A DNA stretch of 64,000 nucleotides from Spinacia oleracea (lineage: Eukaryota > Streptophyta > Magnoliopsida > Caryophyllales > Amaranthaceae): assembly GCF_020520425.1 (NCBI RefSeq), contig NC_079490.1:123710715-123774714 (forward strand), read 5' to 3'. The notes under the pieces were generated by a model, which ran no database searches, was not told where the DNA came from, and saw only the letters and a program-made list of their open reading frames with translations. Of this stretch, positions 1 to 64,000 are shown piece by piece. Position 1 is the first letter of the stretch. Every line of letters starts with the position of its first letter. A program made the translations under genes and the position numbers.

Positions 1-1536
1 CCAAATTATTAATCCTTAGACTTTATTCTAATTAAAATTGAATTTAATTAAAATAATGCGACCTACGAAAATAATTAAAATAATTATTTCATTTTAATTT
101 CATTTAGTGGCTCCCACTCAAACCAATAATTATTCCGGATAATTAATTATGAAATATTAAATTAAAACTCGCGGCCCGGCCCAAGCAAATAAAATATTAA
201 ATTAAATATCCCGTTAGCCCAGATTAATGCAAATAAGTCAAGCCCAACAAAAAAAAATTGTCATGTGCTTACTTGGGCTAGGCTTGCGCCCAGCCCATTA
301 GCATTGCTTGGCCTACGAGGCACACGAGCATAGCCCGCAGCCATCGCAGCCGTCGTATGGCCTACTAGGCATGCGAGCATAGCCCGCACCCATCGCATGC
401 CAGTGCACGCGTACCCGCAGCATCGCTGCTGCCCTACGTGCCTTGCTCGACTCGTCGTAGCGCATCGCTGCACCATCGCAAGGGCTTGCGCCCTGCAATG
501 CGCGCAAAACACGCCCTTGACCTCTCGCCCAGCGCGCGCGGCACACAGCGTGCATGCTGCTGCCCGCGTCGTTGCGACTCGATTGCGCACGGTAGCTCGC
601 ATGGCTCGTCGAGCCACACGCCCACCACACACATGTGTTCGTGCCTTTGGTTCGTGATACGGACCAACTTAATTAAAATTTAATTTAATTTCACGAACTT
701 GCATTAATTTTATTTTTCAAAAAGTTACGATTTTTATTTTCGAAAAACAACGATTTTTAACGATTCAATAAACTTTAACGACAATCCAATTTCGTAAAAT
801 TATTAAATCAAGGGCTAACAATATTCAAATTTTTAAGAACGAACGAATCAACATTAAAAATTTGAACTTTTAAATAATAAAATCCAAAACTTTAAATCGT
901 TCATTAACATTTAAATTTCAGATTTTAATAATTAGGTTTAAGTGCGATTAAAATTAACGAAACCATTTAAAATTTTAATCCAATAATTTTTAAAATTAGC
1001 CAATGACCCATGAAATTATATACCCTTTCCCAATTAACCGAATTATTAAACCAAAATTAATTAAAATTCAATTAGGGTTCCAAATTTTACGAATTGGGGA
1101 AAGGCAAAATATGGGTTTATACTTATCGGAAAATTCCGAAAGTTTTACCATAGATCAAGAATATACCCAGAAACATTTTTTCAAACTTTCAAGAAATTCC
1201 GAGTAGTTTAGGTCGACCTTTTAATTGAATTACTCTCCGACACTTTTAATTTTTAATGAAAAATTAACAAAAACCCCCCAAAAAACGATACTTCAAGGCC
1301 TGTTTTCGCAATTCCATTCTCATGAGTTGAACTTAGAAAATCGTTTTCAATCAAATTAGGGTTTTAAAACTCGAAAAAACGAACATTTTTTATTTCGGAC
1401 CTGATTATTACGCAATTCATCCAATAATTCGTAAAAATTCCGAAAAATCAACAAAAAATCCAAATTTTCGACAGATGCAAAAACAATAATAATCATGCTA
1501 ATTCATGCTTTGAATACATAAGGCTCATGATACCAC
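1..1536 (-). other. Non-coding leader of copia #1 with GC-rich island
   Basis: AT-rich sequence rich in AATTAAAT-like words with no credible coding frame. Positions about 261-650 form a sharp GC-rich island full of GCCC, GCGC and CATCGC words; the several overlapping open frames there on both strands result from high GC and lack any recognisable protein. The equivalent island of copia #2 lies at about 10200-10450. Confidence 0.6.
1522..1536 (-). promoter_or_regulatory. Primer-binding site of copia #1
   Basis: On the minus strand this reads GTGGTATCATGAGCC, immediately after the LTR end. It resembles the plant copia primer site TGGTATCAGAGCC, complementary to the 3' end of initiator Met-tRNA, with a small difference in the middle. 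It fixes both the orientation and the inner LTR boundary. Confidence 0.8.
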
Positions 1537-2551
1537 TGTTGGGGAATACAGTTAAACATAATAACATGTGCGGAACAATCCCCAAAACCAGGAAACATGT
1601 ATAAAGCACAGATTAAGCAAACTTACATTCGAAGCGTGTTTTCCACAATAATATGTCAACGAACACGAACAAAAAACTCCACTTGTCGTTCCTGTACTTG
1701 GTTCACCGACACGTTCAGATCCGTCTTGATTATCGTAGCTTAGACAATTGATCAAGATACTTTGCCTTTTGGGATGAACACACTGTGGAGGCACAGAGAG
1801 AATTAGGGTTCTCTGTTTTCTCCTAGAGTTGTGTGTAATCTGAATTGTGATTGTACTAAGTTGGAAAATTAGGTTGTAAGGTTATTTACATAACCTTACT
1901 AACCGACCAAGCCAAGAGGCAAGGCCGGCTAGCAAGCCCGCAAGCCAACCACACGGACACGCACAGCCAGTGGGCCGTGGGCTGCGCTGCTGCTGTGTCG
2001 TGGTCTCGGCCCGCACGCAAGCGCACAGCTCCGCGCCACATGGGCCTCGCTGCTGCTGCGTTGCTTTGCTTGATCGCCTAGTCGTATGCGCGCCTATGGG
2101 CCTCGAGTGCTTCGTGCACTCGGCTCGTGGGCCGCTCCTCGTATTCGCGATTAAATATATTTCCGATATATTATTTATCGTTTCGTATACGACGAATCAC
2201 CGTCGTACGATATGATTTATTCGTCTCGCCTAGCTTACGAATATTCCCGATACGATATACAATTCCAATGCAAGGTCGTATCGTATAATACGTTTCCAAC
2301 TTAAATCCCGAAAGGCTATTAAATGAATTTCCGATTCATTTAATCCAGTGATCTGTTACGTGTCATTGGTAACCTTGTAGGTTCAGTCAAGAGTAAGTTG
2401 TGAGTTCAATATCCACTAAAACTCACTGATCGGAAGCATTGCTCCAGCTAGCTGGTCCGATCACTTGATCTCACTGAATTAATTGTTCGCCATTAATCTG
2501 AACCTTGGTATTAGACTTAATGCACCTTGGGTGAAGGACATATTTCCTTCA
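1537..2551 (-). repeat. 5' LTR of copia #1
   Basis: The LTR is bounded on the plus strand by TGTTGGGG next to the primer site and TTTCCTTCA at the outer edge, giving the TG...CA ends expected. It is 1015 bp. The last part (TTAGACTTAA, then TTTCCTTCA) resembles the ends of the copia #2 LTRs, so the families are related. It contains a GC-rich island at about 1910-2140 and an AT-rich stretch with TTTCCGATATATT and CGATACGATAT words. Confidence 0.75.
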
Positions 2552-3923
2552 TATAAATCATGCGGAAAAACCATAAACGCCAGGATTCCAAATTAATTGC
2601 CACATAACAATTAGCATAATTAGGATGCATACTCTTTGTAGCATGCCCTCCCTTGCTGCGCCCGAACCGAAAAGAACAAATCTTTAGGACTCCAAGTGTC
2701 GTCCCTCCGTAGAAAGTCCACAGCACGTCCGGATCCGCCTTAAGATTGACCAACTAGAATCTCCCTTAAGGTACTAAAATATTCGGCTATTATGGGCAAA
2801 GTGTATGGCTGAAATTTTGCTCAAATTCTTACCTTTGAATACTGCAAACTCGTTATAAAATATGAGCCTTAATCTCATATTTATAGGCCATGGAATAAGT
2901 AATCGAATCCTACTAGGTTACGAATTAAAGAAATTAGAATCCTAGTAGAACTCTTATTTAATTACTTTATCTTTTAGGATTAGGAATTTAATTATCAATC
3001 GAATCCTATACGCTTTAGGTTTCGTATGTGAACACAAACACACACGCACGCACAGCAGCCCACGAGGGGCGCCATGCGCGCGTGCACAGCCCGAGCGACG
3101 CAGCCCACTCGCCACGAAGCCCACGAGCTGCCGCAGCCTTGGGTGCGCTGGGCCTGCCTTACGGTGGGCCTGGCGCAGCCTTGGGCTGGGCGTGTTTGTG
3201 GCGCGCGTTTGCCTTGATGGACGTGGGCCTGGCTTCGTGCTGGGCCTTCGTCTAGCAAGCTCGTCCGATGCTAATTCGTACGACGCGCTTCCGATTAATT
3301 TCCCGATTCCGGCATTCATTTCCGATACGAACAATATTTAACATTATCGATTCCGGAATTAATTTCCGTCTCGAACAAATATTTAATATTTGCGTTTCCG
3401 GAATTATTTTCCGATTCCGATAATATTTCCGATTCTGACAATATTTCCGTTTCCGGCAATATTTCCTATTCCGGCAATATTTCCATTTTCGATAATATTT
3501 TCCGATACGTACCATGCTTCCGTTTCCGGCAACATCTACGACTTGGATAATATTTATATTTCCGATATGATCCATATTTCCGTTTCCGGCAATATCATCG
3601 TTTCCGGAGTATTCATAATTTGCCTTTGACGATCTCAGCTCCCACTGGAACCAAGATCCGTCTATTCCGAATATCCATAGATGAAGTATTTAATACCATT
3701 AAATACTTGATCCGTTTACGTACTATTTGTGTGACCCTACGGGATCAGTGAAGAGTAAGTTGTGGATTAATATCATTAATTCCACTTGAACTGAAGCGGC
3801 CTCTAGCTAGGCATACAGTTCACTTGATCTCACTGAATTAGTTACTTGTATAATTAACACTGAACCGCATTTATTAGACTTAACATTAAATGCATACTTG
3901 GACCAAGGGCATTATTTCCTTCA
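2552..3923 (-). repeat. 3' LTR of copia #2
   Basis: Matches 11251-12610 throughout, from ATATAAATCATGCGG to ATTTCCTTCA. It lacks the first 26 nt of the other LTR because the copia #1 LTR ends exactly there. Both copies hold a GC-rich island (3028-3260 here, 11710-11945 there) and a long degenerate TTTCCG repeat. The many differences between copies suggest an older insertion than elements A, Athila or B. Confidence 0.85.
3290..3612. repeat. Degenerate TTTCCG tandem repeat in copia LTR
   Basis: About 320 bp built from variants of AATATTTCCGATTCCGGCA, an 18-20 bp unit alternating TTTCCGATTCCG and TTTCCGTTTCCGG. The same array sits in the other LTR at about 11975-12300. It creates long lysine- and arginine-rich or isoleucine/proline-rich spurious frames on both strands. 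Its repetition inside the promoter-bearing LTR is unusual. Confidence 0.8.
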
Positions 3924-3951
3924 GTCTCCCACTTGTCCCTAAGGACAAGTG
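3924..3951 (-). promoter_or_regulatory. Polypurine tract and adjoining hairpin of copia #2
   Basis: Directly inside the 3' LTR the minus strand reads AAGTGGGAGAC, a typical copia plus-strand primer. Overlapping it is a perfect inverted repeat with 9-bp arms CACTTGTCC (3930-3938) and GGACAAGTG (3943-3951) around a 4-nt loop. Confidence 0.75.
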
Positions 3952-4778
3952 TGCATTTCCTAATTCCTTTGTCACTCGATGCTTGCTCTTGAACATAAGG
4001 AAAGAGTTGTCATCCTTATTATGTCCAGAGGTGTTTCTCGGTTTCAAAGTTCAACTGATCAAATAAACAGATAATTATAGCCTATGATTCATCTGAGCAC
4101 GGCCATGCATTTTACAGTTTTTAGCTCTCCGAGTGGCCTTGTCCAACTTTCAGCATCTCATCCCGATTTATGGAAGGACAATCCCAATCTTGCGATCTTG
4201 AGATTAGAATTCGTTTGATAGGTGATTACCCGAGCGTTGCCTTTATAGCCTCCTTTTACGGTGCGACGGTTGACAAAGTCAAAGTAAGCAGTTCTCAAAT
4301 AAGTAATCTCAAATCACTCAGGTATTGAGAATTAGTGTCTAATAATTTTAATGAAATTTACTTATGACAGATTTTCATCTCTTACAGTAAAGTTTCATAG
4401 GTCTGTCTGATAGTAGTCTTCCCAAAGTAAGTATCTATGCAAATGATTGCGACATTGCCATGTCCACATAGTTCAAGAAACAGAACTACTAATCATCTTG
4501 CATTCTAGTCGTCTAACGTTTTCTATGCGTCCATCTTTATAGAAAACTCCGACCAGGGACCATTTTCAACTTTTGACATTCAAGTTCACTTGATAGACAT
4601 TTCTTAGTCACATGACTGGTCCTGACAGTCTATCTTGAATATATCGTCAAACTGACGGGACTCGTCATTTAATAAACCACAAATTAAATGGTAAAAATGA
4701 ATTCTTAATGTGAATGGTTAACCAATAATGTTTTACAAAGTATTAAACTCTAAAACTTTAAAACATTAAATAAAGACA
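3952..4778 (-). other. Non-coding stretch between RNase H and 3' LTR of copia #2
   Basis: No open frame of note. This is downstream of the polyprotein stop and upstream of the polypurine tract, about 830 bp of unremarkable AT-rich sequence. Confidence 0.6.
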
Positions 4779-6401
4779 TCATAGCCATTCTCCAACATGC
4801 TTGATTCCCATAGCTACAGTGTGCGAGTTGTGCTTCGTCTGCGGCAGAGGTTTAGTTAATGGATCTGAGATGTTGTCATCAGTTCCAATCATGTTTATCT
4901 CGACTTCTTTTCTTTCTACGAACTCTCGTAGAAGGTGAAATCTACGAAGTACATGCTTGACTCTCTGGTGCTGTCTAGGCTCCTTTGCTTGTGCAATAGC
5001 TCCATTATTATCACAATACAGAGTTATTGATCCTTTAATGGAGGGGACTACACCGAGTTCACCTATGAACTTCCTTAGCCATATAGCTTCCTTTGCTGCT
5101 TCATGTGCAGCAATGTACTCCGCTTCAGTTATAGAATCCGCAATGGTGCTTTGCTTAGCACTTTTCCAGCTTACTGCACCTCTGTTGAGGCAGAAGACAA
5201 ACCCAGACTGTGATCTGAAATCATCTTTGTCGTTTTGGAAACTTGCGTCCGTATAGAGTTTAACCATTAATTCATCATCTCCACCATAGACCAGGAAATC
5301 ATCTTTGTGCCTTTTCAGGTACTTCAGAATGTTCTTGGCAGCAGTCCAATGTGCCTCTCCTGGGTCTGACTGGTATCTGCTCGTAGCACTGAGTGCATAC
5401 GCAACATCCGGGCGTGTACATATCATAGCATACATTATTGAACCAATCAATGATGCGTATGGAATCCCATTCAATCAGCTACGCTCATCAAGTGTTTTTG
5501 GGCACTGAGTCTTGCTTAGAGTCATTCCATGAGACATGGGTAGGTAGCCTCGCTTGGAGTCTGCCATCTTGAACCTTTCAAGCACCTTATTGATATAAGT
5601 GCTTTGAGTAAGTCCAATCATCCTTTTAGATCTATCTCTGTAAATCTTGATGCCCAGTATGTATTGTGCTTCTCCTAGATCGTTCATCGAAAAACATTTC
5701 CCAAGCCAAATCTTGACAGAGTTCAACATAGGAATGTCATTTCCGATAAGTAATATGTCGTCGACATATAATACTAGAAAAGCAATTTTGCTCCCACTGA
5801 CCTTCTTGTATACACAAGATTCGTCTGCGTTCTTGATGAAACCAAAGTCACTGACTGCTTCATCAAAACGTATATTCCAGCTCCTTGATGCTTGCTTCAA
5901 TCCGTAGATTGATTTCTTAAGCTTGCATACCTTTTTAGCATTCTTTGGATCCTCAAAACCCTCAGGCTGTGTCATAAACACAGTTTCTGTTAAAAAGCCG
6001 TTTAAGAAAGCGGTTTTTACATCCATCTGGCATATTTCGTAATCGTAATATGCAGCGATTGCTAACATTATCCGAATAGACTTTAGCATTGCAACTGGTG
6101 AAAAGGTTTCATCGTAATCCACACCGTGGACTTGCCTGTAACCTTTTGCAACCAATCTAGCTTTGAAAACTTCAAATTTCCCATCCTTGCCCTTTTTCAG
6201 TTTGAAAACCCATTTGCTTCCTATGGCTTGGTAGCCATCTGGCAAATCGACCAAATCCCAAAGTTGGTTTTCAAACATGGAGTCTAATTCAGATTGCATG
6301 GCTTCTTGCCATTGCTTGGAGCTAGGGCTCGTCATAGTTTGTTTGTAAGTCGCAGGTTCATCACTTTCAAGTAATAGAACTTCATAGCTCTCGTTCGTCA
6401 A
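4779..6401 (-). pseudogene. Copia reverse transcriptase and RNase H (broken)
   Basis: Copies retroelement RNA into DNA and removes the RNA strand. From the 5' side: the copia RT start (YGYQAIGSKWVFKLK-like block), QMDVKTAFLNG (catalytic Asp of motif A), KSIYGLKQASRSWN, LVLYVDDILLIGND (YVDD box), then after an in-frame TGA at about 5475-5477 the segment GSIMYAMICTRPDVAYA and RNase H blocks LYTDAS, EAEYIA and LYCDNNGA, ending near DPLTKPL. The two open pieces (6401-5475 and 5474-4779) share one frame, so a single stop separates them. More stops lie upstream, between this segment and integrase. Not functional as it stands. Confidence 0.9.
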
Positions 6402-6545
6402 AATACTTAAGTACCTTTCCGGTTGAGATCTATATCTCTGCTATTTACGCGGGGTTACATTTCTAGATGGTCCTTGATTCTCACCAGATACTTCTAAAGA
6501 TCTCTGAGTTTCATCCTGAATGTCATCTTGAGCATTCTCTAGAGT

Positions 6546-7569
6546 TTATTGTTCGACTCGAATTTCTTCGAGGTCTACTTTTCTCCCACTTGTCATTTTG
6601 GAAATGTGATCTCTTTCCAAAAAGATACCATCTCGAGCAACAAACACCTTGTTCTTAGATGTATTGTAGAAGTAATACCCCTTTGTTTCCTTTGGGTAGC
6701 CCACTAGGATACATTTGTCGGATTTTGGATGAAGTTTGTCTGAAACTAATCGTTTGACGTATACTTCACATCCCCAAATCTTAAGACAATACACTTTTGG
6801 AGGCTTTCCAAAACGATAACTCATATGGAGTCTTTTCAACAACTTTAGACGGAGCTCTATTTATAGTGAGTGCAGCTGTATTTAGTGCATGTCCCCAAAA
6901 TTCTATTGGAAGTTCGGCCTGACCCATCATTGATCTAACCATGTCTAGCAAGGTTCTATTCCTCCGTTCCAATACACCGTTCCATTGAGGTGTTCCAGGA
7001 GGAGTCAATTCTGATAGAATTCCACATTCTTTCAGATGGTCATCAAATTCATAGCTCAGATATTCACCGCCTCTATCAGACCGCAGTGTCTTAATCTTCT
7101 TGCCTAATTGATTCTCTACTTCACTCTGAAATTCCTTGAATTTGTCAAATGATTCAGACTTATGCTTCATTAGGTAGACATAACCATATCTACTGAAGTC
7201 ATCAGTGAAAGTGATAAAGTAGCTGAAACCACCTCTAGCATTTGTACTCATTGGTCCACATACATCTTTATGGATTAAACCCAATAGTTATGTTGCTCTT
7301 TCTCCAACTTTAGAGAAAGGTTGCTTTGTCATTTTGCCAAGTAAACATGATTCGCACTTACCATAATCCTCTAAGTCAAATGGTTCTAGAATTCCTTCCT
7401 TTTGAAATCTTTCTATGCGTTTCAATTTAATATGGCCTAATCGACAATGCAACGGATACGTGAGATCTGAATCATTCTTTTTGGCCTTTTTGGTATTTAT
7501 GTTATATATTTGTTTGCCGTGATCTAATAAATAAAGTCCATTGACTAATCTAGCAGATCCATAAAACAT
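6546..7569 (-). pseudogene. Copia integrase (broken)
   Basis: Inserts the cDNA into host DNA. The pre-integrase HHCC zinc motif is visible as HCRLGH...CESCLLGK. The catalytic core follows with HKDVCGPM (first Asp), LRSDRGGEY (second Asp) and QWNGVLERRNRTLLDM (Glu), then KIWGCEVYVK and the C-terminal part ending in GRKVDLEEIRVEQ. A TAA stop at about 7288-7290 interrupts the frame between zinc motif and core. A frameshift near 6820 shifts the part after TPYEL, and a TAA at 6546 ends the piece before RT. Confidence 0.88.
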
Positions 7570-7591
7570 CTCTTTAAAATAAAACGAACAA

Positions 7592-8728
7592 CTATTGTCT
7601 TTTATTAAAAAAGGAAAATCCCTTAGTATCTAAGCAAGAAACAGAAATGATGTTTTTAGTAAGACTCAGTTCCAAACCTAGCCCAGAGGGCAACGACAAA
7701 TAATAAGTTCCTACAGCTAATGCATCATTTCGTGCTAAATTTCCCACTCGTAGGTCGACTTCACCCTTTCTTAACCTTCTACTTCTTCTTAGTCCCTGCG
7801 AATTGGAACATAAGTGTGAGCCACAACCTGTATCTAATACCCAAGAAGTTGAATTAGCAAGTATACAGTCTATAATGAAAATACCTGAAGATGGAACGAC
7901 TGTTCCGTTCTTCTGATCTTCCTTAAGCTTCAAGCAATCTCTCTTCCAATGCCCCTTCTTCTTGCAGTAGAAGCATTCAGATTCAGAAGTGGGTTGGCTC
8001 ACCTTCTTCTTTTCAGACTTGGTGCCGCCAGGTTGCTTAGTCGGGCTAGCCTTGTTGCCACCATTCTTAGCATTCCTCTTCTTGCCAGATTTCTTGAACT
8101 TTCCCCCACGCACCATAAGCACATCCTGCTTATCACTTTTGAGCGTCTTTTCAGCGGTCTTCAGCATACCGTGAAGCTCAGTGAGCGTTTTGTCCAGACT
8201 ATTCATACTATAGTTCAGCTTGAGCTGATCATACCCGTTATGAAGAGAATGGAGGATGGTGTCTACAGCCATTTCTTGAGAGAATTGATGATCCAGCCGA
8301 CTCATATTCTCAATGAGGCCAATCACTTTGAGAACATGTGGACTTACGGGCTCGCCTTTCTTAAGCTTGGTCTCAAGAATTTGCCTATGAGTCTCGAATC
8401 TTTCGACTCGAGCCAGATCTTGGAACATGTTCTTTAAATCACTGATGATCGTGAAAGCATATGAGTTGATGAACGTTTTCGGTCGATCTAGACTCATAGT
8501 TGCAAGCATTAGACATTTCACATCCTTGTTGGCATCAATCCAACGATTGAGGGCTGCCTGAGTGACCCCGTCGCCCGCGGCTTCGGGCATCGCCTCTTCC
8601 AGGACATACTCCTTTTCTTCTTGCATAAGAACTATTTGCAAGTTCCTTTGCCAGTCAAGGAAGTTTTTCCCGTTCAACTTCTCCTTTTCGAGAATTGATC
8701 GGATGTTGAATGAATTGTTGTTTGCCAT
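7592..8728 (-). pseudogene. Copia Gag and start of protease
   Basis: Gag forms the virus-like particle. The start MANNNSFNIRSILEKEKLNG and the following LDWQRNL block are typical of plant copia Gag; it matches the UBN2-type Gag family. A CCHC zinc knuckle CFYCKKKGHWKRDC sits near residue 250. Soon after comes the aspartic protease motif SWVLDTGCGSHLC. The frame then runs out at 7592, where a frameshift disconnects the rest of protease and integrase. I chose the ATG at 8728 because it opens the conserved Gag N-terminus. Confidence 0.88.
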
Positions 8729-11208
8729 AGTAAAACTACAATTGAAAAAGAATAAACAAATAAATAACCATTCACAGTTTCTCTTAATAAACTTTAAATT
8801 CTAGCAAACATGCATAATTTATCATTTATTAAGCATTTTATTCAAGTTATGTGTTCCGGCAAGTGTGAATAAAATGATTCCAAGATCCTTAAATCATTGA
8901 AGAATTAAGCACGTTATGTATTTAGACTCAATTCTAAAATATTTTAGGTAAGCAAAGCCTTTGCTAATAGTCTAGAAACTATTCTTGGTTGATAGGTACG
9001 TCTAAGAACTTATTAGGTAAACCTATCTCATTTGCCACGACATAAAAGGACTCCTTACTTATATCGTTGAGTTTCACCAAAACTAACATGTACTCACAAT
9101 TATTTGTGTACCTTACCCCTTTAGGATCAATAAGTAACACCTCGCTATGGCGGAAAACTATTACTAAGATTGATGTAAAGGTTTATCCAAGTAAGTGTTA
9201 TTTTGGCATGGCACCTTTTAACTCAATTTTAAAGTTTGTAACTTAAGGCTCTTACTATGTTGGTTAGATTTTAAGTGAACAAAAATCCTTAATCATGCAA
9301 CATAATCAAGCCACAATCTCATGCATAATTAAGACATATTTAAAGCAATAAATAACTTAAAACATGCATAAGATATAAATGTGATCTAGTATGGCCCGAC
9401 TTCATCTTGAAGCTTCAACTTCAAACTCCGTCTTTGAAAATGGATTGGAAACTCCGTCTTGAATTTCTCCATGGGAGGCGCCATTTTCTTCAAATAGGAT
9501 ATGCTATAATTAAAACTAATTACAACTATTTGATGGTACGCATACCATATTTAATATAAAAACTTTGGTTCATTAGACCAATTTTACATTCAAATTAATG
9601 GTACGCATACCATATTTTCTATCCTATTTGGGTCATACTAGTCACTTTTTAATAACCTGCAAAACAGTATATATAAAATATATACCATTCACCCAGTCAT
9701 TATCATGAATGGCCCATATAGTTGGTTCGTAAAACATATTATGCATCACATAAATATTTGCAGCAATTAATCAAGGGTTCCAATAATCTACCAATTATTC
9801 AATCCTTATTAATTCTAATCAAATTGTTTTAACCTTAAAGGAATGTAGACCTAATCAAGAGTTTATGACTAAAACGCTCCCACTTAAACCAATAAATTTA
9901 CATGCTTTACTAATTTTTAAACATAAAATTGTATTTCTTAGTCTAACCGGAAACATACAAATTTAATTAAAATTTAAAGCACATATAAATTATTAATTGA
10001 ATCCTTTAATTTATTTTCAGTTGAATTAAATAAATAAATTTAAATTTATTCAAGGTTTTAATTTTAGTAAAATAATTAGTATAAATTAGAATTTATAATA
10101 ATTAGATTATTCAAAATTAAATTCCGAGAAAACAATTTAAATTACGAATTTTAAAGTTAATTAAAATCGTTTCCGAACTGAAAATTCAAAATTAAATTCA
10201 AAGCGCATCAATCGTAACAAAACGAGGCACTGGGGCTTGCGCCCAAGCCCCATCGAGTCACGAGGCAGCAGCGCCCCAACGACTGATCGCACAGCAATGC
10301 ACGAGCAGGCCACACGCATCGCAGCCAGCCCAGCCACGCTGTGCGCAGCCCGCCTGCTCAACACGTACTGGTCTGCTCGCTGCATTCGTACCGCATGGGC
10401 GACGAGCTTCTTTGCTCGTCGTCGCATGTCCGCACTATACAACACCCCTTAAGGGTAACACGTAGCTTCCTTTGCTTTCTGCGTGCAAAATTCATGAGCG
10501 AATTATATAAAAATGAAAACTTTTTAATTCAAATTTATTGAAAAATTAATAAATTATATTAATTTCATAAATTTAGGGCGAAAAAGCGAAAATTTATTAA
10601 TCAATTAATTTCCGATTATCATGGATTCAAATCTAGGTCATAAAAATTTAAAATTTATCAAAAATTAACAATTTTATGGTGGTTTTTAATCATGGATACC
10701 TAATTAAATCGTCAATTAATTATAAAAATCAAATTAAATTCTAAATTACTTGAATTTCAACAAATTAATTACAATTACAAATTAGGTTGTATAATTAACA
10801 AGCTTAGGCATTTAAATTTGTTAAACATATACTATAGGTCAATCAAAAATTCAAGATTTAACAACAAGAAGCGCAAATATTTTATTTAACATCATAAAAA
10901 TTACAAATTTTGCGTTCAAAAAACTAAAACCTCCGAAAAGTCATAGTTAGGCTTCGAATTTGGGAATTCTGGGTTCGGCCGAAAAAAGTACTTTGGTCAA
11001 AATTTTAGAATGCCTTTTACATACAGAATTGACACAAAAATCACTCGATATCGTTGAGTAACGAAGAAACTGCCGAAAAACTGCGAACATATAATTAAAT
11101 AAACGCAAATTTGCAATTAATTACAATTACGAAATTAATCACCCCTTTTAATTCCTTGCAAATTTATAAAATTTAAACATGTTAAGCAATTATTATGGAA
11201 TTAATTAG
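8729..11208 (-). other. Long non-coding leader of copia #2
   Basis: About 2.5 kb between primer site and Gag start, AT-rich and without a credible protein. The motif GGTACGCATACCATA occurs twice (about 9535 and 9601). Positions 10200-10450 form a GC-rich island matching in position the one in copia #1. Repeats of AATTTAAATT-like words dominate the remainder. Confidence 0.6.
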
Positions 11209-11224
11209 AGGCTCGTGATACCAC
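11209..11224 (-). promoter_or_regulatory. Primer-binding site of copia #2
   Basis: The minus strand reads GTGGTATCACGAGCCT next to the 5' LTR, again the initiator-Met-tRNA type, differing at one base from that of copia #1. Confidence 0.8.
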
Positions 11225-12610
11225 TATTAGGTTATGATACATATAAATGAATATAAATCATGCGGAAAAACCATAAAAGCCAGGATTCCAAATTAATTGC
11301 CACATAACAATTTGCATAATTTAGGATGCATACTCTTTGTAGCGTGCCCTCCCTAGCTGCGCCCGAACCAAACAAAAACAAGTCTAGGACTCCAAGTGTC
11401 GTCCCTCCGTAGATAGTCCACAGCACGCTCGGATCCGCCTTAGGTTTAATTAACTAGAATTGCGCCAAAGGTACTATGAAATTTTCGGTTTTTATGACAA
11501 AAAAATCTGAGTTTTAAGCCTAAAACTTGAATGAATACTTGAATTACTCGTTATAAATTGTGAACCATGATCACCTATTTATTGGGTATGAGTATGGTAT
11601 TGGAATTCTACTAGGACTTTAAGAATCCTAATTCCTTTAGAATTAGTGTTCCATTAAAACTAGTAAATCAGAAAATTAAACTAATCCTAATCACTTAAGG
11701 ATTCGAAGTATGCACAAACTCCAACACGCACACGAGCATGGCCCACATGCGAGCAGGCCATGCCCGCCCGCACGCAAAGCCCGCAGCAGGCCTCGCAGCC
11801 CATACGAGCTCGCTGCCATGTGCTCGCAGCCTTGGCGCGCTGGGCCTGGCCTTGCGCTGGGCCTGGCGTTGCCTTGGGCTGCTGTGACGCGCGCTAGGCT
11901 TGCAGGACGTGGGCCTGGCTTCGCGCTGGGCCTTCGTCTAGCAAGCTCGTCCGATGCTTATTCGTACCACGCGCTTCCGATTTATTTTCCGATTCCGGAA
12001 TTCATTTCCGATACGAACAATATTTAACATTTCCGATTCCGGAATTAATTTCCGTTTCGAGCAAATATTTAATATTTTCGTTTCCGGAATTATTTTCCGA
12101 TTCCGATAATATTTCCGATTCTGACAATATTTCTGTTTCCGGGCAATATTTCCGATTCCGGCAATATTTCCATTTCCGATAATATTTTCCGATACGTACC
12201 ATGTTTCCGTTTCCGGCAACATCTACGACTTGGATAATATTTATATTTCCGATACGATACATATTTCCGTTTCCGGCAATATCATCGTTTCCGGAGTATT
12301 CATAATTTGCCTTTGACGATCTCAGCTCCCACTGGAACCAAGATCCGTCGATTCCGAATATCCATAGATGGAGTATTTCATACCATTAAATACTTGATCC
12401 GTTTACGTACTATTTGTGTGACCCTACGGGTTCAGTCAAGAGTAAGTTGTGGATTAATATCATTAATTCCACTTGAACTGAAGCGGCCTCTAGCTAGGCA
12501 TACAGTTCACTTGATCTCACTGAATTATTAACTTGTATAATTAACATTGAACCGCATTTATTAGACTTAACATTAAATGCATACTTGGACCAAGGGCATT
12601 ATTTCCTTCA
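11225..12610 (-). repeat. 5' LTR of copia #2
   Basis: 1386 bp, running from TATTAGGTTATG (the expected TG is mutated to TA) to ATTTCCTTCA. It matches the 3' LTR and carries the same GC-rich island (about 11710-11945) and TTTCCG repeat (11975-12300). It is followed directly by sequence of the non-LTR element. Confidence 0.85.
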
Positions 12611-12700
12611 CCTCCCACAAGATGTGCCACGAGTAAAACTCCTAATCCGGTCCAAAGCTACAGCAGAATTAGCCATGAGAACAAATGCTAATAAAGTCAA
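12611..12700 (-). mobile_element. Fragment of RLE-type non-LTR element (array member 0)
   Basis: 12611-12680 matches 34910-34980 of the RT region of copy 1 (CCTCCCACAAGATGTGCCAC start, then ATCCGGTCCAAA). It is joined directly to ACAAATGCTAATAAAGTCAA, which matches the 3' end of copy 1 at about 32717-32740, and then to an ATT microsatellite. The rest of this copy would lie to the left of copia #2, outside the window. It is therefore the target into which copia #2 inserted and a fourth member of the tandem series. Confidence 0.7.
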
Positions 12701-12772
12701 ATATTTATTATTATTTATTATTATTGTTGTTATTATTATTCTTATTATTATTATTATTATTATTATATTTAT
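12701..12772. repeat. ATT microsatellite, left of element A
   Basis: Imperfect (ATT)n with a few G and C changes. Element A is inserted in it: TTTAT at 12768-12772 is repeated at 32662-32666, and the repeat resumes there. Confidence 0.9.
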
Positions 12773-13268
12773 TGTTGTGGGATCTTTTACGGTGATGACG
12801 TGTCACGCGTTCCTCAGAGGTATCAAGTATGACCTGGCACGAACTTCTGGCAACCTGCAAAACAAGAATATTCCCGTAGAAATATTCCCTCCGATGCTTA
12901 AGTAAGTAAATGCTAGAGAGAGAAGTAATTTGTAGAGAGAGGGCAGAGCAAAGATAGTTCTAGGTTGGTGGGAATGAATTGATTGTCCCGTTTACCTTGG
13001 GATCTGCACTATTTATAGTGCTAGGGTTTCTTGGGAGCTGGTCCTGCATTGATTGGATGGTTTCTTAAGATCAGGGCACGTGTCCTGCGTAAATACTGGG
13101 GGTTTGATTTGAGCCTGGTGGGCTATTTAAGTGTTTGGGCTTTTTAAATTCAACGGAAATGGGTCCCTTCTGAGTAGGAGGGTCTCAAGACCTTTTGGAG
13201 GGCCTTTTAGGCCTTCTTAATGTGCCTTCATGGTTCAGCCTAGGTGGCGTTTATTTTAGGCCACATCA
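12773..13268 (-). repeat. 3' LTR of element A
   Basis: 496 bp, pairs with 32166-32661. A palindromic ACTATTTATAGT near 13008-13019 holds the TATA box in the minus direction. The many GGTGGG and GGGCTT words at its right part are also in the other copy. Confidence 0.95.
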
Positions 13269-13285
13269 TTTGCCCCTCAAGCAGG
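13269..13285 (-). promoter_or_regulatory. Polypurine tract of element A
   Basis: The minus strand reads CTGCTTGAGGGGCAAA directly before the LTR start TGATGTGG. Position and purine run fit plus-strand priming of a minus-strand element. Confidence 0.8.
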
Positions 13286-15859
13286 ATGCCCCTTGCCCAT
13301 GTGGGGTAGGCTGCTTGTCCTGGGAACGTGCCACGTGTGAGGGCTTTTTAGAGCATAGTTTTTCCTTTAAAACCTTCAGAACTTCTCTCATTTTCCCTTT
13401 GTTACCTCAGAGCAATTTTCCTAGAGAGAGAAAGCGAATTCGATTTGCCAAAGATCTGCTTGTGCTTGCGTTTGAGTGTTCTTGGTTTCTTGTTCAGTGT
13501 TCTTGAGGCTTTAGAAGATTTGCCCGGACTTCTCATCAGTTTGATCATTTTTTGGTAAGTTCTCTATCAAAACTCTTGTTTTCTGCATGCTTATGGGTCT
13601 CCTTCTTTTATCGTTTATAGTGTCCTGGGGAGGCGTCCTGTGGGTTACGACGCCCTTTTCTTTCTTTTTTGCTAAAGTCAGACGTCCTGTTCCTTATGCA
13701 GGATGGCATGGCTCGAATCAGGCAAACAGCCAATGTGGGTGCATGGGCTGCACCGCGAGAGGGGGACGACAGGGTTCCTTTTTCAAACCCGTCTCAAGGA
13801 GATAGGAGTGGAGTCCGTTCTTCTCGTAATACAGGAGACGGCACCGTAAGAACGGCACATTCTTCTAGGAGGAGGAAAAACGTGGCTTGCCGTCCTCGCG
13901 TTCCGCGCGAGGATTTTGAAGATGACTCCTCTACTTCTTCAGACAAGGAGTTTGCAAAAAACCTTCCTCCTATGGTCCGGGGGAAAGAGGATGTCGATTT
14001 GTTTCCTTCTGACATCTTTCCCAGCATGAAATGGCTGAGGTATCTGAGGGAGCAGGGACGTGACTTTGAGCGTTTTCTGCTTCTGCCCCCAGGGTTTAGT
14101 CTTAGGAGCCCTAGACCCCATAATTCTGTGGACCAACTCTCTCAAGGAGAGGTTGCCGTCTATACTGCTGCTTTTAGATTGGGTCTTAGGTTTCCTTTGC
14201 ATCCCTTTGTGATGGACGTCCTGGAGGGGTATGATATTGGCCTTGCTCAGCTGACACCTAACTCTTGGGAAAAAAAATTTGGATTTATTGCCAAGTGTGC
14301 TTTGAGCGGCATCACTCCTTCCTTTCCTGCTTTCCTTCGTCTTGTAGTTATTTCCCCTTCCTCTCGCTCTCCCCAGGGATGGTTCACCCTTTACAGCCGT
14401 CGGGGATATAAGACGGTGGTGGGTAAGACCCCTAGCTGGGTTTGGTGGAGGAAGAAGTGGTTTGTTGTTCGAATGGAAGACTTTTCTCTTTCAAGGCGTC
14501 TTTCTAGATGGAACCGTCGGCCCCGTTATTTATCTAGGGATGAAGCCTTCCCCCGCCTTTCGTCAAGGGATTGGGGACTCATAAAGCCCTTGTTTCAGGC
14601 CAAGTTATATCGGCTGTCTTCAAAGAGCCATGCATGGGTGCCTAATGCTTGGCTTCCCCATGTAGGCCAGTTCACCAACATAGTCTTTCTTTCGGCCGTC
14701 GGTCTTTATCCCTATTTAAGTAGAGGTAGTTTTCCATAGACTTTTATTCAACACCGTTGTTCTTTTTCTTCTACTAACTCCCTTGGTTCTGTAGATTCTG
14801 CCATGGATCGTTTATCCTCCGAGGACAAGGGCGTGGTGGACGTACCCGCTTGGCTGTCCGAGGTGTACACTGAGGAAATTCTTAAGGCCGTGGAGGCCAA
14901 GAAGAAAGACTCCTCCAAGAAGTCCTACGAGGGTGCCTCTGGTGACATCGCCAAGGTATGTTTTTTGCTTTTAATATGCCTCTGTATTCCTTTCAGATTT
15001 TGACTTGGTCGTTTACTTGTTACATTTTTCAGGAGCCCACTTCGTCAGCTACGAAGAAGCGTCCTGCGTCTTTGACGGTGGCTCCAAAGCCAAAGCGGCC
15101 CTTCTTTAAGAAGATGGGTGCTGCTGATGCTGCAACAAAGCCGTCGCTGTCGAAACCATCTGCTCCTCTGGCTGGGGGAGAGGTTCCCCTTAACCAGGCG
15201 TCTATTCCTCTGCCTGAGCACAAGGAAGTCTCTCCCCAGGTGGGCACCGAAGGAGATTCCGCTGCCAGGGCGGCTGCTGACGAGGTAGCGGCCGACCAGG
15301 CTGATGCTGCTGGGGCCACCACCTCATCCAAGGAGGACAAGGGTAAGGGCAAGGAGGCTGACGTTCCTTCTGCTGATGGCGCCTCCATGCCTCCTCCGGC
15401 TCCGTCGATTGGTTAGTGTTTCTATACTTTTAATCTGTCATGACAACTTGGTTTTTTCATGGTGTTTGATATCCCGGCGTTGATTTAGTTGATATGTTCA
15501 AACGGATGCGGCGTGCTGAGGTGGCGAACATCCCCCCTTCTAACGGTTTTAGCTCAGAGGCGAAAGATAAGATCCTTTTTCGGACGTTTATGCGGCCATT
15601 CCTGAGGAGTATGTGAGGTCGTTTCCCGGGATTGACTTGGGGTTCTTTGGGTCCATCCAGTCCCTCGTACTTGATGTGAGACACTTATTCATGGTCTTCT
15701 TTTTCTCTTTAATTTTTATTATTATTATTTTTTACTTTATTTTGTTTTCGGCAGCTCTTCATCCGCTGTGCCGAGAGTAGGAACTACCGCTTCGATATGC
15801 ATAATGAGATGCTCAAGCATAAGGACCAGATTGAGAATCATGAGAAGTATGCTGAGAGG

Positions 15860-17265
15860 TGACAGGCTAAAGTCGTATCACCTAATCAAAAATAACCTAA
15901 GGTCCACTAGCTAGGTAGCAAGGGAAGTCAGTATCGAATCCACAGGGAAACAGGCGTTCTTTCTACTATCAATTAATTAATCTAGACTATTGTGAACAAA
16001 GTTGGTTGATGGTTTGTATACTAAGACTACGAACGAATATTAAACAAGAATGAATCAATATATTAAGGAATCTAGGGTATAGGTTTGCCAACAAATAATA
16101 ATCCAGGACATTGAACAATCACGATAATCAACAAAGTAATTAGTTAGACTAGCATGCTCTCTCAAGTCGATACTAATCATAGACTTAGAATTAACGGGCT
16201 CTCGCTACGTATTAACTCTAATTCTACCTATTGACACAAGCCTAAACATCAAATTGCATCTCTCGAATCTTAATTTGATATTGCATAACTACCACAACTA
16301 AACCTGCGCAAATCTAATCGCATAGTAAATGAAACCAATCAATAGGAATCAATTACAATGCCAACAATCATAATCATTCAATCATCCCTTCATATTATTC
16401 ATGGATCCCCAACCCTAGAAATTAAACTAGTCAAGCATGTTGACAATAAACAAAGCAATAATCATAATTGAAAGCATTATTAAAGCAAGACAATGAATTG
16501 AAATAAGAAATAATACCTATTGAAGAACAAAGGAAAGTGAAAGCTTGAATTTTTATTGAGAATTAAACTAAGTGTTTTTGCATAAACTAGAGAGAAAATT
16601 AGGCTAAGGGGAATAATACTAAGCTTCAATACTAGAAAACAAAGTGTTCTCTAAAAACAATTAAGGCTTGCTTATATAGTTTTCCCAAAATAAAGCCTAA
16701 AAAACGGAAAGAAAACTCGCGCATAAGTGCTGGGGGTTGGCGTCGCCCGATCGGGCGTCGCTTCGCCCGATCGGGCGATCCACTCGATAGTCGGCCCGAT
16801 CGGGCCAAAATCCGCCCGATCGGGCGGTTTGTGAACTCTCCACATAGCCTCCAGATTGACCGCTCGATCCGGATCGGGCGAGCTGCGCCCGATCGGGCGC
16901 GCGTTGATGAATCCAGATTGTTTATAATTCCGCCCGATGGTCGCATTTCGCCCTCAGCTTCCAGGGTGATTTGCAATCTTCAATGTAGCTCGCCCATATC
17001 ACTGAGTCTAACTCCCGGGGCTCAACCATAAGCATCCAAGGCTCCCGAAAGTCGACGATGGAGGTCCCGAACTTCTCTGACTCATATAGTGACCTAGATC
17101 AACAATGAAACGGGTCTAAAACGACCAATTTCTCATAATCAAACCTAAAACTCAAGGCACACTCAATAACACACATTAGTACTAGAAACGGCTCCTAAGA
17201 GCACGTTTGACACATAAAAGTACTAAGGGACGGGGGTAAAAATACTATATAAAACATGCATATCA
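15860..17265 (-). repeat. 3' LTR of Athila
   Basis: 1406 bp from TGACAGGCTAAAG to ACATGCATATCA, pairing with 26972-28376. The TATA-like CTATATAAG lies in the minus direction at about 16671-16680. It includes a cluster of GCCCGATCGGGC palindromes. Confidence 0.95.
16743..16912. repeat. Cluster of GCCCGATCGGGC palindromes in LTR
   Basis: Five perfect 12-bp palindromes GCCCGATCGGGC plus near-variants such as GATCCGGATCGGGC within 170 bp of otherwise AT-rich DNA. The other LTR repeats the arrangement at 27854-28022. Confidence 0.95.
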
Positions 17266-17279
17266 AACCTCCCCAAGCT
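17266..17279 (-). promoter_or_regulatory. Polypurine tract of Athila
   Basis: Minus strand AGCTTGGGGAGGTT ends at the LTR start TGATATGC, as expected for plus-strand priming. Confidence 0.85.
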
Positions 17280-18853
17280 AGATCCTTGCTTGTCCCTAAG
17301 CAAGGAAATCATCGATGAACACAAAACCAACTTCACCCCCGACATAATTCAAAATGAAAAACATAATTCGAGGCAAAATCCAACAAGTATGCATCAATGT
17401 TAACCAATCAAATTCATTCAATCGCCAATCCACCTTAACAATCGTCACGCAAAGCGAACCACAAGTGTACAATGGAATTCAAGACTAGTGCTCACACACT
17501 CGTCACTCATTTATGTGGCGGATAAAAAATGTACCCGTTCGCTCCCCTCCCAACATATATGTGTACAATGCCCTCCCAAACTCACAACACTCGTGTGTCT
17601 AGAAAAACATGCACTCAACCTAGTAGTCGACTCGGAATGTGTCATGTCATAACTTGCATTGATAAACAACTACTTTCACATTAATACAACTCTATGCACA
17701 AAGGTCGGAAGGTCTTTCAAGCTTGTAATGATAGGCTTAGGTAAGGGTGCGGTAAATTTGGGTAAAATGTGAGCTTAAAGCCTTGGCTTTGGGGAGCATA
17801 AATCCTAGCAAATCCATGATCAACCACAAATGATGACCACAAACTCCCACTCAACACATGAATAAAAACAACAAACAACCACACTATACTTTCTTGCCTT
17901 GATTTCACAATTATAACCAATCACTCATGAAGATAAGAAATTATAATACTGGAGTGACAAAAGCTTCAATTATCTTGAGAATAACGATTTTTTTCTTCTC
18001 TTTTTTTTTTCTTGCTCAATCTCATTTTTTTTTTTTTCTTTTGGAACCTTCACAAAAAAAAAATTATTCTCCTCATCTCATTCATTTTTCATCTCATTTT
18101 TTCAACAACAATCATGATAAGAAGAACTTCTCTTTTCAATACTCAATATGCTCAAAATGTACCACACTACAACTCCCTCACCTCACTACTATTAGCTCCC
18201 CCAAGCTAGGCTTGGGACTAGTAACCAATAGGGAATTTACGGGCTTGTAATGTGGTTAGTCACCGAATAAATGGCACAAGCACAACATGGGTAGAAAAAG
18301 AGGGAACATACGTATCTAATTTCATTTGAAGGCTACCTAAATAGAAAAAATGCCTTCGTCCTCCACAATGTGCATGTACATGAGTCATAAAACATTACTA
18401 ATAGTTGCAAACCAATACTCAAAATCAATGGCACACCAGGAAGCTATCACACATCCTAACCAAGTCAACTAGTCAAGCACCAAGTCCACAAGTAGTTAGT
18501 CGGAGTTGACTCATGTTTAGGCATCAAAGCAATCGAACATCAAATCATGGCTAACACAGCTACATTGCCCATCATCAAATACCAAGAACCAAAACAATTT
18601 TCAATCAAAGGGGCACAGGGAAGCATGATTTTGCATTCATCGGAACGTATTTTTGTATTTTTTTTTTTTTTCAAAGCAATAAACTAATCTAGAAAGCATT
18701 AAACACACCAAAGAAACACACCAAAATAAAGAAATGCGAAAAGAAAAGAAAAACATACCTACAATGTACAAGTAATGTGAAACCCTCCCCAAACCAAATC
18801 AGACAATGTCCTCATTGGCTCAAGGGTATCGAACCAACTCAATCTCATCTCCA
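17280..18853 (-). other. 3' non-coding region of Athila
   Basis: About 1.57 kb between the Athila ORF1-like stop and the polypurine tract. It has T-runs at about 18001-18040 and 18658-18672 and no recognised protein. Long 3' non-coding regions are usual in Athila. Confidence 0.7.
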
Positions 18854-20317
18854 TCATTGACGGCCATTGCCGCCATCATCATCATCATCACCATCATCTC
18901 GGCCACCATGCCCACTAGGACCCGCTCCCCACCCTCCGTACTGGGTGGGTGTGAAGGTGCCCATAGAACCCGGATCTCCATATCCCTCTGCGGGATAGGT
19001 ATACCAGGTAGGGTGCTCGTAATCTGGGGCAATATAGCCCTGCCTGGCATACTGATCATAAAATGGGAACATGGTCCTCTGGTGATCAGCTGCGAACTCC
19101 CGGAACCCGAGCTCAAGTCTGCTCAACCTCTCATCAATGGACCCCTGCTCCTCATGTCTTACCGGGCCACCCTGGGGTCTCCCCGTGTCTCGACGCCCCC
19201 TCCTAAAGTAGGTGCGAGGCTCTGGCTGGTACTGATGGGGCTCTAGCTTAGGGTCAGGCTGAGGCCGGGGGTGAGGCTGAGGCTCTTGCTCAAATCCAAC
19301 AAATAATTAATGAGCCTGACCGGGTCTGAAACTAGTGCGGCCCTGAGGGTCAGGCAAGTTGAAAATCCTATTTCCCTCGAACATCCAGTACATGGCTCCC
19401 GGCCTAAATAACCCATGCTCCCCCTGTAGCCTACGGAGCCCAGCAAAATAAGCCAAATCAAGCAAGTTGCTACCCAGAACTGGAGTCTGGTTAGCCTCAG
19501 TAAAGTTGGCCGTGGCCATGGCTATGTGGGTGATCAACCCACCAATGGTAAGTTTGGTAGTATGTGTGGAAGTGGCTATGGAGTAAAATTGAGAGGCCAT
19601 ATGATGTGCAAGGTTAATTTTGTAGCTCTCCTCTCCTTCTGAAACGTAGCCACCTAGGATCTCTAGCTCCGTACTCCTAATATTCTGGGTCTCATCCCTA
19701 CCGAAGATTGTAAATCCTAGGAACCTGTAAAAGACAATGGGTACCGGGTGTTGTATCTTGGAAGCATGCAAATGTTGCATACTCCCGGGATTAGCATTGC
19801 CCGTAAGCTTTCCCCACATGGTGCAGTTATTATGGGTCTCCTTAGGTTTCCTACTATATGTGGTAGACAATCCAAAAATCCTACCAAAATCATCTAAACT
19901 CATGGTGTAGGTTCGGTTCATCACACGAAATTGAACCGATGACACGGTTCGATAACCATCCCTACGCACATTAAAACTACTCAAAAATTCTAGAGTCAAC
20001 CGTCTAAATGTGAGACGGAGCATACTATACATGTTACTCATACCAACACCAACAAAAACACGTTTGACATCACGCTCAATTCCCATTTCATGCAAGGATT
20101 TTTGACATATAAAGCGAGTAGGGATTACCTCCCTCAATTTGAGGTGCATGAATCGTGCTCGTTGCTCCTCCGTAATAAAGATGACATCCGGAAAATCCGT
20201 GTCGGGCTCGAATTACGGCGGCGGAGGTGGTGGTGTCGGTTCCCGAGCTCGGCTCGTGGAAGCTTCATGTTGATTTCTTGGTACCCTTGTGCATTTCCTT
20301 TGTGGTCGGTTTGCCAT
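18854..20317 (-). pseudogene. Athila ORF1-like protein in env position (broken)
   Basis: Follows pol, where some Athila elements carry an envelope-like gene, but what I can read is the ATHILA ORF-1 type (PF03078-like). The frame starts at MANRPQRKCTRVPRNQH (20317), has a proline run, and meets an in-frame TAA at about 20213-20215. It then runs from 20149 through FSSFNVRRDGYRTVSSVQF, DDFGRIFGLSTTY and PVPIVFYRFLGFTIFGRDE to a second TAA at 19307-19309. Beyond this the same frame stays open to 18854, through a Pro/Gln/Arg-rich part with a Gly/Asp-rich end. I see no signal peptide or membrane anchor, so an envelope role is not supported. Confidence 0.75.
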
Positions 20318-20599
20318 TGATGAAAAATCTGAATTTTTTTGAGTTTTTGAGCTTTTTGGGTGAATTTGGGGATTTTGTGGGGATGAGAGAAAACTCAAAT
20401 CGGTTAGGTGTAGGTTGTAGAGGATGATGAGAGGATGATTTTGATGAAAAAATTGTTGAATTTGGTGGAGATTTGAGGGAGATATGGTGGTTGGAAGTTT
20501 TTGGAAGTTGGGGTTTAATGGAGGAGGTGAGAGAAAGTTAGGTTGAAGATGAAGAGGAAGTGAAGAAAGAAAGGGGAAACCGTGGTTTAATCGCTGAAA

Positions 20600-21055
20600 T
20601 CGCGTCTCGCCCGATCGGGCGACTTTCCGCCCGATCGGGCAGGATGCGATCCTTTTCTTTTCCTACGTGCGCGCCCGATCGGGCGCACCTCGCCCGATCC
20701 GGATCGGGCGTTTTGCGAATGCTCATTTTCATGACTTTTCCCTGCCCAAAATCATCCTTGACTTTTCCTCGAAATTTTCATCAACCGCCCGATCGGGCAA
20801 AATAATTTCGCCCGATCGGGCGTTCCACTCACCTTCTGCGCTCGATCGGGCAAACAATCGCCCGAATCGGGCGTTCCACTCGCCAGACCGGCCGATCGGG
20901 CAAAATAATTTCGCCCGATCGAGCATTCCACTCGCCAGACCGCCCGATCGGGCATGCTGCGCCCGATCGGGCAGAAATAAACTGCATGAAACTCATCCGT
21001 GCGCGCCCGATCGGGTGCACCTCGCCCGATTCGGATTGGGCGGTTTGCAGCGTGC
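20600..21055. repeat. Second palindrome cluster, between pol and ORF1-like gene
   Basis: At least seven perfect GCCCGATCGGGC palindromes plus variants (GCTCGATCGGGC, GCCCGAATCGGGC, GCCCGATCCGGATCGGGC) in 450 bp, interleaved with short repeated spacers AAAATAATTTC and GTTCCACTCGCCAGACC. No gene in the stretch 20320-21330. Confidence 0.9.
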
Positions 21056-21330
21056 TTGGCCTTGTGCGTAATTTCACTTTCTCGAACTTGGAGTTTTAGG
21101 CCTGCACATTATTAAACACCCAAATAGCGTAATGCCCTCTTCTCGCCTCACTAACACCAAAAACAATACTTAAACACACTTAGGTATGGGAAATACTAAC
21201 TAAACACACAAAAATAGAATAAAAAAAAAATCAAACTTATACTACTAAAGCGATAAAATACGGGTTGCCTCCCGCAAAGCGCTGGTTTATTTCTAGGTCC
21301 CGCTCTACCTTGTTACCTTGAATATGCAGT

Positions 21331-24300
21331 CTATGAGGCGGAGGGATTGAGGGGATGGACCTCAACCACTCCTACAGTAGCCCCATCATGGTACAACTTC
21401 AGACGTTGCCCGTTGACCGTGAATCGTTCACCATTCTCATTCTCTACTTCAACAGACCCAAACTTGCTTACCATAGTCACGGTGAACGGCCCAGACCACC
21501 TAGACTTAAGTTTTCCAGGAAATAACTTAAGCCTAGAGTTAAAAAGTAGAACCTTGTCGCCCACCGCGAACTCTCTATGCAAAATGTGATTGCCGTGCCA
21601 CTTCTTGGTCTTTTCCTTGTAAATCCGGGCACTATCATAGGCTTGTAGTCGGAATTCATCGAGCTCACCCAATTGAAGTAACCGCTTCTCACCGTCTAGC
21701 TTTGCATCCATGTTGAGCTGTTTGATTGCCCAATAAGCCTTGTACTCCATTTCTACTGGTAAGTGACACGCCTTGCCATACACCAATCGATACGGGGAGG
21801 TGCCAATAGGTGTCTTAAAGGCGGTTCTGTATGCCCATAGAGTATCATCTAGCTTATCGCTCCAATCTTTCCTAGACTTCGCCACCACTTTCTCAAGGAT
21901 AGATTTGATCTCTCGGTTGGAGACCTCGACTTGACCACTCGTCTGAGGATGGTAGGCTAGCCCAGTGCGGTGATAAACCCCATACTTGCGCAGGAGCGCA
22001 TCCAGATGCCTCTCATGGAAGTGTGACCCTCCATCACTGATCAAAGCGCGCGGAACCCCAAATTTAGGAAAAATGATCTTCTTGAACAGGGAGATGACTG
22101 TCTTAGCATCGTTAGTAGGTGAGGCAACGGCTTCCACCCACTTTGACACATAATCTACAGCAACAAGGATATACAAGTTACCCTTGGACGATGGGAATGG
22201 TCCCATGTAATCAATTCCCCACACATCAAAAATCTCAACCTCAAGGATCCCGTTCTGTGGCATCTCATACCTCCTCAAAATAGTCTCGGCCCTCTGGTAC
22301 GCATCACAAGCCATAATAAAAGCTTGTGCATCCTTGAACATAGTAGGCCAGTAAAAATCACATTGTGACAACTTAGCGTTTGTTTTAGACGGTCCATGGT
22401 GACCACCATAAGGTGAAGAATGACACCTACTGATAACACCTTGAACTTCCCATTGTGGAATACAACGCTTGTACAACCCTTCAGCAGTCTCACGAAACAA
22501 ATAAGGGTCGTCCCAAAAGTAAAACCGGACATCATGTAGGAATTTCTTCTTCTGTTGATATGAAAGATCGGCCGGAAGAATTCTCCCCACAATGTAGTTA
22601 GCAAAATCTGCAAACCATGGTGACTGACTGGCAAGTGCAAGTAAATGATCATCCGGAAATGAATCATCAATCGGTGTAGATCCCTTACCATCGTCATACC
22701 TCAATCTAGACAAGTGATCTGCAACCACATTCTCAGCCCCTTTCTTGTCGCGGATCTCTAGATCGAACTCCTGTAGCAGTAGTATCCATCGAATAAGCCT
22801 AGGCTTGGCTTCCTTCTTAGAGAGCAGATACTTGAGGGCCGCATGGTCAGTATAGACTATCACCTTGGATCCAATCAGATAGGTGCGGAATTTATCCAAG
22901 GCATAGACTATAGCTAGAAGCTCCTTCTCAGTAGTAGCATAATTAACTTGAGCTTCAGCTAAGGTCTTACTTGCATAATAGATGGCATGTAAAACCTTCT
23001 CCTTTCTCTGACCCAGAACTGCCCCAACTGCATAATCACTTGCATCACACATTATCTCAAACGGAAGATCCCATTCGGGAGAACGAATGATGGGAGCCGA
23101 AATTAGTGCCTGTTTAATCCTGTCAAAGGCTTCAAGACAAGCATCGGTAAACATAAACGGGGCATCCTTGAGGAGGAGCTGGGTAAGTGGTTTAACAATT
23201 TTAGAAAAATCCTTGATAAAGCGACGATAAAACCCCGCATGACCAAGAAAACTTCTAACACCCTTCACATTAACTGGAGGGGGTAATTGTTCAATCACTT
23301 GGACCTTAGCTCGATCCACCTGAATGCCCTTATCAGATATCAAATGTCCCAAAACCACCCCTTCAGTAACCATGAAATGACACTTTTCCCAGTTCAAGAC
23401 TAAATTGCACTCTTCACATCTCTTCAAAACTTTAGTCAGATTTAGCAAGCAAGAATCAAAAGAAGTACCATAGACGCTAAAATCATCCATAAACACTTCC
23501 ATGATAGACTCAATAAAATCAGAAAAGATACTCATCATGCAACGTCGGAAAGTAGCAGGTGCATTACACAGACCAAAAGGCATCCTACGATATGCAAAGG
23601 TACCATAGGGACAGGTGAAGGTGGTCTTTTCCTGGTCGTCTGGATGTATGGAATTTGAAAGAAACCAGAATAACCATCCAGATAACAGAAAAACTTGTGA
23701 CAGGCTAGCCTTTCTAACATTTGATCAATGAAGGGAAGGGGAAAATGGTCCTTTTTAGTAGCAAGATTAAGACGCCTATAATCAATGCACATGCGCCAAC
23801 CTGTGACTACCCTAGTTGGTATCAACTCATTTTTTTCATTTCTCACCACAGTTATCCCCCCTTTCTTAGGCACTACCTGAACAGGACTCACCCACTTAGA
23901 ATCAGACACAGCATACACAATACCCGCATCAAGCAATTTCATAACTTCATCTTTTACAACATCTTGCATGACAGGGTTCAAACGACGCTGGGGTTGGATG
24001 CATGGTTTATGATTTTCATCTAGATGTATCCTATGCATACAAAAGTCAGGGCTAATACCCTTTAAATCATCAATACTGTACCCAATGGCCTTTTTGTGCC
24101 TTTTCAACACAATAAGAAGTTGGGATAACTGGTCTGCATCAAGTGCAGTACTGACGATCACAGGGCAAAGTTGTTCATTATCTAAAAACGCATACTTAAG
24201 GTTAGCAGGAAGAGGCTTAAGTTCGGGTTTCTTTACCTCTTTAACAGAACAAGCCTGCCGAACTAACCTCTTCAATTTGGTGCTCTCCGGCTCAGATTCT

Positions 24301-25937
24301 CCACCATTAAGAGCCAACTCCAGAGCATCCACTTCAGCACTCCAAGAACTGCTATCACCTGCAGAAGACTCACAACAAAGCACTGCCTCCAAAGGGTCTC
24401 TTTCGAGAACTTGGGAGACGTTATCACGAGTAATAAAGTCAACTACATCTATGCGATAGCATTGTTCCTCCTCTAGCATGGGACATTTTAAGGCACTGTT
24501 TAGGTTAAAAGTCACCTTATCATCCCCAACAGACAATGTCAATTTCCCACTTTTAACATCAATTACCGCCCTCGCCGTGTGAAAGAAGGGTCTACCTAAG
24601 ATTATGGGAATTTGAGAATCCTCCTGCATGTCTAATACTACAAAGTCTACAGGTATATAGAATTTACCTACTCTAACAGGGACGTCCTCTAAAACACCTA
24701 AGGGGTATTTGACAGAACGGTCGGCCATTTGTAGAGTGATATTGGTAACTTTAAGCTCACCCATATTCAGTTTAGTACAGACAGACAAAGGCATGACAGA
24801 CACACTAGCACCTAGATCACATAAAGCTTTATCAATAAACATGGTGCCAATGTTACATGGGATGGAAAAACTCCCGGGGTCCTTAAGTTTAGGTGGAGAC
24901 TTGTTTTTCAAATAAGCACTACATTCCTCAGTGAAAGCTACAGTCTCTACCTCACAAAAAGCACGTTTCCTGGTCAAAATATCTTTCATGAATTTAGCAT
25001 AAGCAGGAACCTGTAAAATTAATTTAGTAAAAGGAACCGTTACCTGCAAATTTTTGACCACTTCCAAGAATCTGCCAAACTGCTTGTCTAGTTTATTCTT
25101 GAGTTGTCGGTTTGGGAAGGGGAGTGCAATAGGTGGTACTTGAATATCCGCCCCCTTCTTAACCTCAGTTGTAGCCTCATTCTCATCGCCTACCTTTTCA
25201 GCTTCCTTTTCACCCATAACTATCTTCGGGATTTCCTCACTGACCAGATCACTAGCAGACACCTCGGAATCAACCTCAACCGGCATAGAAGGACCATCAT
25301 AATCCCTACCACTCCTCAATGTAATTGCATTAGCAGTCTCCCTATTTTCGGGATGTGAAGGAAGTTGGCATGGTGGCCTCCCTGCAATAGTAGTAGCCAT
25401 CTGTGCCAACTGTGTATCAATGATCTTGTTGTGAGCAGTAAGAGCATCGATTTTTGCATCCTTTTCACTTAGGGATTTTTGCATTTGTAGCATCATGTTT
25501 CTCATCTCTACTAGCATAGGGTCAGGCTGTGTGGTTTGAGGCGGTGGTGGTGGAGGTGATGTGTGTTGTCTAGGGAACCCAGGTGGTCCACTAGACTGTT
25601 GGTTGTAGTTGTTCCGTGGTTGGTAGGGTTGGTATGGTTGTTGTGGTGGATGTTGGACTTGGTGAGGGTTCTGGATATTGTTGCTCCTGTGGGATAGTAG
25701 AGGGTTATTTTTGTAGCCCTCATTGTAAGAGTTGGAGAATGGGTTATTTTGTTTATAGGATTGAAATGCGTGACATTGTTCAACAGAGCTCCTACATTCC
25801 GGTGCATAATAACCAGACATTCCACAACTTTTACAAACAGTAGCAGGTTGGGCACTCATAGCAGCTACACTAGCAGGTTGGGCAGATTGAGTATTGGCTG
25901 CTTGCATATTATCAAACTTATAGTGTAAAGCAGTCAA
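21331..25937 (-). pseudogene. Athila Pol: protease, RT, RNase H, integrase (one frameshift)
   Basis: From the 5' side: the end of Gag with a zinc-knuckle-like CKSCGMSGYYAPEC (His replaced by Tyr), protease ALCDLGASVSVMP, RT blocks [25 protein letters not shown], and after a frameshift near 23650 [12 protein letters not shown] and [12 protein letters not shown] (DD catalytic pair). RNase H shows [30 protein letters not shown] and TDHAALKYL. Integrase has a zinc motif in which the last Cys is changed (CDAYQRA), and catalytic Asp in [10 protein letters not shown], Asp in ISDGGSHF and Glu in [13 protein letters not shown]. The two open pieces are 25937-23535 and 23583-21331. A single missing base explains the switch of frame. 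Confidence 0.92.
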
Positions 25938-26012
25938 TTGGGCAGTTAATTGTTCAATAGAATTTAAATCATGCTTACCACCCCTGTTAGATAGACCTCT
26001 AGGATTTCCATA

Positions 26013-26843
26013 CTAGGCATTGTGAATGGCTATCTCCTCAATCACCTCCATAGCTCTAGGCACCTCAAGTTGCATGAACCTCCCACTGGAAGCTGAATCC
26101 AACAAGCATCTAGACTCATTACCCAGACCATTATAAAACTGCTGAATCAAGAACCAATCTTCCAAACCATGGTGCGGGCATTCTCTTTGCAAATCCTTGA
26201 ATCTCTTCCAGACATCGAACAAACTCTCATCCGCTTGTTGTGAGATACCTAATATCTGACCCCTCAGACGAGCCGTTTTCTCAGGTGGAAAATATTTAAC
26301 ATAAAAAGCAAGAGCCAAGGATTCCCAATTATTGATTTTCAAAGCCGCCCGATTCAACCCATTAATCCACAGTTTAGCTTTCCCACTCAAAGAGAACAGG
26401 AAAAGTATCTCCATAGTCTGCTCCGGAGTCAATCCCTTTTTCTTAATGGTGGAGCAATATTGGATAAAGGACTTAATGTGAAGATTCGGATCTTCACCTG
26501 GTTCCCCACCGTACTGGCGTCTCTCGATCATGTTAATTAATGCAGGCTCAATCTTGGAGGTCTCAGCTGCAATAGAAGGCATGATCGCCTTTGGTAGCAC
26601 GGACAGACTTGGCTTAGAATAGTCTGTAAGCCGTGGGGTAGGTGGCGGTATCAGATTTTCGTCACCCATCTCTATCTCTGAAACTGAATCTGTATCTGAA
26701 GGAAAAAGATCGCCAATATTATGATCAGAATCAGAGTAATTCCCACACTGTGCAATGAAAGTTCTTCGTCTACGAAAGGTTCTTTCGGGCTCAGGATCGA
26801 ATGGAGTAAGATTACTAGTACCTACGGTCCTGGGCATAGACAA
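26013..26843 (-). pseudogene. Athila Gag (stop before pol)
   Basis: Retrotransposon Gag: LHIKSFIQYCSTIKKKGLTP, LFSLSGKAKLWINGL, FYVKYFPPEKTARLRG and ESLFDVWKRFKDLQRECPHH are the usual plant gypsy Gag blocks. The N-terminus is MSMPRTVGTSNLTPF. A TAG at 26013-26015 ends it, but the same frame reopens at once and continues into the pol frame (25937). This suggests one nonsense mutation or a read-through stop between Gag and Pol. Confidence 0.9.
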
Positions 26844-26949
26844 AGACTACAAAACAATGTGAGATCCGGTCTCAAGGAACGTGAGTTCCTTGAGTAGTAA
26901 CAAACAATAATCTAGGATAAGCAATCAACAACAGAAAATAAAACCGTTT

Positions 26950-26966
26950 CCCCGGCAACGGCGCCA
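26950..26966 (-). promoter_or_regulatory. Primer-binding site of Athila
   Basis: Minus strand TGGCGCCGTTGCCGGGG lies 5 nt inside the 5' LTR. This is the common Athila primer site, usually assigned to Asp-tRNA. It differs from the primer site of A and B after TGGCGCCGT. Confidence 0.9.
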
Positions 26967-26971
26967 AATTT

Positions 26972-28376
26972 TGACAGGCTAAAGTCGTATCACCTAATCA
27001 AAAATAACCTAAGGTCCACTAGCTAGGTAGCAAGGGAAGTCAGGATCGAATCCACAGCGAAACAGGCGTTCTTTCTACTATCAATTAATTAATCTAGACT
27101 ATTGTGAACAAAGTTGGTTGATGGTCTGTATACTAAGACTACGAACGAATATAAACAAGAATGAATCAATATATTAAGGAATCTAGGGTATAGGTTTGCC
27201 AACAAATAATAATCCAGGACATTGAACAATCACGATAATCAACAAAGTAATTAGTTAGACTAGCATGCTCTCTCAAGTCGATACTAATCATAGACTTAGA
27301 ATTAACGGGCTCTCGCTACGTATTAACTCTAATTCTACCTATTGACACAAGCCTAAACATCAAATTGCATCTCTCGAATCTTAATTTGATATTGCATAAC
27401 TACCACAACTAAACCTGCGCAAATCTAATCGCATAGTAAATGAAACCAATCAATAGGAATCAATTACAATGCCAACAATCATAATCATTCAATCATCCCT
27501 TCATATTATTCATGGATCCCCAACCCTAGAAATTAAACTACTCAAGCATGTTGACAATAAACAAAGCAATAATCATAATTGAAAGCATTATTAAAGCAAG
27601 ACAATGAATTGAAATAAGAAATAATACCTATTGAAGAACAAAGGAAAGTGAAAGCTTGAATTTTTATTGAGAATTAAACTAAGTGTTTTTGCATAAACTA
27701 GAGAGAAAATTAGGCTAAGGGGAATAATACTAAGCTTCAATACTAGAAAATAAAGTGTTCTCTAAAAACAATTAAGGCTTGCTTATATAGTTTGCCCAAA
27801 ATAAAGCCTAAAAAACGGAAACAAAACTCGCGCATAAGTGCTGGGGGTTGGCGTCGCCCGATCGGGCGTCGCTTCGCCCGATCGGGCGATCCACTCGATA
27901 GTCGGCCCGATCGGGCTAAAATCCGCCCGATCGGGCGGTTTGTGAACTCTCCACATAGCCTCCAGATTGACCGCCCGATCCGGATCGGGCGAGCTGCGCC
28001 CGATCGGGCGCGCGTTGATGAATCCAGATTGTTTATAATTCCGCCCGATGGTCGCATTTCGCCCTCAGCTTCCAGGGCGATTTGCAATCTTCAATCTAAC
28101 TCGCCCATATCACTGAGTCTAACTCCCGGGGCTCAACCATAAGCATCCAAGGCTCCCGAAAGTCGACGATGGAGGTCCCGAACTTCTCGGACTCATATAG
28201 TGGCCTAGATCAACAATGAAACGGGTCTAAAACGACCAATTTCTCATAATAAAACCTGAAACTCAAGGCACACTCAATAACACATATTAGTACTAGAAAC
28301 GGCTCCTAAGAGCACGGTTGACACATAAAAGTACTAAGGGACGGGGGTAAAAATACTATATAAAACATGCATATCA
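26972..28376 (-). repeat. 5' LTR of Athila
   Basis: 1405 bp, TGACAGGCT...CATATCA, pairs with 15860-17265. TATA-like sequence at about 27781-27790. A perfect 18-bp GCCCGATCCGGATCGGGC palindrome stands at about 27972, where the 3' LTR copy has a substitution. Confidence 0.95.
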
Positions 28377-28891
28377 AGAGGACGGCCAGATTGATCAACG
28401 TGGACGCGGATACAAAGATTAAGTCCGAAACGGACGCTTTGAAGAAGGCTGAGGAGGATGCCAAGAATTACGAAAAGAAATTGCTGGAGCATGAGGAGAG
28501 GCTGGCCGTGCTGAGAAAGGAGTATTCCTCCATCTCGGAGCGGGTGACCAATTTCTCGTCCAAGGTGAACGTCTTGGAGGGTCGGCTTAAGGCTATGCAG
28601 GGTGAGATTGAAGCCGTGCGCAGAGAGGCAGCGAGTTCTTTCAAATTAGGCGAAGAGTCCATTTTGGAGAATGCTCAAAGGGCGTGGGATCAGTCTATGG
28701 ATGGGAAGGACTTTTCTTGGTTTAAACGTCGCATCTCCTACCAGATGGCCGTCTCGACGGCTAGACACCTAGGCTTAGATCCCCCTGAGTTCGTTAGCGA
28801 CGGGGAGGAGGAGGACATGGAGGAGGAAGAAGTGAACTCCCCTGAAGGCCAAGACGTCCAGGACGGGAGTTCAACCGCCCCTCATCCTTGA

Positions 28892-29582
28892 GCAGCCTTT
28901 TGTGTAATTGGTTTGAATGACGCTGTGGGCGTTTGTAATAACTTTGATGCCTTTTGGCATTTATTTGTGTTGGTTTATTTGCGCCATGAGCGCATGTATA
29001 AACTTTTTGTGCCTTCGTGCACTTGTTTTATTTTGATTCCATTTCAGTTTGTTACTGATTTCTTAGGAATTCTTTATGGGTCCATTTGATGGACGGGAAC
29101 CTCAGTGTTTTAGGTGATCAGCCTAATTTGTGGCGCTAATCTAGGCCACTTCTCAGGTCGTCAATCTATTAGTCTTTTTAGACGCCTTCCAAGGAGGAGG
29201 CGTCATGTTGAATGTCTGCTCTTATTGAGTCTTTTTTCGGACGCCTTCCAAGGAGGAGGCGTCATGTTGGATATCTGCTCTTGTTGAGTCTTTTGTGTTT
29301 TATGTTAGCACAGGGTATTTTTAGGGTCTTCGTTTATTTAGTAAATATTGACGCCATCATTTGGATTTTGTTTTCTTGTGGGTTTCTCCACCCCTTAGTG
29401 TTTTTAAAGGGTTTAACTGAGACTTGTATTTGTCAGATCAGAAAACATTTATTTACTAAGTTGCAAGCTAAATTCACCGCGTCTTAGGCGGGCATTTACA
29501 GGCCGTTTTGAGGGCTCTAGTACAATAGTTAGGTCGTTTTGTAGGCTCTTGGTACAATAGTTAACCTAATGACATTCTATTT
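28892..29582. other. Convergent gap of element A with 59-bp direct repeats
   Basis: Lies between the 3' ends of the antisense gene (plus) and gag-protease (minus); no gene. GACGCCTTCCAAGGAGGAGG begins at 29181 and again at 29240, a tandem duplication of about 59 bp. Each unit folds as a hairpin with GACGCCT and AGGCGTC arms. This gap occupies the place where a full Tat element would have RT, RNase H and integrase. Confidence 0.7.
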
Positions 29583-32134
29583 TCAGCCACTTTCCTCAAT
29601 CTTGACCGTTTCTGTTTTGGCTGGTTTACTCTCCTTGACGGCTAGCAGTTCGTCTTCATGCTTTCTTTTGCCTCTGGCTTCGGCAGAATCTTGCTTCCAT
29701 GCTGACGGGTTGAGGGTCGTAAGGTAACAGTTCCTAGCCTGTTGTTGGTCTCCATGTATGGTGCCTATCGCCCCATCATTGCACACAAACTTCAAAAGCA
29801 TCAGATGGGTGACGACTACAGCTTTAATCTTGTTCAAGGTGGGTCGTCCCAAGATGACATTATATGTTGTTAAGTCCCTAACAATCAGGAAGTCCACCTC
29901 CATCTTCCGTCCATTTTTCCTATCCCCAATTCGAACCGGCAGAGTGATGACGCCCACAGGGTGTATAATGCTCCCTCTGAAACCAATGATGGGATAGTGA
30001 ATACTTTCCATGGTTTTGGGCTCATGTGCTAGGCGATTGAGGCATTCCAAGCTCATTATGTCGGACGAGCTTCCCGTGTCTATTAGAATGCGTTTTACTC
30101 TCATGTTGGATATCTTGAATTCGACCACAAGAGGATCATCATGCGGAGTGGCTATTCGTCCACCACCCGACTCACATATCTCTATCCGTGGGAATGGATC
30201 CAGAGGTGACTTTGCTGACAGCATTACTTGCCCCAGGCGGCGAGCATAATCTTTCTGTCCCCTCATGGTGGGTCCTCCAGCGGCTGGTCCTCCAGATATG
30301 ACGGCTACAAACCCCCCTTTGTTGTGTTGTCCCTCCGTAGGTGAGGCAGGTGACTTTTTCTTTTTGTATTGGTTTTTTCCAAAGCCGTGAGCATTCTTCT
30401 GTAAGTAGTTTTTGAGGTGTCCTTTGGAGGCTAGGCCGTCTAGAGCCCTTTTCAAGCTTCTACAGTTCTTAGTTTCATGTCCTATGTCTTCATGGAACTG
30501 ACAATATAACTTGGGATCTCGACTCTCAGCAGGAGATTTCATGGGGAAAGGCCGTTCAAGGTCAAACCTGGTTCCGACGTCTTTCAGCATTGTGAGGAGG
30601 TCTGTGTTATACTCAAAATATTCCCGTTCCTGTGGACATTCTCTCTTGTGCCCAGGAGAGTTGGTATCATGCTCTTTTGAGAGGGCCCATGTGCCATTTA
30701 CTCGTGGGGCTTTTCGGTCCATTTTATCTTTCATTCTTGAGGAGTCTATTGTTTCTCCAATCCTTCCCTCATTTGACGCGCTGCATATTTCTGTTGCATG
30801 GATAAATGCTTCGGCCTCGTCCAAGACTTCGGCCATAGTCCTCACGCTTTTCTTGACCAGGTCAAACTTAAAGGATCCCTTCTTCAATCTTCTGATAAAA
30901 TTATCAAAAGAGACGCCATCGGGCAAGTCTGGGATCTGTCCGGCCTCTAAGTTGAAACGCTTCACATAGCTTCTTAGTTATTCATCTTTCCCTTGTTGAA
31001 TCCGTCCCAAATGCATGCTTGTTTTCCTTTCTTCCTTGTGTTCCATGAACCTTGTGGAGAACAGAGTTTGTAGTTCGTTGAAAGAGGCGATTGACCCTGG
31101 GGGCAGTCGTTCAAACCACTTAGACGCCACTCCTTTGAGAGTGGCCGGGAAATATTTGCACCAGGTGCCTTCGTTGGTTCCTTGAACATACATGTGATGG
31201 CGGTATGCGACTAAGTGCATATCAGGATCGATGGTCCCGTCATAGGCTTCAATGGTAGGAGTTTTTACCTTGGGTTCTTTCGGGGCGTTCATGATCTCCT
31301 CGGAGAAGGGGGTACTCATGTGCCTTAGCGTCAGATTATTAAACCCTTGCTGGATGTGGTAAGTTGGTTCACGGCGGTTGGATAGCAGGCGGAGGCGCAT
31401 GCTTACGCTGTTGGGCGTCATCTGAGTCTGTCCTCGAGTAGAGGGGTAAAATGGAGGATCTTCCATCACAGGGGTGGACCCAGTGTCCGATAGTTCAGAT
31501 TCAGCTTCATAATGTTCTTGACGCCTTGAGGTGGGTCGGAAGACGGCTGGTGGGCTTCCCTAGACGGTGGTCGTATGACCTGGTCCCTTCGAGGTAAGGA
31601 AGTAGGGGGGTCGCGGCCGATACCCGAGCGCTCAGGCACAGGGCTGACTCCCCGTCTAGCTTGTGGACGAGAGCCTTCTCCAGCCCTCCATACATTGGAT
31701 CTAAGTGGCATTCTGCTTATCCGATTGACGCCTAGGCTGAGGGGTCTCTGTGGAGTCGTCCTCTCGGTGCTGTAGATTAGCAAATTTTTCCGAATTTCAT
31801 CTTGCAATGTGGTGCTCATCTGTTGTCGAAAGGTTTGATTCATTTGCTGTTTGAATCCTGCTAAGATCTCGCGTAATGAACCCACCGAGACCGGCAAGTC
31901 TAAATTCTCATCTAGCAAGGCATCTCGGACGCTGGGGCTTAGATGGCCGCCTGGCGGAGACGCTTCTACCATTGGCTCTTCTTCTACGACCACCTCAGCT
32001 ACTTGCACTCGACGTGGTGTGCTTCCTGCATTTGCGATTCGATTGGCTTCTTCCATGTGTCGTTGGCTCCTTTCGAGAGGCCGCCTCTCTTCTCCCTCAC
32101 CACCATACTCTCTGTCAGAGTGTAGTTCGGCCAT
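29583..32134 (-). pseudogene. Element A Gag-protease (broken), no RT/IN
   Basis: Starts at MAELHSDREYGGEGEERR (ATG 32134), close to the primer site. After a frameshift around 31490-31540 it continues at 31469 with the Gag core TWCKYFPATLKGVASKWFER and LFSTRFMEHKEERKTS. A TAA at 30978-30980 interrupts the frame, which reopens at 30965 and runs to a zinc-like motif CQFHEDIGHETKNC and the protease ILIDTGSSSDIM with IGFRGSI and VILGRPTLN. It then ends in a Lys/Glu-rich tail at 29583. In family relatives a large Pol follows; here none does. One frameshift and one nonsense codon make even this part nonfunctional. Confidence 0.88.
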
Positions 32135-32145
32135 GATACTATACC

Positions 32146-32163
32146 TCCCCACAGACGGCGCCA
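32146..32163 (-). promoter_or_regulatory. Primer-binding site of element A
   Basis: Minus strand TGGCGCCGTCTGTGGGGA, identical over 18 nt to the primer site of element B (48678-48695). It is separated from the LTR by two bases. Confidence 0.88.
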
Positions 32164-32165
32164 AA

Positions 32166-32660
32166 TGTTGTGGGATCTTTTACGGTGATGACGTGTCACG
32201 CGTTCCTCGGAGGTATCAAGTATGACCTGGCACGAACTTCTGGCAACCTGCAAAACAAGAATATTCCCGTAGGAATATTCCCTCCGGTGCTTAAGTAAGT
32301 AAATGCTAGAGAGAGAAGTAATTTGTAGAGAGAGGGCAGAGCAAAGATAGTTCTAGGTTGGTGGGAATGAATTGATTATCCCGTTTACCTGGGGATCTGC
32401 ACTATTTATAGTGCTAGGGTTTCTTGGGAGCTGGTCCTGCATTGATTGGATGGTTTCTTAAGATCAGGGCACGTGTCCTGCGTAAATAGTGGGGGCTTGA
32501 TTTGAGCTTGGTGGGCTATTTAAGTGTTTGGGCTTCTTGAAATCAACGGAAATGGGTCCCTTCTGAGTAGGAGGGTCTCAAGACCTTCTGGAGGGCCTTT
32601 TAGGCTTTCTTAATGGGCCTTCATGGTTCAACCTAGGTGGCATTTATTTTAGGCCACATC

Positions 32661-32661
<1 letters not shown>
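32166..32661 (-). repeat. 5' LTR of element A
   Basis: 496 bp, TGTTGTGG...CACATCA. The TATA box is within the palindrome ACTATTTATAGT (32401-32412), so transcription towards gag on the minus strand would start shortly to its left. Confidence 0.95.
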
Positions 32662-32712
<51 letters not shown>

Positions 32713-32713
32713 A
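32662..32713. repeat. ATT/TAA microsatellite, 3' side of non-LTR copy 1
   Basis: Continuation of the microsatellite interrupted by element A (TTTAT duplication). On the minus strand it is (AAT)n and follows the 3' end of copy 1 of the non-LTR element. Confidence 0.95.
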
Positions 32714-32739
32714 ATCAAATGCTAACAAAGTCAAATATT

Positions 32740-35700
32740 TTACAAATAGTTAGTGGGAAGCCGAGATACAATCTGGGCCCCCACCCCTCTAGCTATAGCA
32801 AAACCTATACTGATGAAAATATGAGGAGCAGCACGAGCTTCAATGTCCTGTGTCCTAGAATACTTCTGAATCCGCTTCAGCAACGCAACCGCATCCTTAT
32901 CCAGCTGCCCCAAAGAAGAGAAAGAGAACGGAAGAAAGCCATAACCAATGGCCCTGCAACGTGCTTCGTACTTGACCCGCTTCCGAACAGTCGCATCTGT
33001 CACAACCCGGCCCGGAGCAAAGCCAGACAACCCAGATTGTATCAAAGGAGACGATCCCGTCAAGTCAACACACACATCACAGCCCCGATCCCAACAGTAG
33101 AGCAACACGTCTGCTGGTCGGAGAGCTACATCGTTCACTCCAGATAGACCAGTATCAACCTCTTTCTGCGCCGAGATCCCAAACCGATAACAAACATCAA
33201 CAAGTGTATCCCGAACCACATTATGTCGATGTTTAATACCCACGGTGCCAGCACATGACACCGCATGATCACGAAAGATGTCTCCCGCAAAGACCCTGGA
33301 ACAAGCAGAACATGGCGCCGTAACAGAGAACAAAGGAACCCCCAACCGGTAACACAACACACATCGGTAAGCTTTAGCATTCATCGTATGTCCCAAACCT
33401 GATATGGGGACCGCACGAAGCAAAGCAGAGGTGTGATCTCCCTGCTGTGATTTCCACAACGCCGACTGTCGAGAAGATAAAGAGAAGGTGGATTCTACAG
33501 ATGCAGTAACCTTTGTGAAATATATTTCTGCCAATTTCTTCATGAGTTTAGGGGCAGCGACCTCACTAGGGTTACTCAGAATGTTATACTCCACCGTTCT
33601 ACTAAATAGACTCAACGCATCCTCAAATACTCGACCAGGACCAACAATACCAGAATGCCGTAGAAGCTTTGTCTGCAAACCAAAAGACTGCAATCGAGAA
33701 GCAAGAAAAGCATAATGACGAACATCACCTGCGGAATAAACACCAAGTCCGCCAAAAGAAAAGGTAAGGTGGCAAGACGCCACTACCAATCACCAAAGCC
33801 AGGCCCCGAAGCAGTTACAATACGCTCAAAGGAAGATCAAAGAGCCTCATCAAAAGTGAGTTGAGCCGCCTCAAAAATACCAGGAGGACAAGTACGCAAA
33901 GCAAAGTAGAGTTTAGAAACTTCGGTACATGCCCTAAGTAACAACAGCTCACACTGAGGATCATCAAGCTGAGCAACCTTATCCATAAGCCCAATGGTCT
34001 TGGTCACCCTCTGCATCACAAGCTCACCACTAAAAGCTGGATTGGAACTAGCGGGACCACCTAGCAACTTAACACCATGCAAAGGACGAGCAATATCAGG
34101 GGGAAAGACTCCCACAAGCCTGCTTCGAGGGTCCTCAGTAGGCCAGAAAACCTCGGTCTTCTCCCCGTTAAAATGTAACCCGAGACAAGGCCCGTCCTCC
34201 ATAATCAACTGCAGAATCTTCCCAACCACCAAGGTGTCACCAAGAATAGTGCCATCATCCAAATACCATGCCTGAAAACATACATCAAAAGCGTCCCTGA
34301 TTGTACAAACCAGGGGTTGTAAAACCAAAGCAAAGAGCAGAGGACCAAGGGGATCACCCTGCTGCACCCCTTGAGACGACCATAACGTGTGCTCTCCATA
34401 ATGCAATCTGGCTGGTGTAGAGTAGCAGAATTCAACCCACCGCGAAATGCCCGGAAAACGAAGGTGAACTTCTCGTAACATGGCCGCACGATCAACTAAA
34501 TTAAAGGCATTCTGAAAATCCACCAATAACATCAAAAGACCCACATCAGAACCCCGGTCCTCAATCAACCGGTTCATAGCATGAAGAATTGCTTCACCAC
34601 CCGCAGAAACCCCGACACCAAATTGAAGACTATCAAAATAACTTCCCAAAGACGGACCAACGATAATAGCACCAACCTTCGAAACCAAACGTCGCCAAAC
34701 AGTACCCACAGCAATAGGACAAATACCACCACCGGGCTTGACAAGAGGGGTGAGGGGAGCACTAGCAACATACTCACCCAAACCCATAGGGCATTTCCCA
34801 GCTAAAAAGAGATTAACCACCCCAGAAATCGAGTCAACTAACTCATTTGAAACAGCCACCGCAGCACCACACAAACAATCCATAAGGTGCTGAGCTCGCA
34901 AACCGTCCCTCCCACAAGATGTGCCACGTGGAAAACTCCTAATCCGGTCCAAAACAACAGCAGAAGTAGCCATGAGATGGTGATCAACATGAATATCAGG
35001 CAAGGACGGAGCTGGAGAAGAAGGGTGTTTGGACTATAAATCCGCAAGAGTGGCCTCATTATAAGGTGCAACACCAGAAGAGGAAAGAACACGAACTGCA
35101 GCAGTGTAAGGACCATCATAAATCTTCCTACGACACTGCTTGATATTACGCTCTGCCAAATCAAGATCCTCATCAACATCCATCAAAGCAGGGGATCCAG
35201 CTGCCAAAGCTTCCCGCAAAAGCAACATACTACCACCCGACTCACTCCAAGTACGAATAGCATTACCAATACTCTCTTCCTGCCGTTGTCGCCTGACGGA
35301 AGAAGAACACTCGCGATTACTCCTCGGACTAAAGTTCCTAAGCATACACAGAAGCAACACGAGGAGACTAACCCAACAAGAGATGTCCTCAGGCTTGCAA
35401 ATCACCTTATCAAGCGCGCCTTTCAATACCCGGGAAAAACCCAAACGACATTTTGGAGGGATGGATTTCACGGTGCAAAGACGTGTAGAAAGCAATCTGT
35501 CAAGAAGAGTGATGGTAAAACCACAATCAAAATGTTGCATCGTAGTATCCACATGACTAGGTACATCGGAATTGAGTTGCGGTTTAGAAAGACCATAGAG
35601 CACAAACCGAACAACACCATCCCCATTATCAGGCGGGGCCACAAAATTAGAACCAGCACCATGACGACATTTAGAACGAATAGCATGCGTATTAAAACAA

Positions 35701-35930
35701 TCCCCGCAAAGCCAAATCCCCATACAACGGAAGGTCAACTCAGCCTCAGTGAAAATAGCTAAGTCAGTAATAAGAGAGTGTCGTGTTACTGCTTTTGCGG
35801 CATCATCACTACAATGACGATCACGAAGATGAGTGATCAAAGAGCTCCTAGTAAGCCCATTTCCCCCGCCATCTTGACACCCATTAAGACCCACAAATGG
35901 GTAATGAAAACGCACCACATCAGTAGGCAT
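32740..35930 (-). pseudogene. Non-LTR copy 1 ORF: zinc finger, RT, CCHC, RLE
   Basis: Would bind target DNA, nick it and reverse-transcribe the element RNA onto the nick. Order: start MPTDVVRFHYPFVGLNGC with HLRDRH (C2H2-like finger), a second Cys/His cluster CGDCFNTHAIRSKCRH, RT with LVDFQNAFNLV, QGVQQGDPLGPLLFALVL and FQAWYLDDGTILGD, then CSACSRVF...DHAVSC, RHNVVRD, RPADVLLYCWDRG, CVDLTG and KRVKYEARC. The last set fits a restriction-like endonuclease: PAD, a later Asp, and K-x2-KY. Stops at about 35034, 33837 and 33805 and a frameshift near 33790 disable it. About 1,060 residues if undamaged, similar to R2-type ORFs. Confidence 0.78.
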
Positions 35931-37029
35931 TAGAAATAACAACACCTATAAACGAGAGACTCCCAAAAAAAACAATATTCAATCACAACCGAACAACTCC
36001 AAACGCAGCAACACCAAACAACAAAATCCAATATCAAAGTAACTTGCTGTAACAACACCAAAAAAACACCAAACATCACATAAAGCAACTTACTTTTAGC
36101 TTTGAGATACCCCACGATGATATGGCAGCAACAGAAGCTAAGTTATTTGGTACATGCAACGTCACCGCAAAGAAACCACCTCAACCACAACCAATTCACC
36201 GGAAATAACAACAACGTAAACAACACACCGGAAACCACCTCAAGCAACACCGGAAACAACAACAACACACCGCAAACAACCTCAACCAATTCGCAACCAA
36301 CACACCGCAACCAATTTGCAAACAACACACCGCAACGAATTCGCAATTTCACACCCAACAATAAACTTCTCTCGCCAGAAATGGACAACCCCTGCTACCG
36401 CATGAGGACCTAAACCTTCGCACGAACCCCCTGTGATACGCCTGAGGAACGTACTTGAAACAGACTGGAATTGCCGAAAAAGAGACCTAAAACAAACCCC
36501 TTGGATACGCCGAGAAACTGCACCCAAAACTTGTCGTTAACCACCAAAAACTGCACCAATAACCTTCGTGGGACCGCCGATAAACTGCCGCTGAACCGCC
36601 GAGAAACTATCGTTGAACCACCCCCTGTATTTCGCACATATATCGCACAAAAAAACGCACAACAACCGCCTGATGATCGCACAAAAACAGCCCAAAACTA
36701 CGCCAATACCACCACGCCGGAATACCTGTTGCCGTCGCCTGAAGATACCCGCCTGAACCCCCTGGATTTCTCACATACACCGCACCTGAAATGGACCCAG
36801 AACAGCACCAAAAACGCCTGAAAATCGTACCAAAACTGCACCAATGCCGCCTGAAAATCGTACCCAAACTTCCCTAAATAACCGCCGGGAATTGCCTGAA
36901 CCTTGCACCGCAGATGGTGGTCCTTCGCCGAGCCCACAGCCACCGGAAAACCGCTGAAAAAGGGACGTGGAACACCCTAAACGCCCATACGAATAAACCT
37001 AATCGCCCTTTGAGAAAAAACGTTGCACG
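35931..37029 (-). other. 5' leader of non-LTR copy 1
   Basis: No protein recognised. The stretch 36184-36360 repeats CACACCGCAACCAATT-like units, and 36400-36960 is rich in CCGCCTGAA and AAACTGCACC words. Weak open frames on both strands reflect this composition. Confidence 0.5.
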
Positions 37030-37095
<66 letters not shown>

Positions 37096-37232
37096 GTTAT
37101 TATTATTATTAATAATATTATTATTGTTATTATTTTAGTTTTTAGTTTTCATTATTTATTTCTAATTGTATTTCTATTTCTATTTATTTATTTTAGTTAT
37201 TTTTATTTTTATTATTATTATTATTATTACGG
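37030..37232. repeat. ATT microsatellite between copies 1 and 2
   Basis: (ATT)n from 37030 to about 37133, then decayed T/A-rich sequence, then ATT units again at about 37211-37232. It borders the 5' end of copy 1 and the 3' end of copy 2. Confidence 0.9.
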
Positions 37233-37281
37233 GAAAACACCAAAACGTTACAAGCTTAACAAGCTACAAAGATCAAGGGAA

Positions 37282-40200
37282 CTACAAGAAGTTGGAGGGG
37301 AGTCGAGATACAATCTGGGCCCCCACTCCTCTAGCTATGGCGAACCCGATCCTGCTGAAAATGTGGGCAGCTGCCCGTGCCCCAATGCCCTGAGCCCTGG
37401 AGTACGTCTGGACCCGCTTCAGCAAAGAAACAGCCCCTTTCTCTAATTCCCCAAAAGAAGAGAAGGAAAAAGGTAAGAAACCGTAACCCAAAGCCCTACA
37501 ACGTGCCGCATACTTATCCTGCTTCCGCTGCGCTGCAACCGCCACAACCCGACCCGGAACGAAGCCTGACAACCCAAATTGCGTCATAGGGGAAGACCCA
37601 GTCAAGTCAACACACACATCTAGTCCGCCATCCCATGAGTAAAGCAATATATCTGCAGGACGAAGAGCTCCATCACTCTCACTAGTCAGCCCAACATCAA
37701 CCTCCTTGCGAGCAGAAATCCCCGACCGATAGCAAATATCCAAAAGGGTATCACGAACAACATTATGACGATGTTTGATACCCACAATCCCAGCACAAGA
37801 CACGGCATGATCCCCATAAATGTCCCCGTCGGAAACCCGAGAGCAAGCAGAACACGGCGTCGAATCAGAGAACAACGGAATACCCAACCGATAGCAAAGA
37901 ACCGAACGATAAGTCTTACCGTTCATAGTCTGGCCTAACCCCGAGATGGGGACTGCCGGCAACCAAGCTGAGGAGTGATCCCCCTGCTGTGATTTCCATA
38001 GGGCAACAAGACGCGAAGATAAGGAGTAGGCGGATTCCGCATCAGCAGTAACCTTCGTGAAATATATGTCTGCCAATTTCTTCATGGGTGTGGGGGCAGC
38101 GATCTCACTAGGGCTACGCATAAGGTCGGTCTCCACGGTTCTATTGAAAAGACCAAGAGCATCATCAAAGGCCGGTCCCGGACCATCAACACCTGAAAGC
38201 CGAAGAAGCGAATCCTGCAAACCAGAAGACTGCAAACGGGATGCAAGAAAAGCATAATGCCGAACATCACCAGCTGAATAAACACCCCAATCCTCCAAAA
38301 GAATAAGGCAAGGTGGCAAGGCGCCATTGCCAGTCACCGAACCCAGGTCCCGAAGCAGTCACGATGCGCTCTAAAGAAGCCCGCAGAGCCACATCAAAAG
38401 ATAATTGGGCCGCTTCGAACAGATGAGGCGGACAAGTGCGCATAGCAAAGTAGAGTTTAGAAACTCCAGTACACGCACGAAGAAGCAACAACTCACACTG
38501 GGGATCATTAAGCTTGGCTACAGCATCCATCAACACAACAGTCTTCGACACACGCTGCGAAGCCAACTCCTTACAAAAAGAGGAATCCGTACTGGCTGGG
38601 CCACCAAGCAACTTAACACCAAGCGCAGGACGAGCAATATCCGTAGGAAAGACACCCTCTAGACGACTGCGAGGGTCCTCCGAAGACCAGAAAACCTCCG
38701 TCTTCTCAACATTAACATGGAGACCTAAACGAGGACCCTCCTCCAAAATCAACTCCAAGACCTGTCCAACCACCAAAGTGTCACCAACGATAGTGCCATC
38801 GTCCAAGTACCAAGCCTGAAGAGATAGATCAAATGAGTCTCTAATTCGACACACCAATGGATGTAGAACCAGAGAAAAAAGCAAAGGGCTGAGAGGATCT
38901 CCTTGCTGCACACCCTGACAAGACCACAAGGTATGCTCCCCATAATACAGCCGCGCTGGAGAAGAGTAGCAGAATTCAACCCAACGCGAAAAAGCAGGAC
39001 AATGGAGCCGAACCTCACGCAACAAAGCCGATCGATGAACTAAATTGAAAGCATTCTGAAAATCCACCAATAACATAGATAGGCCAACATCGGCCCCACG
39101 AGCCTCAACCAACCGATTGACAGCATGGAGAATGGCCTCACCACCTTCTGGAACCCCAACTCCAAACTGAAGACCTCCAAAGTAGTTTCCTAAACGCGGA
39201 CCAATCAAAGCAGCCCCGACCTTAGAAACAAGGCGCCTCCAAATAGTGCCCACAACAATAGGCCGAATACCCCCACCAGGCTTAACCAGTGGCGTAAGAG
39301 GAGCACTAGCAATGTATCCTCCAAGCTCAGCAGGACACTTTCCAGCAAGAAAGAGATTAACTACCTGAGTGATAGCATCCACCAACTCATCAGAAACAGC
39401 TACAGCAGCACCACCCAAGCAATCCAAAAGGTGTTGAGCACGCAAGCTATCTCTACCGCACGAAGTACCACGCGGAAATCCCATAATCTGCTCCAAAACA
39501 ACAGCAGAGGAAGCAGTAAGGTGATGATCAACAGGGATATCGGGTAAGGTAGGGACCGGAACAGAAGGGTGCTTTTCTTGCAAATCTGCAAGAGTAGCAT
39601 CATCGTAAGGGGCAAGACCTGAGGAAGAAACAACCCTAACGGCAGCAGTGTAGTGACCGTCATAAATCTTTCTCTTGCATTGCTTAATATTACGCTCCGC
39701 CAAATCATGGTCTTCGTCAACATCCAATAGACGGGGAGACACGCTAGCCAATGTGTCTATGACAAGTTGCTCAGAACCACCTGGAACACCCCAAGAACGA
39801 ATAGCAGAGGTGATACACTCTTCCTGTTGTCGCCGCCTAACACCAGAGGAACACTCACGATTACTTCGTGGAGAAAAAGTCTTGAGGACACAAAGAGGTA
39901 ACACGAGCAACTGAACCCAACAAGCGATGTCATCTGGTCTGCAAATCACCTTATCAAGCGCCCCTTTGAGAACTCGCGAAAAACCCAAACGACATTTGGG
40001 AGGGATGGATTTCACAGAACGCAACCGCTTAGACCATAAAGTGTTTAGAAGAGCAACATCAAAAGAAAAATGATGTTCTCGAGGCGCATCAGAAGTAGAA
40101 AGCTCGGAAGCAGGAGCTTGTGGTTATGGAATACCGTAGAGAGTAAAACGAATAGTACCATCCCCAGAATCAGGTGGATCCACAAAAACCGTACTAGAAC

Positions 40201-40474
40201 CACTGCCATGCCGACACCTAATACGATGAGTATGCGTCTTGAAACAATCTCCACATAGCCAAATTCCCATACGACGAAAGGTCACCTCAGCCGTAGTAAA
40301 AACCTGCAAATTGGTAGTAAGGGAATGACGGGTTACATCCCGCACACCAGTGCAACAATGACGATCCCGTAAGTGAGTGATCAGGGAACTCCTCACCAGA
40401 CCACGCCCACCTCCATCCTGGCACCCGCTAAGACCCACAAAAGGGCAATGAAACTTCTCCACGGAAGCCGCCAT
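37282..40474 (-). pseudogene. Non-LTR copy 2 ORF: zinc finger, RT, CCHC, RLE
   Basis: Start MAASVEKFHCPFVGLSGC at 40474, matching the copy 1 start. Cys/His fingers at the N-terminus (HLRDRHC, then CGDCFKTHTHRIRCRH). RT motif A LLVDFQNAFNLV near residue 471, LWSCQGVQQGDPLSPLLF, and YLDD near residue 556. The C-terminal part has CSACSRV...GDHAVSC, KHRHNVVRDTLLDICYR, RPADILLYSWDGGLDVCVDLTG and RKQDKYAARC. A TAA at 40124-40126 replaces a residue aligned with Lys of copy 1, and one extra base near 38290 shifts the frame between 40024-38267 and 38337-37282. Otherwise open over about 3.19 kb. Confidence 0.8.
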
Positions 40475-41280
40475 ACTACACAAAACCTCTGCCACTTCAA
40501 AACCACAATAAGACAACACCAACAACGCTGCACCAAACTGCACACCACAACAAACAATCACGCTGCAAACTGCACCACTTTCGCCAGAATAACCACGCTG
40601 CAAACTGCACCAAAATAGTGATTCGATCCCCACAACACCACGAAGCTACAACACTACAATGCTGATTCGAACCCACCAGAATAATCCAAATACCAAGCAC
40701 GAATACAACATACACAAACGCCGCACGAAAAACCAAACAGAACAACCAAACAGAACGCCTGAACTGAACTCACGAATGAACTGAACTCACGAACAACCAA
40801 ACAGAATGCCTCAACTGAACTCTCGAAAAACCAAAAAGAATACCTGAACAATGCACCAAAGTGAACTTACGAACTGCCGGAGCCCAGAATAGAAACTGAA
40901 ACGTAACTCGCGCAAAGAAACTGACGCCCTGAATCTGACGCCCTGAATACCAGACACCGTCGACCAGAAACTCACCAAAAGCATTCGCAACCCCGCCAGA
41001 ACACACCCTAAACGCCGCCTGCAAACACCAAACTCCGCCGGAACAACTAACACCAAACCAACGAGCCTAGAAACACGCCCTCCACGCGAACCTGACGAAC
41101 CTGGAAACTGCCCTCCCCGCGAACCTGACGAACCTGGAAACTGCACCACCGTCGCCGCCTAACACTGAACCGTCGTCGCCTAACCCCGGACCGCCGACGC
41201 TGACGCCGGAGCCCACCGGAATTAAGATGAAGTAACGCTAACCGCACATCGTGCCCTAATCGCCAAACTTGAGAGAGTTT
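40475..41280 (-). other. 5' leader of non-LTR copy 2
   Basis: About 0.8 kb without recognised coding. It holds repeated ACGAACCTGG, CCGGAAC and CCAAACAGAA words, including direct repeats of CCGCGAACCTGACGAACCTGG at about 41085-41140. Confidence 0.5.
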
Positions 41281-41291
41281 ATTGTTATTGA

Positions 41292-41367
<76 letters not shown>
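41281..41367. repeat. ATT microsatellite between copies 2 and 3
   Basis: Near-perfect (ATT)n of about 75 bp preceded by ATTGTTATTGA. It is bordered on the left by the 5' end of copy 2 and on the right by the 3' end of copy 3. Confidence 0.95.
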
Positions 41368-41368
<1 letters not shown>

Positions 41369-42221
41369 AGAAGCGATTACACAAAGTTGGATGGGAGCCT
41401 AGCCACTAATTGGGCTCTGATACCCTTATTCAAAGCAAAACACAAACGATGAAAAAGAAAAGAACGAATGTTAGCAGCAGCCATGTTACTCTAAGCAACC
41501 CGTGAGACCCTAGACATGAACTCGAGGGCATCACTCCCTAGTTCTCCAAAGGTGGAGAAAGCAAAAGCGATAAAACCATATCCGTTGCCTATGCACTTCG
41601 CTTCATACTTCTTCTTCTTCTTCCTGGCAACAGCATTAGCGACAGCAACCCCAAGAGCAAAAGCATCAACTCCTGGCCCGGTAAATGGAGAGATACCTGT
41701 GACATCTAAGCATACATTCTTCCCTTTGTCCCAAGAGTAGACGAGAAGGTCTGCAGGACGGAGATCTCTCCCTTCCTCAGACAGAAATCCCAAAGGCACC
41801 TCCTTCTGCACAACAACTCCAGCCTGTGAACAGATATCCCCTAACACATCTCGAACCAAGTTATGGCGGAATTTCAGGCCAACATCATTACCACAATGCA
41901 CAGCGTGATCCCCGAAACGATCTATGATTTTCGAAGAGCAGCAAGGACAAGTAAAGTCAGGGGGAACGTAGGAATCGCAAGGCGATAACACAGAACACAC
42001 CTGAATTGTCTTGGGTGCATCGTCTTCCCTAACCCCTCAATAGGGAGGGCTCTCAAGAAGTCTAAGGAGTGCGCCGCTCGGTTGCTAATGAGTATAGCCT
42101 TTTCTCTGGAACTCGGGTTATGCTGTCCCATCATCTTCTTCTCTACCATATCAAAGTACACTGTAGCCAACTTTTTCATAAACGGGAGGGCTGGTACCAC
42201 ACGGCAGAAATCGAGAGGTGG
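41368..42221 (-). mobile_element. RLE-type non-LTR element, copy 3 (5'-truncated, divergent)
   Basis: Only the C-terminal part of the ORF remains, with microsatellite directly at both ends. 5' truncation is typical for target-primed insertion. Its protein differs clearly from copies 1 and 2, so it represents another subfamily. Confidence 0.75.
41377..42200 (-). pseudogene. Non-LTR copy 3 ORF, C-terminal zinc motif and RLE
   Basis: Starts inside the region aligned with PMKKLADIYF of copy 2 (here ALPFMKKLATVYFDMV), then LPIEGLGKTMHPRQFRCVLC. After a frameshift near 41970 comes CPCCSS...GDHAVHC, FRHNLVRDVLG, RPADLLVYSWDKG, CLDVTG, a run of five lysines followed by YEAKC, and SFSTFGEL-like FAFSTFGELG. 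A TAG at about 41491 interrupts the frame, which continues through FCFALNKGIRAQLVARLPSN-like residues to a TAA at 41377-41379. Only about 9 nt then separate the stop from the (AAT)n tail. All proposed catalytic residues are retained despite divergence from the other copies. Confidence 0.75.
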
Positions 42222-42308
42222 ATATTATTATTGTTATTATTGTTATTATTATTATTATTATTATTGTTATTATTGTTATTATTATTATTCTTATTACTAT
42301 TATTATTG

Positions 42309-42360
<52 letters not shown>
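42222..42360. repeat. ATT microsatellite, 5' side of copy 3
   Basis: (ATT)n with scattered G and C interruptions, longest of the microsatellites. It marks the right border of the non-LTR series. Confidence 0.95.
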
Positions 42361-43023
42361 CATGCATACACCACCCACGTACGCTCTTCATCGCTTCCTC
42401 GTCCCACCTCAAGCCACCACCTCCCGCCACCACCTCCCACCACCACCTCCCACATCTGCTTCCTACCTCATCCCACCATCGAACCACCTCCACAAGCCAA
42501 GAACCGAAGCCAAGGAAAAAATCAAAGCCAAGAACAAAGGAAAAAACATTAACATGAGAAAATGGAGAGGATTTCGTGGTGAGTTGAGAGAATTTCGTGG
42601 TGAGTGTAGAGAATTGTGTGCCTCGTCGATGAAGAAGGAGTAGCGAAGGGCGTGCGAGATGGTGGAGGGTGTGCTCGCTGGTGGAGAAGGAGCATGTGGG
42701 CGTGCTCGCCGGTGGAGAAGGAGGAGGGAGATGAAAACTCGCAGGTGGAGAAGGGGTACGTAGGGAGGGCGTGCTCGCCGGTGGAGAAGGAGGAGGGAGA
42801 TGAGAGCTCGCCGGTACGAGAAGGAGCAGGGAGATGACAATGGTGTGCGCAAGGAACACGGGAGCTGAAAAAGGATAGTTTGTGTTTAATTAGGTTAAAG
42901 GTTGCGCTTGTGAAACTGGAGGGAAAATTTTATTTTATTTTATTTTATTTTTCCCTCAAAGGTGCCACTTATCAAACAAGCGCCTGCTATAAGGAGCCAC
43001 TTATAAGGATTTTTCTACTAGTG
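42361..43023 (+). mobile_element. Right end of a CACTA-like element with minisatellite
   Basis: The terminus TTTTTCTACTAGTG (ends 43023) is the inverse of the CACTAGTAGAAAAA end of plant CACTA elements. AAGTGGCACC/AAGTGGCTCC-type words close to it resemble subterminal repeats. A minisatellite of GGTGGAGAAGGAG units fills about 42655-42830. No matching left end was found, so the element is either truncated or continues beyond the nested insertions. No transposase is visible. Confidence 0.45.
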
Positions 43024-43116
43024 CAAGGACAAAGAATATAGTGGCTCACCTCCTTACTGTGTATACTATGGATATGGATATGAGTCAGAAAACCCAGTAC
43101 ATCATTCTGCCAATAG
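43024..43116 (+). other. Short unidentified coding-like fragment, split by retroposon
   Basis: An ATG-initiated frame (MDMDMSQKTQYIILPIG) begins at about 43069 and, if the insertion at 43117-44682 is skipped, continues at 44698 as KLGYEVDLDVGNPYGNG to a TGA near 44768. I do not recognise it. It may be a remnant of another transposon protein. Confidence 0.3.
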
Positions 43117-44682
43117 TTTTTTTTTAAAAAAAACATAGGCTTAATTTCACACAAATAAAATGTTTACAAATTACAAGTAAAAGCTGGAGTAATTAAAGAA
43201 CTTACATAGCTTAAATAACAAACTACAAGAAACCTACTTAAAACTAAAAGGTAGCAAGCTCTTCTCCGTTGGACCCTCGATTATTAACTTTGACTGTGTT
43301 TATCAGACATGGGATCCTCTAACCTTTTTATTTATACAAAGCCAGACTACACATAGCGTGCCAAAGCCATTTTTAGTGATTTCCTTGAAGACGATTGAAT
43401 TGTTGGGGAGGTAACAATTGGAGGCGACCTTAAGAACCTGTAAACTTGAAAACCAAGGAAAGACGCAGAAGAATAGTAACAACACGAGCCGGTTGCAAAG
43501 AGCTTATGAATTGCACAAGCTACATGAATCACAAAAAGTAACTCGGAAAGCATGCTATGAACCTCATAAAATGGGGAGCAGCGTTGAAATAAATAAAAAA
43601 TTGAAAGCGGCAAACAAAGTCTTCGCTAACCTAAATTGAGAATTAAGATTGGTTAATCTCAACAACCAACAGACAACCATGACCCATAAATACCAACTCC
43701 CCCACCCCACCCCCCCCCCCCCCCCCACAAACATATACCTTCTCCCCTCAACATACATCCCAACCCACACGACTTTCCTCCATCAATCTTCCAAAATAGG
43801 CTATCCCACATAGGGCACCTTAATACAAACAACCGAAATGTGTTTAACAACAAAAAACAACCACCTCATATAGGAACACATCCAAGGGAAACAAAGAGAA
43901 CCAAAACACTAGCTATTACCCACCAAAACCAACAAAAAATTAATATACTAACAATACACAATAACGAATCACCAAATCTGAAGAACAAGAAAAACATGGA
44001 GAAAACCACGATCATCCCTAAACCAATTAGGGTCAGCAACTAGAACGTCCAGAAAATGGCTAAAAGTAATACGAAAGCAGGATCCCTAACCTAAATCCAT
44101 ACCTTTAGCGTCAATATTGGGTTAATCCGACAAGACGGCGGCGCCAAGGTTAGATCCGGTAAAAGTATCTAATCCAAAATCAGATCAAACAAGCCTCTAA
44201 ACTAGAAATTCCTAACCCAAACAAGAAACTCTAACCCTAAAGTTTACCTTTATCGGCGAGATTATCATCGGCATCGTTTGGGATAGCTTTGGTGATAAGA
44301 CGTCGAGGTTGTGAACTTTGATCCGATCAATAACTCCCTAATCGAACACGGAAACACCCACTCGAACACGATATAGAACACTAATTATATAAAAGAAATC
44401 CAGTGAGAAGATCTACGAACTAAGAGGATGGAGAAGTGACGACGGTTGCTTGGTTCCTCTTCTACTTCTCTGCCTGAAACACCACCAGGTCAAAGAAGTT
44501 TCAATCACTAGGGACGGTGAGGCGCAAATTAGCAGGCTCATCGGCGACCTGAGTGAGTAAAGGTTCTCCGGCCACCAACGAGCCTGCTAATGGAGGTAGC
44601 AGCGGCTAGGGTTTGTGTTTTGGGAGAGAAGGTTTTTATAGAGAGAATGGTTTTTCACTTTTGAAATCACCGTCCGATAGAT
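43117..44682 (-). mobile_element. Poly(A) retroposon with 15-bp target duplication
   Basis: Flanked by TCATTCTGCCAATAG at 43102-43116 and 44683-44697. The left end begins with nine T then eight A, so the element is on the minus strand with a poly(A)-like tail at left. The 5' end (right) reads CTATCGGACGGTG and a leader with ACCCTAG-type words. A run of 18 C at about 43717-43735 is notable. No RT or long ORF is present, so it is a non-autonomous retroposon, or a retrocopy of an unspliced transcript mobilised by LINE machinery. Confidence 0.7.
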
Positions 44683-44697
44683 TCATTCTGCCAATAG

Positions 44698-45106
44698 GTA
44701 AGCTTGGTTATGAGGTTGATCTTGATGTTGGAAACCCTTATGGCAATGGTTCCTCTTCGCACATTGCATGATTAGTTGTGGTATATGTTGGAATTTAAGT
44801 TGGAAAAAGACCGTCCGGTGCCACCGGGCGCGAGTGCAAATGGAAATTATGGATTTTGTGTTGCACTCTCGCCCGACCGGGCGGGTTCGCCCAATCGGAG
44901 GAATTTGAGAAGCTTTTGGGATGTGCACTCACGCCCGACTAAGCGGGCTCGCCCGGTCCGACCGAGAAAAGGCCAAACGCTTGTGTTTGTCCGGTTTTTG
45001 AGTTCCTCTTTAGATTCCTTCTCTTAAACAACCTTGTTAATGTGATTTAAGGATGATTATAATTCTGATTATTATGATTGAATGTATTCCATTATTTCTA
45101 TTTACT
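44698..45106. other. Unidentified stretch with GC-rich inverted motifs
   Basis: Contains CGCCCGACCGGGCGGG (about 44870), GCCACCGGGCGC and CGCCCGACTAAGCGGGC, which resemble the Athila palindromes without being the same. No protein beyond the short remnant described at 43024. It lies directly left of repeat R. Confidence 0.35.
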
Positions 45107-45575
45107 TTGGAGGTTATAATCCCTTCATTATCATGGGTTTAATTGGATGATTAAGATCATTGGATTCCTTTAAGTCCTTTGATTTCTTTGGTTGTTATAT
45201 ATCCTTCACTAATCCTATAAATACTCCTCACTTTTCTGATTTGTGGCTACAGAATATTGATATCGTCCTCTCCTTCTCCTTTTCTCTTGTTTTGGATGGA
45301 AGACTTTTTGTTCATGATTAAGTCATGATTATTCATATCTCTTCAAAATTTTCCCTTCTTATTCTTTTTGGGCATAAGTTTATGTGGCTCCATCTCATCA
45401 CCCAAAAGTGCTTTTGTGTGTTGAGAGTTGTGTAAACCTTAGGGAACAAATCGGTAAATACAATTGTACATCCCGGTTGCACCGAATATCATTTTCAAGG
45501 CAGTGGTTTGGTTACCACGGCACAAGTTCCGTAAGATTCTCTTGTTCTACATGTAGCCTTTAAAACACTTGAAAT
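45107..45575. repeat. Dispersed repeat R, left copy
   Basis: Matches 61264-61434 plus 62231-62530 closely, from GTTATAATCCCTTCATTA to GTAAGATTCTCTTGTTCTA. No coding. Nature unknown; CCTTAGGGAACAAATCGGT and ACCGAAT words could be an old LTR fragment. This copy contains the uninterrupted target sites of both the Mutator-like element and, apparently, the hAT element. Confidence 0.7.
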
Positions 45576-45983
45576 ATTCATTGGGTCGGATCACAGGTAC
45601 CCAGTTTCTTTATTAAAAAGAATCTCATACTTCTGTAAATAATCATGTAACATAATTTAAGATTTTTAGCCCTGTAAATAATAATGTAGCATAATTTAGG
45701 CCCTGTAAATAACTAAATAATTATATAGCATAGAATAGTTAGAATTGGGCCATTGTTTCCCAAAGTAAAGCTACTGCCACTCTGCCAAGAAATCCAGAAT
45801 ACTTAAAAACTAAAATTCAAAGCATACTTAAACTTCAAAGCTAGGCAGAAGGGAGAGGGGATAATTAATAAGTTTATAAACATCCCAAAAAATCCATAAT
45901 AAGTTTACAGACATCTTATAAAGTTTAAAGAACATCTGAATATAAGTTTACAAAAGGACATGATGTCGTTGAATTAACAAAAC
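45576..45983 (-). other. 3' non-coding part of hAT with short repeats
   Basis: About 400 bp after the transposase stop. CCCTGTAAATAA occurs three times (about 45634, 45673, 45703) as a loose repeat. No terminal repeat recognised. Confidence 0.4.
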
Positions 45984-47789
45984 TCATTCAAGTATTTCGT
46001 TCATTGTGAAATCTGTGATATTGGAAGGTTCTTCAATCGTTTCGTCAATTAGAATAGTTGGTTGCTCCGAAACCAATTCCTGCATACCTAGAAATCAAAA
46101 TAAGAATAAATTATAAGCATTATACACATAAAATCATATAACCAAATCTGAAAAATATAGGAAATAAACAACAAGGTTGAAAGAGTAACCTTCTTCCATT
46201 TTCTCCAACTCTAGCAAACTCTCCTCAATAGTAATACAAGTATGAGAGGTACGCATCCAATCTTGCCCGCAAATAAGAGCTTATTCCTCGGATCAAGAAT
46301 CAAGGCAATGAACATCAAAACTTTAATCTTGCCAACATTTGACCAATACTTATCAAATTTTAGCTTTATTTTTTCGGCCATTCTCCTAATCTTTTCATTT
46401 GGGTCACTAAGATAATCAGATATTGTAAATCCAATTTCATAAATACCTTCCACAAACATATTACCCGTCACATAACGGGAACCAGACAACTTCAATGTAT
46501 CCTCATGAAAAATCGCAAGAAAAGGCAAGAAGCCTTCAATAATGTCGAAATCCAAATCAGCTTGAGCCCCTACCCCCAAAGGTTTCCTCAAAATCTCTCT
46601 TACATAAGGAGTGGACTTAGTTTTCATATTTTTAAATGTTTTCTTAAACACCAAAGCACTCCTAAGTATTAAGTAGGTGGAGTTCCACCTTGTGTCAACA
46701 TCTAAGCACACAAGAGCTTTAGAGGTTATATTCTCCTCTTCAGCAAAAGCCTTAAACTTTTGAATCCTAGAAGGAGAAGACCTCACATATGTCATAGCAG
46801 CTCTAAATTTTTGTATAGAAACAACGACATCAGCCAAATCGTCTTTAACTACTAAGTTAAGAATGTGTGCAACACATCTCATATGCAAAAATTCAAAATT
46901 CAACACTCACCCATCCCTAAGATTAAAAATCTTTTCTAAGTACTTAATAGCCAAATCATTCGAACTAGAATTATCGACGGTTACTGTCAAAACCCTCTTC
47001 AAACTCCATTCCTACAAACATTTTTCAACAGATTTACCTATAAGCTCACCAGAATGACCAGCAACAGGACAGAAATGAATGATTCTTTTATGAAATTTCC
47101 AATCATCATGTATCTGTTGTAAGACAAACCCTAGAAGACAAATTCTTGAAATAATTCTTTAATTTCTACTTTTGTGCAATAAAAATCCCATAACAATCTC
47201 TTGTAATTGTAGAACGTGAAGGAGGAATAAAATCAGGAATTAAAATTTTACAAGACATAGGAAACCCCTCACTTTCCATAAAAGCAAATGTCAACTCATC
47301 GATAATTATCATCCTATCAAGTGCTTTCCTAATCTCCTCCTGATTAAATCTCCATAACTTATACTTACAGTTTCAAGAGTTCCATCAGTATTAACCATTG
47401 TCCTACACTCAAAATCTAAGATTGTTTGCTTTTTGTCTAAGTTAAATGGAGCTTTCTTACACCTATCAGTGTGGCGTGACATGGCATTAGTTCAATTTCT
47501 AGCTGAACAAGTAATTTTGCTACCACAATAAATACATTTAGCATGATCTACATCAGTAGCAATCACATCAAAATTATCCCAAGCATCAGAAGTTTTTTTC
47601 CTTTTACCTCTCTCGTTCACATCCCGTGATTTCTTTCCCCTCTTCTCTTCTCTAATGTGCGGGAAGCTACTCCAGTATTTCAGGTTCATCAGGTTCATCA
47701 GACTCTTCCTCAACATGTGTACTACTATTAGAATCCACCTCCAAGTGGTTAGAACCATCAACACCAATGTTGTTGACACAAGCTGCCAT
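45984..47789 (-). pseudogene. hAT transposase (BED finger, Ac-like), broken
   Basis: Cut-and-paste transposase of the hAT superfamily. ATG at 47787-47789 opens MAACVNNIGVDGSNHLEV, then a frameshift near 47670. The BED zinc finger reads TSDAWDNFD...CIYCGSKITC and, after an in-frame TGA near 47491, NAMSRHTDRC. Further frame breaks follow. From 46906 the central part is open: FLHMRCVAHILNLVVKDDL, CLDVDTRWNSTYLILRSAL and DPNEKIRRMAEKIKLKFDKY with ALILDPRNK, matching plant RICESLEEPER/DAYSLEEPER-like hAT proteins. The C-terminal end reads SEQPTILIDETIEEPSNIT just before TGA at 45984, possibly after an intron. Multiple stops show it is inactive. Confidence 0.8.
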
Positions 47790-47796
47790 TTTCTGG

Positions 47797-48266
47797 TAAA
47801 AAGTAAATCAAAGTTATCAAACTAATTAATGTCATATGAATTTTTTTTTAAAATATCCTATAATTAATAATTTATGACACCAACTATTGCAAACACAATT
47901 TTGTGGCGAATTTACAAGTCGGGTGGAGCAAGAGATCAACTCGCATTATTATACCCCTTCTTGCGATACAATTACACGTGAACTCCACCACAACAAAAAT
48001 CTAAACCAAAGCTAGGAACAGGGTATGGTAGTATATATTACAGGCAAAACAGCTTCATACTCTTTAATAGTTACCAAAAAAAAATATGAGGTCAGAATAT
48101 AAATCTAATGAGTGTCAACTGTCACACTAAACTAGAAGCGTAACAACAATTTCCTCCAAAACTCTTACCAAGCAACAACAAAAACAATCTCTAAGTACTA
48201 CTTCACGTCTAAAAAAAATTCATAATTAAACTGTTCTAAATTTCAAATATCATATCGGAATTAACC
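47797..48266 (-). other. 5'-UTR intron of hAT, part left of element B
   Basis: Minus strand TTTTTACCAG directly before the transposase ATG is a good 3' splice site, and TTCAAGGTATTATT at about 59935 a good 5' splice site. Between them only about 550 bp belong to the hAT; the rest is element B. No open frame of note. Confidence 0.5.
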
Positions 48267-48674
48267 TGTTTGGGCTCCCAATTGATTCTCAATTGGGCCA
48301 CTAAGTCCAAAGCCCAATGGCTCTAAACAACAACATCAAACCTACCAATGGCTATTCAGCCATCCATTAAGGCCCAAGGCCCAATAACAATAAATGACCT
48401 ATGGGCTATAAATAGGCCGCCAAGGCTCACACCTCAAGGTACGTCCAATTTACCGCCTTAAGACTACTCTTCTAGAGAACTTCTCTCTAGAATCCGAGCA
48501 TCATTCTTACTTAGGCATCGGAGGGGCTTTCCTCGGAAACACCCCCGAGGCTAGTGACTTTGCTCTTGTGCAGGTGAATTCGGATTCCACTCATTCAAAC
48601 AAGCAAGATCTTCAACACATACAAAAGGGCCTTCATTCGAAGCCCATTGTTTCCATCTTTACAACACCGGAACA
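48267..48674 (+). repeat. 5' LTR of element B
   Basis: 408 bp, TGTTTGGGCTCC...ACACCGGAACA. TATA box CTATAAATAGG at 48406-48416. Several GGCCCA/AGCCCA words lie upstream, and an inverted repeat CCCAATTGA/TCAATTGGG lies near its start (48276-48296). It lacks 17 bp just upstream of TATA that the 3' LTR has. Confidence 0.95.
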
Positions 48675-48677
48675 ATT

Positions 48678-48695
48678 TGGCGCCGTCTGTGGGGA
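48678..48695 (+). promoter_or_regulatory. Primer-binding site of element B
   Basis: TGGCGCCGTCTGTGGGGA, 3 nt after the LTR end; the same 18 bases as in element A. Confidence 0.9.
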
Positions 48696-48744
48696 AGAAC
48701 ACTTCAAAGCCTTTGAAAGACATCAATCACCTCTTTCCGCGAAA

Positions 48745-51700
48745 ATGGTGAACGATGTTGTTAACAACAATGACGACGATATGATGGTGCGGTCAGATTC
48801 AGAATCTGACCAAGAGGGGCACCCTCAATCGATGGCGAGGTCACAGCCAAGCAGAGCTACGACCGCCACAAATGCAGGACCTCCGATTCCAACTAGGGAA
48901 GAGCTCACTGCGGCCATGACCATCATGCAAAACTTCCTCTTCAATGAGAAGCAGCAAGGACTGGCAAATGACCGCAGAGAAGAGAGGAGGACCAGGCGAA
49001 GGCTGAACGAGCCACCCAGTGTGGAAGTGTCCAGACCCGAACGAGAACTCCTTCCCTTGACAGGTACACACTTGACGTCGAGGTGGATGGAAAGCACGTG
49101 GGACACCCAAAAAAGGGCACAACAGCAACCAGATTGGTTTGCGAGACCATCGCCTACTCCAACAGCTCTCCAAAGCGAATCAACTACTCGTAATCCTCGG
49201 ATCCGAAGCTCGGTACTCAGCAGGTTGAGGCCCTCGGTCCACTCAAGGTTAAGACCTTCGATCCATACGAGACTCGGGGTAGGTGAGTCGAGCAGATCTG
49301 GCGAGCGACCCGAGGTCAGTAGCCGAGAAAGAAGAAGAGACGGGAGGCATGATCGAACCCCTAGCCCCCATCGTACGCCCGAACGTTCTAATCACAGAGC
49401 CTCGGCAAACGAAGGCATCAGGGCTAGACTCGGGAAAAGAATCATGACTCCTACGTCATCCCCTTTCTCGGACGAGCTGATCATGGAAGAAATACCGAAG
49501 GTAAGACTGCCAGCTCACCTAACCTACAGCGGAATCACAGATCCGAGGGATCATGTCATCTCCTACGAGCAGCAGATGTTCTTGAGTCCCTACTCCGAAG
49601 CATGCTGGTGTAAATATTTCCCAACCACGCTAACCGGAGTGGCGGGAGAGTGGTTTAGATCGCTGCCGAAGGGATCGATCAAGAGTTGGAAAAAGCTGAA
49701 AAAGAGATTCTGCACACAGTTCGTGAGCAACAATCGCCCCGAGCGAACCACAGCAGAACTGACCTCAATCCAACAAGAAAGAGACGAAAGTCTGAGAGAA
49801 TTCATGGCCAGATTCATGAAGGAATCAACAAACATACCAAACTTGCAGCCAGACGTGGCCATCTTCGCCTTGAAGCACGCGCTCCAGGAAGGGAAGTTCC
49901 GTGACGAACTCTCAATGAAGAACCCCTCCAGAATAGCTGACGTGCTCCAAATGGCTGATGCGTTCATCAGAACCGAAGAGTTCAACAAGGCCGCTGCAAG
50001 ACTGAAAGGATCGTCGGATCCGAGAGACACAAAGAATACTCAGAGCAAGCCCGAGGGCGGCTCAAGGAAGGGGAAAGAGAAAGTAGGAGCTAGAGAGATG
50101 AGCCCGAAGAAAGACGGGAGAAGGGGTGAACTTCAACCCAAGTACACCAACTACACTCCACTAGCTCTGCCCCGAAAGGAGATATTCAGCCTCAATAGAA
50201 ATGACGAAAAGTGGAAACTACCTGGGAAGCTCAAGTCCAACCCAGCTCGGAGAAACAAGAACAAATGGTGCGAGTTCCATGATGACTTCGGTCACCATAC
50301 CGAAGAATGCAACTCGCTGAAAGACAACATTGAGGACCTCGTTCGCCGAGGCTACCTGAAACAATACTTGTTAGACCGAAGGGAGGAAAAAGAAAAGGCC
50401 GCAAGCGGCAAACAACACGAGCAACCCCAGAAAAGGGTCTACGAAGCAACAGGGCACAAGAAAAATGACATCCTAGTGGTGTTCGGGGGACAGAAGTCTG
50501 GCCAGGCCAGCAAAAAACATCTAAGAGCCCTCTCCCATCGGGTCAACTTCAGCGCGGTTGGAGACAACCAACCACACCCCCCGAACATGACCTTCACTGC
50601 TGATGATTGCTTCGGAGTCCAGTACAAACATGACGATCCTCTGGTCATTTCCATGGACCTCAACAACCACAACGTACATCGAGTGTTAGTCGACGGAGGA
50701 AGTGTCGTCAACATCATCTTCAGAAACTGCTTCGAGCAGCTGATCCTCGAAGAACCAGAGGAAGCACTGACGAAAGTCAGTTATCCTCTGATCGGATTCA
50801 ACGGATCCGCAGCTATCCCTCGAGGAAAGATCACCCTGCCAGTCACAGTGGGCGAAGGCCAGGCAGCAAAAACCCTACGGGACGAATTTTTGGTGATGGA
50901 CTGCGACTCCGTATACAACGTAATCATGGGGAGAACCATGATTCACAAGATGCAAGCAGTCCCCTCCACATACCACCAGCTGATGATATACGTCTCGGAT
51001 GCAGGATTCGCCGAACGAATCAGAGGTGATCAAGAAGTGGCGAGAAGAACCTGCCACACTGCTGTCCGAAAACCCAAATTGGAGGACGGCCCCGAGGAAG
51101 GAAAGGGAGCTAAGGGAGAGGAAAGCGAGGCAAAAAGGAGAAGAGCAAGCACGAGAAGCTTGTCTCCCGCAGAAGTTGATGCCCGCCCCGAAACCCTATC
51201 TCCCGAACCAGATCAAGAAATGGAGGATATCTTCCTCGAAGATAATTCAGACAGGAGCGTCCGAATAGGCAAGGGCCTAAGCTCGGGGCTCCGAATCGAT
51301 TTGATCCGACTACTCAGGGATCACAAAGACATCTTTGCATGGTCAGCAGCAGATATGCCAGGGATAAATCCGAAGCTGATTTGTCACAAGCTGGATGTCA
51401 ACGCTGAAGCTCGGCCAATCAAGCAAAAAAAGAGAAATTACTCCTCGGAGAAAAACAAAGCCATCGCCGAGGAAGTTAAAAAGTTGCAAGAGGCCGGATT
51501 CATCGAACCATGCATGTATCCGAAGTGGCTGGCCAACGTGGTGATGGTCAAGAAAGCGAACGGCTCATGGCGAATGTGCGTAGATTTCACAGATCTGAAC
51601 CGAGCCTGCCCCAAAGACTGCTATCCCCTGCCAAGGATAGATCAACTGGTCGACTCCACCAGCGGCCATGCACTGCTCAGCTTCATGGATGCCTTTTCAG

Positions 51701-54498
51701 GCTACCACCAAGTATTCATGCACCCCGATGACAGGGCAAAGACAGCGTTCATCACAAGCGCAGGAGTGTTCAACTACAAAATGATGCCTTTCGGCTTGAA
51801 AAATGCCGGAGCCACCTACCAGAGGTTAGTTGACCACGTCTTCGCCGACCAGAAAGGGAGGAATGTGGAGGTCTACGTGGATGACTCCATCGTAAAAAGC
51901 ATCAAGGAGGAAGACCATGTCAAAGACTTGGCAGAGACCTTCGGAAATCTGAGGAAATACAGCATGAAGCTGAACCCAAAAAAATGCGTCTTCGGGGTGA
52001 AGTCAGGGAAGTTCCTCGGATTCATGGTGAGCGAAAGAGGAATTGATGCGAACCCAGACAAAGTCCAAGCGGCATTGGATTTACCCGAGCCGAAGACCAA
52101 GAGAGATGTGCAGAGGCTAACCGGCAGGTTAGCCGCACTAACAAGGTTCATATCAAAAGCCTCGGACAAGGGAGCCCCCTTCTTCAAGGCACTGAAACCA
52201 AAGAACCTCCCCGGAGGAGAAGCAGAACCAGTCAAGAAAAAGGGGGTCCCGAGGAAAGTGGATCCCGAACTGATATGGGAACAGGAGCAAAAAGAAGCTT
52301 TTCAGCAACTCAGAGCCCACCTAGCTCAACTGCCGACACTGGCCAGACCAAAGGAGGGGGAAACCCTGTACCTATATGTCGCAGTTAGCCCTGGAACCGT
52401 CAGCGCAGTGCTTCTTCGGGAAGAAGAAAAGAAGCAACAGCCAATCTACTTCACCAGCCGAACACTCACAGGAGCCGAAACCCGGTACCCACTCATCGAG
52501 AAAGTCGCATATGCAGTAGTGGTAGCTGCACGAAAACTGAGGCCATACTTCGACTCCCACCAGATCACAGTGCTAACTGACCAACCGCTCGAAAAAGTAC
52601 TCGACAAAATAGAGAGGTCAGGAAGATTGGCTGCCTGGGCCTTCGAACTATCAGAGTTCGGCATCAAATATCAGCCGAGGACAGCAATCAAAGCACAAGC
52701 ATTGGCAGACTTCTTGGCCGAGTGCTCATACCAGGAAATGTTGGATGATACGAAAAGCACTTGGGAGGTCTTCACTGACGGATCTTCCACAGTAAACGGC
52801 TCAGGGGCAGGAGTTGTACTAATCCCCCCGACGGGGAAAAGCATAGAGTATGCATTGAAGTTCGGCTTCAAAGCAACCAACAACGAGGCTGAATACGAGG
52901 CCGCAATCGCAGGGATAGAGCTTTGTTTATCCCTGGAGGCCGAACATGTTCGCCTCAAAACTGATTCCCAGCTTGTAGCCAACCAGATCCGAGGGGAGTA
53001 TGAGGCCAAATGGCCCAGCATGACAGCCTATTTAGCAAAAATTAAATCCTTAACGTCAAAGTTAAGATCCTTTGAAGTCATCCTCATTCCCCGAGGACAG
53101 AACACGCAAGCAGACGCACTGTCAAAACTCGCAAGCTCAACACTCGTCGACCTAAACAGGTCGGTCCACGTGGAAGTTCACCAAAAGAGAAGCATCGACT
53201 TGCTACCCACCACAGTATGCAGCTTACGTACCGAACCTAGCTGGATGGACGCAGTAGTTGCATACAAAGAAAGGGGAGAACTTCCCGAAGATAAGCTGCA
53301 AGCGAGAAAACTGAAAAGATTCAACAGATGGTTCATCATCAGCGCCGAAGGAGAGCTCATGAGGAAATCATTCTCTGCTCCGTTGCTAAAATGTGTGGGT
53401 CCAACAGACGCTGACTACATCCTAAGGGAAATCCACCTCGGGATATGCGGAAACCACATTGGAGGTAGGACATTAGCACATAAAGCCCTTCGGGCTGGGT
53501 ACTGGTGGCCCACTATGGTTTCCGAGGCAAAGCAGATGGCAAGGAAATGCGAGAAATGCCAAAAGTTCGCACCAGCCATCCATCAACCAGCTCAAACCCT
53601 ACAATCAACACTGTATCCCTTACCATTCGCACAGTGGGGGTTAGACATCATTGGTCCCTTCCCCTCAGCGACGAACCAGAAGAAGTGGTTGATTGTAGGA
53701 GTCGACTATTTTAGCAAATGGATCGAAGCCGAAGCTGTCTCCTCCATCACCGAACCTCAGGTCCGCAAGTTCATATGGCAGAACATCATCACAAGGTTCG
53801 GCATACCAAGACTGATGGTCTTCGACCACGGGAAACAGTTCGACAACACCCCGTTGCAAAAGTGGTGCAAACAGTTCGGCATACACCTAGCGTACTCGGC
53901 AGTCTGTCACCCACAAAGCAACGGGCAAGCCGAAGCTGCTAACAAACTCATCCTCAACGCACTCAAGAAAAGAGTCGAGGATGACAAAAACAAATGGTTA
54001 GAAGAGCTACCCGGAACGCTATGGTCCCTTCGGACCACTGAAAAAGAAGCTACCGGACAAACACCGTTCCACCTTGTATACGGATCCGAAGCTGTAATTC
54101 CTGTGGAAATCGGAACAGAAAGCCTGAGGATCCAGGCATACAACAGATATGATGGGCTCCAAGGAGAAAGCAACAATCAACTTCTATCCGAAGCTCTCGA
54201 TCTACTGGACGAAGCTCGGAACGATGCAAGGACACTCAACGCAGCCTATTTGCAGAGGGTCAACAAGCATTACAACCGAAGAGTCAACGCCAGACCCCTA
54301 AAAGTCGGTGATCTAGTACTCAGAAACGCCGCCTCGGTTCAGAAAGGACGGATCCATGGCAAACTCTCAGCCACTTGGGAAGGACCATACATCATCCATT
54401 CCGAAAAAAGGCCAGGCACGTATATGCTGAAACAGTTAGATGGAACAATCCTGAAGAACCATTGGAATACCGATGTTCTCAAGAAATATTTTGTATGA
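48745..54498 (+). CDS. Gag-Pol polyprotein of element B (intact)
   Basis: 1,917 residues from ATG at 48745 (MVNDVVNNNDDDMMV), the first ATG after the primer site; the frame is open upstream into the LTR. Gag core near WCKYFPTTLTGVAGEWFRSL, then zinc-like CEFHDDFGHHTEEC. Protease VLVDGGSVVNIIF, Asp near residue 650. RT with LLSFMDAFSGYHQVFMHPDD and VEVYVDDSIVKS (YVDD near residue 1044). Gypsy RNase H, then archaeal-type RNase H FTDGSSTVNGSGAGVVL (near 1345). Integrase: His-His-Cys-Cys motif from 1564 to 1600, catalytic Asp 1634 (GLDIIGPFP), Asp 1694 (FDHGKQFDN), Glu 1730 (NGQAEAANK), so D,D-35-E spacing holds. Double RNase H marks the Tat lineage. No stop or frameshift seen. Confidence 0.95.
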   Translation: MVNDVVNNNDDDMMVRSDSESDQEGHPQSMARSQPSRATTATNAGPPIPTREELTAAMTIMQNFLFNEKQQGLANDRREERRTRRRLNEPPSVEVSRPERELLPLTGTHLTSRWMESTWDTQKRAQQQPDWFARPSPTPTALQSESTTRNPRIRSSVLSRLRPSVHSRLRPSIHTRLGVGESSRSGERPEVSSRERRRDGRHDRTPSPHRTPERSNHRASANEGIRARLGKRIMTPTSSPFSDELIMEEIPKVRLPAHLTYSGITDPRDHVISYEQQMFLSPYSEACWCKYFPTTLTGVAGEWFRSLPKGSIKSWKKLKKRFCTQFVSNNRPERTTAELTSIQQERDESLREFMARFMKESTNIPNLQPDVAIFALKHALQEGKFRDELSMKNPSRIADVLQMADAFIRTEEFNKAAARLKGSSDPRDTKNTQSKPEGGSRKGKEKVGAREMSPKKDGRRGELQPKYTNYTPLALPRKEIFSLNRNDEKWKLPGKLKSNPARRNKNKWCEFHDDFGHHTEECNSLKDNIEDLVRRGYLKQYLLDRREEKEKAASGKQHEQPQKRVYEATGHKKNDILVVFGGQKSGQASKKHLRALSHRVNFSAVGDNQPHPPNMTFTADDCFGVQYKHDDPLVISMDLNNHNVHRVLVDGGSVVNIIFRNCFEQLILEEPEEALTKVSYPLIGFNGSAAIPRGKITLPVTVGEGQAAKTLRDEFLVMDCDSVYNVIMGRTMIHKMQAVPSTYHQLMIYVSDAGFAERIRGDQEVARRTCHTAVRKPKLEDGPEEGKGAKGEESEAKRRRASTRSLSPAEVDARPETLSPEPDQEMEDIFLEDNSDRSVRIGKGLSSGLRIDLIRLLRDHKDIFAWSAADMPGINPKLICHKLDVNAEARPIKQKKRNYSSEKNKAIAEEVKKLQEAGFIEPCMYPKWLANVVMVKKANGSWRMCVDFTDLNRACPKDCYPLPRIDQLVDSTSGHALLSFMDAFSGYHQVFMHPDDRAKTAFITSAGVFNYKMMPFGLKNAGATYQRLVDHVFADQKGRNVEVYVDDSIVKSIKEEDHVKDLAETFGNLRKYSMKLNPKKCVFGVKSGKFLGFMVSERGIDANPDKVQAALDLPEPKTKRDVQRLTGRLAALTRFISKASDKGAPFFKALKPKNLPGGEAEPVKKKGVPRKVDPELIWEQEQKEAFQQLRAHLAQLPTLARPKEGETLYLYVAVSPGTVSAVLLREEEKKQQPIYFTSRTLTGAETRYPLIEKVAYAVVVAARKLRPYFDSHQITVLTDQPLEKVLDKIERSGRLAAWAFELSEFGIKYQPRTAIKAQALADFLAECSYQEMLDDTKSTWEVFTDGSSTVNGSGAGVVLIPPTGKSIEYALKFGFKATNNEAEYEAAIAGIELCLSLEAEHVRLKTDSQLVANQIRGEYEAKWPSMTAYLAKIKSLTSKLRSFEVILIPRGQNTQADALSKLASSTLVDLNRSVHVEVHQKRSIDLLPTTVCSLRTEPSWMDAVVAYKERGELPEDKLQARKLKRFNRWFIISAEGELMRKSFSAPLLKCVGPTDADYILREIHLGICGNHIGGRTLAHKALRAGYWWPTMVSEAKQMARKCEKCQKFAPAIHQPAQTLQSTLYPLPFAQWGLDIIGPFPSATNQKKWLIVGVDYFSKWIEAEAVSSITEPQVRKFIWQNIITRFGIPRLMVFDHGKQFDNTPLQKWCKQFGIHLAYSAVCHPQSNGQAEAANKLILNALKKRVEDDKNKWLEELPGTLWSLRTTEKEATGQTPFHLVYGSEAVIPVEIGTESLRIQAYNRYDGLQGESNNQLLSEALDLLDEARNDARTLNAAYLQRVNKHYNRRVNARPLKVGDLVLRNAASVQKGRIHGKLSATWEGPYIIHSEKRPGTYMLKQLDGTILKNHWNTDVLKKYFV

Positions 54499-55597
54499 TC
54501 CCTGTCTGTAAACCAAGTAAGTTGTTTAATGAGAAGAGGAAAGCCATTGGCACCATGTGTTTCATTAAACTTATCTCTATAATTATTGTCCCTTTATATA
54601 TATATGCAGCCTCGGATCTGATCAATCCGAGACTAAAAACAGGTTGACTTTGCCCATTCCTTGATAAAATGCAAGAAATGACCAAATCATACACTTCAGG
54701 GAATCGTCCAGAATCCTCGGATTCGCGGTACCCTAATAAAATTTGTTCGCAACAAACAGTCGCTCGAATCAAGTTATAAAACTCCGGCTCAGATCCACGG
54801 ATCGCCGAAGGCATAACTAAAGAGGCAGACTAGCGATCTCTTGCCCAGGTTTCCGAACCACAAGAGATCGGAAGAACAATCCAAACCTCTGAGCAGATCG
54901 ACGGATTTGAAGAGTCTGGAAACTAAAGAGTCTCTTAGCAGATCTACGGATTTGAAGAACTCGCAAAACTAAAGAGTCTCTTAGCAGATCTACGGATTTG
55001 AAGAACTCGCAAAACTAAAGAGTCTCTTAGCAGATCTACGGATTTGAAGAACTCGCAAAACTAAAGTCTCTTAGCAGATCTACGGATTTGAAGAACTCGC
55101 AAAACTAAAGAGCCTCTTAACAGATCTACGGATTTGAAGAACTCGCAAAGTCAAAGAGTCTCTTAGCAGATCTACGGATTTGAAGAACTCGCAAAAGTTA
55201 AAAAGTCTCTTAACAGATCTACGGATGTAAAGAGCTCGCAAGATCAAAAGGTTTTTAGCAAGTCTACAGAAAGAGGAGTTCGAGAAATCTACGGATCTAA
55301 AGACCTAAAATTGCGAAAGTACAAATTGAAAAGAAGCAGCCAAGTAACAAACATTCATTTTTTATTCAATATTTGGGGGGAGTACAAATACACTGAAAAC
55401 CTCAAAAATTGAAAACAAAATGAAACAGTTAAAATCGGCAGCCATCAACAGACAATACCGGCCTACCGAAGTACTAAAAGAAAGCAAAAAGAAATGAGTA
55501 CAACGCAGCGCCGAGGCAAAAGGGGGAAAAGCAAGCACATATTCGGAAGTCCTCAACTGGAACCGACCGACTCTGAAGAAGACGACTGCCCGAATCC
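54499..55597. other. Convergent gap of element B with 46-bp tandem repeats
   Basis: Lies between the Gag-Pol stop and the antisense-gene stop. From about 54894 to 55262 about eight copies of a unit of about 46 bp follow one another; each has AGATCTACGGATTTGAAGAA, then CTCGCAAA and AGTCTCTTAGC. Copies at the ends are more diverged and one is about 5 bp shorter. Tat elements are known for tandem repeats in this place. Confidence 0.9.
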
Positions 55598-58500
55598 CTA
55601 ACTCTTGGGAGTCTCAGGAGCGGCCCCTAGGGGAGCATCCTTCGAAGAACCCCCAGCAGTGGTATCACCTTCGGAAGTTGCCTTCTGGGCCCGAGCCTCT
55701 GCAAGAGCAGCTTGGCGTTCAGCTTCAGCTTCATCTCGATCAGCTTGGCATTCCACCAAGTGGTCCTCGGCCTGCATCCATAGAGGAACTTTCTCGTTCC
55801 AAGGGAAGTGAGGCATGTGCTTCGCAAACATGCGCCGAGCACCCAGGATGCCGTTCCAGTACTGCTCTCTACACTGATCAGCAGTGTAGAGGTTGACTCG
55901 CTCCTGCTCCAGCTTCCGAATATAGTCATCCTTTTCCCGAAGCTTCAGTCGAAGGACAGGCACCTTATCAGCTTGCTGCTGGATCAGCTCCCGATGCTGG
56001 ACAAAATGGTGGAGCCTTAACTCCGCCTCTTTATGCTCCTTGTCGGCCGCTTCAAATTTAGACTTCATCTCCTGGAAGAGTCTATCTTTTTCCTCAAGTT
56101 CGCTAGCGAACTTAGCGGCCATATCCTTCTTTTCCTCAGCAAAGGAAGCGATCTTCTCAGCATCCTCTTCAACTCGGAAGATGAGCTGGCCAACCTCGGT
56201 CCCGATCTTCTCAGCAGACTCTCTAGCCTCGCGACTATAGTGAAGGTACAGCTGCTTGAGTTCCGTAAGCTCGGAGAGGAGTTGCCCAGCCTTCTGGTCC
56301 AAAATGGGAATATCACGAGCATAAGCCTCACGATATTTCCTCAGTTGTTTCTCCTCAACCGAGCTACACTCGGAAGCGAACGAAGACCAGAAAACAGCCT
56401 GGGAACGAGAGAAAGATGAGCAAAATAGGAAAAACATAAAACGAAAACACAACTCAAAGAGAAAAATCTAGCAAATTACCTCGTTCAGATAGTACTGGGC
56501 CATCATAGCCGGATTCCTCTCTTCGGCACCAGGAACCCTCCACTGCGGGTTAGCACGAAGCAGATTCTCCCGAGCAGCCTCGGGGCCCACCAAGGATCCC
56601 ACGTGAGCCAAGGGGTCCTCTCCCAAAATCGGAGCCCTGGCATATCGAGCCATCGCCTCCCTTACTTCTTCGGGGATCCGTTTTAGCGGAACATCCGAAC
56701 AGGGATCAGCATGGATCAGCCTATCCAGGGCCGAGGTAGAAGTAGAACCCAAAGTTGAGTGGCGCCTCTTCCTCGTCAAACCTTGCTCGGGCTGCTCCTC
56801 CTCTCCAGCAGAGGGAACCTCCTTCTGAACCTCGGGGACCGCAGCTTCGGGGCCCGAGAGATCTATCATCTCCTTGTCTGGACTCTTCTCCCTCTCGAAG
56901 GGAAGATCAGCAGACTCCTTCTTCTCCCCAGCTACCTCAGGGACATCCGAACCAGGAACAAAATCGGCTTCAATCGCCTCCATCACCTCGGTGATATCCT
57001 GGATTTCGATCCCCAAAGCAGCAGATGATTTAAGGGGAGAAGGGATGATATCTTCCTCGATCAGCGGCTGATCCACGGGCGGCGGTTCAGCAACCACCAC
57101 ACTCTTTAACTTCTGCCCTGGCAAGGGCATGAAGTGAAGAAGATTCTTAGGAGGAGGCATGACTTCCGAAACCGCTTCCTACATAGCAAGCGTTCAAAGA
57201 TTAGTTTCCGAAAAAGGGAGAAACGAACTACAAAAAATCCAAGTCAGAACAAATACCTTCTCCGAGGGCTGAGAAGCCTTCGCTTTCTTCGGATGCGTGG
57301 ACGGCCTCAAAAGAGTGCTACCCTTCCTTTTGCGTTGATCCTAAAAAGGGGAGACCAAGGGTCAACGAATATAAAAGAAGAAAAAGGAAGAAATAGAGAA
57401 AAAAGCGGGAAATACCCGGTTCCTAGATAAAGTGATATCTATCCGAGCCGGAGATGAAACCGAAGGAACGGCACGCGGCACAGCGTCAGTCCCAGGACCC
57501 TAAAAAGATGGTCCAGGACCAAGACGTTAGCCGACGGCCAACCGAAAAGAAAAAGATAAACAGAAAATCGAGCTTATAAATGAACACTCACCGGGTCCGA
57601 AGTTGTCTTCAACTCAGGAAGCACAACCTTCACAGGAACAGCTTCAACAGAAGAGGCGGAATCCCACGGATCAGCTCGAACTTCGGATATCCGAGCAACC
57701 CCCGAAGGAGACAACACGTAATCCTTCAGACGAGGATTACGAGGGTTATCTTTTCCGAACTTGTACTCGGGAGCCGGGTCGTGAATAGTCTTCAAATCCA
57801 AAGAAATGCCCAACTTCTTAGGATCAATGCAGCTAAAGCCGTACTCTGCAAAAACAAAGCACAAAACATGTCAGCAAAACGAAACAGGAAAGAGGACAAA
57901 CTCACTGAAAAAACGGTCTCAGCCGAAAGACACCTACCCCTGTCAAAAATCCTGCTGAGACCGGCAACAGCAAGAATGTCCTCCCTCAAAATGTAATTGA
58001 GATTCGGGAGCCAGCTAGACGGCAGTCGATGGTTATCCTCTTGAGCCAAGAACCACTGGAGGAGGTCCACATAGTGGCGATGGTTCCGATCTGGAGCTGC
58101 CACACCCCTCATATCAGGATCAGGAGCCACGAACCACTTCGGAGGACGATAAAAGTTGGGATGCTTCGGATCCGTCGGCACACGGACGAGCAACCACTCC
58201 GTCTTCCAATTGTGGTCAGAGCTAAGGTAGGGGTACGCCGTGATGTAGTTCGGATCCCCCCTCTTTCGGGACTTCTTGTTGACAATGGTCCACCAACCAT
58301 ACCCATCACCCTTGGAAGCATGGTTGAGAACCAGATCGTGAAGATCCCGAAAAATAGCGACAGAGCAAGGGAAATTGACGAAGTCACACACCCATCTAAA
58401 TCCGATTATGTGCCTCATAGATTTGGGTGTGAGCTGGGCCAAACTAATGTTGTACGACACCAAAAGCTCGGATACGAACGGATCCAAAGGAAAGCGGAGA

Positions 58501-58985
58501 CCATTCTCCAAATGGTGAGTGTACACGGAAATGAACCCCCTCGGTGGATGAGTCACCCGAGGACGCTCTTGTTCAGGAAGCTCGCACCAGTACCCCAAGG
58601 CATGCTGAATTCCGTATAGCTCCTCGGCCTTCCGATGATAATTCCCTAACTTCGCTTCCACCAACCAGTCACCGCTGACCGATTTCTCCAACGGACCGTC
58701 GATCTGCGTGGTCTCGTGCAAAATTGAGGCATACTTACCCTTCGGATCAGCTTCCGTCCAATGAACTGGAAACTCGGAGTAACGACGACGAGCACCCGAA
58801 AAGCCAGCTCTCTCACCAGAGGTTGCGCGTTCATCTTCGGAAGCATCCCAACCAATCGAACTCTTCACCAACGGCCTCTCCGAAGGTCGACCCCTCGAAG
58901 ATTTCGGTAACCTCCCCGAAGGCACGTTCTCTCTCTCACTAGAGGAACCAACAACGAACTTGCTTTTGCCCCTATTCTTTGCCAT
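55598..58985 (-). CDS. Six-exon antisense gene of element B (aORF)
   Basis: Predicted exons on the minus strand: 58985-57938, 57845-57592, 57499-57416, 57340-57257, 57178-56480 and 56398-55598, all with GT-AG borders and phases that keep one frame of 989 residues. Exon 1 holds SVYTHHLENGLRFPLDPFVS and ISLAQLTPKSMRHIIGFRW, matching the first exon of the element A antisense gene and the PF04195-like plant family. The following exons are low-complexity; the last exon (EEKKDMAAKFASELEEKDRL and similar) is a long coiled coil with a Ala/Glu-rich end. No enzymatic motif seen. Function is unknown. Exon borders are my inference from sequence. Confidence 0.75.
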
Positions 58986-59068
58986 GGTCGCGAAATCTCG
59001 ATCTAGGGTTTAGAGTGAGGGGTAGAAGGAAGAGCGAAGAAAAAAGGAGAACTCAGAAGCAAATTACC

Positions 59069-59248
59069 TTTTTCCGAAGCGGAATTCGCCGATAAAGCGA
59101 ACAACACAAGTTCCCGAAGTCTAAAGTTGGCCGAATTTCGTAGATCTGAAGAAGCAAATTGCACTGCGATCGCCGGAATTTAGAGAGAGAATGGGTTTGA
59201 AATAAGGAGTAAAAAGTTCAAAAGGAGCAAAGCACCCAGTATTTATAG
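59069..59248 (-). promoter_or_regulatory. Putative promoter and leader intron of the antisense gene
   Basis: Minus strand CTATAAATA at 59240-59248 with a start expected about 30 bp further, some 220 nt ahead of the ATG. AAAAAGGTAATTTG near 59070 is a plausible 5' splice site of a leader intron, like the one inferred for element A. This lies inside the element, not in the LTR. Confidence 0.5.
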
Positions 59249-59409
59249 AAAAGAGAAAGGGCGCATCAACTTCCTCAAACCCACGATCTCCATGACACAT
59301 TACAATTCCCAACACTTGTCATCAATGCAAATCATCCCTTTTCAAAAAAGAGAGGGAACTTTCGGACTTCTGACAGCTGGAAACCCACCCATTTAATTCT
59401 AAATGGACC

Positions 59410-59426
59410 GGGTCTGGGGGGCATGT
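59410..59426 (+). promoter_or_regulatory. Polypurine tract of element B
   Basis: GGGTCTGGGGGGCATGT directly before the 3' LTR; a purine run interrupted by few pyrimidines. Confidence 0.7.
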
Positions 59427-59851
59427 TGTTTGGGCTCCCAATTGATTCTCAATTGGGCCACTAAGTCCAAAGCCCAATGGCTCTAAACAACAACATCAAA
59501 CCTACCAATGGCTATTCAGCCATCCATTAAGGCCCAAGGCCCAATAACAATAAATGACCTATGGGCATTTATTATGCAAACACTATAAATAGGCCGCCAA
59601 GGCTCACACCTCAAGGTACGTCCAATTTACCGCCTTAAGACTACTCTTCTAGAGAACTTCTCTCTAGAATCCGAGCATCATTCTTACTTAGGCATCGGAG
59701 GGGCTTTCCTCGGAAACACCCCCGAGGCTAGTGACTTTGCTCTTGTGCAGGTGAATTCGGATTCCACTCATTCAAACAAGCAAGATCTTCAACACATACA
59801 AAAGGGCCTTCATTCGAAGCCCATTGTTTCCATCTTTACAACACCGGAACA
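59427..59851 (+). repeat. 3' LTR of element B
   Basis: 425 bp, same as the left LTR apart from an extra ATTTATTATGCAAACAC just before CTATAAATAGG (59583-59593). Followed by the duplication TAACC. Confidence 0.95.
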
Positions 59852-59856
59852 TAACC

Positions 59857-60220
59857 TATAAATAATTAAATTCGCATAAATCAAAAAAAAAATTCTAATC
59901 CTAATTCATAAATTGTAGATAATATCAAAATAATACCTTGAAGTGAAGTGAAGGTTTGCGGTGGTGATGCGAAGCCGGTGAAGTGAAGCCGGTGGAGTGA
60001 AGCAAGATCTTGGGCCTTGCGGAAGTAGGGCGAACATGCGAAGCACTGAGCGAGAGAGCCAGAGGGGCGAACCGGCAGTGGTGATGTGGTGTGCCTGGCG
60101 AGAGAGGGGGTAAGTCGTGAGCGACGGACCGGGTGAGATGGTGGGAGAGTTTGTGTGGGCGACTGGGTGGAGCCGCGGAGGAGAGTGAATGAAACCCTAA
60201 TTACGATTTTGTGTAAAGAC
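59857..60220 (-). other. 5' leader of hAT, right of element B
   Basis: 59857-59934 is the other part of the interrupted intron. About 59935-60220 looks like the leader exon: GC-richer, with GAAGCCGGTGAAGTGAAGCC repeats and, on the minus strand, an AGGGTTTCATTC word. No coding frame identified. Confidence 0.4.
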
Positions 60221-60223
60221 TAA

Positions 60224-60986
60224 GGCCCTGTTTGGTGATTAACGGTTAGCGGTTGGCCGTAGCGGATTGAATTAGCAGTTTTGACTAGCTTATTGAATTA
60301 GCAGTTTTGACTAGCTGATTGGATTAGCAGTTTGTATAAAAGTGTTTGGTAAATAGTTGTTAGCTGTTAGCCGTTAGCTGTTTGAATATGTAAAATGACA
60401 AATAAAGACATTGTCATATTGAATTGTTTAACTTAAAAGTACAAATTGTTAGTATGATAGATATACATGTAAAATATATTTTTGTGGAATAAAATGTACT
60501 ACATATATCATGAAAGTAATTAAACAATATTTTGCAAAAATAATAGTAACATGTTTGTGCAAATAAATAAATAAATAAAAATTTCAAGAAAAAAATCCAA
60601 AATAAATAGAAAAGGGCAGTAAATAATAAGAAAAAAAATTACAATGAAGGATTCTTACCTTGGATCTACTATGGAGGTGAAAGGTTTCATTTTGAACCGT
60701 AGGTAAGAGAATGAAAGAGAATGAAATAATGAAAGCAGTACAATGAATTAATGTAAAACACTAGCTAGGTTGTTGAGGACAATATGGTAAATACACGTTA
60801 AAATCCCAATCCTCTAATGAAAAAAAGCTGCTCTCAGCTACTTTTTGGATTTAGAGGTTTGATAAGAATCATCTATTCCAAACCTCTAACAACCAAACAC
60901 TCCAATTAGAGGTTTTGAAAGGTCAAACCTCTAAATTGCTTCAATCCTCTAATTTTCTACCAAACCTCTAACAACCAAACACCACC
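60224..60986. mobile_element. Harbinger/Tourist-like MITE
   Basis: 763 bp flanked by TAA (60221-60223 and 60987-60989), the three-base target of the PIF/Harbinger group. The ends GGCCCTGTTTGGTGATTAAC and, inverted, GGTGGTGTTTGGTTGTTAG form imperfect terminal repeats. Subterminal direct repeats are GAATTAGCAGTTTTGACTAG at left and AACCTCTAACAACCAAACAC at right. No ORF. The total length is high for a MITE. Confidence 0.7.
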
Positions 60987-60989
60987 TAA

Positions 60990-61263
60990 AGACTTTGAAT
61001 GACTGAATCGCTGATGTTGGGCTTTTCTTTATTGGACTTTTGGGTTGTATTAAAACGCGAAATTTTCTTCTTTTTTTTGTTTAGCGGGTATTCGGGTACC
61101 CGTTTAGGCAAAATAGCGGCCCATGCCCCGACCCGGTACTCGGGATTTTTACTAGGTGGGGTACCTGACCCATTTATCTTTTTTTAAAACAGCAAATTAC
61201 CCACTTTATTGTATCGGGTCAGCAGGTCAGGTAATGCGGTTCGGGTATTTTTGAACACCCCTA
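60990..61263 (-). other. hAT right terminal and subterminal region
   Basis: Subterminal GGGTATTCGGGTACCCG, CCCGACCCGG and GGTACCTGACCC words precede the terminus. GTTATAAT after the end (61264-61271) may be one half of an 8-bp target duplication; the same bases occur in repeat R at 45113-45120. Confidence 0.55.
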
Positions 61264-61664
61264 GTTATAATCCCTTCATTATTATGGGTTTAATTGGATG
61301 ATTATGATCATTGGATTCCTTTGAGTCCTTTGATTTCTTTGGTTGTTTTATATCCTCCACTAATCTTATAAATACTCATTTTCGTGATTTGTGGGTATAC
61401 AACATTGATATCTTCCTCTCCTTCTCCTTTTCTCTGAGCGATTTCCTTCAATATTGTTTAAAGAACGTCAAATTCCCAAAATGCGCCACTTTTTAACTTA
61501 ATTCCCACCATACCGTCCACGTCAGCATTAAAACCGGTCTTTTTTTTTTTAACGAAGCGACACTAAACCGCTATCTCAGGTAGCGGTTGACTTAAGTAAA
61601 CCGCTATCTGAGATAGCGGTTTATAATCACGTACTATTTATAAATGGTAAAAAAAAAAAAAACC

Positions 61665-61736
61665 GCATTAGCTAGGGGTCGAACCCACGACCTTCTACTT
61701 AGGAAACAAATGCTCTATCCACTGAGCTACAAACAC
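61665..61736 (-). tRNA. tRNA-Arg (CCU)-like sequence, possibly degenerate
   Basis: 72 nt. D arm GCTC-AGTGGATA-GAGC is perfect. Anticodon loop TTCCTAA gives CCU; its stem TTTGT/GTAGA holds by pairs and wobbles. T arm GTGGG-TTCGACC-CCTAG has one mismatch; acceptor GTGTTTG/CTAATGC has one mismatch. It resembles plant tRNA-Arg (CCU). A T-run follows on the minus strand (a plus-strand A-run at 61649-61660 is adjacent), which could end Pol III transcription. It may be functional or only a promoter remnant. Confidence 0.5.
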
Positions 61737-61806
61737 TAATGTTTGATAAGGTAAAATTGGAAATGTTTATAATTAATATTAATAAATGGTTAAAAAGAAA
61801 TAAACA

Positions 61807-61878
61807 CATTAAGGTAGGATTCGAACCCACGACCTCCTGCATAGAAATAACCCACTCTATCCACTGAGCTACAGGCAC
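61807..61878 (-). pseudogene. Second tRNA-Arg-like sequence, degenerate
   Basis: Same start pattern TGTAGCTCAGTGGATAGAG and T arm GTGGG-TTCGAAT-CCTAC (pairs well), anticodon loop TTTCTAT (UCU). The acceptor ends and the anticodon stem no longer pair. A and B box promoter elements look intact, so Pol III transcription cannot be excluded. Confidence 0.45.
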
Positions 61879-62530
61879 AATTGATGTCACAAAAGGTTAC
61901 TTCTAAATTATATTTCTATTTAAACTGTAATTCATGTTAAAAATAATTTACAAGTAAGTAAACCGCCATCTGAGATAGCGGTTATGTTTTAATGCAAACC
62001 GCTATCTGAGATAGCAGTTTATAACATTGAACCGCCATCTGAGATGGCGGTTTGCTTTAAAACGAAACCGCTATCTCATATGGCGGTTCAATGCTGAACC
62101 GGAAAAAAAAAATTACTTCTTTTTCTCCCTTGCTTACGTGGACGGTATGGTCGGAAATAACTTAAAAAGTAACGTATTTAGGGAATTATTGGATCTTTAA
62201 GCAATATTGAAGGAAATCGCTCCTTTTCTCTTGTTTTGGATGGAAGACTTTTTGTTCATAAGTCATGGTTTATATCTCTTCATGGTTTTCCCTTCTTATT
62301 CTTTTTGGGGATAAGTTTATGTGGTTACATCTCATCACCCAGAAGTGCATTTGTGTGTTGAGAGTTGTGTTGACCTTAGGGAACAAATCGGTGAATACAA
62401 TTGTGCACCCCGATTGCACCGAATCTCATTTTCAAGATAGTAGTTTGGTTACCACGACATAACAAGTTCCGTAAGATTATCTTATTCTCTTGTTCTATAT
62501 TTAGGCTTGAAAACACTTAAAAGACAACAG

Positions 62531-64000
62531 TGTATAGCTCTTTTGGAAACACTTATGCATAATGCTGATGGAAATATTTAGTGTCTTGGTTAACATTTCT
62601 CTAGTTATTACTGATACTAAGGGGTTACTTTTGCTAGAATTGAAAAAGTTGATTGTTGGAGCAATATGGCTAGTGTAAGTGTTGGTGCGTTACTGTTTAG
62701 GTCACCGTAGAGTAGACTTGAAATTGGGATTGAGATCCCGGTATTTGTATACATTAATATCTAATTAATATATCGTCTCTTTGTGTTTAAAAAAATGTAT
62801 TAAGTTTCTATTTATGGAAGGGTACGGCGTAACACTTATTAAAAAATAGAGAGAGTAGTTTGCATTATTTGATTTGATTTGATTTGATTGTATAAGCTAG
62901 TTTCATATACTAAAAGTTTGTGGAAAAGTATTTGATAAATAATTGTTATGGGTCTATGGTCGTCTCTGTTCTGTCGCTCCGGCTCAATCTCCCTTTATGG
63001 TTTGGTGTGTCGTCTTCTTCTCGTGATACATGCGGTTCCATGTATCAAAACAAGATCATCTAGTGTCGTCTTCTTCTCGTGATACATGCGGTTCCATGTA
63101 TCAAAACAAGATGAAAGGTTGTTTCTTGACACATTAGATTTTCTTCTCGTGTATCGATCAAGGCCAAACCAAATATAGCGCCAATATCAGAGGACTCCGT
63201 TAGGATCAAGTTTCATGTCCTTTGTTGGTAACAAAAAAGCTATAAATGTCACTTAGAATGGCCACAGTACTTGATAACACAGCTAATGGAATCATTACCC
63301 ATGAAATTAATCTATCTTTCCTTGTTGCAATGCCATGGTTATCTCTGCAAGAGTACACAACTTCATCAAAAGGGATTACTAAGATTACCTTCAACATGAA
63401 CAGATTACACATTACTAAACCATCTTCAACATGAATTAGATCAAAGTGAAACACAACACAGGCACCTTTTAAGATTACTCCATTAACAGATTACACATTT
63501 TCTTTTCTCTCCAAAGATAAATTTACTCATTACTAAGTCAAAGTTGTCATTTGCACGTAGAAATCGACCAAAGTGATTAGTAGCAACTTTCAGAGGCCTC
63601 AGGTATAGAGACTTATTCATATGCTATGTTACTCAAGCACGGGTACAACTGTACAAGTACATATTCAAGCGTCAAATACACAAAGATTAAAAATTTCAGA
63701 CACGAGGACCTTGTCCGAGAACACAGGTGTAAGGATTAAGCACTAGGAATTTATGTAACATAATCCTGATACTTGGAGACTATTCCATTTCAATGCACAT
63801 GACAGATACAAATACGGAGTACATGATTTAAATTGACTTGTTTGTAAGTTCTGGTTCAAATCCTCATCTTAAGAAAATATCAAATTTCTTTTCCCTTTGT
63901 AATTTTTTAAATTTTCATCTCAATAAATGTGGAGACCAAGATCATTTAAGAATGAAAATTAAAAAAAGAGGAATTAAGTACTTGGGACTAGACCTGGTTA
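62531..64000. other. Right flank without recognised gene
   Basis: AT-rich. GATTT repeats stand at about 62872-62890. A 56-bp unit starting GTGTCGTCTTCTTCTCGTGA is duplicated at about 63007 and 63063; each includes the hairpin GATACATG...CATGTATC. The rest shows no recognised transposon end. Confidence 0.4.
63206..63454 (-). other. Short open frame, unidentified
   Basis: 82 codons; contains one hydrophobic stretch (WVMIPLAVLSSTVAILSDIY) that could span a membrane. No family recognised and no neighbouring exon with clear splice sites. It could be a fragment of a host gene or chance. Confidence 0.15.

Follow-up and report, generated by a model that had tools for sequence, protein, structure and literature searches.

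Which kind of retrotransposon occupies the TAA microsatellites of this spinach locus, and do these repeats represent its target? A 2013 review describes flowering-plant LINEs as almost exclusively L1-clade, with RTE in several species (PMC3747384). The original prediction had placed R2/Dong-like elements here, and our analysis supports, with a probability of roughly 0.9, an array of R2-type (restriction-like-endonuclease, RLE) non-LTR retrotransposons that insert into (TAA)n microsatellites. The evidence consists of the domain order, including a predicted PD-(D/E)XK-like nuclease fold, of TAA tracts that flank copies at either end with TAA on the sense strand, and of low divergence and purifying selection.

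An array of single-ORF elements separated by TAA repeats

The array consists of minus-strand copies A, B and C of a single-ORF non-LTR retrotransposon, arranged head to tail and separated by (TAA)n (Table 1; the window is the whole 64 kb stretch analysed). The predicted copy number required revision: at least three copies plus a fragment had been read at 32714-42221, which holds two near full-length copies (A and B) and one 5'-truncated copy (C), and remnant D lies outside it. D, at 12.6 kb, is nonetheless part of the same array, parted from it by a nested LTR element, and the rest of D was not found to the left of the LTR-like sequence. The other initial readings of the locus held up. TRF identified five period-3 arrays in the window, all of them ATT/TAA, and each adjoins or separates element copies. 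Likewise, the motif order on the minus strand is N-terminal Cys/His, RT (LVDFQNAF, GVQQGDP, YLDD), CCHC and an RLE pattern of RPAD, then VDLT (A and B) or LDVT (C), then K-x2-KY. The ORF is disrupted in every copy of the window, A, B and C each carrying stops as well as a frameshift. The spinach protein P0002 aligns over ~1030 residues with A (73% identity) and B (96%), which puts the observation far above chance.

Element B comprises a 5' UTR of ~0.8 kb, one broken ORF and a 3' UTR of ~50 nt, and carries GGCGATTAGGG near its 5' end, as do other genomic copies. Near their very 5' ends, A and B show a likeness of some 17 nt. The first N-terminal Cys/His motif was seen by eye in 6 of 12 compared rows and the second in 9 of 12; in motif 1 of copy A, Tyr replaces the leading Cys. 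An Rfam search over 35900-42400 found no known ribozyme or RNA family, and its two matches far under the gathering score both overlap TAA tracts and were taken as chance.

Table 1. Features of the spinach array and of the nested LTR element (window positions).
Feature	Position	Strand	Remarks
Remnant D	12611..12681	-	RT fragment resembling copy A; cut at 12610 by LTR-like sequence
25 nt resembling 3' UTR of A	12682..12706	-	Joined to 5' side of D
(TAA)n, 5' side of D	12705..12766	-	Other half of A-D spacer
TSD of nested LTR element	12768-12772 and 32662-32666		TTTAT
Nested LTR retrotransposon	12773..32661	.	Inserted into A-D (TAA)n spacer; LTR pair and TSD
LTRs of nested element	12773-13271 and 32166-32661
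(TAA)n, 3' side of A	32663..32711	-
Element A	32712..37029	-	Near full-length, second subfamily; ORF (32743-35930) broken by stops and frameshift
(TAA)n between B and A	37030..37229	-	Imperfect
Element B	37230..41291	-	Near full-length putative RLE non-LTR retrotransposon; 96% amino acid identity to spinach P0002
ORF of B	37285..40474	-	ATG at 40474; premature stop, one frameshift
Putative restriction-like endonuclease core of B	37510..37776	-	RHN, RPAD...VDLT, K-x2-KY; motif, profile, predicted fold
CCHC motif of B	37795..37854	-	C-x2-C-x11-H-x3-C
RT core of B	38792..39073	-	LLVDFQNAF to WYLDDGT; Pfam RVT_1
N-terminal Cys/His motif 2 of B	40208..40261	-	C-x2-C ... C-x-H
N-terminal Cys/His motif 1 of B	40358..40450	-	C-x7-C ... 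H-x4-H
(TAA)n between C and B	41279..41367	-
Element C	41368..42222	-	5'-truncated, third subfamily; linker, CCHC, putative RLE with LDVT
(TAA)n, 5' side of C	42223..42360	-	

TAA tracts around copies across the genome

Flanks were surveyed for the best-scoring B-type copies only (44 scored of 2826 first-look candidates), and old or truncated copies are hence under-sampled. A TAA tract was present at the 3' end of 41 of the 44 scored copies (28/30 and 13/14) and at the 5' end of 29 out of 30; copies mostly outside such repeats, which would have told against the original prediction, were thus not what the tabulation gave. Tracts also occurred at the 3' end of A-type copies (10 of 12 loci, counting the one in the window) and at C-type copies (3/3). 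The sense strand read TAA in 39 of the 41 3' junctions and in all 29 5' junctions. Background levels were five tracts in 30,020 bases (20 arbitrary stretches) and two across 26.1 kb of sequence from the outer 3' flanks. Among 12 control copies, chosen out of 150 for having zf-RVT (which we take to be a marker of plant L1) within a long open frame, one had a TAA tract and 11 had poly(A). Individual departures comprised a rearranged 3' end beside (AAC)n (L001), a copy cut ahead of its stop codon (L030), two copies adjoining the TTA strand (L012 and L014), one without a 5' tract within 1.5 kb (L029) and two A-type loci without a 3' tract (L037 and L042); the sequence stretch for L069 did not reach the stop codon.

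TAA repeats at these junctions could instead be the element's own 3' tail rather than its target, with arrays and 5' tracts produced only by landing in earlier tails. I elements do have tails of TAA repeats (PMC3747384), and an element 3' end lies upstream of the 5' tract in 7 of 29 copies. Moreover, poly(A) runs occur between TAA tracts (L013, L021, L065 and L076) or ahead of the tract (L006), suggesting that some UAA repeats come with the RNAs themselves. However, 18 of 30 B-type copies are solitary: a TAA tract flanks each end, and the sequence examined past the tracts (roughly 0.5-0.9 kb on the upstream side, 1.1-1.3 kb on the downstream side) holds nothing of the element. Their 5' tracts count against this explanation because a tail alone yields no 5' tract. 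The 3' junction is also variable, with the tract following CGTT, CGTTTT, AGCTT, GGT or TTTTCCC. An origin of the TAA from tails only was rejected on the 18 solitary copies and appears improbable; we infer that a TAA tract was present at each site before insertion.

The shared orientation, TAA spacers and 4.54 kb spacing of A and B might also be read as tandem (segmental) duplication of one insertion, rather than separate insertions. Set against this, A and B have a DNA identity of 74% (in a blastn alignment limited to the ORF and 3' end), C has a protein identity of ~47% to P0002, and each of A, B and C has closer relatives elsewhere in the spinach genome. Judged by their sequences, the copies are three different subfamilies, on which ground duplication was rejected as a very improbable origin of the array.

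Endonuclease type and RT relationships

Residues conserved at the C-terminus of the family include C..GDHA..C, RH[ND], RPAD, D-x-T and K-x2-K. Profile alignment of the RLE region to R2Tg was colinear, albeit weak (0.9 bits), and the C-terminal ORF of B has a confident predicted fold (pLDDT 85.6) whose seven best structural matches were R2 chains. Motif, profile alignment and predicted fold thus support a putative restriction-like endonuclease at the C-terminus, and one ORF with RT, then CCHC, then a PD-(D/E)XK-like endonuclease corresponds to the RLE type (R2 group). In a whole-protein fold search with the relative P0007, seven R2 chains ranked ahead of L1 (E from 2.8e-12 to 5.3e-10, vs 1.1e-4 for the best L1), at an identity of only 13-14% in the full-length alignments with R2; in the full-length model, the RT was poorly modelled (mean pLDDT 63.7).

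L1 and RTE encode an AP-type endonuclease, and RTE has a (TTG)n-type 3' end. The spinach family has TAA ends, and Pfam searches (E up to 1) of six full-length relatives and five window ORFs detected no AP endonuclease. All five R2 sequences outscored L1 in a single-sequence search, and three of five ranked above L1 in a profile search (R2Tg 1.4e-9 vs human L1 2.5e-7), with two Bombyx R2 sequences below L1. In an RT tree with R2 and L1 references, the family was split from R2 and L1 together (100/100), R2Bm grouped with L1 (84/44) and the family did not join R2, which places it outside L1, yet not nearer R2. Within these comparisons, the findings that would have counted against the original prediction (an AP endonuclease, or an RT inside L1) did not appear. 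An ordinary plant L1 or RTE whose C-terminus merely resembles an RLE would suit the reported near-confinement of flowering plants to L1 and some RTE (PMC3747384) and the RT profile's match to human L1 above Bombyx R2, but this exceedingly improbable identity was rejected on the missing AP endonuclease (Pfam), which plant L1 carries at the N-terminus, the predicted RLE fold, and 3' ends in TAA rather than the poly(A) typical of plant L1 and seen in 11 of 12 L1-like copies.

Comparison with known elements

R2 (Bombyx mori, zebra finch and turtle) has the same layout, in which N-terminal finger(s) are followed by RT, CCHC and RLE, and also supplied the best PDB fold matches and the best single-sequence match. 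R2 inserts into 28S rDNA, whereas the spinach family is flanked by TAA tracts; target-specific insertion, common but not universal in the RLE group, is evident from the flank counts. Dong and the R4/Dong clade of animals likewise combine RT and RLE in one ORF with a TAA-repeat target, reported for Dong in an ostracod, most insects, molluscs and cnidarians (PMC7998251). "Dong-like" is accordingly apt as an analogy, given the common TAA target. R4/Dong N-termini are described as having a diverged Myb-like domain instead of zinc-finger motifs (PMC7998251), whereas the spinach family has a flowering-plant host and two N-terminal Cys/His motifs, and Pfam gave no Myb/SANT match (E up to 1). Among the best 120 matches listed, no protein was named R4, Dong, NeSL, HERO or CRE. 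Utopia and Togen, compared by description, are also RLE elements aimed at repeated sequence, with different targets (U2 and (TG)n), and the hosts named in the available part of PMC4640811 are not plants.

A spinach repeat survey reported 642 full-length "CRE" copies as the commonest LINE class by MGEScan-nonLTR (PMC6337768), with a mean length of 4.6 kb by our own arithmetic. These are probably the present family; the available part of that survey analyses neither their RLE nor their target or phylogeny, and our literature search found, among the papers listed, no description of this family. Entries in a Metrosideros repeat table labelled Dong-R4 (72 bases) and R2 (424 bases) are taken as chance labels (PMC13084152).

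Abundance, activity and distribution

In spinach, the family seems both abundant and active in recent times: divergence among 28 copies had a median of 1.8% and a minimum of 0.13%, and 37 of 44 copies had no stop in the matched stretch. It is under purifying selection (dN/dS 0.265; 231 pairs of 22 copies without stops, L020 and L026 being left out for a 3-nt offset). Related proteins among the matches listed are filed under at least 13 named eudicots besides spinach and under a sponge, and IMG/VR and prokaryote contigs contained no copies. Database labels of such ORFs among these matches were limited to "reverse transcriptase domain-containing," "uncharacterized," "hypothetical" and even "exostosin," and the lineage may therefore be overlooked elsewhere.

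Proposed mechanism and implications

For insertion of R2-type elements into (TAA)n, we propose that the element protein, through putative DNA binding, would prefer (TAA)n and that its putative RLE would nick the TTA strand. By analogy with target priming in R2, the 3' OH at the nick would prime reverse transcription near the RNA 3' end, aided by base pairing between the nicked strand and an RNA that ends in UAA. As TAA continues to flank a copy after insertion, subsequent copies would land beside it, giving head-to-tail arrays such as that in the window. More speculatively, flowering plants may hold a recently active, still unnamed branch of an ancient RLE lineage that spans kingdoms (with the sponge and unassigned relatives), and in this branch (TAA)n targeting would have been kept or re-evolved. 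Aim would here be partly by RNA, UAA-ending transcripts pairing with the nicked TAA microsatellite, so that the template would be a copy of its own address; we regard this wider scenario as possible, though doubtful.

Because most of the scored spinach copies lack stops and relatives occur in other eudicots, the family breaks the L1/RTE-only picture of flowering-plant LINEs, and its endonuclease appears to be of a type generally described as absent from flowering plants. The safe-harbour strategy of inserting into microsatellites is now testable in a plant, and the family offers a plant counterpart of R2 for work on target-primed reverse transcription and, possibly, a plant-native enzyme for DNA insertion at repeats.

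Organization of the array

On the minus strand between 32.7 and 42.4 kb, copies C (5'-truncated), B and A follow one another 5' to 3', with (TAA)n before C and after each copy. Copies A (~4.3 kb) and B (~4.1 kb) are near full length, each with a long 5' UTR and a single broken ORF; the 3' UTR, ~30-50 nt long, passes into TAA repeats. All five period-3 arrays detected with TRF across the whole window consist of ATT/TAA and adjoin element copies; the sole further perfect TAA tract, at 15716, has only four units. The original prediction had placed R2/Dong-like elements amid TAA microsatellite at 32714..42221; TRF bore out the ATT/TAA setting, but the array extends beyond this interval to a reverse transcriptase (RT) remnant, copy D. 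The array was split into its D and A parts when an LTR retrotransposon inserted within the TAA spacer. The short segment at the truncated end of D may be left over from a template jump, or from an earlier copy of very small size.

Features in and around the array (window coordinates)
Feature	Coordinates	Position	Details
Remnant D (RT)	12611-12681	beside another TAA tract	
25 nt resembling the 3' UTR of A (subfamily A)	12682-12706	directly upstream of D, at its truncated 5' end	
LTR retrotransposon	12773-32661	between D and A	LTRs 96.8% alike; perfect TSD TTTAT (12768-32666 including TSD)
Sequence pair with AATATTTCCGATTCCG-type tandem repeats	2551-3932 and 11251-12610		85% alike; Copia-like ORFs between

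Remnant D is cut by one of the two AATATTTCCGATTCCG-type repeat sequences, and LTR-like sequence of the inserted retrotransposon was also found upstream of genomic copy L013. The 5' UTRs of A (36000-37000) and B (40500-41250) contain many short tandem repeats; blastn of A against B yielded no alignment between these regions, whereas the ORFs do align.

TAA repeats as the genomic target

In a protein search, the ORF of copy B was 96% identical to P0002, an uncharacterized Spinacia oleracea protein with a 100% match in the spinach genome. Searching that genome with P0002 gave 44 scored matches from 2826 first-look candidates, all covering at least 1031/1035 residues at 96-100% identity, 37 of them without a stop. 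Flanks of 1.5 kb per side were sampled for 30 of these B-type copies, and a 3' tract was defined as four or more TAA or TTA units no more than 90 nt from the stop motif. Such a tract was present in 28/30 copies with flanks (the exceptions being L001, rearranged beside (AAC)n, and L030, cut ahead of the stop codon next to a 12-nt tract) and in 13/14 remaining copies, L069 being scored as a miss because the stretch taken did not include its stop codon. Overall, 41/44 copies carried a 3' tract, and in 39 of these the first tract has TAA on the sense strand (exceptions L012 and L014). In the other subfamilies, 3' tracts were present at 10/12 A-type loci (the window's own counted; one tract was TTA) and 3/3 C-type loci.

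At the 5' end, a tract lay upstream of the ORF in 29/30 copies, always with TAA on the sense strand, and a conserved GATTAGG was found within 70 nt of it in 20/29, the others having shorter or variant 5' ends. The remaining copy, L029, had no 5' tract within 1.5 kb, its 5' UTR passing into LTR-like sequence. No element sequence continued past either tract in 18/30 copies (flanks of ~0.5-0.9 kb upstream and 1.1-1.3 kb downstream), and the 3' end of another copy lay upstream in 7/29. At L012 (C2:24052537-24058632), a B-type copy faces an inverted C-type copy across a single TTA tract, the B copy lying against the usual strand orientation.

As background, 20 arbitrary 1.5-kb stretches (30,020 bases) contained five tracts, in three of the stretches; at this density the binomial probability of 28/30 is ~5e-48, assuming independence. 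Among 12 zf-RVT (L1-like) control copies, chosen for long open frames among 150 scored, the 3' stretches held a TAA tract in one and poly(A) of at least nine in 11.

Protein architecture

From motif alignment, PDB sequence and profile searches, and fold matches, the element protein has the R2 architecture. The only notable Pfam hit was RVT_1. Across 12 aligned relatives, the motifs of the RT and the C-terminus (C..GDHA..C, RH[ND], KE, RPAD, D-x-T, K-x2-K) were mostly invariant or nearly so. Judged by eye, N-terminal motifs 1 (C-x7-C, H-x4-H) and 2 (C-x2-C, C-x-H) were present in 6/12 and 9/12, respectively, relatives without one or the other being truncated or divergent in that part. A single-sequence search of PDB placed five R2 sequences on top (7.7e-6 to 0.001), followed by L1 (0.002). 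The profile search ranked R2Tg first (1.4e-9), then two further R2 sequences and human L1 (2.5e-7), with both Bombyx R2 sequences under L1 (4.6e-6, 4.8e-5); a second, weak R2Tg segment (0.9 bits) aligned CCHC, RHN, PD and D in order.

For the 334-residue C-terminal ORF of copy B (model mean pLDDT 85.6), Foldseek ranked seven R2 chains highest in PDB (E 1.3e-5 to 3.8e-3; six <0.001); viral cap-snatching nucleases came next, with MunI and HincII further down. The full-length model of the related protein P0007 (mean pLDDT 63.7) aligned with seven R2 chains (E 2.8e-12 to 5.3e-10; 919-1112 columns) at low TM-scores (0.25-0.32), and with the best L1 at E 1.1e-4.

Relatives and previous descriptions

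Relatives included full-length proteins (e.g., P0007, P0009, P0046, P0110). Among the matches listed, named hosts were at least 14 eudicots (Spinacia oleracea, Silene latifolia, Tanacetum coccineum, T. cinerariifolium, Helianthus annuus, H. anomalus, Tagetes erecta, Taraxacum kok-saghyz, Mikania micrantha, Smallanthus sonchifolius, Apium graveolens, Trifolium repens, Papaver somniferum and Ranunculus cassubicifolius) and the sponge Ephydatia muelleri; these lists are the best 120 of 502, 1177 and 1904 matches and are uninformative on monocots or other animals. The predictions P0149 and P0170 from Ephydatia, a freshwater sponge, also have the order RT-CCHC-restriction-like endonuclease (RLE), and a single gene model joins repeated RT and RLE units. 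Three sunflower entries (P0130, P0137, P0140) are retrotransposon ORFs that carry the name 'reverse transcriptase domain, exostosin', which seems to be an annotation error.

A 41-row RT tree, with R2 and L1 as references, 17/38 inner branches open and bootstrap not settled, split the family and its metagenome and sponge relatives from R2 and L1 (100/100). R2Bm paired with the long-branched L1 (84/44), and the tree therefore does not place the family nearer to R2 than to L1. Seven sponge-search rows (four Ephydatia, three unnamed) formed one side of a branch (100/100); the named angiosperm rows did not.

PMC7998251 describes Dong and related R4-clade elements as combining RT and RLE, using TAA repeats in ostracod, most insects, molluscs and cnidarians, and having a Myb-like N-terminus without zinc-finger motifs. 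Flowering plants have almost only L1, with RTE in several species, according to a 2013 review (PMC3747384). A spinach survey with MGEScan-nonLTR lists 642 full-length 'CRE' LINEs and 22 'R2' (PMC6337768); the former, averaging 4.6 kb by our arithmetic, are probably the present TAA-targeting family. Excerpts of a second spinach survey give LINEs without type (PMC7840529), and a Metrosideros table places 72 bases under Dong-R4 (PMC13084152). Among the matches listed in open-licence PMC literature (at most the best 20 per search, out of 101, 520 and 58 papers for some), no title or abstract opening described a flowering-plant LINE with an RLE or a plant LINE that targets TAA.

Probable recent activity and putative insertion mechanism

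Divergence among 28 copies (the 30 sampled less two with a 3-nt offset) had a median of 1.8% and a minimum of 0.13%, and dN/dS was 0.265 over 231 pairs (22 copies without stops). In this sample, picked for high score, the values point to a functional protein that has moved recently.

Alongside the observed architecture, target, orientation, tandem arrays and low divergence, we infer a route of insertion in which the N-terminal motifs and the RLE would confer the TAA preference, the RLE would nick the TTA strand, and the RT would begin at the nick. The 3' junction is variable, following CGTT, CGTTTT, AGCTT, GGT or TTTTCCC, and hence no single fixed last base is needed by the RT. Runs of at least 10 A occur between TAA tracts in L013, L021, L065 and L076, and in L006 such a run separates the 3' UTR from the tract; they fit RNAs read through into donor TAA repeats, polyadenylated and then copied into a new TAA tract. 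The UAA tail of such an RNA could pair with the nicked target strand. With TAA kept on both sides, new copies would remain targets themselves, and head-to-tail arrays would therefore arise.
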